Assembly: GCA_007694935.1 (NCBI GenBank)
Contig: REES01000094.1
Coordinates: 1-57,796, forward strand
DNA: 57,796 bases
Source of the DNA: Rhodospirillales bacterium
GTDB taxonomy: Bacteria; Pseudomonadota; Alphaproteobacteria; Rhodospirillales; Defluviicoccaceae
Direction: 5' to 3'
Made by a program: the position numbers and the translations under genes
Notes under the pieces: model-generated
Told to the model about the DNA's origin: nothing
What the model saw: only the letters and a program-made list of their open reading frames with translations
Database searches by the model: none
Part shown: in pieces, positions 1 to 57,796 of the stretch
How positions within the stretch are numbered: the stretch's first letter is position 1
Layout of the letters: every line of letters starts with the position of its first letter

Positions 1-589
1 TGGCGATGGCGCCGGCGCAGAGCTTCCAGCCCGGCCCGTGCATCACCCGGAGGTCCGGGTTGGCGCACACCATGGGCAGGCCGCGGGCAAGGCACCGGTG
101 CAGGATCGCGTGGTGATCCTCGAGGGTTTCCCCCGGCTCGGTGGTGCCGGTGCACAGCACCACATCGGCCCCTTCCGGTGCGGCGACCCGGCGGAGGCCG
201 GCTTCGTCCGCGAGCTCGCCATCCTCGGGAATGCCGATGTGGAAGCAGTGCCGCACCCCATGGGGGCCGAGACCGTGCCGCACCGGTTCCAACAGCGCCC
301 TGAAGGTGGCCTCGCCGGAGGAATGGACGAGATCCAGCAGCCGGGTCGGGATGCCCATGGCATCCATGTGGGCCACCACCCGCCCCACCCGCCGCGGCGC
401 GTTGGAGAGGGCGGCGAGCCGCAGCCCCGCCTGTTTCATCCGGGCGAGCGTCTCCCCCGCCCACGGATACGCCGCCACCCCGTCATGCACCACCCCCCAC
501 AGGTCGAGGATCACCGCATCGTAGCGCGACCCGATGGCGGAGAGGCGGGGAAGGAGGGTGGTTTCCTGTGCGTCCGCTGTGTTACTCAT
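1..589 (-). CDS. HAD-superfamily class IIA hydrolase (TIGR01459-like), partial
   Basis: This is a reverse-strand gene starting at the ATG at 589; its 3' end lies beyond the left edge, so only the first 196 residues are seen. The N-terminal HAD motif ILDLWGVVHDG (residues 27-37) carries the nucleophile Asp29, and ALSNAPRR follows about 25 residues later as motif II. This DLWGV-HDG form is typical of the NagD-like class IIA phosphatases of alphaproteobacteria annotated as TIGR01459. The natural substrate is not known; a cytosolic small-molecule phosphatase is the safe description. There is no shift of frame in the visible part. The long open frames on the opposite strand here are antisense artefacts of high GC. 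Family confidence is high, function low. Confidence 0.85.
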   Translation of the reverse strand, partial: MSNTADAQETTLLPRLSAIGSRYDAVILDLWGVVHDGVAAYPWAGETLARMKQAGLRLAALSNAPRRVGRVVAHMDAMGIPTRLLDLVHSSGEATFRALLEPVRHGLGPHGVRHCFHIGIPEDGELADEAGLRRVAAPEGADVVLCTGTTEPGETLEDHHAILHRCLARGLPMVCANPDLRVMHGPGWKLCAGAIA

Positions 590-929
590 TTCCGGTACCC
601 AGCGCCCTGATGGACCAGACGTTGGTCGCGGATCCTGGAGTGCCTGTCCAATGAGAATTGTCTGCTCCTGCTCGATTGAGCTGATCGGCACTCCGATGGA
701 CGCCCTCGGACCGCGGTGCACCGGGCTCGGGCCGTCCCACTCGCTTCCACGGTCGTCGTCGAAGGCACGGCCACGCCGTTCAACGGCCAGCGGGGCACAG
801 CAGCCGCGCCCCGTTCGAACGGCAACAGACGTGCCCCTCGCCGCCTTCGCGAACTTTCAACGATTGTAGCACCATAGTTGCCCGCATTCTGGCGACCTCG
901 TAAACCTCACCCCAACGCGCGATCGCAAC
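590..929. other. Intergenic stretch between divergent genes
   Basis: These 340 bases separate the reverse-strand HAD gene from the forward glycosyltransferase. I see no convincing protein, RNA gene or terminator. It should hold the promoters of both divergent genes, but I could not pick -35/-10 boxes with confidence. Confidence 0.5.
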
Positions 930-2216
930 ATGTCGTCCATGGCTCATTCTCCCACCCCGCCCGTGCCAGCGCCGGTCAGATGCGAGGCTACGTCGAGGAC
1001 GGTTCTGGTCGTCGCCAGAGGACTGCAAGTCCGCTTCGATGGCGATTACCTTCGCTTTATAAATATATTTCCCTTGCTCAGCGCGCGCCATCGGCTAATT
1101 CTTTTTTATCTTGATGAAAGCACTGATGAAAATTTCCTCAAAACAGTGTCTCCCTATTTTTCTTCGGTGCACGTTATCGACTATCACCCGAAAAACTCTA
1201 CGATAGCCAGGCTTATTGATGCCTTTGTCCTGGCTCCGGAGCACAGCATTGTGCGCCACGATCCCCATCTTTTTTCCGAGATATCATGCCGCATCCGTGA
1301 CGTCATCGAAAGAGAACACGTCGACCTCATCCACGCATGGGGCCGCCATGAGTACCAGTTCCTCACCGCCGCGTCCGTACCGACCCTCTATGATCTTTGT
1401 GATGCCTTATCAATTCAGGCGCAACAACAAACCTCTACGCCGTTTAGTCTACGCCATCGATTGCGTTGTTTACGCCTGAAGCGACATGAAGCCCACATTG
1501 TCAAGCGCCACACGACAGTCTTCGTTTCCGATGTCGATGCGGATTTTTTTGTTGAGCGGCATGACTGCCATACCATCCCCAACGGCGTTGACATTCACTA
1601 TTTCACACCAAATGCATGCGAGGGATTATCCAGCAGTATTATCTTCTCGGGGGTTATGAATTTTTATCCGAATGTCGACGCCGTCTTGTATTTCGCAACC
1701 AATGTTTTCCCGCTCGTCAAATCCCGAATGCCAAGTGCAGCCTGGTACATCGTCGGGCGAGACCCCACCCCAGAAATCCAGGCCCTTCATGCACCCCCTG
1801 ACATCATCGTCACCGGTTTCGTCGACGACCTTCGTGAGCACGTGGGCCGCGCCCAGGTGGTCATCTGCCCGATGATATCGGGCTCCGGCATAAAGAACAA
1901 AGTCCTCGAGGCAATGGCGCTCGGTCGCGCCGTCGTGTCCACCCCTTCTGGCGTAGCCGGTATCGACTTTACCGACGGAACCCACCTGTGGGTGGCCGAG
2001 AGCGCCGAGAGCTTTGCCGCGCGAGTGGTCCAGCTGCTGGGCGACAGCGCCGCACGAGAGCGGATCGGACAGGCCGCCAGGCGGTTGGTCGAAGCCCGTT
2101 ATTCCTGGCAGAGCACAGTCGATCGATACGATACACTTTATCGACATCTGACTAATACCAAATCCGTGCCAGCGATCAATGGAGCCAATCGTGGTCCAAC
2201 CCAAAACAAGTGTTAG
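930..2216 (+). CDS. Glycosyltransferase family 4 (GT-B fold)
   Basis: A 428-residue cytosolic glycosyltransferase, likely adding a sugar to a lipid-linked surface-polysaccharide intermediate. The C-terminal half has the family-4 pattern: IPNGVDIHYF near the domain junction, then GSGIKNKVLEAMALG, with the Glu residues that contact the nucleotide sugar, and VVSTPSGVAGI. The N-terminal half is a diverged acceptor domain. ATG at 930 is used by default; a second ATG lies three codons later and neither has a clear ribosome site. Codon and base use is more AT-rich than in the rest of the window, especially 1040-1700, suggesting acquisition from elsewhere. It overlaps the sulfotransferase gene by 38 bases, so the two are probably translated together. 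Donor and acceptor sugars cannot be read from the sequence. Confidence 0.85.
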   Translation: MSSMAHSPTPPVPAPVRCEATSRTVLVVARGLQVRFDGDYLRFINIFPLLSARHRLILFYLDESTDENFLKTVSPYFSSVHVIDYHPKNSTIARLIDAFVLAPEHSIVRHDPHLFSEISCRIRDVIEREHVDLIHAWGRHEYQFLTAASVPTLYDLCDALSIQAQQQTSTPFSLRHRLRCLRLKRHEAHIVKRHTTVFVSDVDADFFVERHDCHTIPNGVDIHYFTPNACEGLSSSIIFSGVMNFYPNVDAVLYFATNVFPLVKSRMPSAAWYIVGRDPTPEIQALHAPPDIIVTGFVDDLREHVGRAQVVICPMISGSGIKNKVLEAMALGRAVVSTPSGVAGIDFTDGTHLWVAESAESFAARVVQLLGDSAARERIGQAARRLVEARYSWQSTVDRYDTLYRHLTNTKSVPAINGANRGPTQNKC

Positions 2217-3066
2217 GCCAAACGTATTTTTCGGGCATCACAAAGCGGCAACGAGCTGGATCGTATCGATACTGTCGGATGTCGCTCACATCAACGTATT
2301 ATCCCACAAAATAATAGATACAGCTGCTGAATTTGATGCCCACCTTCGCAAGAAACTTGATTCGGAACAAATCGACTTTCTCTCGTTCCGAAACGCCGAT
2401 CCCGACTACATCCATCTTCTCCCTTCATTCAGGGGGTTTCATCTTATTCGGGATCCGCGTGACATTGTCGTATCGTCTTATTTTTCGCACAAGAACAGCC
2501 ACCCCACAGCAAACTGGCCGGAGCTGGCGTCGCACCGGATGCGCCTTCAGTCCCTTCCGCCGGATGAGGGATTGTTGGCGGATATGGAATTCTGCAAGAC
2601 GCTACCGACAAACGGGTTCGCAGTTCAGCCGCTGGCAAGCATGGCGGCGTGGGACTACGGTCATGCGGACATACTGGAACTCCGATATGAAGACGTCATT
2701 GTTCGCCCTTATGAAAGCCTCTTGCAGATATTTTCACACCTCGGCGCTCTGGCGGATCAGGAGTTCGGTTTTTTTGAGGCCGCCCGGCATCTGCGGAGGG
2801 TCTTCGTGGCGAGAGGTCTAGGGCGGCGCTGGACCGGACCGGCGCAGGTTCCATCCTGGAATCTCCTGGCCACGGTCTACGACAACCGTTTCGACAAGCA
2901 AGCACAGGGTCGAGCACTGGGTGTCGAAGACCGCCAAAGCCATTACCGCAAAGGCGTCGCGGGCGACTGGAGGAACCACTTTCGTCCGGTCCACAAGGAG
3001 TACTTCAAGGAGAATTTCGGCGATATCGTCGTGTGCCTTGGGTACGAAGAAACCAACGACTGGTAG
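2179..3066 (+). CDS. Sulfotransferase domain protein
   Basis: A 295-residue sulfotransferase that should move sulfate from PAPS to a hydroxyl or amine acceptor. The 5'-phosphosulfate loop is GHHKAATSW (residues 19-27), and the 3'-phosphate motif is RDPRDIVVSSYFSH (from residue 91), with the usual Arg and Ser. The family length and the order of motifs are intact. There is no signal peptide, which suits a cytosolic enzyme acting on a lipid-linked glycan. It overlaps the upstream glycosyltransferase and lies in a polysaccharide locus, so a sulfated exopolysaccharide or glycolipid is the natural inference. The acceptor is unknown. The gene is moderately AT-rich compared with its surroundings. Confidence 0.85.
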   Translation: MEPIVVQPKTSVRPNVFFGHHKAATSWIVSILSDVAHINVLSHKIIDTAAEFDAHLRKKLDSEQIDFLSFRNADPDYIHLLPSFRGFHLIRDPRDIVVSSYFSHKNSHPTANWPELASHRMRLQSLPPDEGLLADMEFCKTLPTNGFAVQPLASMAAWDYGHADILELRYEDVIVRPYESLLQIFSHLGALADQEFGFFEAARHLRRVFVARGLGRRWTGPAQVPSWNLLATVYDNRFDKQAQGRALGVEDRQSHYRKGVAGDWRNHFRPVHKEYFKENFGDIVVCLGYEETNDW

Positions 3067-3190
3067 GGCGTCCCGGCGAACTGCAGACATACGTGCAAAC
3101 TGCGCGCAGCGACATTCATTTGAATGGAAATAAATCAACGTGCAATATTTTACCAAATTATATTTTCTAGATCTTCGGGCGCTCGCTGCC

Positions 3191-4237
3191 CTATATTCGG
3201 CCACCCTCCCGCCGCATGAGCTCCTCATATAGTCCAAGCAGCTTCTTCGAAACTGACGACCAACTCATATCCTGGACGAGAGCGCGACAACTTTCCCGGT
3301 CTCTGGGAGCTTCCATCGCGATGCGGATCGCCCGCCGAAGGCCTTGATCATCATCTGGAGCCACCCTTTGGAACCACGGCAGGCTGGTTGGCGTATCCAC
3401 ACCGCTGGCATTGGTCAGAATTGACGGCGTACCGGCTGCAAGCGCTTCAAACGGCACCAGTCCGAAGGCTTCTGAAAAGCTCGCAAGCACTACGGCGCCA
3501 GCGGCGGCGTAGGCCGATGTGAGCAGTGATGATGGATACGGCATCTCGCCTACGTATCGAACATTGTCTCCGCCCTCGACCAGACATCTGTTGTAATAGG
3601 CTTCATCCCCGATTGAACCGACTAGAACAACGCGATAGCCTTCGGCTTTGGCCGCACGGACTGTGCGGAGGATATTCTTGTTGGGCTCAATACTGCTGGC
3701 CGACAGAACAAAGTCACCCCGCATCCCGTATTTCTCACCAAACTTAATCTCGGATGCCATGAAAAACTCTTGACCAATTCCGTTCGGCACCACTCGTACC
3801 TTGGGCCCTGCTTCCGGGACCAACCTTGTTATCGTAGATCTTTCTCGATTCGTTAAAGCGCACACCAAATCCGCCTTTTTAATTCCTTCTGTATAGGTAT
3901 CCCACCGAGTCATGAAATCACGCCCCAGTGTTTTGTGCAGCGTGTAGCATACGAGCTTTATCTTGAGCGCCTCGATTTGGGTATCCACGAAAGGTATGAG
4001 AGGCGAGAAGACGGTAGCGCAACCGAGCTTGCTTGCCGCCTCTATGACGCGGAATCCCTCTTGACTTTTACTGAAATGGTGAATGATGTTATAATTCGAG
4101 AGTCGGTCATTCGGCAAGTCCACAATATTGACATCGACTCCAAGCTGGCGCAATGCAGCTTGAGTGGCCCTTATCTGAACCTCTAATCCGCCTCGTTGCT
4201 GAAATGCGGTGGCAAACGTCGTGAAACCAATCTTCAA
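3191..4237 (-). CDS. Glycosyltransferase family 4
   Basis: A 348-residue GT-B transferase on the reverse strand, start ATG at 4237. The N-terminus MKIGFTTFATAFQQRGGLEVQIRATQ has the glycine-rich loop seen in family-4 acceptor domains. The C-terminal domain carries VPNGIGQEFF, SASSIEPNKN, and the nucleotide-sugar motif SEAFGLVPFEALAAG. It converges on the sulfotransferase gene with about 125 bases between stops; that spacer contains a short inverted repeat (CATTCA-TT-TGAATG near 3115) too small to call a terminator. AT content is raised as in the neighbouring genes. The product probably adds one residue of the exopolysaccharide repeat; donor unknown. Confidence 0.85.
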   Translation of the reverse strand: MKIGFTTFATAFQQRGGLEVQIRATQAALRQLGVDVNIVDLPNDRLSNYNIIHHFSKSQEGFRVIEAASKLGCATVFSPLIPFVDTQIEALKIKLVCYTLHKTLGRDFMTRWDTYTEGIKKADLVCALTNRERSTITRLVPEAGPKVRVVPNGIGQEFFMASEIKFGEKYGMRGDFVLSASSIEPNKNILRTVRAAKAEGYRVVLVGSIGDEAYYNRCLVEGGDNVRYVGEMPYPSSLLTSAYAAAGAVVLASFSEAFGLVPFEALAAGTPSILTNASGVDTPTSLPWFQRVAPDDDQGLRRAIRIAMEAPRDRESCRALVQDMSWSSVSKKLLGLYEELMRREGGRI

Positions 4238-4869
4238 GGCCTTATACCTTCCGCCAGCACCGGCTTGTTCTACTAATACCCTTTAATTTGATTCGAATTT
4301 TCCCGGGAACAGGGTGAGGCACCACGGGGGCTTGGCCATTTTAAATCATCAGCGCATGCCAAAGATCGTGGAATTCGTAGAGAGGACGATGCGACTTTGG
4401 GCAAGAGGCCAACGTCTCGCTGCTCCCAGTCGGCCACCATCCGAGACCAGCCTTGCCCTGCCAAGTTCGCTTGGCGGACTTGAGCAACGGCTGAGCCAAT
4501 AGCATGCCTACGTCGGTACCCGAGGACCACATAACCCGCAAGCTCCCATAGACTGACCTCGCCCGTCGGTCAAACGTGCCCTTATGCGGCGCGGTCATCG
4601 ACATCTGCCAGCACCCCAGACACCGCCGCACCGCCGGCACCAGACCCACCGCGGCGGCGCAACCTGTTGACCTGATCCCAAAAAAGCGCCCTGGCCGCCT
4701 TCTGCGCCACTACCAATCAAGACCTTGTAACGGCCGGAGTCAAATTGAGCCCCTTAGAGCTGCAAGCGGCATCCGCCCCTTAAATCGGCCCTACCTTGGG
4801 CAAATACAAAGAAAAGCCTGCAAATACTCTATTCAGATGACGCTCAAAATACCACAGGAAGCACGGATA
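4238..4869. other. AT-richer spacer without a supported gene
   Basis: About 630 bases between two reverse-strand glycosyltransferase genes. Several short open frames exist on both strands (for example reverse 4341-4649 and forward 4576-4923), but none resembles a family I know, and the two reverse frames overlap in a way that could be a decayed gene with a frameshift. I would not annotate a protein here. It is likely recombination debris inside a variable polysaccharide locus. Confidence 0.45.
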
Positions 4870-5862
4870 TTACTTCATAGACGACGGACCGCTCCGACTA
4901 GGCTTAATACTTTTCACTGTTGAGCGATTTAGGATACCTTCATAAATATACCCAGACCAGAAAGAAACGTCCCAACGAGCCCGCAACAAGCGCCCCTCAT
5001 CATGATGAATCCGAAAAATCAAGGCTAATAATTGAGCCTCCACAATGGCCCGATAAATCCACCTTGGAAGGCCAAGCACAGTTTTACTTTCATGACTGGA
5101 TTCTTCTATTGAGGTTCGCAGTTTTGGGTCAAAATCGATCCAAAACATGCCGCGGCCGAAACGATATCCTCGCTTCAGGATCCAGCGAGGATCCAACTGG
5201 TAGGATTGAATAATATGGCAAACCAAGCTTTTCTGCACATGCCATGGGCGGTATCCAAGGCGATAAATCCGCAGCGTAAATTCAGATTCACTTCCCATCC
5301 GATACTGGCCTTTCGTGGGGCCGACGCGGTCATTAAACCTGTGGCCAGCATCAAATACCCGCTTACGAACAGCCATGTTGGGACCGATTATCCGACCTGG
5401 ATTGACGGGGCCTTCCGATAAGTCGTCACCAGTGTGGGCATAAACCGCTCGCGTTGGTATGTTCTGCAATAACCAGCTTGGCGGCGGAGGTTCAGGCCAA
5501 TGTGGTATTATGCTTCCCCCGAAAATATCAAATTCCTGGCAAGAATCGGATGCACGACGCATTTCAATCAGCCACCTAGGGTCAGCAATAATATCATCAT
5601 CGGTGAAGACAACGAGGTCACCCTCAAAATGCGGTATGGCCGTGTTCAAGGCGCGGTTTTTGCCTCTTTGGGGTTGATTCAGAATCTTGATGGGAAGTTT
5701 ATCTTGGTATGAGCTCAATATTTCACTAGTCTGATCGGTGCTGCCATTGTCGACTGCAATCAGCTTCCATCCACCATCTGGCGCCTCGAGCCGCGTCAGG
5801 GACGGAAGCATCAACGGCAGCGTTTCAGCGCCGTTATACGTGGCAAATACGACTGTCAGCAT
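4870..5862 (-). CDS. Glycosyltransferase family 2
   Basis: A 330-residue GT-A transferase on the reverse strand, ATG at 5862. It opens directly with the family-2 nucleotide-binding fold: VVFATYNG, then AVDNGSTDQT near residue 40 and the metal-binding VVFTDDDIIAD near residue 90. No amino-terminal membrane segment is present and the carboxyl third is basic. It acts in the cytosol on a sugar-nucleotide donor. A good sigma-70-like promoter at 6107-6135 points toward it. It is part of the same AT-richer polysaccharide segment. Which sugar it transfers is not visible. Confidence 0.88.
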   Translation of the reverse strand: MLTVVFATYNGAETLPLMLPSLTRLEAPDGGWKLIAVDNGSTDQTSEILSSYQDKLPIKILNQPQRGKNRALNTAIPHFEGDLVVFTDDDIIADPRWLIEMRRASDSCQEFDIFGGSIIPHWPEPPPPSWLLQNIPTRAVYAHTGDDLSEGPVNPGRIIGPNMAVRKRVFDAGHRFNDRVGPTKGQYRMGSESEFTLRIYRLGYRPWHVQKSLVCHIIQSYQLDPRWILKRGYRFGRGMFWIDFDPKLRTSIEESSHESKTVLGLPRWIYRAIVEAQLLALIFRIHHDEGRLLRARWDVSFWSGYIYEGILNRSTVKSIKPSRSGPSSMK

Positions 5863-5877
5863 TGGTTTGCGCGGCCC

Positions 5878-6036
5878 CTACGCCGAAGCGCTCCCCGCCA
5901 CAGGATCAGCATGGGGCACACCCGCGTGGTCGCGTTCGCGCTGTTCCCGGGCCGCCGCGCTGAGTTCGTCGCGAAGCTTATTGCCTGGCGCTTGCGGCGA
6001 AAGCGCCTTTCGTATCCGGGCAAGAGAGATCAGCAT
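5878..6036 (-). CDS. Possible 52-residue protein upstream of the GT2 gene
   Basis: A short reverse-strand frame, ATG at 6036 preceded by AGGG at a workable distance, ending 15 bases before the GT2 start. It lies downstream of the promoter at 6107-6135, so it would be on the same transcript. The peptide is basic and Ala-rich, with no membrane helix and no family I recognise. It could equally be untranslated leader. Listed because the promoter, ribosome site and spacing line up; existence is uncertain. Confidence 0.25.
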   Translation of the reverse strand: MLISLARIRKALSPQAPGNKLRDELSAAAREQRERDHAGVPHADPVAGSASA

Positions 6037-6106
6037 TGCATCCCTGCCCCGCACATTCCCGTTGCCCGTCTGCTGGTGCTGTTTGCAACCACGAGCCCGC
6101 TTCTCC

Positions 6107-6135
6107 CTTATACGCTTCCTGTCAAAACGTGACAA
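6107..6135 (-). promoter_or_regulatory. Sigma-70-like promoter for the GT2 gene
   Basis: Read on the reverse strand, TTGTCA (6135-6130) is followed after exactly 17 bases by TATAAG (6112-6107), each matching five of six consensus bases. It would start a transcript near 6100 running into the small frame at 6036 and the GT2 gene at 5862. Seen by eye only. The remaining bases up to 6385 must hold the promoter of the forward ligase-like gene, which I could not place. Confidence 0.5.
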
Positions 6136-6385
6136 CGGCACCGCGCAGGTGTGGGCCGGTCGCGGCGCCGGTCACGGCTTGGCAACCAGAGTATGCGATG
6201 ATCCTTGCGATCCGGCTAACACTCTGGCCAAACTGGTGCCGGCCGCTCATCGGGAGGTGGAAGGGCCAGACGCAATGCGGATATGGCCGCGCCCGGAGTA
6301 AACCGGTCAGCACAGTGCGATCCGGGGCTGGTGCCTGACCCTGACCCTTCGCCCCCACCGCCAAGCCATAAGCGGAAACCGCGCC

Positions 6386-7735
6386 ATGCGCTCCTTGGTC
6401 ATTCTCGGCGTTGTCGGACTCCTGGGCTTCCTCGCCCTGTCCTATCCCATTGCGGGATTGTATGCGTGGGGCTGGCTCAACATGATGCAGCCGCATCAGG
6501 AGACCTGGGGGCTGGGCAGTGCGCGGCTGATTTTTGTCATGTCGCTGGTGACCCTCGGTGCTTGGCTGATCTCCAAGGAACCGAAGACCTTTCCGCCCAC
6601 CGCCGCCAACATCCTCCTGGTTGTTTTCACGTTTTGGGTGATCGTATCGCAGATTTTCTCCCTGGTTCCGGATCACTCGTTCCCGATGACGGACCGCTTC
6701 GTTCGGGTCCTGATCTTCGTCATCCTGTGCGCGATTCTGCTCACCAGCAAGGTTCGCATTCACGCCCTGATCTGGATCCTGTGCATCTCGATCGGCTACT
6801 TTGGAGTGAAGGGTGGGGTTTTCACCATTCTCAGCGGCGGAGCCTATCATGTGTGGGGCCCAACCGGCACCGTGATCAGCGACAACAACCATCTCGGCGC
6901 CGCCCTGGCCTTCATCCTGCCCTTGCTCAACTACCTCCGCATCCAGACCGAGAACCGGTGGATTCGGCTGGGCCTGCTTGCCGCCATGGTGCTGGTGTTC
7001 TTCAGCGTCCTGGGCTCCCAGTCACGCACGGCGTTCCTGGCCGTGTTTGCAGGGCTGGCATTGATGTGGTGGCGTTCCCGCCACCGCGCCGTACTCATCG
7101 CGGCACTCCTCCCCGTCGCCATCGTCGGCGTCACCTTCATGCCGGACAGTTGGCACGAACGCATGCAGACCATCAAGACGGCCGAAGAAGACGCCTCTTT
7201 CATGGGACGGGTGGACGCCTGGGTGATCGCCACCGAGGTCGCCAAGGGCAACCCCATCACCGGTGGCGGTCTTCGCGTGTTCTACCGCCAGGACATTGCC
7301 GATGCCTACCTGCTCGAACCGAGGGAATCCCGTGCCGCCCACTCCATCTATTTCGAGATCCTGGGCGGCATGGGGTTCGTCGGGTTCGCCCTGTTCATGG
7401 CCTTGATTACCTTGGCGATCCTGGATTCCTTCTGGATCCGCCGCAACGCCCGAAGTCTGCCCGAGTACCGCTGGGCCTGGGATTTCGCCAGCATGGCCCA
7501 GGTGAGCCTCGTCATCTATGGCATCGGCGGCGCTGCCTTGTCCCTGGAGATGTGGCAAGGGTCGTGGCTTCTGTTCATGCTGCTGTCCCGTGTCCGCTGG
7601 CAGATGGCCACCGAGATGGCGGCGACCCGGCCCGCCGGCAGCCGGTTCAGGAAGCGGCCCGCGGGCGCCGCGGCGCCGACCTCCAATGCGGTGCCGCGCT
7701 CGTCTCAGCCGACGTCAGGCAAACCGCTGTCGTGA
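6386..7735 (+). CDS. Putative O-glycosylation ligase, exosortase A-associated (TIGR03097-like)
   Basis: A 449-residue polytopic inner-membrane protein of the O-antigen ligase/Wzy superfamily. Hydrophobic segments run from residue 1 to about 380, with a long periplasmic loop near residues 255-330. Features seen include LSYPIAGLYAWGWLNMMQPH at the N-terminus, the GTVISDNNHLGAALAF segment, GSQSRTAFLA, and GRVDAWVIATEVAKGNPITGGG before the large loop. This arrangement matches the exosortase-A-system ligase family, which polymerises or transfers lipid-linked glycans in the periplasm. No exosortase or PEP-CTERM substrate lies within the window, so the link rests on family resemblance. The 3' end overlaps the convergent deacetylase gene by about 30 bases. 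Confidence 0.82.
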   Translation: MRSLVILGVVGLLGFLALSYPIAGLYAWGWLNMMQPHQETWGLGSARLIFVMSLVTLGAWLISKEPKTFPPTAANILLVVFTFWVIVSQIFSLVPDHSFPMTDRFVRVLIFVILCAILLTSKVRIHALIWILCISIGYFGVKGGVFTILSGGAYHVWGPTGTVISDNNHLGAALAFILPLLNYLRIQTENRWIRLGLLAAMVLVFFSVLGSQSRTAFLAVFAGLALMWWRSRHRAVLIAALLPVAIVGVTFMPDSWHERMQTIKTAEEDASFMGRVDAWVIATEVAKGNPITGGGLRVFYRQDIADAYLLEPRESRAAHSIYFEILGGMGFVGFALFMALITLAILDSFWIRRNARSLPEYRWAWDFASMAQVSLVIYGIGGAALSLEMWQGSWLLFMLLSRVRWQMATEMAATRPAGSRFRKRPAGAAAPTSNAVPRSSQPTSGKPLS

Positions 7736-8760
7736 GTGTGCAGGAGTTCCCGGGTGCGGCCACGTGCGTGCAAGGCCAGGGTACGGACGGCGTCCGGGGT
7801 CGTCGCCACGCCCCCGAGCCGCCCCAGAAAGAAGTCGAAATATCGGTCGAGCGTACCGACAAAGGACCGCAATTCACCATGGTCCCGCACATAGGGCGTG
7901 CACCCGGGCGACAGCGACGGGCTGTGGTAGGTGAGCGTGAACGCCCGGCAGCCCTGCTGCAGCAGCGACCGGGTCACGCGGATCAGCGCCGCGAGGTCAA
8001 CCCCTTCGGGCGTAAGCCGGATGCGCTCCAGCAGTCGGCTTCGCGCCAGCAGGCCGAGGGCGTGCACGGAGCTACCGTGCTTGGACCCGGCGGCCCGGTA
8101 GACACGGCTGCCGTAGCGCCAGAGCGCGCCCGCGTAGCCACAGGACAGCGGGATCTCGAGAAGCTGGTGATCCGGCCCGAACCAATAGGGGCGGAAATCC
8201 CACGCCGAGAAATCCGGGCCGCCATCGGCGGCGAAGCTGGTGCGCGGCACCACGCTCATGTCCACGTGGTAGCCGAGCCGTACCAGAGCGCCCGCCGTGT
8301 TCGGACCGATACCGTACCGGCCGGCCTTGTAGGCGGTGGGGCGGGCGCCGAAATTGCGCTCAATGGCCTCGGTCAGCCGAGCCAGTTTGTCGTATTCCAG
8401 GGCGGCCGGCAGATTGCCCGCATACGAATTCCATGGCGTCACGTCTTCGTCATGGGGTGGGGTAACCCAGGGATGCAGATGCGCTCCAATCACAGCCTCT
8501 CCCGCCTCCGCATAGGATCTGAGGGTCCGCACGGCGGCGTCCGTGGTGGCGACCGGGTAATCGATCACATACGTCGGGATAATGTCATAACGCTGGAACA
8601 GGGCCTGGGCTGACCGCTGAGCGGAGATGGACTCGACGTTCGTGTTGACACGCGACAGAGGCTGAGTCCAATCGAACTCTTCCTCCGTATCGATGACGAC
8701 CATGAGGTGCGGAGATAAATGATCTTCGAAAACAACCGGTTCTTTGTTATTGTGCGGCAC
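7705..8760 (-). CDS. WalW-like polysaccharide deacetylase family protein
   Basis: Probably a NodB-fold carbohydrate esterase that removes acyl groups from a surface polysaccharide. Close to the N-terminus is MVVIDTEEEFDW, which supplies the Asp/Glu-rich first motif, followed by YVIDYPVA and GAHLHPWV, where the His is a plausible metal ligand, then PTAYKAGRYGIG and TLTYHSPS. This is the pattern of the WalW proteins found beside exosortase-type polysaccharide loci. I chose the GTG at 8760, which gives about 351 residues; the frame stays open to an upstream start at 8892, but that would run through the divergent small gene. The gene converges on and overlaps the ligase-like gene. Start uncertain, family fairly sure. 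Confidence 0.75.
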   Translation of the reverse strand: MPHNNKEPVVFEDHLSPHLMVVIDTEEEFDWTQPLSRVNTNVESISAQRSAQALFQRYDIIPTYVIDYPVATTDAAVRTLRSYAEAGEAVIGAHLHPWVTPPHDEDVTPWNSYAGNLPAALEYDKLARLTEAIERNFGARPTAYKAGRYGIGPNTAGALVRLGYHVDMSVVPRTSFAADGGPDFSAWDFRPYWFGPDHQLLEIPLSCGYAGALWRYGSRVYRAAGSKHGSSVHALGLLARSRLLERIRLTPEGVDLAALIRVTRSLLQQGCRAFTLTYHSPSLSPGCTPYVRDHGELRSFVGTLDRYFDFFLGRLGGVATTPDAVRTLALHARGRTRELLHTHDSGLPDVG

Positions 8761-8793
8761 GGTCCTACGCCCCCATCGATGAGGTGAACAAAA

Positions 8794-8988
8794 ATGCTCA
8801 CCGGGATCCTGTTGTTGAGCGCATGTTTTGGCGTCCTGTACGTCATATATTGGACGATCAAGAATGACAAGGTCGACAGGCCCGAGGACCAAACCGGCTT
8901 TCTCCAGATGCGCCTGCCCTACGAGGGACAGGAACAGAGTGCCCCAAGGAAAAAGTGGACGAGAACGGGGCGGTCGAGGCGACCCTAG
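8794..8988 (+). CDS. Small single-helix membrane protein
   Basis: A 64-residue protein with a good ribosome site (GAGGTG ending seven bases before the ATG). Residues 1-22 form one hydrophobic helix ending in LYVIYWTIKND, followed by a polar and basic cytosolic tail. Short proteins of this type, with a helix leading into YVIYW-IKND, occur next to exosortase-A polysaccharide genes in proteobacteria, as I recall; the role is unknown. It is divergent from the deacetylase gene, with only about 33 bases between starts. Confidence 0.55.
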   Translation: MLTGILLLSACFGVLYVIYWTIKNDKVDRPEDQTGFLQMRLPYEGQEQSAPRKKWTRTGRSRRP

Positions 8989-9004
8989 ACACGCACGTCA
9001 ACAT

Positions 9005-9035
9005 GCTAATCCATCTTGGCGGCTAATCCATCTTG
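9005..9035. repeat. 17-bp tandem duplication at the stop of the GT4 gene
   Basis: The 14-base string GCTAATCCATCTTG occurs at 9005-9018 and again at 9022-9035, a 17-base period. The second copy encodes the last codons and stop of the reverse glycosyltransferase gene; the first copy is an untranslated duplicate just past the stop. It looks like a simple slippage event. Confidence 0.85.
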
Positions 9036-10297
9036 TCGGTCGCCGGACCGCCTGCAATCAATGAGTCGAACAGGTCAAGCTGACCGGCTGTCGTCGGCCC
9101 CCAGCCGAATCCTTCGGCGTAGGCACGGGTCGCCTCGCGGCGCGGCGGCGCGTTCAGAAGACCTTGAACCGCAGCGGCGATCGCCGCCGGTGTCGCGTCG
9201 TTGACCAGTGCACCCGCCTCCGGCGCCGCAACGACCTCAGGCGCCCCCCATACGCGGGTTGCCACCACGGGCGTGCCGCACGCCATGGCTTCCAACAAGA
9301 CGTTGGCCCAGCCTTCGCGGCTGGATGCGAGAACCAGCACGTCGGCGGCACTGTAATAGCTGCGGAGTTCCTGGTGCGGAACCGCACCCAGGAAACGTAC
9401 CCGATCCGCCACGCCCTCGGCGACGGCAAGCCGCTCCAGCGCCCCCGACTGCGGCCCCTCGCCGGCAATCATCAAAGTCGCTCCCGGAAGCCGAGGAAGC
9501 GCCCGAATGACCAGATCGTGGCGCTTGCGTTCGATCAGACCGCCGACGCACAGCAGGACCGGCGGCGACAGACCGAGCCGGTCCCGAACCGCGGCAGGAT
9601 CTACCGGCCGGAACATGTCGAGATCCACACCGTTGCGCAGGACCCGAACCTTCTCGGCCGGCACACCCAACGATACCAGTTCGTCCTTCAGCGCTTGGCA
9701 CACGGTGATCAGACCGTCGGCCGCCGCAGCTGCCCAGCGAATCATTCGGCGCGCCATCGGGAATTGCGGGATCAGGTTGATGTCGGTGCCCCGCGCGGTA
9801 ATCGTCACCGGCCTGCCCGATGCGCGCCCGAGCAGCACCGCTGCCACACCATCCGGGAAGAAATAGTGCGCATCGATCAGTTGGAAATCGAACCCGGATG
9901 CCCGTACGTCCCGGACGGCGGCGAGGCTGCTCCGGTACAAGGTCCAGGGTGTCAGGTTCATGCCGATCTTGGGGATGACCAGATAGCGCGGATGGCGGAC
10001 CTGGAGATCGTGGCGTCGTTCCTCGCGGGGCACCTTGGCAAAGGTGGCGTAGCCGCCGAAGCGCGGGTGGCTACTGGGAAACCAGGGTACGGGTGCCACC
10101 ACCTGCGCCGTCACCGCCCCGCTGGCGCACAGGTGACGCAGGCGGTTCTCGACAAACACGCCATGAACCGGCTGGGCCGCGTTGGGGAACAGCGTCGTGT
10201 AGGTCAGGATGCGGAGCGGTGCGGTGCGGTCCCCGCGGCGTGGTCCGGAAGTCTCACCCACCGTCGCATCGATCGGCCCGGCATCACCGTCCATCAA
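9023..10297 (-). CDS. Glycosyltransferase family 4
   Basis: A 424-residue GT-B transferase. The N-terminal domain begins at LRILTYTTLFPN, followed by HGVFVENRLRHL, a form common in exopolysaccharide transferases. The donor-binding half has ITARGTDINLIPQ, RVLRNGVDLDMFRPVD, LLCVGGLIERKRHD, and SSREGWANVLLEAMACG, the E-x7-E region. The ATGA at 10294-10297 is shared with the preceding reverse gene, so the two transferases are translationally coupled. The first 25 residues precede the fold and may not all be translated. Likely role: one elongation step in exopolysaccharide assembly at the cytosolic face of the inner membrane. Confidence 0.87.
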   Translation of the reverse strand: MMDGDAGPIDATVGETSGPRRGDRTAPLRILTYTTLFPNAAQPVHGVFVENRLRHLCASGAVTAQVVAPVPWFPSSHPRFGGYATFAKVPREERRHDLQVRHPRYLVIPKIGMNLTPWTLYRSSLAAVRDVRASGFDFQLIDAHYFFPDGVAAVLLGRASGRPVTITARGTDINLIPQFPMARRMIRWAAAAADGLITVCQALKDELVSLGVPAEKVRVLRNGVDLDMFRPVDPAAVRDRLGLSPPVLLCVGGLIERKRHDLVIRALPRLPGATLMIAGEGPQSGALERLAVAEGVADRVRFLGAVPHQELRSYYSAADVLVLASSREGWANVLLEAMACGTPVVATRVWGAPEVVAAPEAGALVNDATPAAIAAAVQGLLNAPPRREATRAYAEGFGWGPTTAGQLDLFDSLIAGGPATDKMD

Positions 10298-11523
10298 CCG
10301 GTTCCCCGTGCTCGACCATGGTTGGATCGCGTGGCTTCCGGCAGCAGCTCGTCGAAGACGGCCTGATACGCGCAGACCATTCGCTCCAGCGTGTAGTGCC
10401 GTCGGACATGCTCCCGGTTGCGCTGGCCCAGACGGCGGCGCAGATCTGCATCCCCGGTCAGCCTCGCCAGCGCCTCGGCGAGCTGATCCTCGTTGTCTTT
10501 CGGGATGACGAACGGCCGGTTTTCCGTTGACAGGATTCGCTTCACGTCCCCGACGTCCGTCGCGACCACCGGCCGGGCCGCCGCCATCGCCTGCAAGACA
10601 CTGTTCGGCATCTGCTCGGTATCCGACATCAGGACAAAGATATCAAACCCCGGCAGGATGGTTTCCACCGCGTCGACGTGGCCGAGAAACCGTATCCATC
10701 CCCCGAGCCCGAGAGCAGCAGCCTCGGCTGCCAGCGCCGCCCGTTCCGGCCCGTCGCCGGCAATCACCAGTCGCACCGGGCGGTCACGACCGACCCGCGA
10801 TACCAGCCTCAGCAGCCGGGCCAGATTCTTCTCGGGACGCAACGGAGCCACCGTGCCGATCACGACCTCGCTCGGGTCCGCCCGGAACATCGGGTTCGCG
10901 ACACCGGGCTCGCCCGTGAAGCGGGTCGTGTCCACGCCATTGGGGATGACCACGATCTTGCGGTCACCCAGCTTCCAGACGTGCGTCGCAATGTCGGCCA
11001 GGGTCTGCGACGGTACCACCAGTCGCCGGGTGCGCGCCAGAGCCAGCCGGCGCATGACGGCGCGCCGGCGCAGCTGGCCGTCGGCCTCCTCGACCCCGAA
11101 CCCGCTCTCCAGGTGGATGTGCGGACAGACCGGCGCCAGCGTGTTGGCCAGCGCCCATTCGATCGCACCCCAGTTGTAGGTGAGCAGCAGGTTCGGCCGC
11201 AGCCCCCGTAAAACCTGCTGCGCCTCCAAGACGCTGGCGATCAGACTCGACCGCCGGACCGAACCGCACTGCTGATAGTCCACCCCCGTCTCAATCCGGT
11301 CGCGGGCATCGTAGCAGCCGTCCAGCGCCAGCACGGCATGCCGGTAGCCTGCACCAAGCCGGTTCATCAACGTGGCGATCCGTACCTGGACGCCGCCGAT
11401 GCCGAACGTGGGGAAGACATGCAAAAGTTGCACTTGGCAAGAGGCACAACCTCTGTCTAAAGGCACGGCGCTCTGCACTATCACTTGATCATTTATTTGG
11501 AACCAACTATCCCGGCGACCCAC
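10294..11523 (-). CDS. Glycosyltransferase family 4
   Basis: Up to 409 residues. The fold starts at LLHVFPTFGIGGVQVR, the glycine-rich acceptor-domain loop, and continues with VIPNGVDTTRFTGE, GTVAPLRPEKNLARLL and SDTEQMPNSVLQAMAAARPVV in the donor domain. The frame opens at a GTG at 11523, but the fold only begins about 32 codons later, and an in-frame GTG at 11433 would fit it exactly; neither has a strong ribosome site. The gene shares ATGA with the next transferase downstream, forming a two-gene reverse operon. Probably another exopolysaccharide elongation enzyme; substrate unknown. Confidence 0.85.
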   Translation of the reverse strand: MGRRDSWFQINDQVIVQSAVPLDRGCASCQVQLLHVFPTFGIGGVQVRIATLMNRLGAGYRHAVLALDGCYDARDRIETGVDYQQCGSVRRSSLIASVLEAQQVLRGLRPNLLLTYNWGAIEWALANTLAPVCPHIHLESGFGVEEADGQLRRRAVMRRLALARTRRLVVPSQTLADIATHVWKLGDRKIVVIPNGVDTTRFTGEPGVANPMFRADPSEVVIGTVAPLRPEKNLARLLRLVSRVGRDRPVRLVIAGDGPERAALAAEAAALGLGGWIRFLGHVDAVETILPGFDIFVLMSDTEQMPNSVLQAMAAARPVVATDVGDVKRILSTENRPFVIPKDNEDQLAEALARLTGDADLRRRLGQRNREHVRRHYTLERMVCAYQAVFDELLPEATRSNHGRARGTG

Positions 11524-11848
11524 TTTTCTACGCCAACTTGAGTGTCATGAAGCAGATGAGCATCGCAAACCGAGGCGGCGTGCCGAACATGGCTTTCCCG
11601 GCAGTTGGCCACGAGATCATCACCCATGCCCGTCATGGTTTCCAGGGCTTTGCACGGCCGGGTCCTCCGCCCGGCCTGGACCGAGAGGCCTTCGCCGCCG
11701 CGCGCGTGGCTCGACGCTGCCGATGGCGCGGCGTCGGAAGCGGCCATGCGGCCCGTTCGGGGGCTGGTCTTCGCAGACGCGAAACGATACCATGCCAGCA
11801 ATCCGTAACCACACGGGCCGTGACGTTCGGCCGGATCGGGAGGAACCC
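11524..11848. other. Divergent intergenic region
   Basis: About 325 bases between the reverse glycosyltransferase and the forward hemerythrin gene. Nothing coding is convincing; promoters for both directions should lie here, but no clear boxes stand out. Confidence 0.45.
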
Positions 11849-12271
11849 GTGACGCTACTCCACTGGCGGACCAGCATGAGTCTGGGGGAGCCAAGCATCG
11901 ACGCCGACCATAAGCACCTCATTGACATCCTCAACCGTTTACATTTCCTGAAGCTCGCCGGCGACGATGCCGGCTCCATCGAAGCGGTTCTCGGCCAGCT
12001 GGTGGAATACGCCCGTGGTCACTTCGGTCGGGAGGAGGCGCTGATGCGCCGCTGTGGTTTCCCCGATCTTGACCGTCACCGCCAGCAGCATCGCGCCCTC
12101 TGCGAGACCTTGACCGAATTTCGCCTCAGCTTCCATAACGATCCCGGCACCTTCGACATGGAGCGCTTCTACGACTTCGTCGCCGACTGGCTGCTGGTCC
12201 ACGTGATCAAGGAAGACATGAAGCTGAGGCCCCACCTGGCGCGAGCCGGCCTGCTTGCCACCACCGGCTGA
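11849..12271 (+). CDS. Bacteriohemerythrin
   Basis: A 140-residue non-heme di-iron oxygen-binding protein. The hemerythrin ligand set is complete: DADHKHL in the first helix, HFGREEALM with His and Glu in the second, DRHRQQH in the third, and HVIKED in the fourth. I placed the start at the GTG at 11849 because GGGAGG lies six bases upstream and the hemerythrin fold begins at once (LLHWRTSMSLG); the frame is open further upstream without a ribosome site. Single-domain forms bind O2 or buffer it for oxygen-sensing or oxygen-using enzymes. No signalling domain is attached. Confidence 0.9.
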   Translation: MTLLHWRTSMSLGEPSIDADHKHLIDILNRLHFLKLAGDDAGSIEAVLGQLVEYARGHFGREEALMRRCGFPDLDRHRQQHRALCETLTEFRLSFHNDPGTFDMERFYDFVADWLLVHVIKEDMKLRPHLARAGLLATTG

Positions 12272-12351
12272 CGCCCCGGTCGCCCCCCCGGTCGCCAGCC
12301 GGGTGACGCGTCTCATCCCATCTGATAGCCTGGACGAAGCAGGGAGATGTG

Positions 12352-12825
12352 ATGATGACGCACGCGGTGGAACGCTCTCAAGAGCCAGGGCTGTTGCCTC
12401 CAACCTACTGGTTCGGCTGCGCGCTGCTGATGGTGGCGGCGCATGCCCTGGTGCCGGTGTTTCGGTGGGGATCACCACCCGCCACATGGCTCGGCTTGGC
12501 ACTGTTCGCGGCGGCAATCGGCCTTGCCGGATGGGCAGGCTGGACGTTTCGGCGCCACGACACGACGGTCCACCCGTTCGAGGAGACGACCCGCCTGGTG
12601 ACCGGCGGCCCCTACCGCTATTCCCGCCATCCCATGTACCTCGGGCTGGCGACCGCCCTGGTGGGCCTCGCCTTCGTGCTCGGCTCGCTGACGCCGATCC
12701 TGGTACTGCCGCTTTTCCTCTGGCTCATCACCACCCGGTTCATAGAGCCGGAAGATCGCGCGCTGGAGGCCCGTTTCGGTGACGAGTTCCGCACCTGGAG
12801 CGCCCGGGTGCGCCGCTGGCTGTGA
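12352..12825 (+). CDS. Isoprenylcysteine carboxylmethyltransferase family (PEMT/ICMT-like) membrane protein
   Basis: A 157-residue inner-membrane protein with about four hydrophobic segments. Between the second and third lies the hallmark LVTGGPYRYSRHPMYLG, and near the C-terminus FIEPEDRALEARFGDEF, the SAM-binding pattern of the ICMT/PEMT family. Bacterial members methylate unknown small molecules or lipids; there is no prenylated protein substrate to suggest here. Three ATG codons follow AGGGAG; I took the first (12352). It precedes rlmN by 21 bases and may share its transcript. Confidence 0.82.
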   Translation: MMTHAVERSQEPGLLPPTYWFGCALLMVAAHALVPVFRWGSPPATWLGLALFAAAIGLAGWAGWTFRRHDTTVHPFEETTRLVTGGPYRYSRHPMYLGLATALVGLAFVLGSLTPILVLPLFLWLITTRFIEPEDRALEARFGDEFRTWSARVRRWL

Positions 12826-12846
12826 CGGCGGCCGGCGATCGCACGC

Positions 12847-14016
12847 ATGAACGAGATGGCCCAAGTTCCCCGCACCAGCCTGGTCGGCCTCAGCCGGACC
12901 GAACTCGGCGCGGCGCTGGCCGAGCTGGGCGAGCAGCCGTTCCGTGTCCGTCAGCTTTGGCACTGGATCTACCACCGGGGGGCCCGCGATTTCGCCGGCA
13001 TGACCAGTCTCGGCCGCAGCCTCCGGGGGCGGCTGGCCGAACGCTTCACCGTCGACCGGCCGGCAGTCTCTCGGGAGCAGGCCTCGCGGGACGGCTCCCG
13101 GAAGTGGCTGCTGCGGTTCTCCGACGGCAACGAGGCGGAGACGGTACTGATCCCGGAAGAGGACCGGGGCGCACTCTGCGTCTCCTCCCAGGTGGGCTGC
13201 ACCCTGACCTGCAAGTTCTGCCATACCGGCACCCAACGGCTGGTACGCAACCTCACGGCCGGCGAGATCATCAGCCAGATGTTGGTGGCCAAGGACGCCA
13301 CCGGCGAGTGGCCCACCCCGAAGGAGGGCCGGCTGCTCTCCAACATCGTGCTCATGGGCATGGGGGAGCCGCTGTTCAACTACGACGCCGTCGCCAAAGC
13401 CCTCAAGATCATCATGGACGGAGAGGGGCTGGCGGTATCGCGGCGGCGGATCACCCTGTCCACCGCCGGCGTGGTGCCGATGATCCCCCGGGTCGGGGAA
13501 GAACTCGGCGTCAACCTGGCGGTCAGCCTGCACGCCGTCACCGACGAGCTTCGGGACATTCTGGTTCCACTCAATCGCAAGTATCCCATTGCCGAGCTTC
13601 TGGAGGCCTGCCGGACCTACCCCGGGGCCAGCAACGCCCGGCGCATCACCTTCGAGTACGTGCTGTTGAAGGGCGTCAATGATGCCCCGGCCGATGCCCG
13701 CGCGCTTGCCCGGCTGCTCGATGGCATTCCGGCCAAGGTCAACCTGATCCCGTTCAACGCCTGGCCCGGCGCGCCGTTCGAGAACAGCCCCCCTGATGTC
13801 GCGGCCCGGTTCGCCGCCATCCTCAACGACGCTGGGTACTCCGCCCCCATCCGGGTGCCCCGGGGCCGCGACATCATGGCGGCGTGCGGCCAGCTCCGCT
13901 CTGCCAGTGAACGCGAACGGCTGAGCCGCTTCAAGGCACGCCAGGCCGCCGGCATTGCCGACGACGACCACGCGCCGCCTCGGCCCCAACCGGATGTGCA
14001 CATCCTGCCGACTTGA
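12847..14016 (+). CDS. rlmN: Dual-specificity 23S rRNA A2503 / tRNA A37 C2-methyltransferase RlmN
   Basis: A 389-residue radical-SAM enzyme that methylates C2 of adenosine 2503 in 23S rRNA and A37 in some tRNAs. The cluster-binding motif CTLTCKFC is at about residue 117. The conserved [12 protein letters not shown] and STAGVVPMI follow, and the resolving cysteine is in MAACGQL near residue 347. An N-terminal accessory domain ([14 protein letters not shown]) is present. Length and motifs are those of a normal, active enzyme. A long antisense frame over this gene is a GC artefact. Confidence 0.95.
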
Positions 14017-14027
14017 AGCGGGCCGTC

Positions 14028-14072
14028 ACCGTCGCTAAGCCTTACCGGCACATCCGATCCTCCAGCGACGGT
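14028..14072. repeat. 9-bp inverted repeat downstream of rlmN
   Basis: ACCGTCGCT (14028-14036) pairs perfectly with AGCGACGGT (14064-14072) across a 27-base loop in the rlmN-GT39 spacer. It lacks a T-run, so a terminator is doubtful; it may be an mRNA structure or chance in GC-rich sequence. Confidence 0.35.
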
Positions 14073-14088
14073 TCCGTCACCCCGATCC

Positions 14089-15762
14089 ATGCAACGATTC
14101 TTTCTCACCGGCTTCCGGCCTTACTTGATCCTGACCCTGATCTGCGCGTGCCTGTATACGCCGGGCCTCACCGCCATTCCGGTGCTCGACCGGGACGAAG
14201 CGCGCTATGTCCAGGCTACCCGGCAGATGCTGGAGAGCGGGGATTTCATCGACATCCGCTTTCAGGAAGAGCCCCGCTACAAGAAGCCGGTGGCGGTGTA
14301 TTGGCTGCAGGCGGCCACGGTCGCGCTGGTCAGCGACGCCGCCGCGACCGAGGTCTGGCCCTACCGGATCCCGTCGGCGGTCGGGGCCTGGATCGCCGTG
14401 CTGCTGACATTTGCGTTCGGGGCGCGCCTGCTCGACCGGCGATCGGCGCTGCTGGGGGCCGTGCTGCTAGCCTCCTCGCTGATGCTGATGCTGGAGGCGC
14501 ATCAGGCCAAGACCGACGCGGTGCTGCTGGCCACCGTCGTGGCGACGCTGGGGGCGCTCGGCCATTTCTACGTCGCCGCCCGCCGGCAGGAGGAACTGCC
14601 CGTACCGAAACGGTGGATCGGGGGAATGGCCGCGGTGTTCTGGATCAGCCTCGGCCTCGGGGTCCTGGTCAAGGGACCGGTGTTGCCCATGGTCGTGGTG
14701 GCCACCACCGCGCTGCTGGTCGCCTGGGACCGCGACTGGCGCTGGCTCAGGCCCCTCCAGCCGTTGAAGGGGATGCTGCTGGCCGCGCTGGTGGTGCTGC
14801 CGTGGGCCGGCGCCATGGCGATCGAAAGCGGCCTCGCCTTCTTCACCGAGGCGGTGGAGGGCGACATCCTGCCCAAACTGATCTCCGGGCACGAAAGCCA
14901 TGGCGCGCCGCCAGGCTACTACGCGCTGCTGATGGTGGCGTTCTTCTGGCCCGGCTCGCTGCTGGCACTGCCGGCGCTGGTGGCGGCCTGGGGGGAGCGG
15001 ACGGCGGCCGGGGTGCGGTTCTGCTTCGCTTGGCTGATTCCCGCCTGGATCGTGTTCGAACTGGTGCCGACCAAGCTGCCCCACTATGTCCTGCCCCTCT
15101 ACCCCGCGCTCGCGTTGCTGACGGCGTATGCGGTGCTGGCTGCGGTGGCGGCAGGCCGCGCCATCGTCACGCGCCGCTGGCCGGTGGTCTGGTACGGCGC
15201 CTGGGCCGCCGTCGGCGGCATCCTGGCGGTGGCGGCGATCGCGGTACCGCCGATCCTGGGTGACGGCTTTACCGCTTGGTCGCTGTTGGCCGCCCCTGCG
15301 GCCGCCGGCGCCGGGGCCGCCGGGTTCATCCTGGCGCGACGGCAACGACCGCTGGCCGCACTTGCGGCTGGCGTGACCCTCGGTGCCGTGGCACTCGTCA
15401 CGATCATGGAAGGCGTCGTGGTCCGGGCAAGCGATCTCTGGGTCAGCCGCAGCATCCATGCGGTGGTGGCTGACTTGGCGCCGGCCCCGCGGCCGCCGGT
15501 GGCGGTCAGCGGCTTCTCGGAGCCGAGCGTGGTGTTCCTGCTCGGCACCGATACCGTGCTGGGCGTCGGTGCGGTCGCGGCCGAGCATCTTCTGGCCGAG
15601 CCGGACGCCCTTGCGGTGGTGGAGGAACGCCAGGAGAGCGCATTCCGGGACACGCTCGGCGATCAGGTCGATGCCCTGGAGAGCCTCGCCTCGGTGACCG
15701 GACTCAACTATTCCCGCGGGCGCACTGTCACCCTGACGGTCTACCGGCTGGCGTCGCCGTAG
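14089..15762 (+). CDS. ArnT-like glycosyltransferase family 39 membrane protein
   Basis: A 557-residue polytopic inner-membrane protein. The first periplasmic loop has DRDEARYVQATRQML, with the acidic pair that is catalytic in GT-C enzymes, then FQEEPRYKKPVAVYWLQA, both hallmarks of ArnT/PMT-like transferases. Around a dozen hydrophobic segments follow, including one with LGVLVKGPVLPMV and TKLPHYVLPLYPALALL. The soluble C-terminal domain starts near residue 450. Such enzymes take a sugar from undecaprenyl phosphate and add it to lipid A or another periplasmic acceptor. Without an adjacent arn operon the substrate stays open. Confidence 0.85.
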   Translation: MQRFFLTGFRPYLILTLICACLYTPGLTAIPVLDRDEARYVQATRQMLESGDFIDIRFQEEPRYKKPVAVYWLQAATVALVSDAAATEVWPYRIPSAVGAWIAVLLTFAFGARLLDRRSALLGAVLLASSLMLMLEAHQAKTDAVLLATVVATLGALGHFYVAARRQEELPVPKRWIGGMAAVFWISLGLGVLVKGPVLPMVVVATTALLVAWDRDWRWLRPLQPLKGMLLAALVVLPWAGAMAIESGLAFFTEAVEGDILPKLISGHESHGAPPGYYALLMVAFFWPGSLLALPALVAAWGERTAAGVRFCFAWLIPAWIVFELVPTKLPHYVLPLYPALALLTAYAVLAAVAAGRAIVTRRWPVVWYGAWAAVGGILAVAAIAVPPILGDGFTAWSLLAAPAAAGAGAAGFILARRQRPLAALAAGVTLGAVALVTIMEGVVVRASDLWVSRSIHAVVADLAPAPRPPVAVSGFSEPSVVFLLGTDTVLGVGAVAAEHLLAEPDALAVVEERQESAFRDTLGDQVDALESLASVTGLNYSRGRTVTLTVYRLASP

Positions 15763-15807
15763 CACGAGGATCGGGGCGGCGCCGGCGACAGCACAACCAT
15801 TACCTTC

Positions 15808-15823
15808 GGCGGGCCGACCCGCC
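15808..15823. terminator. Possible bidirectional hairpin between GT39 and hemY
   Basis: GGCGGG-CCGA-CCCGCC forms a six-pair stem with a four-base loop in the short spacer between two convergent genes. No proper T-run follows on either strand. Position suggests a terminator, sequence only weakly. Confidence 0.3.
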
Positions 15824-15840
15824 CCTTCCGCCGGTACGAG

Positions 15841-17076
15841 CTACGAGCTCGCAGCCGCCGCCGGCGGCGGCGGGGATGGTGGCGCCGATGCCGCGCCGGG
15901 CAGGCCGCCACCGGTCTCGCCGCTGGCACGCAGCAGCCACGACCGGGCTCGGACCAGATCGCCGTGCTCCGCTTCTTCCAGTTGCGCCATCAGGCGGCAC
16001 ACCCGGGGTGGCGCCTGATCGTCGGCGACCGCCTCCAGGGCGGTCCGCGCCTCCCCCCAATTCTGCCCTTCGAGCGCCGCCTGGGCGACGGCCAATCGGC
16101 TTTCCAGGTGCCCCGGCTTGAAGTCGGCGAGTCGGCGCGCCGCGGCCAGCTTCTGGGTGGCGTCGTCCGCCTTCTTGGCCTGGAAGTAGACCCGCACCAG
16201 CTCCGGCGCGGGGTTGCGCTGCCAGGCATCCTCGATCACCCCGGCAGCCTTGCGATGGCGGCCCTCGGCAATGCACATCTCCGCCCAGCGAACCGCAGCC
16301 GGGACGTGGCCGGGCAGTTCCTTGTAAGCCCGGCGGGCCCAGCGCAGCGCCTCGAACCCTTTGGCCCTCCTGCTTTGCTGATAGTAGAGGTTGGCCTTCT
16401 CCTGGCCGGACTGGCTGGCCGGGATCAGCTTCATCTTGACCGCCTCGTCCAAGGTAACGGCCGCATCACCCCAGTCCCCGGTCCGCTTCTGCAGATCATA
16501 GAGCGTCTGCGTCACCCACTCGCTGCGGGGATTGAGCCGGTACGCGCGCCGCGCCAGGGTCAGGGCCTCCGCCCAATCCTCGCGCTTGATCGCCTGCAGA
16601 AGAAGGCCGCGCACACCGAGAAATTCGGTCGTCGGCTGGTCACGCATCGCCTCGAAGAAGCGCTTGGCGGCCTGCTCATCCCCCTCCATCTGTGCCGCCT
16701 GCGCGGACAGCAGCATGGTGAGCGGCGGATCGTTCAGGTATTCCGTCGCCCGGCGTGCCTGCCGGCGGGCGGTGTCGGCGTCGCCGGCAGCGACTGCCAC
16801 CAAGCCCCGGCTCAGCGCCGAATAGCCGTGGCGGCGGCGGCGGTCACGGCGGATCCGGCCGACCCACTTGGGCGCGCTCAGCACCGACCACCAGAGCCGG
16901 TACAGCAGCGCCACCAAGGCGGCGAACACCAGCACCGCCGCCAGCAGCACCGCCGCCGAGGTGTCGATGCGATAATCCTGCCACTCCAGCGTCACCACGC
17001 CGGGATGACCCGCCAGCCAGCCGGCGACCAGCGCAACAACGCCGATGACGATCAGGAACAGACCCCAGCGCAGCAT
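15841..17076 (-). CDS. hemY: HemY-like heme-biosynthesis-associated TPR protein
   Basis: A 411-residue inner-membrane protein. The start is the ATG at 17076, giving MLRWGLFLIVIGVVALVAGW as a first membrane helix and a second near residues 40-62, followed by TPR-type helical repeats (GLVAVAAGDADTARRQ, LTLARRAYRLNPRSEW, ALRWARRAYKELPGHV). This is the HemY N-domain architecture; the protein is genetically linked to hemC/hemD but its biochemical role is unsettled. It is the last gene of the reverse hemC-hemD-mitofilin-hemY run and starts four bases after the mitofilin stop. The C-terminus is Ala/Pro-rich. Confidence 0.88.
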   Translation of the reverse strand: MLRWGLFLIVIGVVALVAGWLAGHPGVVTLEWQDYRIDTSAAVLLAAVLVFAALVALLYRLWWSVLSAPKWVGRIRRDRRRRHGYSALSRGLVAVAAGDADTARRQARRATEYLNDPPLTMLLSAQAAQMEGDEQAAKRFFEAMRDQPTTEFLGVRGLLLQAIKREDWAEALTLARRAYRLNPRSEWVTQTLYDLQKRTGDWGDAAVTLDEAVKMKLIPASQSGQEKANLYYQQSRRAKGFEALRWARRAYKELPGHVPAAVRWAEMCIAEGRHRKAAGVIEDAWQRNPAPELVRVYFQAKKADDATQKLAAARRLADFKPGHLESRLAVAQAALEGQNWGEARTALEAVADDQAPPRVCRLMAQLEEAEHGDLVRARSWLLRASGETGGGLPGAASAPPSPPPPAAAASS

Positions 17077-17080
17077 CGGA

Positions 17081-18664
17081 TCAGCCCTCCCCCTCCGCCG
17101 TCGCCAGTGCCGAGACCGCCTGCAGCCGCAGTTGGGCCAGGGCGCGATCGGCGTCGAGACGGGCCCGGGCATCCCTGATCCACGGGGCTGCGGCCTCGGC
17201 GGCCCGGCCTTCCAGTTCGGCCAGTGCCGCCACCGTCGCCGCCAGGTCGCCCGCCTGCATCCGTTCCCATCCCACCTCCAGGATGGCATCCACCCCGCCC
17301 GCCGCCAAGGCCGCTTCGCCGGTGCGACGCACCGTCACCAGACCCTGAAGGCGGTTGAGGATGGTTTCCGCCCAGCCGTCGTCGTCCTTGAGCCGGCTCG
17401 CCTGCTTGACCGAGTCCGCCATGGCCGGGTAGCGCCGGTACAAGGCGGCAACCGAGGGAACACCCTGATCGGCATGCGCGTCCAGCACGGCCCAGCTTTC
17501 GCTCTCCCGCACCGTGGCCGGAACCACGTGCGCCACGGCCCGCAGATCGTCCCGGAACGGGCTTGGGCCGGACACCGCCTCGTCAAGGCGATTCAGGGCC
17601 AGGGCGACCGCAGCGGCGCCGGCCGTCACCGCCTGGGCGGCCACCGCCTTCTCCTCGACCTGGTCGATCCGGGCCCGCAGGCGGGCGAGCTGATCCATTT
17701 CCGCTTCGACCTGCCCCAGCCGCCGGTCCAGGCGACCGATCACCGGGGCGTCTTCATCAATCACCGGCATCGCCTCTTGCACGGCAACGATGCTCTGCTC
17801 CAGCTCCTGCACCCGTCCGAGTGCCGCGTCGAGCTGTCCCCGCAGGGCCTCGGCCTCATCCTTGAGCGCGGCCAAGGCGGCCGCATCCGGGATCTCCTGC
17901 TGCACGGTCTGTTGCAGGGCCGCCATCCGTTCTTCCAACTCGGCCAGGCGCGCCTCCCGCTCGTCGTCGGCCACCACGGCCTCCAGGTAGGGCTGGGCGT
18001 AGGGTGACCAGTGCGGCCAAGTGAAATAGCCCCCGACGCCCACCGCCACGATTGCGGCGATCACGACCACCAGGGCGGTCAGGCATCCGCCGCGCCGCTT
18101 GGTCTGGGCTGCCCCCGGCGGCTTGCCGCCCGCGCCCCCCGGTCGCCCGGCGGACGGCGCGGTTTCGCCCGGCTTCCGGGGACTTGGCTCCCCCGGCTTG
18201 GCCGCATCGGCGCCCGGTTTCGCTGCTTCCGCGCCCGGTTTGGGCGTGGCCGTGCTCGACACGGCGCCAGCGGCGGCCGCGGGTGCCGTACCCTTGCCAG
18301 AGTCCTTGGCCGAAGCCTTGCCCGGCTCCTTGCCGGCTTCCGGTGACGACGGTTCCTTGGAAGCGGCGTTCCTGGTCGCCGGCTTGCCCGCATCCCCGGG
18401 CAACTCGCCACCGGGCTTGCCGGCCTCGGCCTTGACTGCCGGTCCCGAGTTGCCCGGCCCCTTCGGGGGTGACGTCGACCCCTGGGACGACGTGGGCTCG
18501 GCGGCCTTGCTGCCGCTGCCGGCAGCCGGCGACCGACCTGGCGCATCCTTGCCGGCGGCGCCGGGATCCGTCCCCTTTCCCCCTGCTTGGCCCCCGGACG
18601 TAACGTCCTTGGCGCCGGGCTCGTCCTTCCTGGGATCCTCGGTCATCCCCCATCCCTTTGACAC
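17081..18664 (-). CDS. Mitofilin-family (COG4223) inner-membrane protein
   Basis: A 527-residue protein with a low-complexity Gly/Lys/Pro/Ala-rich cytosolic N-terminus (residues 1-195), one membrane helix (about 197-215, LTALVVVIAAIVAVGVGGYF), a coiled coil (about 235-320), and a helical C-terminal domain. This is the alphaproteobacterial relative of Mic60/mitofilin, commonly encoded between hemD and hemY; Mic60 homologues shape intracytoplasmic membranes. The N-terminal tail is repetitive and probably disordered. A downstream ATG at 18646 is an equally good start. Good call from architecture and position; sequence identity in the tail carries no weight. Confidence 0.85.
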   Translation of the reverse strand: MSKGWGMTEDPRKDEPGAKDVTSGGQAGGKGTDPGAAGKDAPGRSPAAGSGSKAAEPTSSQGSTSPPKGPGNSGPAVKAEAGKPGGELPGDAGKPATRNAASKEPSSPEAGKEPGKASAKDSGKGTAPAAAAGAVSSTATPKPGAEAAKPGADAAKPGEPSPRKPGETAPSAGRPGGAGGKPPGAAQTKRRGGCLTALVVVIAAIVAVGVGGYFTWPHWSPYAQPYLEAVVADDEREARLAELEERMAALQQTVQQEIPDAAALAALKDEAEALRGQLDAALGRVQELEQSIVAVQEAMPVIDEDAPVIGRLDRRLGQVEAEMDQLARLRARIDQVEEKAVAAQAVTAGAAAVALALNRLDEAVSGPSPFRDDLRAVAHVVPATVRESESWAVLDAHADQGVPSVAALYRRYPAMADSVKQASRLKDDDGWAETILNRLQGLVTVRRTGEAALAAGGVDAILEVGWERMQAGDLAATVAALAELEGRAAEAAAPWIRDARARLDADRALAQLRLQAVSALATAEGEG

Positions 18665-18692
18665 AATGGCGTTTCGCTATAAGGCCGGAACA

Positions 18693-19454
18693 CTAGCAGG
18701 GAAACCGACCCGGTGGGGAGACAAAATGCTGGCCGGGCCGACAGGACGCCGCTTCGGTGATCAGCGCCAGCATGGCATCACCGTCGGGTCTGGCGGCGAC
18801 CTGCAAGCGCGCCCACGGCAGCGTTGCCGCGGCATCGGCCACCGCCGCACTGAGGCAGAAGGCAACCAGGCCGGCACAGGCCGGGGCAAGACCGGCATCG
18901 CTTGTCAGCTCCGCGAAGATGCGGGCGGTGCGGGGGGAATAGAATACCACGCCGTCCACCGCGGCCGCGCCCAACGCCGTCCGCGCCACGGCGGGGAGTG
19001 TCTGCCGCCGCCGCGCTTCATACAGCACGGCCCGGCGGTAGCTGAACCCCGACGTTCGCAGGGCTCCCGCCAAGTCACCGGCAAGCTTGCTGCCGGCGAT
19101 GTGCAGCACCGCCCCGGCCGCGGGGTCGAGATCCGCCGCGATCCGGGCAGCCAGGCTGGTGACCTCGCCGCCGGCGGTGGTCACCCGGCTGAACCCGGCC
19201 CGCCGGGCCGCTTCGGCGGTGGCCGGCCCCACCGCGTAGACCGGCAGGTGCCGGCGCCGGTCCCTCAGCGCGAACGCACGAACCCCGTTGGCACTGGTCG
19301 CCACCAGCACCTGCACTCCGTCCAGCGACAGCGGTCGTCCAGGCGGCACCGTGATGTCGAGCACGGGTGCGATCACGCACTCCACCCCGCACGCCGCCAG
19401 GGCCTGAGCCAGCGGCTCCGCGTCCTCCCGCGGGCGGGTGATCAGGATCCGCAT
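18693..19454 (-). CDS. hemD: Uroporphyrinogen-III synthase
   Basis: A 253-residue enzyme that closes and inverts hydroxymethylbilane to uroporphyrinogen III in tetrapyrrole synthesis. It starts with ILITRPREDAEPLAQAL and has the usual bilobed features: LVATSANGVRAFA in the first lobe and DGVVFYSPRTARIFAEL in the second. HemD is poorly conserved, but these segments and its place directly after hemC settle it. The start codon overlaps the hemC stop by one base, so translation is coupled. Product feeds heme, and possibly other tetrapyrroles. Confidence 0.93.
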   Translation of the reverse strand: MRILITRPREDAEPLAQALAACGVECVIAPVLDITVPPGRPLSLDGVQVLVATSANGVRAFALRDRRRHLPVYAVGPATAEAARRAGFSRVTTAGGEVTSLAARIAADLDPAAGAVLHIAGSKLAGDLAGALRTSGFSYRRAVLYEARRRQTLPAVARTALGAAAVDGVVFYSPRTARIFAELTSDAGLAPACAGLVAFCLSAAVADAAATLPWARLQVAARPDGDAMLALITEAASCRPGQHFVSPPGRFPC

Positions 19455-20386
19455 CAGCCGTCTTCCGCCATGAAGCCGGGGCCGGCGCGGCGCTTAAGCG
19501 CTTCGCCAAGGGCGCGGCCAAGTTCGAGGGCATCACCGAGAGCGCCGCTTCGCTGATCGGCAATAACTTCGCTGCCGTCGGGGCGGGCGACCAAGCCCCG
19601 CAGCCGGAGCCCTTCGCCATTCGCTTCCGCCAACCCGGCGATGGGGGTGCGGCACGACCCGTCGAGCACCGCCAGCATCGCCCGCTCGGCGGCAATGCAG
19701 GCGTGGGAGAGTGCATCGTCGCAGGCGGCGAGGCAGGCGCGCGTGGGATGATCGGTCGCACGGCAGGTGATGGCGATCGCCCCCTGCCCCACCGCCGGGA
19801 GCATCTCCTCCACATCCAGCACCGCACCGGCCCGCTCGGCCAGCCCGAGCCGGCGCAATCCGGCCAGGGCTAGCAAGGTGGCGTCGACGGATCCGTCCTC
19901 CACCCGGGCCAAGCGGGTCGCCACGTTGCCGCGCAGGACCCGAACCCGGAGGTCGGGGCGGCGGCCGAGCAGCTGTGCCTGCCGGCGGAGCGAGGCGGTA
20001 CCGACGGTTCCGCCCTGAGGCAGATCGGCGATATGGCACACCGTGCCGGCGATCAGCACGTCCCGTGGATCCTCACGCGGCAGCACCGCAGCCAGGATGA
20101 TGCCGTCCGGCAGTTCCGTCGGCAGGTCCTTGCACGAGTGCACGGCGGCATCGATCTCTCCTGCCAGCAGCGCCGCATCGATCTCCTTGGTGAACAGCCC
20201 CTTGCCGCCGACATCGGCAAGCGCCCGGTCGACGATCCGGTCGCCCGTGGTGATGATGGTCACCACCTCGATCGCGCCGGCTTGACCAAGGCCGGCGACA
20301 CCATCTTCAAGCGCTTGTCGTGCCAGCGCACACTGGGCCAGGGCCAACGGACTCCTGCGGGTCCCGAGGCGGATGCGGACGGTCAT
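19454..20386 (-). CDS. hemC: Hydroxymethylbilane synthase (porphobilinogen deaminase)
   Basis: A 310-residue cytosolic enzyme that joins four porphobilinogen units. Diagnostic sites are RLGTRRSPLALAQ at the N-terminus, GDRIVDRAL, the catalytic Asp region HSCKDLPTELPDG, TASLRRQAQLL, RGNVATRL, and the dipyrromethane-cofactor cysteine in LDGSCRTPIAG. All are intact and the length is standard. It leads the reverse hemC-hemD-mitofilin-hemY transcript and is divergent from tsaD, with 111 bases between starts. Confidence 0.96.
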   Translation of the reverse strand: MTVRIRLGTRRSPLALAQCALARQALEDGVAGLGQAGAIEVVTIITTGDRIVDRALADVGGKGLFTKEIDAALLAGEIDAAVHSCKDLPTELPDGIILAAVLPREDPRDVLIAGTVCHIADLPQGGTVGTASLRRQAQLLGRRPDLRVRVLRGNVATRLARVEDGSVDATLLALAGLRRLGLAERAGAVLDVEEMLPAVGQGAIAITCRATDHPTRACLAACDDALSHACIAAERAMLAVLDGSCRTPIAGLAEANGEGLRLRGLVARPDGSEVIADQRSGALGDALELGRALGEALKRRAGPGFMAEDG

Positions 20387-20427
20387 CGGGTTATCGGCAG
20401 GCCTTCTTCTGGTTCGTCGTCATGACT

Positions 20428-20439
20428 GAGACTAGTCTC
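20428..20439. promoter_or_regulatory. Perfect 12-bp palindrome between hemC and tsaD
   Basis: GAGACTAGTCTC sits in the middle of the 111-base divergent region, 42 bases from the hemC start and 59 from tsaD. Its sequence is AT-richer than the surroundings and symmetrical, as expected of a dimeric repressor site. No regulator can be named. Confidence 0.35.
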
Positions 20440-20497
20440 GGCCTTGCCGGCAGGGAAAGAGGGCTCCGGCCCGGCAGTTGAGGAAATCGGCAGTGGC

Positions 20498-21541
20498 ATG
20501 ATCGTTCTCGGGCTCGAAACCAGTTGCGACGAGACCGCCGCCGCGGTGGTCGATGACGACAGACGGATCCGGGCCGAGCGGCTGTTCTCCCAGCTGGACG
20601 CGCACCGCCCGTTCGGCGGCGTGGTGCCGGAGGTCGCCGCCCGCGCCCACCTGGAAGTGCTGGACGGGCTGATCGCCGAGGTGATGGCCGAAGCCGGCAT
20701 CGGTTTCGCCGATCTCGACGGGATCGCCGCCACCGCCGGCCCAGGGCTGGTGGGCGGCCTGATCGTCGGTGTGATGATGGGCAAGGCGATCGCCGCGGTC
20801 CACGCCAAGCCGTTCATCGCCGTCAATCACCTGGAGGCCCACGCTCTCACCCCCCGGCTGACCGAGGGCATCGATTTCCCCTACCTGGTGCTGCTGGTAT
20901 CCGGCGGGCACTGCCAGCTGCTGCTGGCGGAGGCGGTTGGGCGATACCGCCGGCTCGGCACCACCCTGGACGACGCCCTGGGCGAGGCGTTCGACAAGGC
21001 GGCGAAAGTCATGGGGCTCGGCTATCCCGGCGGGCCGGAGGTCGAACGCTGGGCCCGCGCCGGCAATCCTGCCCGTTTCCCGCTGCCGCGGCCGATGCTG
21101 GGTCGGCCCGACTGCCACTTCTCGTTCTCGGGACTCAAGACCGCCGTGGTGCAGACGGTGGATGCCCTGCCGCCGGGACCGCTCCCCGACACCGATCTCG
21201 CGGACCTCAGCGCCTCGTTCCAGGCGGCGGCCGGCGACGTCCTGGTCGACCGCACCCGGGTGGCGCTCGGCATGGTGGAGGCCCGCACCCTGGTGGTGGT
21301 GGGCGGCGTCGCCGCCAACGCGTACCTGCGCGCCCGGCTGCAGGCACTGGCGGACAGCCGGCGCGTTCGGCTGGTAGCGCCGCCGCTGCGGCTCTGCACT
21401 GACAACGGCGCCATGATCGCCTGGGCCGGGATCGAGCGCCTCTGCCTCGGCCTCACCGACGCTCTCGACGTGGCGCCGAGGCCGCGCTGGCCGTTGGATC
21501 CGGATGCCGAACCGGTCGCCTTCGCCGGGGTCAAGGCGTAA
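20498..21541 (+). CDS. tsaD: tRNA N6-threonylcarbamoyladenosine transferase subunit TsaD
   Basis: A 347-residue ASKHA-fold protein that, with TsaB and TsaE, transfers threonylcarbamoyl to A37 of ANN-decoding tRNAs. It begins [17 protein letters not shown] and contains the metal-binding NHLEAH (near residue 112), [10 protein letters not shown], and [13 protein letters not shown] at the C-terminus. The start at 20498 fits the family; the frame continues 18 codons upstream without need. TsaE is also in this window, at 36785, far from tsaD. Confidence 0.96.
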
Positions 21542-21547
21542 GTGCGG

Positions 21548-21563
21548 GTGCCCCTCAGGGCAC
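21548..21563. terminator. Hairpin between tsaD and the CoxG-like gene
   Basis: GTGCCC-CTCA-GGGCAC is a perfect six-pair stem with a four-base loop just after the tsaD stop, overlapping the last codons of the convergent gene. No T-run follows, so it is at best a weak bidirectional terminator. Confidence 0.35.
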
Positions 21564-22130
21564 GCCGATCAGGTAGAGGGCGAACACCGCGATGGCGATG
21601 GCCAGCACGATCCACATCGGCACGGGCAGCAGGCGGGTGGCGGCAGGCGGCGTCGCCGGCTTCGCCGGGGATATCTCGGGCGGTGCCGCCGGTTCGCTGA
21701 GGTATGCATCGAGCCGGGTAAAGAAGGCTGCCGCCAACTGGCGGGCAGCCTGGTCCACCAGCCGGCTGCCGACCTGGGCGAGCTTGCCGCCGACCGTCGC
21801 ATCCACGACGTAGCTGAGTAGCGTCCCCTCGCCCTCGGGATCAAGACGGACGTCGGCGCCGCCCCGGGCGAAGCCGGCCGCACCCCCCTGCCCTTCGCCG
21901 CGGATCCGATACCGATGGGGCGGATGAACATCGGACAGGGTGACCGTGCCGCGGAAGCGCGCCTGCACCGGCCCGACGCGAACCACGGCGACTCCCCGGA
22001 ACTCGCTGTCACTGACCTTCTCCAGGCTTTCACAACCGGGAATGCAGTGCTTCAGGGTATCCGGATCGTTGAGAGCGGCCCACACCACCGCCGGCGGCCG
22101 GACGATCCGCTGCTGACCTTCCATGCGCAT
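21555..22130 (-). CDS. CoxG-like SRPBCC domain protein with C-terminal membrane anchor
   Basis: A 191-residue protein. Residues 1-145 are an SRPBCC/CoxG domain (RPPAVVWAALNDPDTLKHCIPGCESL, the diagnostic DP--L--CIPGC stretch). A Pro/Ala linker follows, then a hydrophobic helix MWIVLAIAIAVFALYL at the C-terminus that anchors it in the membrane. CoxG was named from carbon-monoxide dehydrogenase clusters, where it recruits the enzyme to the membrane, but no cox genes are present here and stand-alone copies are common. The ATG at 22130 is chosen because the domain begins there. Family sure, role open. Confidence 0.85.
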   Translation of the reverse strand: MRMEGQQRIVRPPAVVWAALNDPDTLKHCIPGCESLEKVSDSEFRGVAVVRVGPVQARFRGTVTLSDVHPPHRYRIRGEGQGGAAGFARGGADVRLDPEGEGTLLSYVVDATVGGKLAQVGSRLVDQAARQLAAAFFTRLDAYLSEPAAPPEISPAKPATPPAATRLLPVPMWIVLAIAIAVFALYLIGVP

Positions 22131-22227
22131 CGGTGGCGTGCCTCTTCCCATTGGCGCCGGCGGCGGTATCTTAGCGATGCGAGTGCAGGCCCCACAAGTC
22201 GATGGCCCGGGCGGGGGGACGAAGCAT

Positions 22228-22521
22228 ATGACCGGCAACCACGATGCGAGCAACCTGTCAGTACTGGAACAGGAACTCGCCACGGCACTGGAAGCGCTGA
22301 CCGCGCCGGGTGCCGGCGCAAGGGGCAATCTCGAGTGCCGGGCTTCCGACCTGCAGCAGCGCTATCTCGCCACCCCGGCCAAGACCCTCGACGATGTCGA
22401 AAGCCGCCTCCGGGTGATCCGGGACATCGTCGCCGGCCTGGGGGAGCCCGGCTACCTGCTCCACCTTGTGGACGCGACCCTGGCCGACCTTCGCGCCCTC
22501 AGGTCCGATCGCAACCCGTGA
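22228..22521 (+). CDS. Small helical protein of unknown function
   Basis: A 97-residue protein with a purine-rich ribosome site (GGGGGACG) before the ATG at 22228. It is predicted soluble and mostly helical, with heptad-like stretches (LEQELATALEALT; VESRLRVIRDIVAGL; LVDATLADLRAL). No motif I recognise. It is divergent from the CoxG-like gene and lies upstream of the TauE/SafE permease. Codon use matches its neighbours, which supports a real gene. Confidence 0.5.
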   Translation: MTGNHDASNLSVLEQELATALEALTAPGAGARGNLECRASDLQQRYLATPAKTLDDVESRLRVIRDIVAGLGEPGYLLHLVDATLADLRALRSDRNP

Positions 22522-22587
22522 ACCGGTGCGGATCAACCAACACCGGAGGCCGCAGCCGCACCCCGGCGTTCGGTCCGTGACCGGCCC

Positions 22588-23433
22588 ATGATCGAAGGAA
22601 TCGGCGCTGACCTGGAGGTGGCGCTGGCCCTGCTCGCCGCTGCGGTGGGCACGGGCCTGGTCGCGGGCGTTCTCGCCGGGCTGCTCGGCGTCGGCGGCGG
22701 CATCGTCATCGTACCGATGCTGTACTGGCTGCTGCCCCTGGCCGGGGTGGACGAAAGCGTCCGCATGCACCTGGCGGTCGGCACCTCGCTCGCCACCATC
22801 GTCCCCACCTCCATCGTCTCTGCCCTGGCGCATCGGCGGCGTGGCGCGGTCGATGCCGGGCTGCTCCGCACCTACGCCCCCGGGATCGTCGCCGGGGTGC
22901 TGATCGGGGCCGCCTTCGGGGTGCGCGCCGGCGGCCCTGTGCTCACGTTGATCTTCGCCAGCGTGGCCCTGGTGGTCGCGGCCGACATGGCGCTCAGGCG
23001 CCGGGAGGTCCAGCTGGCGGAGAGACCCGTCCGGGGCCCGGCGGCACAGGCGATCGGCGCCTTCATCGGTGCGGTCTCGGCGGTGATGGGGATCGGCGGC
23101 GGCACCCTCAGCGTTCCCGCCTTCACCCTGATGGGCGTGCCGGTGCACCGGGCGGTCGGCACCGCCGCCGCCATCGGCCTGATCATCAGCGTACCGGGCG
23201 CCCTCGGCTTCATGCTGGGCGGACTGGACGATCCCCGATTGCCGCCCGGCAGCGTCGGCTATGTCAACCTGCTCGCCTTCCTGGCGATCGTGCCGGCGAC
23301 CATGCTGGCAGCACCCCACGGCGTCCGGCTGGCCCATGCCATTTCGCCAAGGGCCCTCCGGCTCGCCTTTGCCTTCTTCCTGTTGGCGACGGCGGTGCGG
23401 ATGTTCCACAACACGCTGGCCGGCGGCGGATGA
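22588..23433 (+). CDS. TauE/SafE family sulfite/anion exporter-like permease
   Basis: A 281-residue inner-membrane protein with about eight hydrophobic helices. The repeated TauE/SafE signature is present in both halves: GLLGVGGGIVIVPML after the first helix and AVMGIGGGTLSVPAFTLMG in the second. The family moves sulfite, sulfoacetate or other organic anions; the substrate here cannot be assigned. Its last codons overlap the start of the methyltransferase gene (ATGA), so the two are co-translated. Confidence 0.9.
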   Translation: MIEGIGADLEVALALLAAAVGTGLVAGVLAGLLGVGGGIVIVPMLYWLLPLAGVDESVRMHLAVGTSLATIVPTSIVSALAHRRRGAVDAGLLRTYAPGIVAGVLIGAAFGVRAGGPVLTLIFASVALVVAADMALRRREVQLAERPVRGPAAQAIGAFIGAVSAVMGIGGGTLSVPAFTLMGVPVHRAVGTAAAIGLIISVPGALGFMLGGLDDPRLPPGSVGYVNLLAFLAIVPATMLAAPHGVRLAHAISPRALRLAFAFFLLATAVRMFHNTLAGGG

Positions 23434-24284
23434 CCAGTCCCGGGAAGCGGTTCCGCGGGTTGCGACGGATGCGGATGGGCCTCGCCACCGTTCTCGGCAT
23501 CCGACCGCAGGGGTTCTTCATCCCCTACCGCTACGCCGGAAGGCGGGCGCCGTCGCAGCCCGCCTACCCTGCCCTGGAGCGGCTGCTGCGCCGGGAGGAA
23601 GCCGGCTTTGCCGACCTGCTCGCCGGCATCGACGACTTCGCGGAGGAGCTGGAGGGCCTCGGCCGGGAGCCGCCGCCGGCCCCCCGATGGACCCAGGACT
23701 GGTTTCCCCGCCTGGATGCCGCCGCCCTCTACACGGTGGTGCGACGGATCCGTCCTGCCACGGTGGTGGAAGTGGGCGCCGGCCACTCCACCCGGTTCCT
23801 CGCCCGCGCCATCGCCGATGGCGGCTTTCCGTCCCGGGTGAGGGTGATCGATCCGGCCCCGCGCGCCACTCTGGAGGGCCTCGCCATCGAGCTGGTGAAG
23901 GTGCCGCTGGAGCAGGCGGGCGCCCCGGCGTTCGCCATCCTGTCGGCCGGTGACATCCTGAGCATCGATTCGAGCCATGTGCTGATGCCGGGGACCGACG
24001 TAGACGTCCTGCTGAACCGGGTCGTTCCGGACCTGCCGCCGGGCGTGCTGCTGCACGTCCATGACGTCTTTCTGCCCGATGACTACCCGGCCGCGTGGGC
24101 TTGGCGGGGCTACAACGAGCAGCTTGGCATTGCCGCCCTGATCCAGGGCGGCGGCTTCCGGGTGCTGTGGTCAAGCCATTATGTTCGCTCCCGGCTGTCG
24201 TCCGTACTCCGGGACACGGTGATCGCCCGCCTGCCCCTGCTGCCGGGGGCCCACGAATCGAGCCTGTGGCTGGAGAAGTCGTAA
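23430..24284 (+). CDS. Class I SAM-dependent methyltransferase family protein
   Basis: A 284-residue soluble protein. The Rossmann glycine loop is VVEVGAGHSTRFLARAI (about residues 111-127), preceded by a helical N-terminal region. Further elements include RVIDPAPRATLEG after strand 2 and LLHVHDVFLPDDYP later, the latter typical of the Methyltransferase_24-like group. Substrate unknown. It overlaps the permease gene by four bases. Only 32 bases separate its stop from the convergent terminase gene of the phage block, which marks the left junction of that block. Confidence 0.82.
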   Translation: MTSPGKRFRGLRRMRMGLATVLGIRPQGFFIPYRYAGRRAPSQPAYPALERLLRREEAGFADLLAGIDDFAEELEGLGREPPPAPRWTQDWFPRLDAAALYTVVRRIRPATVVEVGAGHSTRFLARAIADGGFPSRVRVIDPAPRATLEGLAIELVKVPLEQAGAPAFAILSAGDILSIDSSHVLMPGTDVDVLLNRVVPDLPPGVLLHVHDVFLPDDYPAAWAWRGYNEQLGIAALIQGGGFRVLWSSHYVRSRLSSVLRDTVIARLPLLPGAHESSLWLEKS

Positions 24285-24316
24285 CCGCGGCACCGCGGTG
24301 GCCGGGCCCGCCGAGG

Positions 24317-25828
24317 TCACACGCTGAAATCGGTGTCCGCCCGGAACGAGGCCGAGGCCGGACGCCATCCTCCGGGGCGACTGCCGGCGGCATCTGGAAA
24401 TACCCGCGGCAGCCGCACGGGCTCCGACAGAAGGCACCCGGCAACCGCATCCAATCCGTCATCCCGGCATTTCCCGCCCGGCCGCCACTCCCGCAACTCC
24501 TCCAGAAAGCGGGATTCGAAGACGCTTCGGTGCGCATGCAGCCGCCCGGCCGCCAGCACCGCATCGAACGCGTCGACAATCCGGATATCCTTGGCCCGCA
24601 CCGAGACGTGCTCGATCACACCGGCCCGGAGACCGGCCCGCTCCAGTTCCCGGCGCAGCAGGGTCGGCAGGAAGCGGCCGATGCCGTTGGTCTCCACGAC
24701 GACCGCCGGCAGGTGGAAGGTCCGGAGGAACTGGACCACCTGACGACAGAGCTGGGTCGCCTCGTCCACGCTGTCGACGATGGCGGGGTCGTGCGCCAAG
24801 TACCGCACCGCGTGCAGCCAGTAGTCGCCCGCTTCGTCGGAGAACACGGCGGCGATGACACTGGCATCGCCCTTGTCCGGCCGGCCGAAGGACGGGTCCC
24901 ACCAGCACGACGCCGACACCAGCCGCCGCTCCTCCAGCACCAGCCGGGCGGCGCCGTTCGCCTCGGTATAAACGAGGGCCCCGTCGTACCGGCGCAGGGC
25001 GTCCGCATCGAGCCGGCCATCGATGATACTTCGGGGGCGCAGCATCATCTGGCTCTCGAACCGGGCGGGTCCGGCTCGCAGCCGCAACGATGTGATCGCC
25101 TCGGTCGGGAACCGCTCGGGCCAGTTGGACCTGCCCTCGGGGTCAAGCAGCGGCACCTCCAGGCGCGAGAAGCCGGAAAGGAACGGCCCCTCCTCGCCGA
25201 TCGCGGCATACGCCTCCGAGCCGTAGATCGAAAACGGGTGGTGCGGGGTGCCGACGAAGAGCTGGGTCCCGCCGGGCACAAGGACGAAATCCAGCTCCCT
25301 GAGACGCTGACGCAGGTCGATCCGCTTGGCCAGGGTGTCACACGTGTTGGGCACCTCGACGTCGTCGCAGATGACGATATCGGCCCGAAGACCGGTCACG
25401 TTGGCGCCGATGCCCTTGGCCAGCATCGACGGGTCGCGCAGCTCGGCGGTCCGTCGTACCGTGAAACGGTCCGCCGCCCACTGGTCGGCACGCCGCGGCC
25501 TGAGTGTGCCGGTGCAGGGATGCCGTTCGATGATCCGCTTGACGTTCCGCACCATCTTGCCGGCCAGGGCATGGTCGGCCGCCACCACCAGGATGCGCAG
25601 GTTCGAATCGCGGAACAGCAGCCAGGCCGAAAACAGGCCGACCAGCGTCGACTTTCCCGAGTTGCGAAACGCCAACAGGAGCATCAGCCCCTGCCCGCCG
25701 CTCCATTGCCGCTCCAGCCACCGGGCGATCCTGACATGGAGTCCCGGCGTGGCCAGGCCCTGATTTCGGTTCCAAATCCAGACGAACTCGGTCAGCCCGA
25801 GACCACGGATACTCCGCTCTCGCCTCAA
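24317..25828 (-). CDS. Phage terminase large subunit
   Basis: About 503 residues from a TTG at 25828; the start is a guess, since the frame is open further upstream but would run into the preceding gene. The ATPase motor is complete: Walker A LAFRNSGKST (about residues 52-61) and Walker B IVICDDVEV (151-159). The nuclease half has WWDPSFGRPDKGDAS, VVETNGIGRFLP, and a terminal DDGLDAVAGCL, the acidic residues expected of a TerL nuclease. It translocates and cuts DNA at the portal. It is the last gene of the reverse-strand particle block. Intact catalytic sites argue against a dead remnant. Confidence 0.9.
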   Translation of the reverse strand: MRRERSIRGLGLTEFVWIWNRNQGLATPGLHVRIARWLERQWSGGQGLMLLLAFRNSGKSTLVGLFSAWLLFRDSNLRILVVAADHALAGKMVRNVKRIIERHPCTGTLRPRRADQWAADRFTVRRTAELRDPSMLAKGIGANVTGLRADIVICDDVEVPNTCDTLAKRIDLRQRLRELDFVLVPGGTQLFVGTPHHPFSIYGSEAYAAIGEEGPFLSGFSRLEVPLLDPEGRSNWPERFPTEAITSLRLRAGPARFESQMMLRPRSIIDGRLDADALRRYDGALVYTEANGAARLVLEERRLVSASCWWDPSFGRPDKGDASVIAAVFSDEAGDYWLHAVRYLAHDPAIVDSVDEATQLCRQVVQFLRTFHLPAVVVETNGIGRFLPTLLRRELERAGLRAGVIEHVSVRAKDIRIVDAFDAVLAAGRLHAHRSVFESRFLEELREWRPGGKCRDDGLDAVAGCLLSEPVRLPRVFPDAAGSRPGGWRPASASFRADTDFSV

Positions 25829-25833
25829 TGCCG

Positions 25834-26202
25834 TCAGCCCGGGTGCGTGTCGGTGATCGCCGCGATGGCCGCGGTGGCGTCGGAGATCAGCCGGTCGAGG
25901 TCGGCGTCGGCGTTGGCGTCGGGTCGCGCATGCTCGAGCGTCCGGGCCAACATCAGCAGGGCCTGCAAGTGATCGAGTGACGACCGGCACGCAGCCTGAT
26001 AAGCGGTGACCGCGCGCGGTTCGTCGGCGGTGTCGAAGCGCGCCGCCGTCGCGTAAACGGCGAGCGCCCGGTCGATCAGCGCGGGCAGCCGCCGGATCAC
26101 CAAGGCCGTAGCGTCGGCCACGCTCTCCGAACGGATGGGTCGGAACGGAGAAACCTCAGCCTTGTCGCGGGTGAACGATCCCATGCCTGCCGGCTCCGAC
26201 AT
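25834..26202 (-). CDS. Small phage protein before TerL, possible small terminase
   Basis: A 122-residue protein, ATG at 26202, ending just upstream of the terminase large subunit. It is largely helical and acidic toward the end, with no motif I can name. Its position directly before TerL is where podoviruses keep the small terminase subunit (T7 gp18 precedes gp19), so that is the leading guess. A spanin is unlikely because there is no signal or membrane segment. Confidence 0.5.
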   Translation of the reverse strand: MSEPAGMGSFTRDKAEVSPFRPIRSESVADATALVIRRLPALIDRALAVYATAARFDTADEPRAVTAYQAACRSSLDHLQALLMLARTLEHARPDANADADLDRLISDATAAIAAITDTHPG

Positions 26203-26236
26203 CTCCAGTTCTCCCGCCGTTCGTCGAACTACCGGT

Positions 26237-26488
26237 TCAGGGGTTCCGCCAACGCGAAACCGGCGCCGATGGCGGCGCCCCGGTCTCAATCCGGTTCTCG
26301 ATGCGGATCAGCCGTTCGTTCAGCGGACGCAACGCTTCGGCAAGGTCGCTCTTGTTCACACCGTTCATCGCGGCATAGTACTGCCGGTCATCCAGCTTCC
26401 GCAGCCAGTACACAATTCCTCCGAAGATCACGCCGATCAGGGGCACGACGACGAGGGCAAAGAACTGCCATAGTTCCGCTGTGAACAT
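26237..26488 (-). CDS. Holin-like single-helix membrane protein
   Basis: An 83-residue protein. AGGGG lies six bases before the ATG at 26488. Residues 5-28 form one strong membrane helix (FFALVVVPLIGVIFGGIVYWL), followed by a charged tail with a short coiled coil (LRPLNERLIRIENRIE). Size, topology and position between the tail fibre and terminase genes match the holin slot of T7-like phages. Holins share little sequence, so this is by topology and context only. Confidence 0.55.
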   Translation of the reverse strand: MFTAELWQFFALVVVPLIGVIFGGIVYWLRKLDDRQYYAAMNGVNKSDLAEALRPLNERLIRIENRIETGAPPSAPVSRWRNP

Positions 26489-26517
26489 ACGATACCCCTG
26501 AACCGCAGATGGGCCGA

Positions 26518-27168
26518 TCACCGATGGCGCATGGCCGCCGAGTCCACGCCCATGGCGGATCGCCTACCCGGTCGCCGAGTCGCCGCCCCCCCCAGGCGGC
26601 CGCGCCCCAATGTGATTTGCCGCACCCGCAAAACCCAGCCCCCCCCGGGGCGGGGCCCCCCCCCGGCCCCCGCGCCCCCCCCCCCCCGGGGGGGCGCCAC
26701 CACTTGGAGATTGCCCTCACCGTCAAAGCCGAGCAGACAACCGGCGCGAAGCTGGCGTTCGGGCAGCTGCAGAAGGGCGGCATGATCCGTCGGCGACAGC
26801 CGAACGGTCCGTGCCAAACCGGCAGCGACCTCCTGCAGCGCCGCGGTCAGGACATCGAGCTCGTCATTCAGCACCTTCGCCATCAGCATCCCGGATTCCT
26901 GGAAATCCGTAGTGCGCTGGATGGTCAGCATCCGCATCAAGGTGACCACCGCCCCGTCGGCAGGTGCTTGGGCGAAGCCGACCAGACCGCCGGAACTGCT
27001 TCCGGCACCGTGCACGGCATAGCCAGACCAGATCCGCTCTTCATTGATGAAGACGGCGAGGTTGTCTTCGCGGAAGATCGCGAACGAAAATGAGAAATCG
27101 GTCGTGGTGCCGTCAGCGACGTACTGGATGCGCGGCAAGACGCTGGCGATCTTGATGTGGTCCGTCAT
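26518..27168 (-). CDS. Phage tail fibre protein (T7 gp17 N-terminal type), probably frame-damaged at its end
   Basis: Up to 216 residues, ATG at 27168 after GGGAGG. The N-terminal 110 residues follow the T7-type fibre attachment domain: IQYVADGTTTDFSFSFAIF, then MLTIQRTTDFQESGMLMAKVLNDELD. After residue 150 the frame crosses a G/C homopolymer tract and becomes poly-Gly, then loses normal composition. Reading two frames together over the last 25 codons gives GGRRLGDRVGDP followed by AMGVDSAAMRHR, resembling the L-DP----DAA--- ending common in fibre proteins. That suggests a missing or extra base, either real or from sequencing. The receptor-binding part is very short. Confidence 0.7.
   Translation of the reverse strand: MTDHIKIASVLPRIQYVADGTTTDFSFSFAIFREDNLAVFINEERIWSGYAVHGAGSSSGGLVGFAQAPADGAVVTLMRMLTIQRTTDFQESGMLMAKVLNDELDVLTAALQEVAAGLARTVRLSPTDHAALLQLPERQLRAGCLLGFDGEGNLQVVAPPRGGGGAGAGGGPRPGGGWVLRVRQITLGRGRLGGAATRRPGRRSAMGVDSAAMRHR
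26638..26694. repeat. C/G homopolymer tract inside the tail fibre gene
   Basis: A run of alternating C and G homopolymers, including about 13 C followed by 7 G (26675-26694). It encodes poly-Gly in the reverse frame. It is unique in this window and a classic place for base-count errors or phase variation. Confidence 0.85.
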
Positions 27169-27195
27169 CGAGGCCTCCCGGCATGTCTCCCTGGA

Positions 27196-27645
27196 TCACC
27201 GATCAAGCAACGGCACTCGCCGAAGCCCTTGCTGCGTCAGGGTCAAGGCACCGCGCCTGAGACTGGCGGAGGATTCGAGGAGATTGCGCCGACGCAACCA
27301 CGCCGATTCCTCCAGGATTCGGCCGATCCTGAGGTTGGCGAGCTCCTGTGCATCGGCCGTCTCGCGGCGGGCCTCCGCGGCAAGGCCGGCCAGCACCGAC
27401 CGCGCCGAACCCTCCAGGGCCACACCGCCGGCGGCGAAGCGCGCCCGCTGGGTCGCCAAGGCTTCGGCGAGAGCCTGCCGGCGTTCCCGGTCCCGGATGC
27501 GTTGCTGCTGGCGGATCGTGTCGATCTCGCTCTCGGCCTGGCGATCCCGGACCGCACCGGCGGCCTTGCCGAGCCGCCGCTGGTCACGGACCTGAAGGCC
27601 GAGTTGGGCGGCGCTGACCGCCGCGACCGGTAGAAAACCTCCCAT
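27196..27645 (-). CDS. Coiled-coil phage protein, possible internal virion protein
   Basis: About 149 residues from the ATG at 27645 (GGGAG ten bases upstream). It begins with a short hydrophobic stretch MGGFLPVAAVSAAQLG and is then almost entirely helical and rich in Arg, Ala, Glu and Gln (RQQQRIRDRERRQALAEALA). Short Ala-rich coiled-coil proteins of this type follow the nozzle gene in podoviruses, in the place of T7 gp14, an ejected core protein. No counterpart of the long gp15/gp16 proteins exists here. Assigned by composition and position. Confidence 0.5.
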   Translation of the reverse strand: MGGFLPVAAVSAAQLGLQVRDQRRLGKAAGAVRDRQAESEIDTIRQQQRIRDRERRQALAEALATQRARFAAGGVALEGSARSVLAGLAAEARRETADAQELANLRIGRILEESAWLRRRNLLESSASLRRGALTLTQQGLRRVPLLDR

Positions 27646-27766
27646 GTGCTCAGGCTCCCTTGATCTGAAGTGGAATGCCACTAATAGTTGTACTCGATTG
27701 CGCGCTTTTTTCCCGAGGGGTGGTCCGACACACCCCCACGGCGGCTGCCGTCACGCCGGACAGGCT

Positions 27767-29677
27767 TCATCCGCTGCCGATCCCTTCGATGGTGGCAGAC
27801 AGCAGCGTGAACGGCAGCGGCGTCGCCTGTTGGATCGACCACAACGGGTCCGCCCCGCCCTTGCGCCAGCCAAGCAGGCTCAGGGACCTGACCCCGGTGA
27901 ACGGAAGCGGGCGCGGACCAAAGGTATCCCGGCCGAACTGGCGGAACGGCAACTCGATGGGGCCGCTGCCCACATCCACCCGCAACGCCTGGGTCTCATG
28001 CAGCCGGAAGCTGAGCGTGGTCGGCCGGAACGACGTGCCGACGGCGCTGACTCCGTTGCCGAGGCTGCCGACCGGCAGCGGGGTGATCACATGGGCGTAC
28101 GGCAGACCGGCCTCGACGACGCCGGCCGGCTCGGTCAGCTCGATGGCGCCGCCGGCCAACCAGGTGTCCTCCCGGAGTGCCCCGTCGGCGACAACCGTCA
28201 CCGCGCTCCCGTCCAGGTGATCAAGACCCGGCCAGATTTGCTGGGGGACGTCGCTCTCGGCGCGGATCGCGGCATCCAGGTTCAGGCGATGATCAAAGAC
28301 CTCGACACTCACCTGGCCGCTGCGGTCAATGAGAACGTAGACCGCGTCATCCACTACCGCGACCGACAGGAACCGTCCGGCGGTCTCCTGGAGGCTCCAG
28401 GCGGCGATCGACTCGGCCCGATAGGCGGTCAGGCTGCCGATGGTCCCATCATCCATGACCACGTGCAGCAGCCGGTGCCGTGGGTCGTAATCCATGTCCC
28501 GGGGCCGCTTAACCAAGTGGGCCGAGGCCAGGGCCAAGTCGGTTGCCTGATAGGCCTGCTCGACGTCGGTGTAGAGGAACTCGCGAAGCTGGCCGTCATG
28601 GCGCGGCACGAAGCACGTCGCCCCATCCACGTCCGCCGGCGGTACGGTGCGGTCGTCGGGCGAGCCGACCCGGGTCTGACGATGCACCTGGACGGTGGAC
28701 GGGGTCAGCGGGCTGCCGGTGACCATCCATTCCGCCCCGGTCGTGAACACCTGGAGGTGGCGGCCCGAGACCACCGCACGAATGGCGTTGCCCTGGTCCG
28801 ACAACAAAGGAAACTCGATCGCCTGGTCGTCCAGGCCTGTACCCTGGTCGAAATCGAAGGGCTCACCGGTTCGTGACAGCCACAGCCGGTTGGGCAGCCC
28901 GCGCGATCCGCCGATCACCAGTCGATCCTGGTGAAACGTCACCGACACCGGCCATCCGCGGACCGCGGAGAACGCCTGCTCGGTCCACTCGCGGGTCGGC
29001 TGGGTGTCGATCAGCGGCTGGCGGATCAGGACCGTCAATGCGGTCGGACCCTGGTGGCCGACCACCTCCAACTCGCGATCGCGAAGGCGGAGCCGGGTGC
29101 CGACATGCGCCGCCGCGAACACCGGCTGGGAGGCGGTCAGCACCGCCGTCGCACCCGCCGCGGTGGTGCTGGCGGCCACCGTCACCGCGTCATCCGTGAA
29201 CTTCCGATGGGGCTGCCGGATGCGACCGTCAGCGGTCGCCTTGAACGGTTGCGGCGTCACCTGCCAGTGGCCGCCTCCATCCCCGGCGATCTCATGGGGC
29301 GGAACATCCGGATGCACGACCAGCAGCGCGTTCCGGCCCTGGGTCCAGTTCAACTGGCGGAGTTGATCCTCCGTCCACGGCGTCGCCAGGCTGGCGATGG
29401 GAGCCCCTTCGCGGTAGATGGCCAAGTGCCGGTCGGTGAGGACCAGAAGGCAGGCCGGCTCGACGGCGGTGCTGAAGGCGATCAGGCGGCCGTCGCCGGC
29501 GGTGGCGGCCACGTGACGGAGCCCGGGACGCCTGGATACGCCGCCGCCCGGATGAATCACGACGTTGCGCAGGCGGGCCGCCCCGGAGGCATAGGCCCGC
29601 AGGTCGGTCCGGCCGGCCAGCCTGGGATCCAGTTCGCCGCCGGCGAAGTTCGTCTGGGTCAAGCGAAAGCGGGCCAT
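27767..29677 (-). CDS. Phage tail nozzle (T7 gp12-like tail tubular protein B)
   Basis: A 636-residue protein. It opens RLTQTNFAGGELDPRLAGRTDL, the typical start of podovirus nozzle proteins, then ARLRNVVIHPGGGVSRRPG, and is predicted to be beta-rich throughout (propeller-like). It is somewhat shorter than T7 gp12 (about 790). The start codon overlaps the adaptor gene stop by one base, so adaptor and nozzle are co-translated. In the particle it forms the hexameric tip of the short tail. The frame is uninterrupted. Confidence 0.83.
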   Translation of the reverse strand: MARFRLTQTNFAGGELDPRLAGRTDLRAYASGAARLRNVVIHPGGGVSRRPGLRHVAATAGDGRLIAFSTAVEPACLLVLTDRHLAIYREGAPIASLATPWTEDQLRQLNWTQGRNALLVVHPDVPPHEIAGDGGGHWQVTPQPFKATADGRIRQPHRKFTDDAVTVAASTTAAGATAVLTASQPVFAAAHVGTRLRLRDRELEVVGHQGPTALTVLIRQPLIDTQPTREWTEQAFSAVRGWPVSVTFHQDRLVIGGSRGLPNRLWLSRTGEPFDFDQGTGLDDQAIEFPLLSDQGNAIRAVVSGRHLQVFTTGAEWMVTGSPLTPSTVQVHRQTRVGSPDDRTVPPADVDGATCFVPRHDGQLREFLYTDVEQAYQATDLALASAHLVKRPRDMDYDPRHRLLHVVMDDGTIGSLTAYRAESIAAWSLQETAGRFLSVAVVDDAVYVLIDRSGQVSVEVFDHRLNLDAAIRAESDVPQQIWPGLDHLDGSAVTVVADGALREDTWLAGGAIELTEPAGVVEAGLPYAHVITPLPVGSLGNGVSAVGTSFRPTTLSFRLHETQALRVDVGSGPIELPFRQFGRDTFGPRPLPFTGVRSLSLLGWRKGGADPLWSIQQATPLPFTLLSATIEGIGSG

Positions 29678-30246
29678 CAGCCGCGCGCCTCGATCAGCAC
29701 GAAGTTCTCGATCCGGGAGGGAGTGTCTTCCTGGGCATCGGCGAGCTTGGCGCGCCGCACTTCGTCATCGGCAGCCCGGCTGAGGCCGATCCATCGGGAC
29801 GTGCTGTCGGTCAGCGGGATGCAGAATTCCGCCGCCAGCCGAGCGATCAGGGCGGCCACGAAGAACGGCGGAAACATGGCCTCATCGGTGTCGGCCAGGT
29901 AGGTGAGGACCACTTGGTCGACGTTGGTGCAAAGCGTCCGCCCTTCAATGCGGTAGGTGAGCCCACGCCCGCGGCCCGGACGGCCACACGAGATCACGCG
30001 AAGGCAATCCGCCGGCAGGGCGAACGCGTTGGCATAATCGGCGACCGGGGACGTGGCCAGCCTGGCGAGGCTTCGCTGCCGGGTGGCAAAGTTCCACGGA
30101 TGGGCCGACAACAGGGCGTCTCGCACCACCGGATACAGCGAAGCCGCCACCTGGGCCTCCACCGTACCTTCACTGAAGGAACTGATGGGGCGGGCGCCGA
30201 TCTTCACCAGCGCCCGGGAACACAAGTCGATCGCCGTCAGTGCCAT
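29677..30246 (-). CDS. Phage head-tail adaptor (T7 gp11-like tail tubular protein A)
   Basis: A 189-residue protein, close to T7 gp11 (196). MALTAIDLCSRALVKIGARPI at the start, then RDALLSAHPWNFATRQRSLARL and a late FVAALIARLAAEFCIPLTDS, are the pattern of the gatekeeper/adaptor family that binds the portal. ATG at 30246 is preferred over an upstream frame extension. It overlaps the nozzle gene by one base. Family assignment is strong. Confidence 0.85.
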   Translation of the reverse strand: MALTAIDLCSRALVKIGARPISSFSEGTVEAQVAASLYPVVRDALLSAHPWNFATRQRSLARLATSPVADYANAFALPADCLRVISCGRPGRGRGLTYRIEGRTLCTNVDQVVLTYLADTDEAMFPPFFVAALIARLAAEFCIPLTDSTSRWIGLSRAADDEVRRAKLADAQEDTPSRIENFVLIEARG

Positions 30247-30373
30247 CCTGATATCTTCCCTCACCCTTCGCCGTCTGCCTTGACGTGCGTGGTCCGATCC
30301 ACCGCCGCCCCCGCCGCGGCTTCGGCCTTCCCGAGAGTTCCAGGCCCGGGAAGGCCGCTCGCCGAGGTCCGGC

Positions 30374-30643
30374 TCAATCGGTGTCGGTGGTGCCGAAGGC
30401 GGTCAGGTCGGACACGTTAACGGTTCCACCGGCGTTGGTGCGGACCACGAAGACGCCGGCGTCCGGAGTGGCCGCCGTGTTGACGTTGGCCAGGATCATG
30501 TCGCCGACCCGCAACATGTCGGCGGCAGCGTTGAAGTAACCTGTCGTATCGACGATGGTAGACGGGTCCGCAGTCGTGTAATGCCACAATGTAAACCCGT
30601 TGGCATAGGCCAGGACGCTCAGATTCCGTGCAGTGTAGGCCAT
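30374..30643 (-). CDS. Small phage head protein, possibly a decoration protein
   Basis: An 89-residue protein, start ATG at 30643, 14 bases after the capsid gene. Sequence such as LSVLAYANGFTLWHYTTAD and MLRVGDMILANVN, with GVFVVRTNAGGTVNVSDL, suggests a compact beta fold. Its position between major capsid and adaptor genes matches small head proteins of BPP-1-like podoviruses, where a decoration (cement) protein lies next to the capsid gene. No enzymatic motif. Confidence 0.6.
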   Translation of the reverse strand: MAYTARNLSVLAYANGFTLWHYTTADPSTIVDTTGYFNAAADMLRVGDMILANVNTAATPDAGVFVVRTNAGGTVNVSDLTAFGTTDTD

Positions 30644-30657
30644 CACTCGGTCACCCC

Positions 30658-31476
30658 TCAGTTCTCGAGACACACTAGTGGAACAATGCCGTTGACATCG
30701 ATCAGGCAAGCCCCCTGGCTCATCATGTTGTTGATGAAGTGGGCGGCGCGATCACCGTGCCAGGTGATGTCGGTCTTGACGTCGGCGCCGATGGCGTGGC
30801 CGATGGCCGTCTTGTGGTACCAAAAGCAGAGCCGGGTGCCCTCCGCCGACTTCGGCAAACCGGAGTGGGGGAGCCACAGGGTTCCCAGCCATCGTTTCGC
30901 CTGGGTTCCCTTCCAGGGCAAAGCGTCTTCACCGACATAGTCGGCGTTGGCGAATTCCTGGATGGTGAGCAGCTGGCTCCATTGTTTCCAGCCGACGACG
31001 GCAAACCGCTGACCATCGTCCGGGACATCGTTCTCGCCCAAGGTCTCGAACGCGCTCAGGACCTTGTCCCGGGTCAGGCCGTCGGTGGCGGTGACGGTGG
31101 TCGCGGCCGTCGCCAACTGATCGATGATGAGCTCGTCGGTCTTGCGGCCGAGCGCGTAGGCTCCGGCCTTGGCCACGACCTGCTGCTCATTGATGTTGGT
31201 CTTGAGTTCGTCGAGCCGATCGACCCAGTCGCCGGCGTAGAAATCCTGGAGAACACAATCAACGGCATCATGGTCGACGTTCATCACGGGAACCTTGCCA
31301 TGCCGTGCCTTGGTCCCGGCAATTCCCTTGCCGACCTTCTGGAAGGTCGTCGTCGATCCGATGATGTTCTCTTTGGTTCGGACCGTGTTTCTCAGCTTGG
31401 ATCCCATCTGCTGATACTGAAGGTGGACCTCTGCTTCAAAGTTCTTGATGAACGCTTGTTCGACTTGCGTCGACAT
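30658..31476 (-). CDS. Phage major capsid protein
   Basis: A 272-residue protein from the ATG at 31476, which has AGGAGA seven to nine bases upstream. The N-terminus EQAFIKNFEAEVHLQYQQMGSKLRNTVR is the N-arm of podovirus-type HK97-fold capsid proteins; later segments include RKTDELIIDQLATAA, RFAVVGWKQWSQLL and FWYHKTAIGHAIG. No protease gene is visible, consistent with a T7-type capsid that does not need cleavage. It is smaller than T7 gp10 (345). It follows the scaffold gene by 244 bases, which hold no gene. Confidence 0.85.
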   Translation of the reverse strand: MSTQVEQAFIKNFEAEVHLQYQQMGSKLRNTVRTKENIIGSTTTFQKVGKGIAGTKARHGKVPVMNVDHDAVDCVLQDFYAGDWVDRLDELKTNINEQQVVAKAGAYALGRKTDELIIDQLATAATTVTATDGLTRDKVLSAFETLGENDVPDDGQRFAVVGWKQWSQLLTIQEFANADYVGEDALPWKGTQAKRWLGTLWLPHSGLPKSAEGTRLCFWYHKTAIGHAIGADVKTDITWHGDRAAHFINNMMSQGACLIDVNGIVPLVCLEN

Positions 31477-31720
31477 TTGCGGGTCTCCTGTCTGGTGAAC
31501 GTGTGTCGGGAGCGGCTCCGCTCCGCAGACCCGGTTGTGGCGTCGCCGCCGGGCGTGGGGCTTGGTGGCAGGGATCCGGACCCGCCGGGCCTGTGGCACT
31601 GGCCGGGTTGCCCGGCTCGGGGCGATGGGTCGGCCGACTTTCGGAGTCGCACCCCGATCACCTCGGGGCACACCGCCGACCCTGGGGTTCGACCGGGTTC
31701 ACCGGTCTTCGGTTGACAAG

Positions 31721-32515
31721 CTACTCCGGGTACAGGGCACGGAAGCCCTCCCGTACCTGTGCCACGACGGCGGGGTCGTGGTCGCGCCAGTAACGCGGAT
31801 CGCGCATCAGGACCTTGAGGCCGGCTTCGCTCACCGGGCTCGCCATCGTCGCGCCGTCCTGGACCAGGGCCGGTTCCTCGTTGACCATCATCCGGTGCAT
31901 GGCAACGACACCCTCATAACTGGTGCAGAGGGCGTCAAACACCGGCGCCGGCAGAGCTTTCCGGCCCCACGCCGAGAGCTGTCGCGACACCTGCTGCCAC
32001 GGCTCCGCCCCGCCGAACCGCTGGACCAGACGTTCCGTCTCGCGTTCCGCTTCGCTGACGGCCGCCAGTTCGGCCACCAGGGGCTCCAGCCGTTCGGCGG
32101 CCAGGTCGTAGACGAGCTGGGCCTGCTCGTTGGTGAATCCGGCCGCGTGCAGCCGGCCCCTGATCGCCGGCATGTCCGGATCGTCGTGCAGCAGGGGGCT
32201 CTCGAGATTGATCCGGTAATCGTCCGGCGACCCGGGCACATCGCCGGCTCGTGGTCGGCCCAGCCGGCGCTCCAGCTCGGCGTATGATTTCAACAGGGCG
32301 TCGGTTCTGATCTCACCCTTGGTCGGGTCCCAGAACTTCTCCGGCACGTTTTCCGGTCTGGCGGCCCGGGGTAGAGCTTCACCGCCCGGCTCGGCGTCGG
32401 TGACCGATTCCGGCGCGGCGTCGAACTCCCGCACCGGCGCGGGCGGCTGGGCGCCGGCGGCGGGCGTCGCCATCTCGGCATCGAGACCGTCGAAACCACC
32501 GCGATCAGTCGACAT
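31721..32515 (-). CDS. Phage capsid assembly (scaffold) protein
   Basis: A 264-residue acidic protein. The first 60 residues are Ala/Pro/Glu-rich, followed by PEKFWDPTKGEIRTDALLKSYAELERRLG, a signature of phage scaffolds that lie upstream of podovirus capsid genes; the remainder is helical. Scaffolds guide procapsid assembly with the portal and then leave. The ATG at 32515 overlaps the stop of the Bbp19-like gene by 11 bases. Confidence 0.78.
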   Translation of the reverse strand: MSTDRGGFDGLDAEMATPAAGAQPPAPVREFDAAPESVTDAEPGGEALPRAARPENVPEKFWDPTKGEIRTDALLKSYAELERRLGRPRAGDVPGSPDDYRINLESPLLHDDPDMPAIRGRLHAAGFTNEQAQLVYDLAAERLEPLVAELAAVSEAERETERLVQRFGGAEPWQQVSRQLSAWGRKALPAPVFDALCTSYEGVVAMHRMMVNEEPALVQDGATMASPVSEAGLKVLMRDPRYWRDHDPAVVAQVREGFRALYPE

Positions 32516-32858
32516 CGGCTTGCTCCTGCTTGCGAAGGGCTGCGGGGTTCACCCGGCCGCGCGGCCCACCGTGGCCGCGCTTCACCAGGTTGGTGACGTA
32601 GTTGACGAGCTGGCGCTGGCCTTCCAGGAACCGGAGGGCCTGATCGGAAACGTCGGGGCCGACGGCCCGCTCGACGGTGAGACCGCGAAGGTGGCACAGC
32701 ACGGTCTCGCCGTCGTCGGTGCGGAAGCATCGGGCGAAGGCCCGCGCCAGTTCCGGGCCGGCCGGGCGGTCCGGCGCGGCCGCGGTCCCATCGCCGCAAT
32801 CATCGGCGCGCGACGGAGCGGTATCCAGCCACGCCCATCCGGTTTCAGACGGCGGCAT
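32505..32858 (-). CDS. Bbp19-like phage protein
   Basis: A 117-residue protein from the ATG at 32858, overlapping the portal stop by 14 bases. The core (LARAFARCFRTDDGETVLCHLRG, then ALRFLEGQRQLVNYV) follows the F-TDDG--VL-HLR ... EGQR-LV pattern of the Bbp19 family named from Bordetella phage BPP-1, encoded beside the portal. Function is not established. It is translated between portal and scaffold. Confidence 0.6.
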   Translation of the reverse strand: MPPSETGWAWLDTAPSRADDCGDGTAAAPDRPAGPELARAFARCFRTDDGETVLCHLRGLTVERAVGPDVSDQALRFLEGQRQLVNYVTNLVKRGHGGPRGRVNPAALRKQEQADVD

Positions 32859-34362
32859 CGGTGATGACCTCCCACCCCAGGGCCGCACCGTCAGGTTCCG
32901 GCGACGCCGGCTCGGTCCGCATCAGCGTGGCCGGAACGCCGAGAACCTTGCCCAGCCACCGGCTGGCGGCCCGCTGGTCCGCCACGGCCAGTGCCTCCGG
33001 GCCCAGGTCCCGAATGAAGCTCAGCCACAGCATGGTGTTCTGGGCTTCCTGCTGCGCTTCGAAGGGGCCGCGGACGGCACGGCAGTGAACCTCCACCAGC
33101 CGGCCATCGATCGGGAGATCGGCGATCTCCCCGCGCCGCACCAGGATGGCGTGGGCCCGGGTCAGCAGCGGCAACAGCAGCTCCGCCTGCAATCGGGCAA
33201 AGGTGGCACCGAAAATCCGGGCGACCTCTGCCGCCCGTTCCAACACTTCGGTGGCGGTCATGCGCGGGCCGTGCACCTCGCCGAGCTGGTCGACCAGCAG
33301 CGCCCTGCGGATCCGGGCGCGGAGCTGTTCCAGCACCAGTTCCGAAACATCGAACCGGCCGGGCGCCGGCAGCGGCGTCAATCCTGAGGACCCCACCGCT
33401 TTCGGGATGATGGTGCCAGGCACCAGCTTGATGGTGGCAGGATTGAGCACGCCGTCATCGTCCGCCTGCCAGATGCCGGTGGCGGCGATCGATGCGTTCT
33501 TCAGCACCAGCTCCACCACCTTGTTGGCGGTCTTGATGTCAGGCAGCGCCTTCATCACCGGAGACCGGCCGTAGACCTCACCCGGCGCCTTGAGCCAGCG
33601 GAAGTTGATGAACGGGGAGGTCCGAAAGCGCCCCTGCGCCAGGACCATGGGCTCCGCCGCGGTCCCCGCCGGCTCGACGAAGGCGAGATAGTGGCAGGCC
33701 GCCCCGTCCGGGATGACCGCTTCCACCACCGGGACGCGCCGATCCTCGGCCAGATCGGCGAGCCGCGCCACCTCCCCTCGGGCCGCCGCCGCCGGAAACC
33801 GCTCCGCCAACTGTTCGGCCGGGAGCGCGGTCACCCGAAACGTGGTGTCGGCGCGGCCGGTGCCACTGTCCTCGACGGCGACCTGGAAGAGCGGTACCGC
33901 CGCGAAGTGGAAGGCCGACGGCTCGCCCGGTCTGGCCTCCTCGAAGGCAAGCGAGGCGGTGCCCGCGGTCACCAGGTCGAGCAGGCACTGATGCAGCTCG
34001 GTCGCGAGGTTGGAGCGGTCGAAATGGGCGAGCATGATCCGGGTGCTGCGTTCAAGCTCGCCTGCGAGGTCGCGCTCGTCGGCGACGCTCACGTCGCTCC
34101 CGGGCACCAACCTGAACCAGGGGGCAAACGACGGCGTGAGCTGGCTCAGGAGGCTGGCCGCCAACTGATCGATGGCATCGGGGGCGGTGCCGTCGAACAG
34201 GCGGTCGCCGCGACGGTCGCCTGGGGACCCGCTTGCCCCGGCGCCCGCTCTCAACGGCAGCGCGAACTCGTAACATTCCTGCCAGATCCGCTCCCAAGGC
34301 GCGCGATGCGCCTTGGCCCGGCGAAACCGGTCACGGACGGAACGGGGCGACAGTGCCGACAT
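32845..34362 (-). CDS. Phage portal (head-to-tail connector, T7 gp8-like)
   Basis: A 505-residue protein (T7 gp8: 536). Recognisable parts are RAKAHRAPWERIWQECYEFALP near the start, LFDGTAPDAIDQLAASLLSQLTP, WFRLVPG, YGRSPVMKALPDIKTANKVVEL, and the long C-terminal helices. I prefer the ATG at 34362 (GAGG five bases upstream) over 34413, because the apparent promoter lies so close to 34413 that a transcript would barely include it. It forms the dodecameric DNA channel onto which TerL docks. No disruption is seen. Confidence 0.88.
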   Translation of the reverse strand: MSALSPRSVRDRFRRAKAHRAPWERIWQECYEFALPLRAGAGASGSPGDRRGDRLFDGTAPDAIDQLAASLLSQLTPSFAPWFRLVPGSDVSVADERDLAGELERSTRIMLAHFDRSNLATELHQCLLDLVTAGTASLAFEEARPGEPSAFHFAAVPLFQVAVEDSGTGRADTTFRVTALPAEQLAERFPAAAARGEVARLADLAEDRRVPVVEAVIPDGAACHYLAFVEPAGTAAEPMVLAQGRFRTSPFINFRWLKAPGEVYGRSPVMKALPDIKTANKVVELVLKNASIAATGIWQADDDGVLNPATIKLVPGTIIPKAVGSSGLTPLPAPGRFDVSELVLEQLRARIRRALLVDQLGEVHGPRMTATEVLERAAEVARIFGATFARLQAELLLPLLTRAHAILVRRGEIADLPIDGRLVEVHCRAVRGPFEAQQEAQNTMLWLSFIRDLGPEALAVADQRAASRWLGKVLGVPATLMRTEPASPEPDGAALGWEVITDAAV

Positions 34363-34415
34363 GATCACCTCAGCTTGCAGATCCTCGGGAGCATCGGCCG
34401 GCCGACGCCTCATTG

Positions 34416-34448
34416 TTCCTATATGTACGCCTTTCTTCCTATAGTCAA
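34416..34448 (-). promoter_or_regulatory. Promoter and repeated TTCCTATA motif before the portal gene
   Basis: On the reverse strand TTGACT (34448-34443) is followed after 17-19 bases by CATATAGG, a plausible sigma-70 promoter with a good -35 and a weaker -10. TTCCTATA occurs twice on the forward strand (34416-34423 and 34436-34443), exactly 20 bases apart, flanking the spacer. Such spacing places both copies on one face of the helix, as in an operator. Confidence 0.5.
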
Positions 34449-34885
34449 GACGGCACGGCACCCTGCTCGCGCAGGTGACAAAACAGCTGCCATGGGGTGA
34501 CGATCCGGCGGCGCTGGATGCCGAGCACCCGCTTGACCACCTCGACACAAGTCAACGGCGCCACCGGGACCCAGCTTTGGCGATGATCGACGCGCACCCG
34601 TGTCCGGATTGCCGTACAGTCGTGATTTCGGCACCAAGAGAGCAACTGGTCGGTCTGAACATCTTCAAGGATGAACGTATCGATTTTGTGCGATAGCGGG
34701 TCGATCAGGATCCATCCTTGCGGCCTTCGAAGGGAGACGAAACAATGTCGAAAACCCGGCTTGAGCACGCGCAGGCAGGTCAGACTGGTGGCATCCGTGA
34801 AGACGACGATCGCTTCGTCACCTGACGTCACACCTCGGACCTGTTCTGAGTGGCGCTTGACTCCGCTCTTGTCTTTCCAGAACAT
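34445..34885 (-). CDS. Unknown phage-block protein, possible permuted papain-fold enzyme
   Basis: A 146-residue protein at the promoter end of the particle block. No family is certain. Visible features are GFRHCFV (His47), GWILIDPLSH (Asp62), and LTCVEVVKRVLG (Cys113 at the start of a helix). The order His, acidic residue, then Cys before a helix is that of circularly permuted NlpC/P60-type (YiiX/YaeF-like) papain folds. If right, it could be a cell-wall or amide hydrolase, the only lysis or entry candidate in the block; but a structural role is as likely. It has its own upstream region and is divergent from the S24 regulator. Confidence 0.55.
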   Translation of the reverse strand: MFWKDKSGVKRHSEQVRGVTSGDEAIVVFTDATSLTCLRVLKPGFRHCFVSLRRPQGWILIDPLSHKIDTFILEDVQTDQLLSWCRNHDCTAIRTRVRVDHRQSWVPVAPLTCVEVVKRVLGIQRRRIVTPWQLFCHLREQGAVPS

Positions 34886-34978
34886 GGCGCGTTCCGGCTC
34901 CGGTCCATGCTGTGGGCGCAGAGGTAAGTTCCGCTCCCCGGGACGAGGTGCCGGCCCGGGGCGGCGCTGTCAAGGCAC

Positions 34979-34998
34979 TCCTAGGTCTATTTTCCTAG
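34979..34998. promoter_or_regulatory. Candidate operator in the S24 regulator control region
   Basis: TCCTAG occurs at 34979-34984 and 34993-34998, and the sequence between makes CTAGG-N8-CCTAG, a perfect five-base inverted repeat. It lies 35 bases before the regulator's ATG inside a 147-base divergent region. It resembles the TTCCTATA copies before the portal gene. An autoregulatory binding site is a reasonable guess. Confidence 0.45.
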
Positions 34999-35032
34999 TG
35001 CAATTCGTGTCCCCATCTATGACACTGTTCCC

Positions 35033-35665
35033 ATGTTCGGCCATTCGGATATCTGGCGCTCCATCGACAAGCTGGCGGCTGCGCACGGGCTCTCGGCGTC
35101 TGGCTTGGCCCGCCGCGCCGGTCTCGATCCGACCACCTTCAACAAGAGCAAGCGCATCACCCGGGAGGGCAAGCCGAGGTGGCCCAGCACCGAGAGCATC
35201 TCCAAGATTCTGGATGCCACCGGGGCCTCCATGGGCGAACTGGTAACCCACATGTACGATGGCGCGATCCCGGAGGGGCTTCGGACGTTTCCGGTATTGG
35301 GCATGGCGCAAGCCGGGCGGGAAGGATACTTCGATGATGCCGGCTATCCCACCGGGACGGGTTGGGATGACATCCCGTTTCCCGACGTGGGTGATCCTCA
35401 TGCCTATGCCCTGGAGATCAGCGGCAACAGCATGGAACCCGTGTACCGGGACGGCGACATCATCATCGTGTCGCCCCAAGCCAGCATCCGCCGCGGCGAC
35501 CGGGTGGTCCTGAAGACCCGGGACGGCGAGGTCATGGCCAAGGTGTTGCGACGCCGCTCGGCGAGGCGGTACGAACTGCAGTCCGTCAGTGCGGAGCATG
35601 ACGACCGCTCCGTGCCGATCGAAGAGGTCGAATGGGCGGCACGCATCCTGTGGGCGAGCCAGTGA
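35033..35665 (+). CDS. XRE/S24 (LexA/CI-like) self-cleaving transcription regulator
   Basis: A 210-residue repressor. Residues 1-70 are a helix-turn-helix domain (LSASGLARRAGLDPTTFNKSKR). The C-terminal S24 peptidase has the Ala94-Gly95 cleavage site (GMAQAG), Ser133 in GNSMEP and Lys170 in VMAK; the 37-residue Ser-Lys spacing equals that of LexA. So it should cleave itself upon RecA activation or another trigger. Close relatives are frequent chromosomal genes in alphaproteobacteria, so it need not belong to the phage block, but it is divergent from it and shares a motif with its promoter. There is no Shine-Dalgarno sequence before the ATG; possibly leaderless. Confidence 0.85.
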   Translation: MFGHSDIWRSIDKLAAAHGLSASGLARRAGLDPTTFNKSKRITREGKPRWPSTESISKILDATGASMGELVTHMYDGAIPEGLRTFPVLGMAQAGREGYFDDAGYPTGTGWDDIPFPDVGDPHAYALEISGNSMEPVYRDGDIIIVSPQASIRRGDRVVLKTRDGEVMAKVLRRRSARRYELQSVSAEHDDRSVPIEEVEWAARILWASQ

Positions 35666-35746
35666 GAGGTTAGGTTTGCGCGCGTGACCGGCAGAAGCGT
35701 CCCCTCGTCGCAGATGTGCCGGCACGGCACCAACGAAAGGCGAACC

Positions 35747-36769
35747 GTGCGGCGGGTCCTTGGGCCCCTCCGGCTGCTGTGTTTCGCCTTGTCGATCGTT
35801 CTCCTAGGCCTCGCTGCCCACGGGCAGGACCTTCAGTTCTTCCGCATCGGAACCGGCGGAACCGGGGGTACGTATTTCCCGATCGGCGGCCTGATCGCCA
35901 GCGTCATCAGCAAGCCGCCGGGTTCGAGGGATTGCGCCGTCGGCGGCAGCTGCGGCGTACCCGGCCTGATTGCCGCCGCGGTCTCCACCCAGGGGTCCGT
36001 GGAAAACGTACTCGCCGTCCAGCAGGGCCGCCTGGAAATGGCCCTGACCCAAGCGGACGTTGCCTACTACGCCTACTTCGGCAAGGGGGTCTTCGCCGAC
36101 CGCGAACCGATGACCTCCCTTCGCGCCCTTGCCCGGTTGTACCCGGAAGTGGTGCATCTGGTGGTTCGTGCCGATTCCGACATCCACAGTGTCGATGATC
36201 TGCACGGCCGGCGGGTCAACGTGGGCGAGGCGGAGTCCGGCACGCTGGTGGCATCGGTGCTGATCCTGACCGGGCATGGACTGACGCTCAAGTCGGTCGT
36301 CCCGTCTTACTACAAGCTGGGCAGGGCGAACGATCTCCTGATATCGCAGGACATCGACGCCTTCTTCATGGTCGGCGGCTTCCCGCTCGGTGCCATTGCC
36401 CACACCGCCGAGCGCGAAGACCTGCGGCTGGTTGCAATCTCCGGGGAGGCTGCGGATCGGATCGTCGCATACAGTCCGTTCTTCGTCCGCGACACCATTC
36501 CGGCCGATCAGTATCGCAACATCCCGGCGACGGAGACGGTCAGCGTCAGTGCACAGCTGGTGGTCTCGGAGCAGCTCGAGGCCGAGCTCGTCTATCGTAT
36601 CCTGCACGCCCTCTGGCACCCCAACAGTCGCCCGGTGTTGGATCGTGGCCATCCCAACGCCGCCCAGATCCGGCTGGAGGCGGCCTTGGATGGCGTGGCG
36701 ATCCCGCTGCACCCGGGTGCCGCACGATTCTACGAGGAAGCCGGGCTGACCCAGGCCGGCGTATTCTGA
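35747..36769 (+). CDS. TAXI-family TRAP transporter solute-binding protein
   Basis: A 340-residue periplasmic protein. The GTG at 35747 gives a good signal peptide (VRRVLGPLRLLCFALSIVLLG, cleavage near AHG-QD). The mature part begins FFRIGTGGTGGTYFPIGG, the hallmark of TAXI proteins, and later has ALTQADVAYYAYFG, ADSDIHSVDDLHGRRVNVG and AFFMVGGFPLGAI. Members bind glutamate, other dicarboxylates or unknown anions for tripartite uptake; no membrane partner is next to it, so it may work with a distant permease. The upstream ATG at 35714 is possible but lacks a ribosome site. Confidence 0.88.
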   Translation: MRRVLGPLRLLCFALSIVLLGLAAHGQDLQFFRIGTGGTGGTYFPIGGLIASVISKPPGSRDCAVGGSCGVPGLIAAAVSTQGSVENVLAVQQGRLEMALTQADVAYYAYFGKGVFADREPMTSLRALARLYPEVVHLVVRADSDIHSVDDLHGRRVNVGEAESGTLVASVLILTGHGLTLKSVVPSYYKLGRANDLLISQDIDAFFMVGGFPLGAIAHTAEREDLRLVAISGEAADRIVAYSPFFVRDTIPADQYRNIPATETVSVSAQLVVSEQLEAELVYRILHALWHPNSRPVLDRGHPNAAQIRLEAALDGVAIPLHPGAARFYEEAGLTQAGVF

Positions 36770-36784
36770 CGCGCGGGCGATTCG

Positions 36785-37276
36785 TTGCCGAATCTCGATC
36801 AGGACCTGCTCACGGTCGCCCTCGCCGACCCGGCGGCAACTGAAACCCTGGCCCGCCGGATCGCCCCGCTGGCGGTGAGAAGGGACGTTCTCGCCCTGTG
36901 GGGAGGCCTCGGCACCGGCAAAACAGTCTTCGCCCGCGCGCTCATTCGCGCTCGCACGGGCCGCGACGAAGACGTCCCCAGCCCCACCTTCACCCTGGTC
37001 CAAACCTACCCGTTGCCGTTCCCCGCCGACTGCGTCATCTATCACTTCGACCTGTACCGCATCACCGGGCCCGACGAAGCCTGGGATCTGGGGTTCGACG
37101 AGGCTCTTGCGCTCGGTATATCGCTGATCGAGTGGCCGGATCGGCTGGGTGACCTGCTGCCGCAGGATCGTCTCGACATCCGCTTCGAACGCGATCGAGC
37201 CGGGACCAACCGCATCGCCACCGTGAAGGGGTCGGAGCCATGGCAGAAGCGCCTTCGGGAGGTGGGGCTTGTCTGA
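36785..37276 (+). CDS. tsaE: tRNA threonylcarbamoyladenosine biosynthesis ATPase TsaE
   Basis: A 163-residue P-loop protein. Walker A is WGGLGTGKTVFARAL (near residue 40), followed by SPTFTLVQTYP and YHFDLYRI, and later LIEWPDRLG, all standard for TsaE. It powers turnover of the TsaBDE complex that makes t6A37 in tRNA. The start appears to be a TTG at 36785. It overlaps amgK by eight bases, the classic alphaproteobacterial tsaE-amgK-murU arrangement. Confidence 0.95.
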   Translation: MPNLDQDLLTVALADPAATETLARRIAPLAVRRDVLALWGGLGTGKTVFARALIRARTGRDEDVPSPTFTLVQTYPLPFPADCVIYHFDLYRITGPDEAWDLGFDEALALGISLIEWPDRLGDLLPQDRLDIRFERDRAGTNRIATVKGSEPWQKRLREVGLV

Positions 37277-38282
37277 CCGTCTGACCCGCCTGCAAACGTT
37301 CATCGAGGCCGAGGGCTGGGGCCGGGCCGAGACGTTTGCGCTGCCGGGCGATGCCTCGTTCCGCCGCTATATCCGGCTGCTCGACGGCACCCGCCGCGCG
37401 CTGCTGATGGATGCGCCGCCACCCGAGGATCCGGTTCGCTTCGCCGCAATCGCCCGTCACCTGGTCGGACTCGGCTACAGCGCACCGGCCATCCTGGCGG
37501 AGGAGCCGGAGGCCGGACTGCTGCTGCTGGAGGATCTCGGCGATCAGACCTTTACCCGTCTGCTGGACCAGGGCGCCGACCCATTCGACCTGTATGCCCT
37601 TGCCACCGATGTGCTGATCGACCTGCATCGGTGCCCCCGCCAACAGGCGGCTCTGGCCGACCTGCCGCTTTATGACCACGATCGCCTGATCGCGGAGGCC
37701 TGCCTGCTCCCCGACTGGTACATGCCGCAGGTGCTGGGCCGCCCGACCCCAGCGGCCGTGCGCGATGCCTACGTCGAGGCGTGGCGGAACATCTTGCCGC
37801 TGGCCGACAGCAAGGAGCCGACGCTGGTCTTGCGCGATTACCACGTGGACAACCTGATGCGGCTGTCGGACCGGTCGGGCCTCGCTGCTTGCGGCCTGCT
37901 CGACTTCCAGGATGCGGTGATCGGACCGCCGGCCTACGACCTGATGTCGCTGCTGGAAGACGCCCGCCGGGAGGTCGCCGAGCCGCTTCGGATCGCCATG
38001 CTCGCCCGGTACCGGCGCGCCATGCCGGCTCTTGATTGGGATGCCTTCCTGGTCGCCTTCGCCGTGCTCGCCGCCACCCGACACGCCAAGGTCATCGGCA
38101 TCTTCACCCGGCTGTCCGTCCGTGATGGCAAGCCGCGGTATCTCCGCCACATCCCCCGGGTCTGGCGGCTCTTGGAACGGGCCCTTGTGCATCCGGCCCT
38201 GGCGAGCGTCCGCGACTGGTTCGATCACCAGCTCCCGGCAAACCTGCGCGAGTCGTCCCAATGCCTGACCGTGGCCCCGTAG
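37269..38282 (+). CDS. amgK: N-acetylmuramate/N-acetylglucosamine 1-kinase AmgK
   Basis: A 337-residue aminoglycoside-phosphotransferase-fold kinase. LPGDASFRRYIRL near the start binds nucleotide; VLRDYHVDNLMRL holds the catalytic Asp and LLDFQDAVIGPPAYDL the metal-binding Asp. AmgK phosphorylates the anomeric carbon of recycled MurNAc or GlcNAc, the first step of the MurU recycling route that bypasses de novo UDP-MurNAc synthesis and fosfomycin action. The start is a TTG overlapping the tsaE stop. Position before murU supports the assignment. Confidence 0.9.
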   Translation: MSDRLTRLQTFIEAEGWGRAETFALPGDASFRRYIRLLDGTRRALLMDAPPPEDPVRFAAIARHLVGLGYSAPAILAEEPEAGLLLLEDLGDQTFTRLLDQGADPFDLYALATDVLIDLHRCPRQQAALADLPLYDHDRLIAEACLLPDWYMPQVLGRPTPAAVRDAYVEAWRNILPLADSKEPTLVLRDYHVDNLMRLSDRSGLAACGLLDFQDAVIGPPAYDLMSLLEDARREVAEPLRIAMLARYRRAMPALDWDAFLVAFAVLAATRHAKVIGIFTRLSVRDGKPRYLRHIPRVWRLLERALVHPALASVRDWFDHQLPANLRESSQCLTVAP

Positions 38283-39028
38283 CCGGTTCGTCAACCAACG
38301 CCAAGGTGCGTCGCGCCATGGTGCTTGCGGCCGGGCTCGGCCTCCGGATGCGTCCGATCACCGAACGCCTGCCCAAGCCGCTGGTGCCGGTTGCCGGCCG
38401 CACCCTGCTCGATCGCGCGATCGATCGGCTGGAAGAGGCCGAGGTCGAGGAGGTGGTCGTCAATGTCCACTATCTTGCCGATCAAGTGGAGCGCCATCTC
38501 GCCCACCGCACCACCCCGCGGATCGTGCTCTCGACAGAGCCGGAACTGCTGGAAACCGGCGGCGGGGTCCAGCACGCCCTGCCCCTGCTCGGCAGCGAGC
38601 CGTTCTTCGTCGTCAACAGCGACGCCGTGCTGCTCAACGGTCCCCGTCAGGCGCTCAGGAACCTAGCGGAGGCCTGGGACGGCGCCCGGATGGATGCCCT
38701 GATGCTGTTGCACGCCACCTTCGAGACAAGCGGCAGCGATGGCACCGGCGATTTCACCATGGACCCGAACGGTCGACTCCGCCGTCGCGCCCCGCCGCAT
38801 GTCGCCCCCTATTCGTTCACCGGCATCCAGGTGCTGCATCCGCGCCTGTTCGTCGACCTGCCGGACCCGCCATTCTCTCTCAACATACTGTACAACCGGG
38901 CGATCGCGTCGGGACGGCTCTACGGCATCCTGCATGACGGCAAGTGGTTCCATGTCGGCAGCCCCGAGGATCTGGCCGGCGCCGAGGCCTACCTGTCCCG
39001 CCAGCAGTTGGGCGTCCGGCGGACATGA
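38261..39028 (+). CDS. murU: N-acetylmuramate alpha-1-phosphate uridylyltransferase MurU
   Basis: A 255-residue nucleotidyltransferase. The signature is AMVLAAGLGLRMRPITERLPKPLVPVAG (GxGxRxxPxTxxxPKPxxPV type), then ETGGGVQHALPLLG and FFVVNSDAVL. It converts MurNAc-1-phosphate to UDP-MurNAc in peptidoglycan recycling. It overlaps amgK by 22 bases and addB by four (ATGA), so all three are translationally linked. Active-site residues are intact. Confidence 0.92.
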   Translation: MPDRGPVAGSSTNAKVRRAMVLAAGLGLRMRPITERLPKPLVPVAGRTLLDRAIDRLEEAEVEEVVVNVHYLADQVERHLAHRTTPRIVLSTEPELLETGGGVQHALPLLGSEPFFVVNSDAVLLNGPRQALRNLAEAWDGARMDALMLLHATFETSGSDGTGDFTMDPNGRLRRRAPPHVAPYSFTGIQVLHPRLFVDLPDPPFSLNILYNRAIASGRLYGILHDGKWFHVGSPEDLAGAEAYLSRQQLGVRRT

Positions 39029-42000
39029 CGGCCGGCGGCCCATCTCCACCGCGTCCATCCCCGCGCGTTTATACGATCCCCGCCGGAATCCCCTTCGTCG
39101 ACGCGCTGGCCGCCGGGATCCTCCAGCGGATCGGGCCTGATCCGCTTGAGTTGCCGTCGGTCCGCGTGCTGCTGCCGACCCGTCGGGGCTGCCGCGCCCT
39201 GGCCGAGGCGTTCCTGCGCTTGCGTCAGGGGCAGCCGACGTTGCTGCCGCGCATCTCCCCCCTGGGAGAGGTGGACGAAGACGGGCTTCTGGCTGACAGC
39301 CTTGACTTGGCCCTGGGACTGTCGACCGAGGCGGCGATTCCGCCGGAGATATCCCCGATGCGCCGCCAGCTTCTCCTCACCCGCCTGATTCTGGCCTCCG
39401 GGCGGTTCGCGTCCGGCCCGGACACTGCCGTGCAGCTTGCCGCCGAGCTTGCCCGCTTGCTCGATCAGGTCCACACCGAGAATCTCGACTTCGCCCATCT
39501 CCAGGATCTGGTGCCGGACCGGTTCGCCGCGCACTGGCAGCAGACCCTGGACTTTCTCACCGTGCTGACCCGGCACTGGCCCGCGATCCTGCACGAGGAA
39601 CAGTCGCTCGATCCCGCCGACCGCCGCAACCGGCTGCTCCAGGCCCAGTCCCGGGCGTGGCAGTCGGACCCGCCGGAGACGACGGTGATCGCCGCCGGAT
39701 CGACCGGATCGATTCCCGCCACCGCGGATCTTCTGGCCACGGTGAGCCGATTGCCCCGGGGCGCGGTGGTGCTCCCCGGTCTTGACCGCGATGCCGACGA
39801 GGCGACCTGGAACGCCATCGACCCGTGCCACCCGCAGTTCGGCATGGCCCGGCTGCTCGATCACCTCGGCATCCGACGGGACGCGGTCGCCGAGTGGCCC
39901 GCTCCGGCTGTGCCGGAACCGAAGCGGCAGCGGCTGCACCTGGTGGCCGCGGCCCTCAGCCCGGCCGACGCCGCGGTCGAGCTGTTGGCTCGCCCGGCGG
40001 CGGACGGCTACCGCGGGATGACCCGAATCGATGCGCCGACCCCGGAGGAGGAGGCGCGGTGCATCGCCCTGATCATGCGCGGCACTCTCGAACAGCCGGA
40101 CAAGACCGCGGCCCTGGTCACCCCCGATCGGATTCTCGCCCGGCGGGTCGCGTCGGAACTGGAGCGCTGGGGCATCGGCGTCGACGACTCGGGCGGTGTG
40201 CCGCTGTCGCAGACCCGTCCCGGTGCGTTTTTCCGGCTGCTGGCGGACATGATCGCTTCCCGGCTGGCGCCGGTACCGCTGCTGGCCGCGCTCAAGCACC
40301 CACTCGCCGGCGGCGGGCGGACGCCGGCCGAATTCCGGGCCGACGTGCGCCGGCTCGAGCACTGGATCCTGCGCGGGCCACGGCCGGGACCGGGAACCGA
40401 CGGGCTGCTGTCGGCTATCGCCGCCGCCGAGCGCAGCGCTGCCGACCGGGACCGTTCCATCCCGCCGGCCCTGGCGCGGCTCCGCCGCCTGGTGAGCGAG
40501 CTCGCGGAGATGATTGCGCCCCTGGTGCGAACCATGGCAGAGCCCGAACCGTCGCTGCACGCGTGGGTGACTGCCCACACCGCAGTCGCCGAGGCGCTGG
40601 CGGCGACCGATGCTTGCGCCGGTGCGGAGCGGTTATGGGTCGGCGAAGCCGGCGAAGCGCTCGCGGCCTTCGTCGCCGAACTCGCCGAGGTCGCCTCCCT
40701 GGTGCCGAAGATCGGAGCCGGCCAATACCTGCCGTTCCTGGATGCCCTGATGTCGGGCCGGGCGGTCCGACCCCGCTATGGCCGACATCCCCGGCTGTTC
40801 ATCTGGGGCCCGCTGGAGGCCCGCCTCCAGCATGCCGACGTGACCATCCTCGGCAGCCTCAACGAGAGCTCGTGGCCACGCTTGGCGGATACCGGTCCCT
40901 GGCTCAGTCGCGGGATGATGGAGGCGTTCGGCCTGCCGCCGCCGGAACGCCGCATCGGCCTCTCCGCCCACGACTTCACCCAGGCGTGCGGTGCGCCGGA
41001 AGTGGTGATCACCCGGGCGCGACGGTCCGAAGGTGCACCGACGGTTCCGTCGCGCTGGCTGGTCCGGATGGAAAACCTGCTCGGCGAGGCGGCGACCGCG
41101 ACGTGGAAGGAGACCGGGGCGGTCTGGCTGGACTGGCAGCACCGGCTGGACGACGGCGCCAGGCTGGAACGGCCGGGCCCGCCGGAGCCCCGACCGCCGG
41201 TGGAAGCCCGCCCCCGCCGGCTCTCGGTCACCCGGATCGAGACCTGGATGCGGGATCCTTATGCGATCTATGCCCGTCACATCCTCGGCTTGCAGGAGTT
41301 CGACCCGCTGGATGCCGACCCGGGCGCGCCGCAGTACGGCTCTTTCGTGCACCGCGCTCTCGACATGTTCGTCAAGGAGGTGGATGGCCCCCTGCCCGAT
41401 GACGCCCTGGATCGGCTGCTGGCCGCTGGTCGCCGCGTGCTGGGTGATGACTTGGCCCGCCCCGGTGTCCGCGCCTTCTGGTGGCCCCGGTTTCAGCGGA
41501 TCGCCGCGTGGTTCCTCGACCAGGAGCGGGCGCGCCGCCCCGGCATCCGTGCCAGTGCCAGCGAGGTCTCCGGGCACCTCCAGTTCGACGCACCGGCCGG
41601 CGGGTTCGTGTTGACCGCAACCGCAGACCGGGTCGACCGGATGCCGGACGGCTCCCTCGTGATCCTGGACTACAAGACCGGAGCGTTGCCGTCGGAAAAG
41701 GAAGTCAAGGCTGGTTTCGCGCCGCAGCTTCCCCTGGAGGCGGCCATCGCCGCGGACGGCGGCTTCGCCGGGATTCCGCCGGGCAGGGTCGAAGTCCTGG
41801 AATACTGGCGGCTGACCGGCGGTGAGCCGCCCGGCTCGACCAAGCGCCTGGGCGGCTCGGCCGGTCCCCTGGCGGACCAGGCCCTCGACGGCCTGAAGGC
41901 GCTGGTGGCGCGGTTCGACCTGCCGGACACGCCCTACCACGCCCGGCCGCGCCCCAACCAGGCACCCCGCTTCTCCGAGTACGAGCACTTGGCTCGGGTC

Positions 42001-42039
42001 CGGGAGTGGGCCGACGCCGTCAGCGACTCGGGCGTCTGA
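39025..42039 (+). CDS. addB: Double-strand break repair protein AddB
   Basis: A 1004-residue subunit of the AddAB helicase-nuclease that processes DNA ends for RecA. The N-terminal inactivated helicase fold begins RVYTIPAGIPFVDALAAGI and includes RVLLPTRRGCRALAEAF; the C-terminal RecB-type nuclease has VILDYKTGALPS (catalytic Asp and Lys). The start is the ATG at 39025 overlapping murU; the open frame extends further up without support. addA follows three bases after the stop. The alphaproteobacterial AddB type, full length. Very long antisense frames across it are GC artefacts. Confidence 0.93.
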   Translation: MTAGGPSPPRPSPRVYTIPAGIPFVDALAAGILQRIGPDPLELPSVRVLLPTRRGCRALAEAFLRLRQGQPTLLPRISPLGEVDEDGLLADSLDLALGLSTEAAIPPEISPMRRQLLLTRLILASGRFASGPDTAVQLAAELARLLDQVHTENLDFAHLQDLVPDRFAAHWQQTLDFLTVLTRHWPAILHEEQSLDPADRRNRLLQAQSRAWQSDPPETTVIAAGSTGSIPATADLLATVSRLPRGAVVLPGLDRDADEATWNAIDPCHPQFGMARLLDHLGIRRDAVAEWPAPAVPEPKRQRLHLVAAALSPADAAVELLARPAADGYRGMTRIDAPTPEEEARCIALIMRGTLEQPDKTAALVTPDRILARRVASELERWGIGVDDSGGVPLSQTRPGAFFRLLADMIASRLAPVPLLAALKHPLAGGGRTPAEFRADVRRLEHWILRGPRPGPGTDGLLSAIAAAERSAADRDRSIPPALARLRRLVSELAEMIAPLVRTMAEPEPSLHAWVTAHTAVAEALAATDACAGAERLWVGEAGEALAAFVAELAEVASLVPKIGAGQYLPFLDALMSGRAVRPRYGRHPRLFIWGPLEARLQHADVTILGSLNESSWPRLADTGPWLSRGMMEAFGLPPPERRIGLSAHDFTQACGAPEVVITRARRSEGAPTVPSRWLVRMENLLGEAATATWKETGAVWLDWQHRLDDGARLERPGPPEPRPPVEARPRRLSVTRIETWMRDPYAIYARHILGLQEFDPLDADPGAPQYGSFVHRALDMFVKEVDGPLPDDALDRLLAAGRRVLGDDLARPGVRAFWWPRFQRIAAWFLDQERARRPGIRASASEVSGHLQFDAPAGGFVLTATADRVDRMPDGSLVILDYKTGALPSEKEVKAGFAPQLPLEAAIAADGGFAGIPPGRVEVLEYWRLTGGEPPGSTKRLGGSAGPLADQALDGLKALVARFDLPDTPYHARPRPNQAPRFSEYEHLARVREWADAVSDSGV

Positions 42040-42042
42040 GCG

Positions 42043-45000
42043 ATGCCGGATACGGCGCTTCCCGATCCCGGTGAGGCCCAGCGCGGCGCAGCCGATCCCG
42101 GCGTGTCGGTGTGGGTGTCGGCTTCCGCCGGCACCGGCAAGACCAAGGTGCTGACCGACCGGGTGCTCGCCCTGATGCTGGCCGGGAGCAGGCCGGAGCG
42201 GATCCTCTGCCTCACCTTCACCCGGGCGGCGGCGGCGGAGATGAACGAGCGGATCGCCCGGGAACTGGGGGCCTGGCATACCGCCGACGCCGCCGACCTC
42301 GACGACCGGCTCCGCCGCATCACCGGCCATGCCCCGGACGACCGGGAACGGCGCCTCGCCCGACGGCTGTTCGCCCGGGTCCTGGATGCGCCGGGCGGCC
42401 TCCGGATCCAGACCATCCATGCATTCTGCCAGTCCGTCCTCGGCCGTTTCCCCATCGAAGCCGGCCTGCCGCCGCACTTTTCCGTCCTGGACGAACGCGA
42501 CCAGGGCGAGCTGATGGCCGACAGCTTCGAGCGGGTGCTGCTGGCGGCCGAGTCCGGAGACCGGCGCTTGGCCGACGCCCTCGCCACCGTGACCGCCCAC
42601 GTTCACGAGGCCGAGTTCCGCACCCTGATGAGCCACTTGGCCGGGCAGCGAAGCCGCATCCGGGACGTGATCCGCAATCAAGGCTCGGTGGACCGGGCTG
42701 CCGACGCCCTCTGCCGCCACCTCGGCATCGAACCCGGCGAGACACCGGCGGCGGTGACCGCTCGCGCCTGTCGCGACGGCGCGTTCGACGGCCCCGGCCT
42801 CCGCGCGGCCGCAGACGCTCTGGCCGGCGGCGGCAAGCGGGACGGCGCGCTCGCCGGCACCCTGTCCGCGTGGCTCACCGCAACCGAGAGCGAGCGGGCC
42901 GACCGGTTGCCGGCGTACGCGTCCGCCCTGCTCACCGAGGACAAGGACACCGGCCTGCCGCGTCCCAAGAAGGCCTTGGTATCCCAGTCGGTCACGAACC
43001 GCTGCCCGGAGGCTGCAGCCGCCCTGGAGGCGGAGGCGGAGCGGTTGCTGGCGGTGGAGCTGCGGCGTCGGGCGGCGACCACCGCCGCCGCATCGGAAGC
43101 CTTGCTGCGCCTCGGCGCCAGCGTGATCGCGACCTATCAGGACCTCAAGCAGGCACGGGCGCTGCTCGACTACGAGGACCTGGTCAACCATACGGCGGAG
43201 TTGCTGCGCGTCTGCGGCTCGCCATGGGTGCTTTACAAGCTGGATGGCGGCATCGACCACGTTCTGATCGACGAGGCCCAGGACACCAGCCTCGAGCAGT
43301 GGCGCATCGTGCTGGCGCTGACCGAAGAGTTCTTCGCCGGAGAAGGGATCGAGCGCGCCCCCCGCACGGTGTTTGCCGTCGGCGACGTCAAGCAGTCCAT
43401 CTTCAGCTTCCAGGGTGCGAATCCGTTCCTGTTCGCCGAGGTGCGCGACGCATTTGCGGCACGGGTGCGTGCTGCCCGCCACCTGTGGCGGCCGATGGGC
43501 CTGCACACGTCCTTCCGATCCACCCGGGCGGTGCTGGCCGCGGTGGACGCGGTGTTCGCCGACCCGGACGCGGCCGACGGCGTCAGCCTGGACGACGAGC
43601 CGATCCGTCACCGGGCGTGGCGGGCGAAGGACGGCGGGTCGGTGGAGCTGTGGCCCCCGGTGCTCCCCCGTGACGAGGATGCGGTCCCGGCCTGGAAGCC
43701 GCCGGTGGAGCGGGTCGCCGGCGATTCACCGGAAACCCGGCTGGCGCGGTTGATCGCCGAGCGGGTCCGTCGCATGATCGCGGGTGGAGAATTTCTGGAA
43801 TCCGAGGGGCGGCCGATCGCCCCCCGGGACATCCTGGTGCTGGTGCGGCGGCGCACCGGCTTCGTCGAGGCCCTGGTTCGCCAGTTCAAGCAGCGCGACG
43901 TGGCGGTGGCGGGGGTCGATCGCATGGTCCTCACCGACCAGCTCGCGGTGATGGACCTGATGGCGCTGGCCCGCTTCGTGCTGCTGCCCGGCGACGACCT
44001 GTCGCTGGCGGCGGTGCTAAAGAGCCCACTGATCGGGCTCGACGAGGACCAGCTGTTCCGGCTGGCGTACGGCCGCACCGGGACCCTGTGGACAGCGCTC
44101 CGCGACGCGGCCGCCAGCGACGGCGGGCCGTATGCGGCGGCCCGAGACTGGCTCGGCGAGGTGTTGGCGCTGGCCGACACGGTGCCGCCGTTCGAGTTCT
44201 TCGCCAAGGTGCTGGGGCCCCTGGGGGGCAGGCGCCGGCTGCTGGCCGGGTTGGGCCGGGATGCCGACGATCCGCTGGCCGAGTTCATCGACCAGGCGCT
44301 GGTGTTCGAGCGCATCCACGCGGCATCCCTGCAGGCGTTCCTGCACTGGCTGGAGACCAGCCCGGTCGAGATCAAGCGCGATGTCGAGCGGGCCGAGGCC
44401 CACGACGCCGTGCGGATCATGACCGTGCACGGAGCCAAAGGCCTGCAGGCGCCGATCGTCATCCTGCCGGACACCATGCGGGTGCCGTCCCGGATGCCGC
44501 CGCTGCTGTGGCCAACCACATCGGACGGCGCCGAGATCCTGCTCTGGTCGCCACGGCGGGAGCACTACGACAGCGTCACCCGGGCGGCGCGGGCCGCCGA
44601 GCGCCGGGCCCAGGAGCAGGAATACCGCCGCCTCCTGTACGTGGCGCTGACCCGGGCGCGGGACCGGCTGATCGTCTGCGGCTGGCGTGGCTCCCAGGCG
44701 GAAAGCGAAGGCTGCTGGTACCGACTGGTACAGAAGGGCTTGGCGGCGCTGTCCGCCGAACATCCCGCCGATGCCTGGGCCGATGTCCAGGCCGATGTCC
44801 GGGCCGATGTCCGGGCCGATGTCCGGGCCGATGTCCGGCAAGATCCGCTGCTGGCCGAGCTCGGGGAGACCGACGGGGCCACCATCGTCGCGCTGCACTG
44901 CCCGCAGCAACGGCCGCCGGCCTCTCCGGAAGCGCATCGGCCGGGGGCCGCCCCGCCGCTACCCACCTGGGCGACCCGGCCCGCCCCTCAAGAACCGGCA

Positions 45001-45588
45001 CCGCCGCGGCCGCTGGCCCCGTCGCGCCCCGACACCCCGGATCCCCCGGCACGGTCGCCGGCCGGCGATGGTGCGCCCGGACGGCTGGCCCGCGGCCGGC
45101 TGATCCACCGGCTGCTGCAGCTGCTCCCCGACCTTCCAGCCGAACGCCGGGCGGCGGTGGCGGCGACGTGGCTGGCCCGGCCGGTCACCGGGCTCTCGCC
45201 GGACGCCCAGAGCGAGATCCTGCGCCAGGTGATGGCGGTGCTGGAGCATCCCGACTGGGCGGCGGTGTTCGGCCCCGGCAGCCGCTCGGAAGTGCCGGTG
45301 AGCGGCATCGTCAGCAACCGGGCCGTGCTCGGGCAGATCGACCGGTTGCTGGTGGCGGAGGATGCGGTGACGGTGGTCGACTACAAGACCGGTCGCGCTC
45401 CGCCCGCAACCGCGGCCGAGGTGCCGCTTTCCTACCTGCAGCAGATGGCCGCCTACCGCGCCGTGCTGGCGCCGCTGTTCCCGGACCGGCCGGTCCACTG
45501 CGCCCTGCTCTGGACGGATGTGCCGGTCCTCACCCCGCTCGAGTCCGGCCTGCTCGACCGGCACGCCCCCGACACCGGCAGCGGGTAG
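42043..45588 (+). CDS. addA: Double-strand break repair helicase-nuclease AddA
   Basis: A 1181-residue UvrD-family helicase with a nuclease domain. Walker A is SASAGTGKTKVLTDR (about residues 26-40), motif II VLIDEAQDTS, motif III AVGDVKQSIFSFQGA, motif VI YVALTRARDRL, and the C-terminal nuclease VVDYKTGRAPP. With AddB it unwinds and degrades DNA ends for recombination. An unusual tandem repeat ADVQ(ADVR)4 is present between the helicase and nuclease halves. The gene frequently found downstream in alphaproteobacteria, trxA, is absent here. Confidence 0.95.
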   Translation: MPDTALPDPGEAQRGAADPGVSVWVSASAGTGKTKVLTDRVLALMLAGSRPERILCLTFTRAAAAEMNERIARELGAWHTADAADLDDRLRRITGHAPDDRERRLARRLFARVLDAPGGLRIQTIHAFCQSVLGRFPIEAGLPPHFSVLDERDQGELMADSFERVLLAAESGDRRLADALATVTAHVHEAEFRTLMSHLAGQRSRIRDVIRNQGSVDRAADALCRHLGIEPGETPAAVTARACRDGAFDGPGLRAAADALAGGGKRDGALAGTLSAWLTATESERADRLPAYASALLTEDKDTGLPRPKKALVSQSVTNRCPEAAAALEAEAERLLAVELRRRAATTAAASEALLRLGASVIATYQDLKQARALLDYEDLVNHTAELLRVCGSPWVLYKLDGGIDHVLIDEAQDTSLEQWRIVLALTEEFFAGEGIERAPRTVFAVGDVKQSIFSFQGANPFLFAEVRDAFAARVRAARHLWRPMGLHTSFRSTRAVLAAVDAVFADPDAADGVSLDDEPIRHRAWRAKDGGSVELWPPVLPRDEDAVPAWKPPVERVAGDSPETRLARLIAERVRRMIAGGEFLESEGRPIAPRDILVLVRRRTGFVEALVRQFKQRDVAVAGVDRMVLTDQLAVMDLMALARFVLLPGDDLSLAAVLKSPLIGLDEDQLFRLAYGRTGTLWTALRDAAASDGGPYAAARDWLGEVLALADTVPPFEFFAKVLGPLGGRRRLLAGLGRDADDPLAEFIDQALVFERIHAASLQAFLHWLETSPVEIKRDVERAEAHDAVRIMTVHGAKGLQAPIVILPDTMRVPSRMPPLLWPTTSDGAEILLWSPRREHYDSVTRAARAAERRAQEQEYRRLLYVALTRARDRLIVCGWRGSQAESEGCWYRLVQKGLAALSAEHPADAWADVQADVRADVRADVRADVRQDPLLAELGETDGATIVALHCPQQRPPASPEAHRPGAAPPLPTWATRPAPQEPAPPRPLAPSRPDTPDPPARSPAGDGAPGRLARGRLIHRLLQLLPDLPAERRAAVAATWLARPVTGLSPDAQSEILRQVMAVLEHPDWAAVFGPGSRSEVPVSGIVSNRAVLGQIDRLLVAEDAVTVVDYKTGRAPPATAAEVPLSYLQQMAAYRAVLAPLFPDRPVHCALLWTDVPVLTPLESGLLDRHAPDTGSG
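44779..44838 (+). repeat. Five copies of a 12-bp tandem repeat in addA
   Basis: GCCGATGTCCGG is repeated five times without gaps (the first copy has AG instead of GG), encoding ADVQ-ADVR-ADVR-ADVR-ADVR in the linker before the nuclease domain. Because the unit is a multiple of three, copy number can change without losing the frame. Confidence 0.95.
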
Positions 45589-45832
45589 CACTCGCGTCGG
45601 TGCACCGATCTCCTTTCGATCCATCGGCTGACCGATCTCGGGCATGCACCGCGACGCTGCCGCACTGACGCCTGCCCCGCAAGCGGTCAATCGGTAGGCA
45701 GTGGTGTCACGGTGCTTAAAATGACGCCATCTGCCGATGCCGTGGACAGCGGCCGGCCGGCCCGAGCCCGCCCCGACGTCCCCAAGCCATTGAAAAGTCC
45801 ATTGTCGTCCGGGTGCAGCACAACCGGCGGCA

Positions 45833-45849
45833 TTGGCCCCGTTCTTGCT
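45833..45849 (+). promoter_or_regulatory. Sigma-54 (RpoN) promoter of the urea operon
   Basis: TTGGCCCCGTTCTTGCT matches the -24/-12 consensus, with GG at 45835-45836 and GC at 45847-45848, ten bases between. Transcription would begin near 45860, about 43 bases before the urtA start. This points to nitrogen control through NtrC. A symmetrical GGTGCACC at 45599-45606 upstream could be part of an enhancer site, but is only a half match. The rest of the 45589-45902 spacer shows nothing else. Confidence 0.65.
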
Positions 45850-45902
45850 CTCCCACCCTGGCGGAAGTCAACGCTCACCCGGCAAAGGGGGAAAGGAAGA
45901 TC

Positions 45903-47189
45903 ATGAAGAACAAGCTTTGTGCGCTCATCGGGGCGGGGGTGCTCGCGGCCGGTCTGGCCGCCGGTGGCCCGGTGCAAGCCCAGGACACCATCAAGGTCGG
46001 CATTCTCCACTCCCTCTCGGGGACCATGGCGATCAGCGAGACCACCTTGAAGGACGTGATGCTGATGCTGATCGCCGATCAGAACGAACGCGGCGGCCTG
46101 TTAGGCAAGCAACTGGTGCCGGTGGTGCAGGACCCCGCTTCCAACTGGCCGTTGTTCGCCGAGAAGGCGCGGGAGCTGATCGAGCGCGACCGTGTTGATG
46201 TGGTGTTCGGCTGCTGGACCTCGGTGTCGCGGAAGGCGGTGCTGCCGGTGTTCGAGGAGCTCAACGGCCTGCTGTTCTACCCGGTGCAGTACGAGGGCGA
46301 GGAAAGCTCCCGAAACGTGTTCTACACCGGCGCGGCGCCCAACCAGCAGGCGATCCCGGCGGTGGAATACCTGATGAGCGAGGAAGGTGGTGGCGCCGAG
46401 CGCTGGGTGCTGCTGGGCACCGACTACGTCTACCCGCGCACCACCAACAAGATCCTTCGGGCCTTTCTCAACGCAAACGGCGTTTCCGACGACGACATCA
46501 TGGAGAACTACACCCCATTCGGCCATTCCGACTGGCAGACCATCGTCGCCGACGTGAAGCGGTTCGCCGCCGAGGGCAAGCCCACCGCGGTGGTCTCCAC
46601 CATCAACGGCGATGCCAACGTGCCGTTCTACCGCGAGCTCGCCAACCAGGGCATCACCGCCGAGGAGATCCCGGTGGTGGCGTTCTCGGTGGGCGAGGAA
46701 GAACTGGCCGGCCTGGACACCGCGCCGCTGGTCGGGCACTTGGCCGCCTGGAACTACTTCATGAGCGTCGACACGCCCGAGAACGCCGAGTTCATCGAGA
46801 AGTGGCATCAGTTCATCGGCAGCACCCGGCGGGTGACCAATGACCCGATGGAGGCCCACTACATCGGTTTCCGCATGTGGGTTCAGGCGGTGCAGCAGGC
46901 CGGCACCACCGACGTGGATGCGGTGCGCCAGGCGATGTACGGCCAGAAGGTGCGCAACCTGACCGGCGGCGTCGCAGTGATGAACGTCAACCATCACCTG
47001 TCCAAGCCGGTGCTGATCGGCGAGATCCAGGCGGACGGTCAGTTCCTGACGGTGTGGGAAACCGATGACGTCATCCCCGGCGAGGCGTGGTCCCGGTACA
47101 TCCCGGAAAGCGCCAAGCTTACCGCCGACTGGACCTTCCCCTGGGTCTGCGGCAACTGCGAAGAGCCGCGCTTCGAGGCGTCGTTCTGA
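45903..47189 (+). CDS. urtA: Urea ABC transporter substrate-binding protein UrtA
   Basis: A 428-residue periplasmic binding protein. ATG at 45903 after AGGAAG. Signal peptide of about 26 residues ending PVQA-QD. The mature protein starts DTIKVGILHSLSGTMAISE, the standard UrtA opening, with GCWTSVSRKAVLPVFEELNG and FYVPQYEGEE-like VQYEGEESSRN further on. It binds urea and delivers it to UrtBCDE. First gene of the urea operon behind a sigma-54-type promoter; a strong hairpin follows it. Confidence 0.96.
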   Translation: MKNKLCALIGAGVLAAGLAAGGPVQAQDTIKVGILHSLSGTMAISETTLKDVMLMLIADQNERGGLLGKQLVPVVQDPASNWPLFAEKARELIERDRVDVVFGCWTSVSRKAVLPVFEELNGLLFYPVQYEGEESSRNVFYTGAAPNQQAIPAVEYLMSEEGGGAERWVLLGTDYVYPRTTNKILRAFLNANGVSDDDIMENYTPFGHSDWQTIVADVKRFAAEGKPTAVVSTINGDANVPFYRELANQGITAEEIPVVAFSVGEEELAGLDTAPLVGHLAAWNYFMSVDTPENAEFIEKWHQFIGSTRRVTNDPMEAHYIGFRMWVQAVQQAGTTDVDAVRQAMYGQKVRNLTGGVAVMNVNHHLSKPVLIGEIQADGQFLTVWETDDVIPGEAWSRYIPESAKLTADWTFPWVCGNCEEPRFEASF

Positions 47190-47211
47190 GTTAGGTCGTC
47201 ACGCAACTGGA

Positions 47212-47258
47212 CGCCGGGCGCACGGGGCGGCGGGTCGCGCCGCCCCCAGCCCGGCGTG
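47212..47258. repeat. Strong stem-loop between urtA and urtB
   Basis: ACGCCGGGC (47212-47220) pairs with GCCCGGCGT (47250-47258), and inside it GGGGCGGC (47225-47232) pairs with GCCGCCCC (47240-47247), giving 17 pairs in all with a small internal loop and a seven-base hairpin loop. No T-run follows. Such structures after binding-protein genes usually stabilise the upstream mRNA or partly stop transcription, giving more binding protein than permease. Confidence 0.75.
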
Positions 47259-47299
47259 TCTCCCCCACCCACGTCTGGATCGCGAAATCCGCAAAAGCC

Positions 47300-48985
47300 A
47301 TGCGCAAAGTCCGTTTCCTGCTCGTGCTTATGGCCGTCCTGATGGTGGGCGGGCCGCTGGCGGTTGAGGTGTCGCCGGCTGCGGCCGACGAGGCCCCGGC
47401 AACGGCTGCCATCGACATCGACGCGCTCCGTTCCATGGTGGATGACCTCGTGGCCGGAAGCTTCGGCGACAAGATGACGGCGGTGCGCGACCTCGCCGAC
47501 AGCGGCGATGACCGGGCCATCCCGGTGCTGGAGGCGTTTCTCAACGGCGCGCTGTATACGCGGGCCACCGACGGCCGGGTGGTCATCGGCGAGCGCCGCG
47601 GCCGCGGCCTGCTGCTGCGCGATGCCTTGACTCTGGAAGAGCTCGAGGTGGTGCCGACCACGGCGGTCAACCGGGTCGCCATCAACAACCGGCTGCGGGG
47701 CATGGTGCGCACCGCACTCGGCAGCTTGACCCTGATGAGTCCCAACACCGAACGGCGGCGGCAGGCCGCCCATGCGGTGTTCCGCGCCCGCAGCGCCGAT
47801 GCCGAACCCTTGCTGCAGGAAGCGCTGGCGATCGAGACCGAGCCGTCGGTCCGACGGCGAATGGAGCGGGCTCTGGCCGCCATTCACTTGGTCCACGGCA
47901 CCGAGACGGAACAGCGGGTGGCGGCACTCGAGGTCCTGGGGCGTGTCTCCGACCGGGAGGTCCGCACCCTGGTGGCGAGCGTGCTGATCCAGGACAGCGA
48001 CGGCAACCCGGTGGAGGCCGATGACGCCGTCCGGGCGGCCGCGGCCGACGCCCTCGCCAGCATCGACGGGCGGCTGGCGCTGTGGGGTTTCGCCGTCAAC
48101 GTGTTCCAGGGGGTGAGCCTGGGCTCGGTCCTGCTGCTGGCGGCGTTCGGCCTCGCCATCACCTTCGGCGTGATGGGGGTGATCAACATGGCCCACGGCG
48201 AGATGGTGATGCTGGGGGCCTACACCACCTTCCTGGTGCAGCAGGCATTCCGGATGTGGGCGCCCGACGCGTTCGACTACTCCCTCGCGGTGGCGCTGCC
48301 GGCGGCCTTCCTGGTCGCCGGTGCCTTCGGCATCGCCATCGAACGGGGCATCATCCGGTTCCTCTACGGTCGGCCGCTGGAGACTCTGCTCGCCACCTGG
48401 GGCCTCAGCCTGATCCTGCAGCAGCTGGTGCGGACGGTGTTCGGCTCCAGCAACGTGGAGGTGGGGAACCCGTCGTGGATGAGCGGTGCGGTGGAAATCG
48501 CCGGCGGCTTCGCCCTCACCTACAACCGCATCTGGATCATCGTCTTCAGCCTGATGGTGTTCGCCATGCTGCTGGTGGTGATGCGCCACACCGGCTTCGG
48601 GCTGCGCATGCGGGCAGTCACCCAGAATCGGCAGATGGCCGCCTCCATGGGCATCCGCACCGGGAGGATCGACGCCCTCACCTTCGGGCTCGGTTCCGGC
48701 GTCGCCGGGCTGGCCGGAGTGGCCCTGAGTCAGATCGACAACGTCAGCCCCAACCTGGGCCAGGGCTACATCATCGACAGCTTCATGGTGGTGGTGTTCG
48801 GCGGCGTCGGCAACCTGTGGGGCACCTTCGTCGGCGCCTTCACCCTCGGCATCGTCAACAAATTCATCGAGCCCTACGCCGGGGCGGTGCTGGCGAAGAT
48901 TCTGGTGCTGGTGGCGATCATCCTGTTCATCCAGAAGCGTCCCCGCGGCCTGTTTGCGCTCCGCGGCCGGGCGGTGGAGAACTGA
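47300..48985 (+). CDS. urtB: Urea ABC transporter permease UrtB
   Basis: A 561-residue inner-membrane protein. A signal-like N-terminus (RKVRFLLVLMAVLMVGGPLAVEV) and a periplasmic extension of about 220 residues precede the LIV-type permease, whose helices run from about residue 265 to the end. Characteristic parts are GVMGVINMAHGEMVMLGAYTT and GSGVAGLAGVALSQIDNVSPNLG. The helical extension is the usual distinction of UrtB from LivH. It pairs with UrtC. Confidence 0.95.
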   Translation: MRKVRFLLVLMAVLMVGGPLAVEVSPAAADEAPATAAIDIDALRSMVDDLVAGSFGDKMTAVRDLADSGDDRAIPVLEAFLNGALYTRATDGRVVIGERRGRGLLLRDALTLEELEVVPTTAVNRVAINNRLRGMVRTALGSLTLMSPNTERRRQAAHAVFRARSADAEPLLQEALAIETEPSVRRRMERALAAIHLVHGTETEQRVAALEVLGRVSDREVRTLVASVLIQDSDGNPVEADDAVRAAAADALASIDGRLALWGFAVNVFQGVSLGSVLLLAAFGLAITFGVMGVINMAHGEMVMLGAYTTFLVQQAFRMWAPDAFDYSLAVALPAAFLVAGAFGIAIERGIIRFLYGRPLETLLATWGLSLILQQLVRTVFGSSNVEVGNPSWMSGAVEIAGGFALTYNRIWIIVFSLMVFAMLLVVMRHTGFGLRMRAVTQNRQMAASMGIRTGRIDALTFGLGSGVAGLAGVALSQIDNVSPNLGQGYIIDSFMVVVFGGVGNLWGTFVGAFTLGIVNKFIEPYAGAVLAKILVLVAIILFIQKRPRGLFALRGRAVEN

Positions 48986-48988
48986 GCG

Positions 48989-50155
48989 GTGACCGTGGGC
49001 GGTCCGCTCACCCGGCTGCTGCTGGGCAGCCCCGGCGGCCTGGTGCTGGTGGTGGTCACGCTGGCAGCGGCGGTGCTGGTCCCCGTGCTGCACCTGACCC
49101 AGCCGCCAGGCTCGCCATTCTTCGTACCCACTTGGCTGGTGAGCCTGCTCGGCAAGTACCTGTGCTACGCCCTTCTCGCGCTGGCGGTTGACCTGATCTG
49201 GGGCTTCTGCGGCATCCTCAGCCTCGGCCACGGCGCCTTCTTCGCCCTCGGCGGCTACGCCATGGGGATGCACCTGATGCGCCAGGTCGGCGACCGCGGG
49301 GTCTACGGCCACCCGGTGCTTCCTGACTTCATGGTGTTCCTGAACTGGAACGAGTTGCCGTGGTACTGGCTCGGGTTCGATTCCTTTCCCTTCGCCATGC
49401 TGATGGTGCTGCTGGTGCCGGGGGCGCTCGCCTTCGTATTCGGATTTCTCGCCTTCCGGTCGCGGGTCAGCGGCGTCTACTTCTCCATCATCAGCCAGGC
49501 GATGACCTTCGCCCTGATGCTGGCGTTCTTCCGCAGCGATATGGGCTTCGGCGGCAACAACGGGCTCACCGATTTCAAGGAGCTGCTCGGCTTCGACCTG
49601 CAGGCGGTGGAGACCCGGCTTGGCCTCTTCTCCGCGAGCTGCGTCGCCCTGGCGCTGGGCTACCTGGTCAGCCGGTTCATCGTCACCTCCCGGTTGGGCA
49701 AGGTTCTGGTCGCCGTCCGCGATGCCGAAAGCCGCACCCGCTTCATTGGCTACCGGGTGGAATACTACAAACTGTTCGTGTTCGTGGTGTCGGCGATGAT
49801 GGCCGGTGTCGCCGGGGCGCTGTACGTGCCGCAGGTGGGCATCATCAACCCGAGCGAATTCGCGCCGGCCTTTTCCATCGAGGTCGTGGTTTGGGTGGCG
49901 GTGGGCGGCCGCGGCACCCTCTACGGGGCCGCCCTCGGTGCCGGCCTGGTGAACTATGGCAAGACCTACCTCACCGCGGCGATGCCGGAGGTGTGGCTGT
50001 TCGCCCTGGGCGCATTGTTCATCCTGGTCACCCTGTTCCTGCCCAAGGGGATCGTCGGAACCCTGGGCGGCATGGGCGACCGCTTCCGGCGGCCGGCGGC
50101 GGAACGGCGGGCGATCGCGTTGCGCGCCGCCGAAGGGCAGAGGGCGGCCGAGTGA
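48989..50155 (+). CDS. urtC: Urea ABC transporter permease UrtC
   Basis: A 388-residue LivM-type permease with about ten helices, start GTG at 48989, three bases after urtB. It contains LIWGFCGILSLGHGAFFALGGYAMG and, near residue 175, MTFALMLAFFRSDMGFGGNNGLTDFK, both typical of UrtC. Its stop shares one base with the urtD start (TGATG), so permease and ATPase are co-translated. Confidence 0.95.
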   Translation: MTVGGPLTRLLLGSPGGLVLVVVTLAAAVLVPVLHLTQPPGSPFFVPTWLVSLLGKYLCYALLALAVDLIWGFCGILSLGHGAFFALGGYAMGMHLMRQVGDRGVYGHPVLPDFMVFLNWNELPWYWLGFDSFPFAMLMVLLVPGALAFVFGFLAFRSRVSGVYFSIISQAMTFALMLAFFRSDMGFGGNNGLTDFKELLGFDLQAVETRLGLFSASCVALALGYLVSRFIVTSRLGKVLVAVRDAESRTRFIGYRVEYYKLFVFVVSAMMAGVAGALYVPQVGIINPSEFAPAFSIEVVVWVAVGGRGTLYGAALGAGLVNYGKTYLTAAMPEVWLFALGALFILVTLFLPKGIVGTLGGMGDRFRRPAAERRAIALRAAEGQRAAE

Positions 50156-50922
50156 TGGCGACCGTGCACGCTCGCCCCGAGGTGCATGACACCATCCTCT
50201 ACCTGGATGGGGTCACGGTCAGCTTCGACGGCTTCAAGGCCCTCAACAACCTCAGCTTCTACGTGCTGGCCGGCGAGCTTCGCGCGATCATCGGGCCGAA
50301 CGGCGCCGGCAAGACCACGATGATGGACGTGGTCACCGGCAAGACCCGGCCGTCCACCGGCAGCGTGCTGTTCAACGGCGGCGTCGATCTGACCCGCCTC
50401 GACGAGGCCCGCATCGCCAACCTCGGGATCGGCCGCAAGTTCCAGAAGCCGACGGTGTTCGAGAGTCATACCGTGTGGGACAACCTGGAGCTGGCGCTGG
50501 CCGGCAGCCGCAACGTGTTCAATGCCTTGTTCTTTCGCCTGAGGCCTCCGCAGCGGCAGCGGATCGAGCAGGTGCTGGAGACGGTCTCGCTCGCCGTAGC
50601 CCGCGACACCCTGGCCGGCGCGCTGTCCCACGGGCAGAAGCAGTGGCTGGAGATCGGCATGCTGCTGATGCAGGATCCGGAACTGCTGCTGGTGGACGAA
50701 CCCGCCGCCGGCATGACCGATGCGGAGACGGAACAGACCGCCGAACTGCTGAAAGGGATCGCCAAGACGCATTCCGTGGTGGTGGTGGAGCACGACATGG
50801 TATTCGTCAAGGCGCTGGAGAGCCGGGTCACGGTCCTGCACGAGGGATCGGTGCTGGCCGAGGGGTCGATGGAGCATGTCCAGAACGATCCCCGCGTGAT
50901 CGAGGTCTACCTGGGGCGCTGA
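50155..50922 (+). CDS. urtD: Urea ABC transporter ATPase UrtD
   Basis: A 255-residue ABC ATPase. Walker A GPNGAGKTT, signature LSHGQKQWLEIG, Walker B LLLVDEPAAGMTDAE and switch His in VVVEHDM are all present. The GRKFQKPTVFE segment marks the LivG/UrtD type. It powers urea import on the cytosolic face together with UrtE. The ATG overlaps the urtC stop. Confidence 0.95.
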   Translation: MATVHARPEVHDTILYLDGVTVSFDGFKALNNLSFYVLAGELRAIIGPNGAGKTTMMDVVTGKTRPSTGSVLFNGGVDLTRLDEARIANLGIGRKFQKPTVFESHTVWDNLELALAGSRNVFNALFFRLRPPQRQRIEQVLETVSLAVARDTLAGALSHGQKQWLEIGMLLMQDPELLLVDEPAAGMTDAETEQTAELLKGIAKTHSVVVVEHDMVFVKALESRVTVLHEGSVLAEGSMEHVQNDPRVIEVYLGR

Positions 50923-50924
50923 GC

Positions 50925-51620
50925 ATGCTTGCCGTCAATGCCATCGACCTGTTCTACGGCGCCAGCCAGGCACTCAAGAGGGTGAGCGTGCGGGCGGACA
51001 AGGGTGCCGTCACCTGCGTCCTCGGGCGGAACGGCGTCGGCAAGACCAGCCTGCTCCGGGCGATCGTCGGCCAGCACTTGGTGAAGGCCGGCCGGATCGA
51101 GTGGGAGGGTGCCGATATCACCGGTGCAGCGCCCTATCAGCGGGCCGCCCGTGGCATCGCCTACGTGCCCCAGGGGCGGGAGATCTTCCCGCTGTTGACG
51201 GTGGAGGAGAACCTGGAAACCGGCTTTTCCGCCCTGCCGCGCAAGCTCCGCCACGTACCGGATGAGATCTTCCACCTGTTCCCGGTGCTCAAGGACATGC
51301 TGAGGCGACGCGGCGGTGACCTGTCCGGCGGCCAGCAGCAGCAGCTCGCCATCGCCCGCGCCCTGGTCACCCGCCCGCGGCTGCTGGTGCTGGACGAGCC
51401 GACGGAAGGCATCCAGCCCTCGATCATCCGCGACATCGAAAACGTGATCCGGCTGCTGGCGAGCCGGGGCGACATGGCGATCCTTCTGGTGGAGCAGTAT
51501 TTCGATTTCGCCCGGCGGCTGGCCGATGACTACGTGGTGTTGGACCGGGGGGCGGTGGTGGCGGCCGGGCGCGCGGCTGATATGGTGGAAGCCGATGTCC
51601 GTGGTCATCTCTCAGTCTGA
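50925..51620 (+). CDS. urtE: Urea ABC transporter ATPase UrtE
   Basis: A 231-residue ABC ATPase of the LivF/UrtE type, starting two bases after urtD. Walker A is GRNGVGKTS, followed by YVPQGREIFPLLTVEENL, signature LSGGQQQQLAIARAL, Walker B LLVLDEPTEGIQPSII and the switch region LLVEQYFDFA. It forms the second motor subunit. Its 3' end overlaps ureD by 26 bases, which physically joins the transporter and urease genes. Confidence 0.95.
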   Translation: MLAVNAIDLFYGASQALKRVSVRADKGAVTCVLGRNGVGKTSLLRAIVGQHLVKAGRIEWEGADITGAAPYQRAARGIAYVPQGREIFPLLTVEENLETGFSALPRKLRHVPDEIFHLFPVLKDMLRRRGGDLSGGQQQQLAIARALVTRPRLLVLDEPTEGIQPSIIRDIENVIRLLASRGDMAILLVEQYFDFARRLADDYVVLDRGAVVAAGRAADMVEADVRGHLSV

Positions 51621-52464
51621 CGCCGAAACAGGGATCGTCGCGGCGCCTGGCGGCGCCCTCCGCCTCGGGTTCCGGCAGCGGGGCCAGGTGACCGAGCTGG
51701 CCGACCTGCTGCAGCGGGCGCCCTTGCGCGCCCTGTTCCCGCGGTCCCACGAGCCGGAGGCGCCGGTGGCGGTGATCGTCAATACCGGCGGTGGGCTGGT
51801 CGGCGGTGACCGTGTCGATGTCCACGTACACCTGGAGAAGGGTGCCACGGCGCTGGTGACCGGACAGGCGGCCGAGAAGGTCTACCGCAGCACAGGGACT
51901 CCCTGCCGGCTGTCAATCACCCTGTCGGTTGCGGCGGGTGCGTGGCTGGAGTGGCTGCCGCAGGAGACCATCCTGTTCAACGGCGCCCGGCTGGAGCGGA
52001 CCACCACCGTCGCCGCTGATCCGGCCGCCCGGGTGATGGCCGGCGATATCCTGGTGTTCGGCCGCACGGCGCGGGGCGAGGGGCTGACCCATGGGCGGCT
52101 GCGGGATGCCTGGGACGTGCGCGTGGATGGCTGGCTTATGTTTGCCGACGCGCTGGAACTGGACGAGGATCTGGCGGCGCTGCTGGCCGACCCGGCCTGC
52201 CTGGATGGGGCAGTGGCGGCCGCCACCCTGTTGTACGTTGCCCCGGATGCCGATCGGCACCTGGCCCGGGCGAGGCGCCTGATGCACCCGCACCTGGGCG
52301 CAGGGCTTCGCGGCGGAGCGACCGTGGTCGGCGGCATTCTGCTGATGCGCTGGCTCGGCCGGGATGCGATGATGCTGCGTCAGAGCTTCGGCCTCGTCTG
52401 GGCCGCGTTCCGAAGCCAAGTCGGCGGGCGGGAGGCCGCGCTGCCGCGGCTGTGGTCGGTGTAG
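51595..52464 (+). CDS. ureD: Urease accessory protein UreD
   Basis: A 289-residue maturation factor. From the ATG at 51595 the fold includes [53 protein letters not shown] and [15 protein letters not shown], which are the conserved UreD/UreH stretches. UreD docks on apo-urease and with UreF and UreG channels nickel to the active site. Starting inside urtE means it depends on the same transcript. Confidence 0.94.
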
Positions 52465-52511
52465 GCGCCTGCGCGCGACCGATCGCGCCGTCTGCAATCA
52501 GGGGGACTACG

Positions 52512-52814
52512 ATGAACCTGACACCGCGGGAGAAGGACAAGCTGCTGGTGGCGATGGCCGCCGAGGTGGCGCGACGGCGCCTCGCCCGTGGGGTCAAGCT
52601 CAACTATCCGGAAGCGGTAGCTCTGATCTCCGACTTCGTGGTGGAAGGGGCGAGGGACGGCGCCAGCGTCGCCGACCTGATGCGGAACGGCGGCGGCGTG
52701 CTCCGACGCGATCAGGTGATGGACGGGATTCCCGAGATGATCCCCGAGATCCAGGTTGAAGCGACCTTCCCCGACGGCACCAAGCTTGTCACCGTGCACC
52801 AGCCGATCCGCTGA
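52512..52814 (+). CDS. ureA: Urease subunit gamma
   Basis: A 100-residue structural subunit, ATG at 52512. It opens [23 protein letters not shown] and has [24 protein letters not shown], which is invariant UreA sequence. It assembles as the gamma chain of the (UreABC)3 urease trimer. A purine-rich GGGGGA precedes the start. Confidence 0.97.
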
Positions 52815-52830
52815 CCGCGAGGGTATGGCC

Positions 52831-53142
52831 ATGATCCCCGGAGAGCTCCTTCCCGCAGCCGGCACCATTACCCTGAACGCGGGCCGACCGACCCTGACCC
52901 TGCGGGTCGCCAATACCGGCGACCGGCCGGTGCAGGTGGGTTCCCACTACCATTTCTTCGAGACCAACACGGCACTGCAGTTCGACCGGGACAAGACGCG
53001 CGGCTGGCGGCTGGATATCCCGGCGGGCTCGGCGGTCCGGTTCGAGCCGGGGCAGACCCGGGAAGTGACCCTGGTGCCCTACGCCGGCCGGCGGGTGGTC
53101 CATGGCTTCAACGCCCGCGTCGCCGGGCCGCTCGGGGACTGA
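52831..53142 (+). CDS. ureB: Urease subunit beta
   Basis: A 103-residue beta chain. I chose the ATG at 52831 (MIPGEL, the usual UreB start) because GAGGG lies seven bases upstream; the ATG two codons earlier is too close to it. Conserved segments are [37 protein letters not shown] and FEPGQTREV. It ends six bases before ureC. Confidence 0.97.
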
Positions 53143-53148
53143 CACGCC

Positions 53149-54858
<1,710 letters not shown>

Positions 54859-54860
54859 TT

Positions 54861-55373
54861 GTGGTGGTGTCTTCATCGGTATCGAACGCAACCTCAGTAC
54901 CGCGGGCGACCCACGTCCTCCCGGCGGGTTCGTGGCAACAGGAGCGGGCCGAGGGTGTCATCACCCTGACGTTCGACGACCGCCATCGCCGCCGCCGCAT
55001 GATGGCCGATGACGCCGGGCGCGCGTTCCTGCTCGACCTGCCCGCCGCCACCGTCCTGCGCCACGACGACGGGCTTGCGCTGGAGGACGGCGGAATCATC
55101 CGGGTCGCGGCCCGGGACGAAGCGGTGGCCGACGCAAGCACTGCCACGGTGGCCGGGCGCTTGCGCCTCGCCTGGCACCTGGGCAACCGGCACATCGCCA
55201 TCCAGGTGCTGGACGACAGCACCATTCGCATCCGCGACGACCCGGTGATGACGGCGATGCTGCGTGACCTCGGCGCCAGTGTCACCCGCCGGCTGGCGCC
55301 GTTCGATCCCGAACCGGGCGCCTACGCCAGCCACGGTCACCCCACGCCAAACGCCACCTCCGGCGATGGATGA
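54861..55373 (+). CDS. ureE: Urease accessory nickel chaperone UreE
   Basis: About 170 residues from a GTG at 54861, although several GTG codons in a row make the exact start uncertain. THVLPAGSW, ITLTFDDRHRRRRMM and LAWHLGNRHIAIQVL are UreE features; the last holds the conserved metal-binding His of the dimer interface. The tail has only two His residues (YASHGHPT), unlike the His-rich Klebsiella form, so nickel storage is probably limited. Overlaps ureF by eight bases. Confidence 0.9.
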   Translation: MVVSSSVSNATSVPRATHVLPAGSWQQERAEGVITLTFDDRHRRRRMMADDAGRAFLLDLPAATVLRHDDGLALEDGGIIRVAARDEAVADASTATVAGRLRLAWHLGNRHIAIQVLDDSTIRIRDDPVMTAMLRDLGASVTRRLAPFDPEPGAYASHGHPTPNATSGDG

Positions 55374-56055
55374 AGCCAACCTCTGCCGGCTGATGACGTG
55401 GCTGTCATCGTCTTTCCCGGTGGGCGCCTACAGCTACTCTCACGGGATCGAGGCGGCGGTGGAGGAAGGGCTGGTGAGGGACCGCGGCAGCCTCGAGCGC
55501 TGGATCGGCGCGATCCTGAGGCGTGGTGCCGGCCGGCTGGATGCGGTATTCCTGGCGGCCGCCTGGCAGGCCGTCCGGGCCGGGGACGCCGGCCGCCTCA
55601 CACAGGTCGCCGAGCGTGCGGCGGCCTTTCGCGGCACCGCGGAACTGGCGCTGGAAAGCACCGCCCAGGGCCGGGCATTCCTGGACGCCGTCGATTCGGC
55701 ATGGCCGGACTTGCGGTTGCGGGCGCTGGCCGAGCCCCTCAGGGTCGTGGCCATCCCGCCGGTGCACCCGGTGGCCGTCGCCATGGCCACCGCCGCCGCC
55801 GGCATGCCGGTGCGGCTGGTGGTGCCGGCCTATCTTCAGGCGTTTGCCGCCAACCTGGTGTCAGCCGGGGTGCGGCTGATCCCGCTGGGGCAGACCGACG
55901 GCCTCAAGGCGCTTGCCGCCCTGGAGCCAGTGATCCAGGGTGTTGCAGAAACCACTCGGGAGGGAACCATGGATGATGTCGGGACGGCGACCCTCATGGT
56001 CGATTGGAGTTCGATCTGCCACGAAACCCAGCACGTGCGGCTGTTCCGGTCATGA
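55366..56055 (+). CDS. ureF: Urease accessory protein UreF
   Basis: A 229-residue helical protein, ATG at 55366 within the ureE end. [29 protein letters not shown] is the near-universal UreF start. It recruits UreG to the UreD-urease complex and is thought to control fidelity of nickel insertion. The last codons overlap ureG by four bases (ATGA). Confidence 0.95.
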
Positions 56056-56675
56056 ACGCGGGCACGACAGGGCCGCTTCGCGTCGGGGTCGGCGGACCGG
56101 TGGGCTCCGGCAAGACCGCATTGATGGATGCGCTGTGCAAGCGCCTGCGCGACCGCTACCGACTCGCCGCCGTCACCAACGACATCTACACCCGGGAGGA
56201 TGCCGAATTCCTGACCCGGTCGGGCGCGCTGGCGCCGGAGCGCATCCTGGGGGTGGAGACCGGTGGCTGCCCACACACCGCGATCCGGGAGGATGCCTCC
56301 ATCAACCTCGCCGCCGTGCAGGATCTGGTGGGGCGATTTCCGGACCTCGACATGGTGTTCATCGAATCCGGCGGTGACAACCTGGCCGCCACCTTCTCCC
56401 CGGAACTGGCCGACATCACCCTCTACGTCATCGACGTGGCGGCCGGCGACAAGATCCCGCGCAAGGGCGGCCCCGGCATCACCCGCTCCGACCTTTTGCT
56501 TATCAACAAGACCGATCTGGCGCCGATGGTGGGAGCGGACCTCGCGGTGATGGAGCGCGATGCCAAGCGGATGCGGGGCGATCGGCCGTTCGTGTTCACC
56601 AACCTCAAGGCCGGTGACGGCCTCGATCAGGTCATCGATTTCGTGCTCCGCACCGGCGGCATCGCGGGAGTATGA
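56052..56675 (+). CDS. ureG: Urease accessory GTPase UreG
   Basis: A 207-residue SIMIBI GTPase. P-loop [16 protein letters not shown], the nickel-binding CPH in [31 protein letters not shown], and [13 protein letters not shown] are complete. It couples GTP hydrolysis to nickel delivery. Last gene of the operon; the convergent cupin gene ends 30 bases further on. Confidence 0.97.
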
Positions 56676-56705
56676 CGGCCGGCGTCTGTCACTCCTCTCC
56701 CCGGC

Positions 56706-57185
56706 TCAGCCCGGCGACAGGATCTTGACACCGTAGTCATCCGCCAGCGCCATCACCCGGGCGATGTCCTGGTCGCCCGGTGGGGGCGGAGCGTCGTCCG
56801 GACCGGCGAGGCGCGTGCCGGCGCGTTCCAAAAAGGCCTCGAACCCTCCGGGTGTAATGAGGCTGAGCATGCGCGCCGGGCGTTCCGTCGGATTGCGGAA
56901 GTGGTGCGCGACCTCACGCGGGGCGAACAGCGTGTCGCCGATCGCCAATGTCAGCGTGCGGTCGCCGACGGTGAACTCAATCCTGCCCTCAAGGATCACG
57001 AAGGTCTCGTCCTCGCGCGTGTGGACGTGCGGCGGCGTGCCGTGCCCCGGTCCGACGATGGCCTCGACCAGGGCGAACGCGCCGTCGGTGTCCTCCGAGG
57101 TCAAACGAAAGATGTAGCGGTCGCCGAGAAGGCCGACGTGGCGGGTTGCCCCCTGCGGGCGATGGATAGGCTGAATGCTTGGCAT
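56706..57185 (-). CDS. Cupin-domain protein
   Basis: A 159-residue protein, ATG at 57185. The cupin motif 1 is GPGHGTPPHVHTREDETFVILEG (two His and Glu for a metal), and motif 2 is APREVAHHFRNPT. A short C-terminal extension is Pro-rich and then helical. The family ranges from dioxygenases to isomerases and storage-like proteins, so no reaction is assigned. It is not part of the urease transcript, being on the other strand. Confidence 0.85.
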   Translation of the reverse strand: MPSIQPIHRPQGATRHVGLLGDRYIFRLTSEDTDGAFALVEAIVGPGHGTPPHVHTREDETFVILEGRIEFTVGDRTLTLAIGDTLFAPREVAHHFRNPTERPARMLSLITPGGFEAFLERAGTRLAGPDDAPPPPGDQDIARVMALADDYGVKILSPG

Positions 57186-57349
57186 GGTCCCCTCGCTGCT
57201 CCGTCGCTGCTACCGGGGTCGACACGGGATTCCCCGGGTGCCAACTCATCGACGACGCATATGCGTTGTCCCGTGCGTTGTCCCGGCGCGGCAGGCAAGG
57301 CTGAGGTAATCAGGAACATCGGAGAGGAGGTTCAGGCGCATTCCACCGG

Positions 57350-57568
57350 ATGACGGCGGGGTGCACGATAAGGAGACGACGCCGGTTCACCGCCCGGTTC
57401 AAGGCAAACACGGTGCTGGAAGCGCTGCGGGGGACAGGGAGATCCAGGGGATCATGCCAGATGATGCATCGGTTTCAGCGGGAAGGTCTCCGCGGCACCC
57501 GTCGGCCCGGCTTCTCAACGCTGGCACACCGGTCTATCGTGCGTGGAACGCGGTCCATCCGGCCCTAG
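57350..57568 (+). pseudogene. Decayed IS3-family transposase orfA fragment
   Basis: The reading frame starts with [21 protein letters not shown], the N-terminal helix-turn-helix of IS3-type OrfA proteins. Just after LEALRG the typical continuation (GDREIQGI) is found one frame over, so there is a frameshift; the rest has no transposase similarity and there is no orfB. No inverted repeat ends were found. A remnant, not a working element. The surrounding 57186-57630 shows no other gene. Confidence 0.6.
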
Positions 57569-57630
57569 GTCCCGGCCGATCGGCCGCCACGGGGCACGCG
57601 ACGGGCAGACCGAACCATGGGAGCGAATAC

Positions 57631-57796
57631 ATGGAGCCTGTTCTGATCATCCTGGGCGTGGTGGTGGTCGTCAGCATCGTCGCAACCGTCCTCTACAACC
57701 GGCTGGTGCGTCTCCGCAACGCCTACGTCAACGCGTTCGCGCAGATCGACGTGCAGCTGAAGCGCCGCCACGATCTGGTCCCGCGGCTGGTGGAGG
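57631..57796 (+). CDS. LemA family protein, partial
   Basis: Only the first 55 residues are inside the window. An N-terminal membrane helix ([19 protein letters not shown]) is followed by [33 protein letters not shown], the conserved start of the LemA helical domain. LemA proteins are single-pass, of uncertain function, and often adjoin a TPM-domain protein or a peptidase downstream, outside this window. Confidence 0.9.

Follow-up and report, generated by a model that had tools for sequence, protein, structure and literature searches.

What a compact run of phage head, tail and packaging genes means in the genome of a Rhodospirillales bacterium is the question raised by this locus. The window (the whole stretch of DNA analysed, 57,796 nucleotides) holds at 24317-34885 thirteen open reading frames (ORFs), all on the reverse strand, for a head, a short tail and a packaging ATPase of the T7/BPP-1 type. 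A sequence-only reading had proposed that these genes may form a podovirus-based module resembling a gene transfer agent (GTA), or a domesticated particle, with a trimmed prophage as the main alternative. The relatives of the element, purifying selection, a host-like phylogeny and split loci support that proposal: they favour a GTA-like particle that has been maintained rather than a prophage that has been trimmed. On these sequence comparisons, the probability that the element encodes a domesticated, podovirus-derived, GTA-like particle is put at roughly 0.7.

Gene content and bounds of the locus

The ORF list and profile matches bear out both the reverse-strand run of thirteen genes and its T7/BPP-1-type composition (portal, capsid, scaffold, Bbp19, gp11-like, gp12-like, fibre and TerL). 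The genes assigned to the original block are present, but the unit also takes in a divergent S24 gene, so that the earlier bounds were too narrow. In the window the unit is one piece of ~11.3 kb with the following features (profile matches in brackets).

24317..25990, reverse strand: TerL, large terminase, T7 type (phrog_38, 2e-75; NCBIfam termin_lrg_T7, 1.4e-122)
25834..26289, reverse strand: p151 (151 aa), just upstream of terL (phrog_31793, 3e-6; no named family)
26237..26521, reverse strand: putative 94-aa holin-like protein (one hydrophobic segment, judged by eye)
26518..27168, reverse strand: short tail fibre or adaptor, 216 aa (phrog_1640, 3.9e-28, residues 12-123, T7-fibre N-terminal type)
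27196..27681, reverse strand: coiled-coil protein, candidate internal virion protein (weak phrog_418 match, 0.0026)
27767..29677, reverse strand: gp12-like tail nozzle (phrog_376, 1.8e-128)
29677..30264, reverse strand: gp11-like tail adaptor (phrog_394, 4.9e-52)
30374..30709, reverse strand: small head protein (phrog_18004, 6.4e-21, a PHROG of unknown function)
30658..31476, reverse strand: major capsid protein, 272 aa (PF19821, 5.1e-82)
31721..32515, reverse strand: scaffold protein (PF05396, 5e-14)
32505..32888, reverse strand: Bbp19-like protein (PF25181, 2.8e-15)
32845..34548, reverse strand: portal / head-tail connector (PF12236, 5.3e-119)
34445..34885, reverse strand: p146 (146 aa), first operon gene, conserved (no named family)
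34886..35032, no strand: putative divergent promoter/operator region, with TTTCCTAGTGCAAT at 34991-35004
35033..35665, forward strand: S24 / LexA-type repressor (PF00717, 2.8e-22; HTH_26, 4.5e-6)

Several of these ORFs probably start downstream of the longest-ORF start. The capsid ORF as listed extends to 31671 and is too long, homology beginning at 31476 (alignment A1), and the true start of the portal is likely nearer 34362, with homology in most loci running from about residue 47-85. The start of TerL is uncertain, its homology beginning at about residue 44-66, and that of the small head protein begins near residue 16-23 in most loci.

Of the 20 loci with which the comparison began, 16 have a TerL match of 57-76%, and the fetched stretches of the other four contain none. 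Homologues of p151 (31-54%) lie near terL in some relatives, and this protein may be a small terminase or packaging partner. The 94-aa protein is 91% conserved in a congener and has no firm family in profile searches; its equation with c1, a small protein following terL in 28 other loci, was considered on 20 residues (single-comparison E 0.016) and is not established. Among the 70 insert ORFs of relatives, three are matched by T7_gp14. The small head protein follows the capsid in all 20 loci, and in 65 of 65 loci p146 has S24 on one side and portal on the other. H47 and C113 of p146 are invariant in 23 sequences (alignment A2); its predicted model (pLDDT 86) has no PDB match at E<=0.001, and the best one, to vasohibin (E 0.11), is too weak to use. 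The window is without c0, a small protein conserved in most relatives, for which PHROG matches were 0 of 21 and neither a PDB sequence match nor a fold match was obtained; a role for c0 as activator is a guess.

Across 24-35 kb the GC content is 0.635-0.718; the adjoining stretches have 0.684-0.731 (20-24 kb) and 0.656-0.715 (35-40 kb). As had been claimed, integrases and phage replication proteins are absent from the 47 window proteins scanned (17 from the block and its neighbours and 30 further ones encoded by ordinary host genes, UvrD/AddAB-type repair proteins among them), and no att-like direct repeat flanks the block. Plasmid searches with the window block and with the two modules of one Azospirillum returned no match. 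The claim that obvious lysis genes are lacking holds for the block, the 94-aa gene aside, but not for the genome, in which a GH108 endolysin and a GTA_holin_3TM gene lie beside an FtsH-like gene on another contig. A GTA_holin_3TM gene also occurs in or near the element in some carriers. GH108 endolysin is not supported as a general partner, being found in 9 of 55 genomes (8 of 38 carriers, 1 of 17 without a capsid match). The genome that contains the window harbours on contig C3 a second podophage (capsid 39-41%, portal 30-31%, with its own different terminase), which is an element separate from the window block.

Repressor and operator

The S24 gene and p146 both belong to the unit. In 65 of 67 distinct loci S24 points away from the portal operon, and its product is putatively self-cleaving (A94-G95, S133, K170); these residues are retained in 68-71 of 77 aligned loci. 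Upstream of S24, a TTCCTA-type motif was found in 36 of 63 distinct regions, compared with 0.6 expected, and the copy at 34991-35004 is the sole above-threshold match in the window. The motif was not found just upstream of the moved capsid modules. Matches in L082, L085, L086, L097 and L118 fall among genes read as atp genes.

The conserved repressor residues fit the report that mitomycin C releases particles with ~10-kb DNA from A. lipoferum (PMC3899980), in which the genes behind the particles are a guess.

Distribution and split loci

Confinement to this one strain, which would have spoken against the proposal, clearly does not apply. Of the 297 genomes examined from the order, 153 have the capsid gene (139 with a single match; five matches weak, E>1e-30) and the other 144 gave no match. 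Among 385 genomes sampled from the class, 59 have it at >=55% identity, usually as a single copy, while in 31 the best match is at <=36% identity and represents phage-like homologues. Carriers include genomes of 0.9-1.5 Mb. Within the family, the portal is absent from 3 of 11 genomes, two of which are <90% complete. The element is retained mostly once per genome, largely by descent, across many Rhodospirillales, Azospirillum-type and other alphaproteobacterial families.

Synteny in relatives goes beyond chance: as far as the genes were found, their order is the same in 19 of the initial 20 loci. The exception, L060, is rearranged; several fetched stretches are cut off or without some genes. 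The fibre is present in most loci. Part of the loci share an address: among the 44 distinct ones that leave 2.5 kb of room, 22 have lysK, ubiD or ilvE <=6 kb from S24. On single contigs the element is found in separate modules 276 kb apart in A. lipoferum Sp59b, 314 kb in Azospirillum sp. TSH64 and 231 kb in Niveispirillum SYP-B3756 (genomes G297, G298 and G306). With two query integrases, none was detected in 148 loci apart from prophages nested in L244 and L245; the portal gene is interrupted by a prophage in two Azospirillum species. Some relatives have transposase domains among genes inside the element. Neither the 13 genes nor the Pfam families inspected for the 70 insert ORFs from relatives (25 out of 51) include a replication gene.

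Descent and selection

The element and RpoB trees of 54 taxa correlate (Mantel r 0.813, against a highest value of 0.486 in 999 permutations) and have 22 of 51 splits in common (highest of 200 permutations, 3), in accordance with a host-like phylogeny, the host being represented by RpoB alone. Well supported host splits conflict with 11 of the 33 well supported element splits, making transfer between lineages or tree error real. In several high-GC genomes the longest ORF is antisense to rpoB.

Median dN/dS values of 0.05-0.22 indicate purifying selection (S24 0.05, portal 0.07, TerL 0.10, capsid 0.13) in pairs of 90-99.5% amino acid identity, which have loci in common and lack independence; Bbp19 yielded no pair, and values for the small head protein reach 0.59. 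Earlier medians of 0.14-0.33 were discarded on account of saturation and high GC3. In-frame stops occur in none of 129 nozzle and 130 gp11 matches, in 35 of 140 for capsid, 19 of 136 for small head protein, 6 of 105 for portal, 4 of 94 for Bbp19, 2 of 102 for TerL, 2 of 108 for scaffold, 2 of 83 for p146 and 1 of 78 for S24; many of them are probably due to over-extended query starts.

Comparison with known systems

The GTAs of Alphaproteobacteria are conventionally of two types. RcGTA (Rhodogtaviriformidae, type I) is, like the element, alphaproteobacterial, phage-derived, composed of particle and packaging genes and largely vertical. Its tail is long and siphovirus-like, and it has the GTA_TIM protein, where the element instead has podovirus-type tail genes. 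GTA_TIM (PF13547) was not found in genome G000, and the element capsid is in none of the 36 GTA_TIM genomes of the class sample. Table 3 of PMC6821227 gives 0 RcGTA-like clusters for Azospirillales, Rhodospirillales and Acetobacterales. BaGTA (Bartogtaviriformidae, type II), described in PMC9662315 as co-evolving with its host, shares with the element an alphaproteobacterial setting and a compact structural cluster; Sulfitobacter phage pCB2047-C, taken as a proxy with its TerL nested in the BaGTA group, matched none of the element proteins meaningfully. FpGTA of Faecalibacterium, in another phylum, is also among the closest known systems; in one strain a second operon with fibre, RBP and lysis genes is reported ~125 kb away (PMC12946183).

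Among phages, Pelagibacter phage EXVC031P Hodr shares the head and short-tail lineage of the element (capsid 48%, portal 34%), with homologues of nozzle, gp11, small head protein, Bbp19, scaffold and fibre, as well as a c24-like holin (38%) and a c5-like protein (31%). Unlike the element, it has a complete genome of 34 kb that carries many more genes, and it gave no match to TerL, p146 or S24. Vibrio phages of ~32 kb belong to this same head and short-tail lineage, and p146 homologues occur in 50 Vibrio phage records. The 5.1 kb unannotated fragment MT838907 ('Bacteriophage sp.', human faeces; capsid 62%, portal 51%) probably derives from some carrier of this element.

For Rhodospirillales or Azospirillales, no description of a podovirus-type GTA was found in the CC-licensed PMC literature, as judged from titles and abstract starts among the matches listed. 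The element is a candidate source of the A. lipoferum particles. Against this, the particles in the literature were obtained from A. lipoferum 4B, other strains and Azospirillum sp. B510, and in 2012 HK97-type prophage regions were suggested instead as their source (PMC3899980).

Alternative explanations

The trimmed-prophage and relic readings were tested and rank low. That the window holds a trimmed copy of a genuine temperate podophage, from a lineage that favours a certain attachment region, is improbable, even though the phage origin is certain, EXVC031P has homologues beyond capsid and portal, IMG/VR has at least 595 stretches encoding a capsid relative and part of the element splits conflict with host splits. 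It is opposed by the lack of integrase matches and att-like repeats (window; 148 loci, two integrase queries) and of replication genes in the scanned window proteins and inspected insert families, by the mostly single copy, the host-like tree and modules 231-314 kb apart, and by the closest annotated phage capsid being at 48%. An ancient prophage now in decay might account for the missing c0, the want of a clear lysis gene in the block, the variable p146, 94-aa and p151 genes, the prophage-interrupted portals and some in-frame stops; low dN/dS, uninterrupted nozzle and gp11 genes, the host-like tree and retention of the element even in 0.9 Mb genomes make it very improbable indeed.

A domesticated particle with another job, such as a kin-killing or PBSX-like particle (packing host DNA without delivery), or a DNA-release or defence device, would show equal gene content and conservation; the fibre is short, the ejection apparatus is limited to weak internal-virion-protein matches, and PBSX is cited in PMC12946183 as a case of packing without delivery. 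A pure killing tail, however, would not need the terminase, portal, scaffold and nozzle that are under purifying selection, and the gp11- and gp12-like tail proteins are retained, plus the fibre in most loci; this explanation is considered unlikely, less so than the other two. A tailocin would be a tail without head or packaging genes, whereas capsid, portal, scaffold and terminase are all kept here. The GTA-like reading agrees with derivation from a tailed phage with particle and packaging genes retained, and with mostly vertical inheritance under purifying selection, the conflicting strong splits (11 of 33) notwithstanding.

Proposed mechanism and significance

In the GTA-like reading, S24 would keep the operon off until DNA damage leads to RecA activation and self-cleavage of the repressor. 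The operon, with c0 in most relatives, would then build a particle with a small head and a short nozzle, and the T7-type terminase would fill the head with host DNA by a headful mechanism that selects no particular site. Lysis would come from genes beside or distant from the operon (endolysin and 3TM holin), and fibre and nozzle would pass the DNA to kin. Whether the element is, in full, a GTA family of its own, the third in Alphaproteobacteria and tamed independently of the others, is evenly balanced; such a family would be short-tailed, of an age that spans many families on the Rhodospirillum/Azospirillum side of the class and even 0.9 Mb genomes, equipped with its own cleavable damage-triggered repressor, complementary to RcGTA in distribution and the maker of the A. 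lipoferum ~10-kb-DNA particles.

If so, the taming of phages for DNA packaging would have recurred in the same class with another body plan and probably another trigger, and the Azospirillum ~10-kb-DNA particles reported in 2008 would have a concrete gene target in laboratory strains that can be cultured. Some short 'viral' database contigs may be host elements, and these bacteria, if the reading is true, may use a tamed virus to exchange pieces of their own DNA.

Organization and Putative Regulation of the Element

Gene calls and family matches confirmed the reverse-strand block of particle and packaging genes recognized in the sequence-only reading. The element consists of this block and a divergent repressor gene:

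24317–34885, minus strand: operon of 13 genes, from the 5′ end p146 (146 residues), portal, Bbp19-like, scaffold, capsid, small head protein, gp11-like adaptor, gp12-like nozzle, coiled coil, short T7-type fibre, 94-residue holin-like protein, 151-residue protein and TerL
34991: sole above-threshold TTCCTA-type motif in the window
35033–35665, plus strand: S24/LexA-type repressor (S24), starting 147 bases from the block
Left flank of the block: methyltransferase and TauE family genes; farther out, TsaD and porphobilinogen deaminase
Right flank of the block: NMT1-like gene and TsaE

TerL, portal, capsid, nozzle and the gp11-like protein have strong family matches; those of scaffold, Bbp19, the fibre and the small head protein are fair, and those of p146, the coiled coil and the 94- and 151-residue proteins are weak or absent. 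The 30 other window proteins scanned are ordinary host proteins, and no tRNA genes were found in the window. Positions 1001–6000 have a GC content of 0.53–0.56 vs. ~0.70 elsewhere and hold glycosyltransferases and a sulfotransferase, with an O-antigen ligase adjoining; this stretch is a possible surface-polysaccharide island.

Among 148 loci analysed, S24 is found in 78, of which 67 genes are distinct, and it lies upstream of the portal operon in divergent orientation in 65 of the 67. Between S24 and portal, p146 is found in all 65 cases and c0, a small conserved protein of the relatives' elements, in 58. By the same test c0 is absent from the window and eight other distinct portal-bearing loci, and a c0 search of the window's genome, run with no positive control, returned no match. 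The TTCCTA-type motif occurs upstream of S24 in 36/63 distinct regions vs. 0.6 expected in shuffles, a descriptive count since the motif was derived by inspecting the same regions; in 34 of the 36 it sits 40–44 bases from the S24 start. Residues A94 (70/77 aligned loci), G95 (71/77), S133 (68/77) and K170 (68/77), which we take to be the LexA-type cleavage and catalytic residues, are kept in these proportions; some of the loci are single genomes read twice. The element is a unit with what appears to be its own switch, S24.

Distribution and Inheritance

The element is not confined to one strain. The portal is present in 8/11 family genomes, the window's own among them, and capsid matches occur in 153/297 order genomes (five weak, E > 1e-30), with more than one match in 14 (counted by hand). 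In the class sample, 90 of 385 genomes have a capsid match and the identities form two groups: at least 55% in 59 genomes, where one copy (G028) is broken and another (G325) is in two pieces, and a best match of at most 36% in 31 genomes, which look like phage homologues. Of 486 pattern stretches from a named collection, 473 were found to encode a relative. The best 80 of these 473 were retrieved, and carriers among them include Defluviicoccus, Azospirillum, Niveispirillum, Skermanella, Magnetovibrio, Terasakiella, Roseospirillum, Caenispirillum, Rhodovibrio, Ferruginivarius, Haematospirillum and others. The element also occurs in small genomes (0.9–1.5 Mb).

Five element proteins (capsid from 54 genomes, nozzle 52, gp11 51, portal 45, TerL 43) were concatenated, and the resulting tree was compared with an RpoB tree of the same 54 genomes. 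The correlation is 0.813 (maximum of 999 permutations, 0.486), and 22 of 51 splits are common to both trees (permutations, at most 3). Good support is found for 33 element splits; the host tree contains 20 of these, and 11 contradict a well supported host split. The correlation and split counts therefore indicate that descent predominates, with some exchange or tree error. The dN/dS medians for close pairs run from 0.05 to 0.22 (S24 0.05, portal 0.07, TerL 0.10, scaffold 0.10, nozzle 0.12, gp11 0.12, capsid 0.13, small head 0.19, p146 0.22). In-frame stops are absent from 129 nozzle and 130 gp11 matches and occur in 35/140 capsid, 19/136 small head, 6/105 portal, 4/94 Bbp19, 2/102 TerL, 2/108 scaffold, 2/83 p146 and 1/78 S24 matches. 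A false head of 65 residues is part of the capsid query, and over-extended query starts of this kind are probably the main source of these stops. Genes named lysK, ubiD or ilvE by reading their sequences lie within 6 kb of S24 in 22 of the 44 distinct loci having at least 2.5 kb beyond S24; the window's genome and a congener have a different address, adjoining NMT1-tsaE.

Phage Relatives and Element Architecture

The closest database phage record for the capsid is MT838907, a 5.1 kb faecal sequence (62%), followed by Pelagibacter phage EXVC031P (48%) and by Vibrio phages and Dunaliella viridis virus SI2 (~31%); for TerL the closest phage is at ~30%. EXVC031P has head and tail genes in common with the element but lacks a matching TerL, p146 and S24, and the element is therefore a mosaic. 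MT838907 ("Bacteriophage sp.", human faeces) also matches the portal (51%), so gut samples may contain organisms that carry the element, or their particles. Eighty IMG/VR contigs called viral encode capsids that are 68–84% like that of the window. Many of these contigs are short, and several have identifiers resembling those of isolate genomes, so a host element may be listed as virus in databases. Another contig of the window's genome (C3) holds a second podophage-like stretch, a distant one, with its own terminase as well as a p146-like gene and genes for portal, scaffold, capsid and tail.

The sequence-only reading proposed a podovirus-based module like a gene transfer agent (GTA), with a trimmed prophage as the main alternative. 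No attachment-like duplication was seen flanking the block, and two integrase queries of limited reach over the 148 loci, including the window, matched only nested prophages in two loci. Modules are reordered in three loci (L060, L125, L133) and in 0.9 Mb genomes. The S24-portal-scaffold module is separate from the capsid-to-TerL module in the A. lipoferum group and Niveispirillum. The distance between portal and capsid, measured on a single contig of the assembly, is 276 kb (A. lipoferum Sp59b), 314 kb (Azospirillum sp. TSH64) and 231 kb (Niveispirillum SYP-B3756); other Azospirillum loci, e.g., that of A. brasilense (L108), have the unsplit element. Domains encoded by open reading frames within relatives' elements include glutathione transferase, GGDEF/EAL, methyltransferase and transposase. 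The element is best read as not being an autonomous phage, and its interpretation as a GTA-like module is supported as far as sequence allows.

Variable inserts in L048, L055, L071, L125 and other loci, mostly in the scaffold-capsid interval, encode peptidoglycan-binding-like and low-complexity proteins, sometimes in multiple copies, and the fibre gene is matched two or three times per element in L250, L055 and L095. The nested prophages interrupt the element's portal gene at a position, near residue 360, that is shared by Azospirillum cavernae (L244) and A. griseum (L245). The former, at 1.4–18.2 kb of its locus, has an integrase and a GpA-type terminase, with portal and capsid genes recognized by eye; the integrase of the latter is 96% like that of the former. 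The portal gene may be an attachment site or a switch.

Candidate lysis genes lie inside or near relatives' elements: c5 (20 loci) has a weak likeness to cell-wall hydrolases (PF07486, E 0.013) and c24 (8 loci) is a 3TM holin (PF11351, 2e-15). In the window's genome, contig C125 (L348, 3–4181) holds a GH108 endolysin together with a PF11351 holin (GTA_holin_3TM), an adjoining FtsH-like gene and a large protein whose beta-helix match is weak; in a congener (L351), the endolysin-holin stretch and the neighbouring gene align to it. This cluster is a possible second locus of the particle.

Relation to Known Gene Transfer Agents

The RcGTA marker GTA_TIM (PF13547) is found in 36/385 class genomes, none of which has the element capsid, vs. 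~5.5 co-occurrences expected by chance in a hand calculation that ignores kinship. Table 3 of PMC6821227 lists no RcGTA-like clusters for Azospirillales, Rhodospirillales, Acetobacterales or Kiloniellales. The label used here is GTA-like element rather than GTA, because random packaging and transfer are predicted properties.

For A. lipoferum and Azospirillum sp. B510, particles released by mitomycin C and containing ~10 kb DNA are described in PMC3899980 (citing Boyer et al. 2008), where the particle DNA of strain 4B is described as random host fragments (citing the same work) and HK97-type prophage regions are proposed as the particle source. Since the element is order-wide and bears a putatively cleavable repressor, it is an additional candidate source of these Azospirillum particles.
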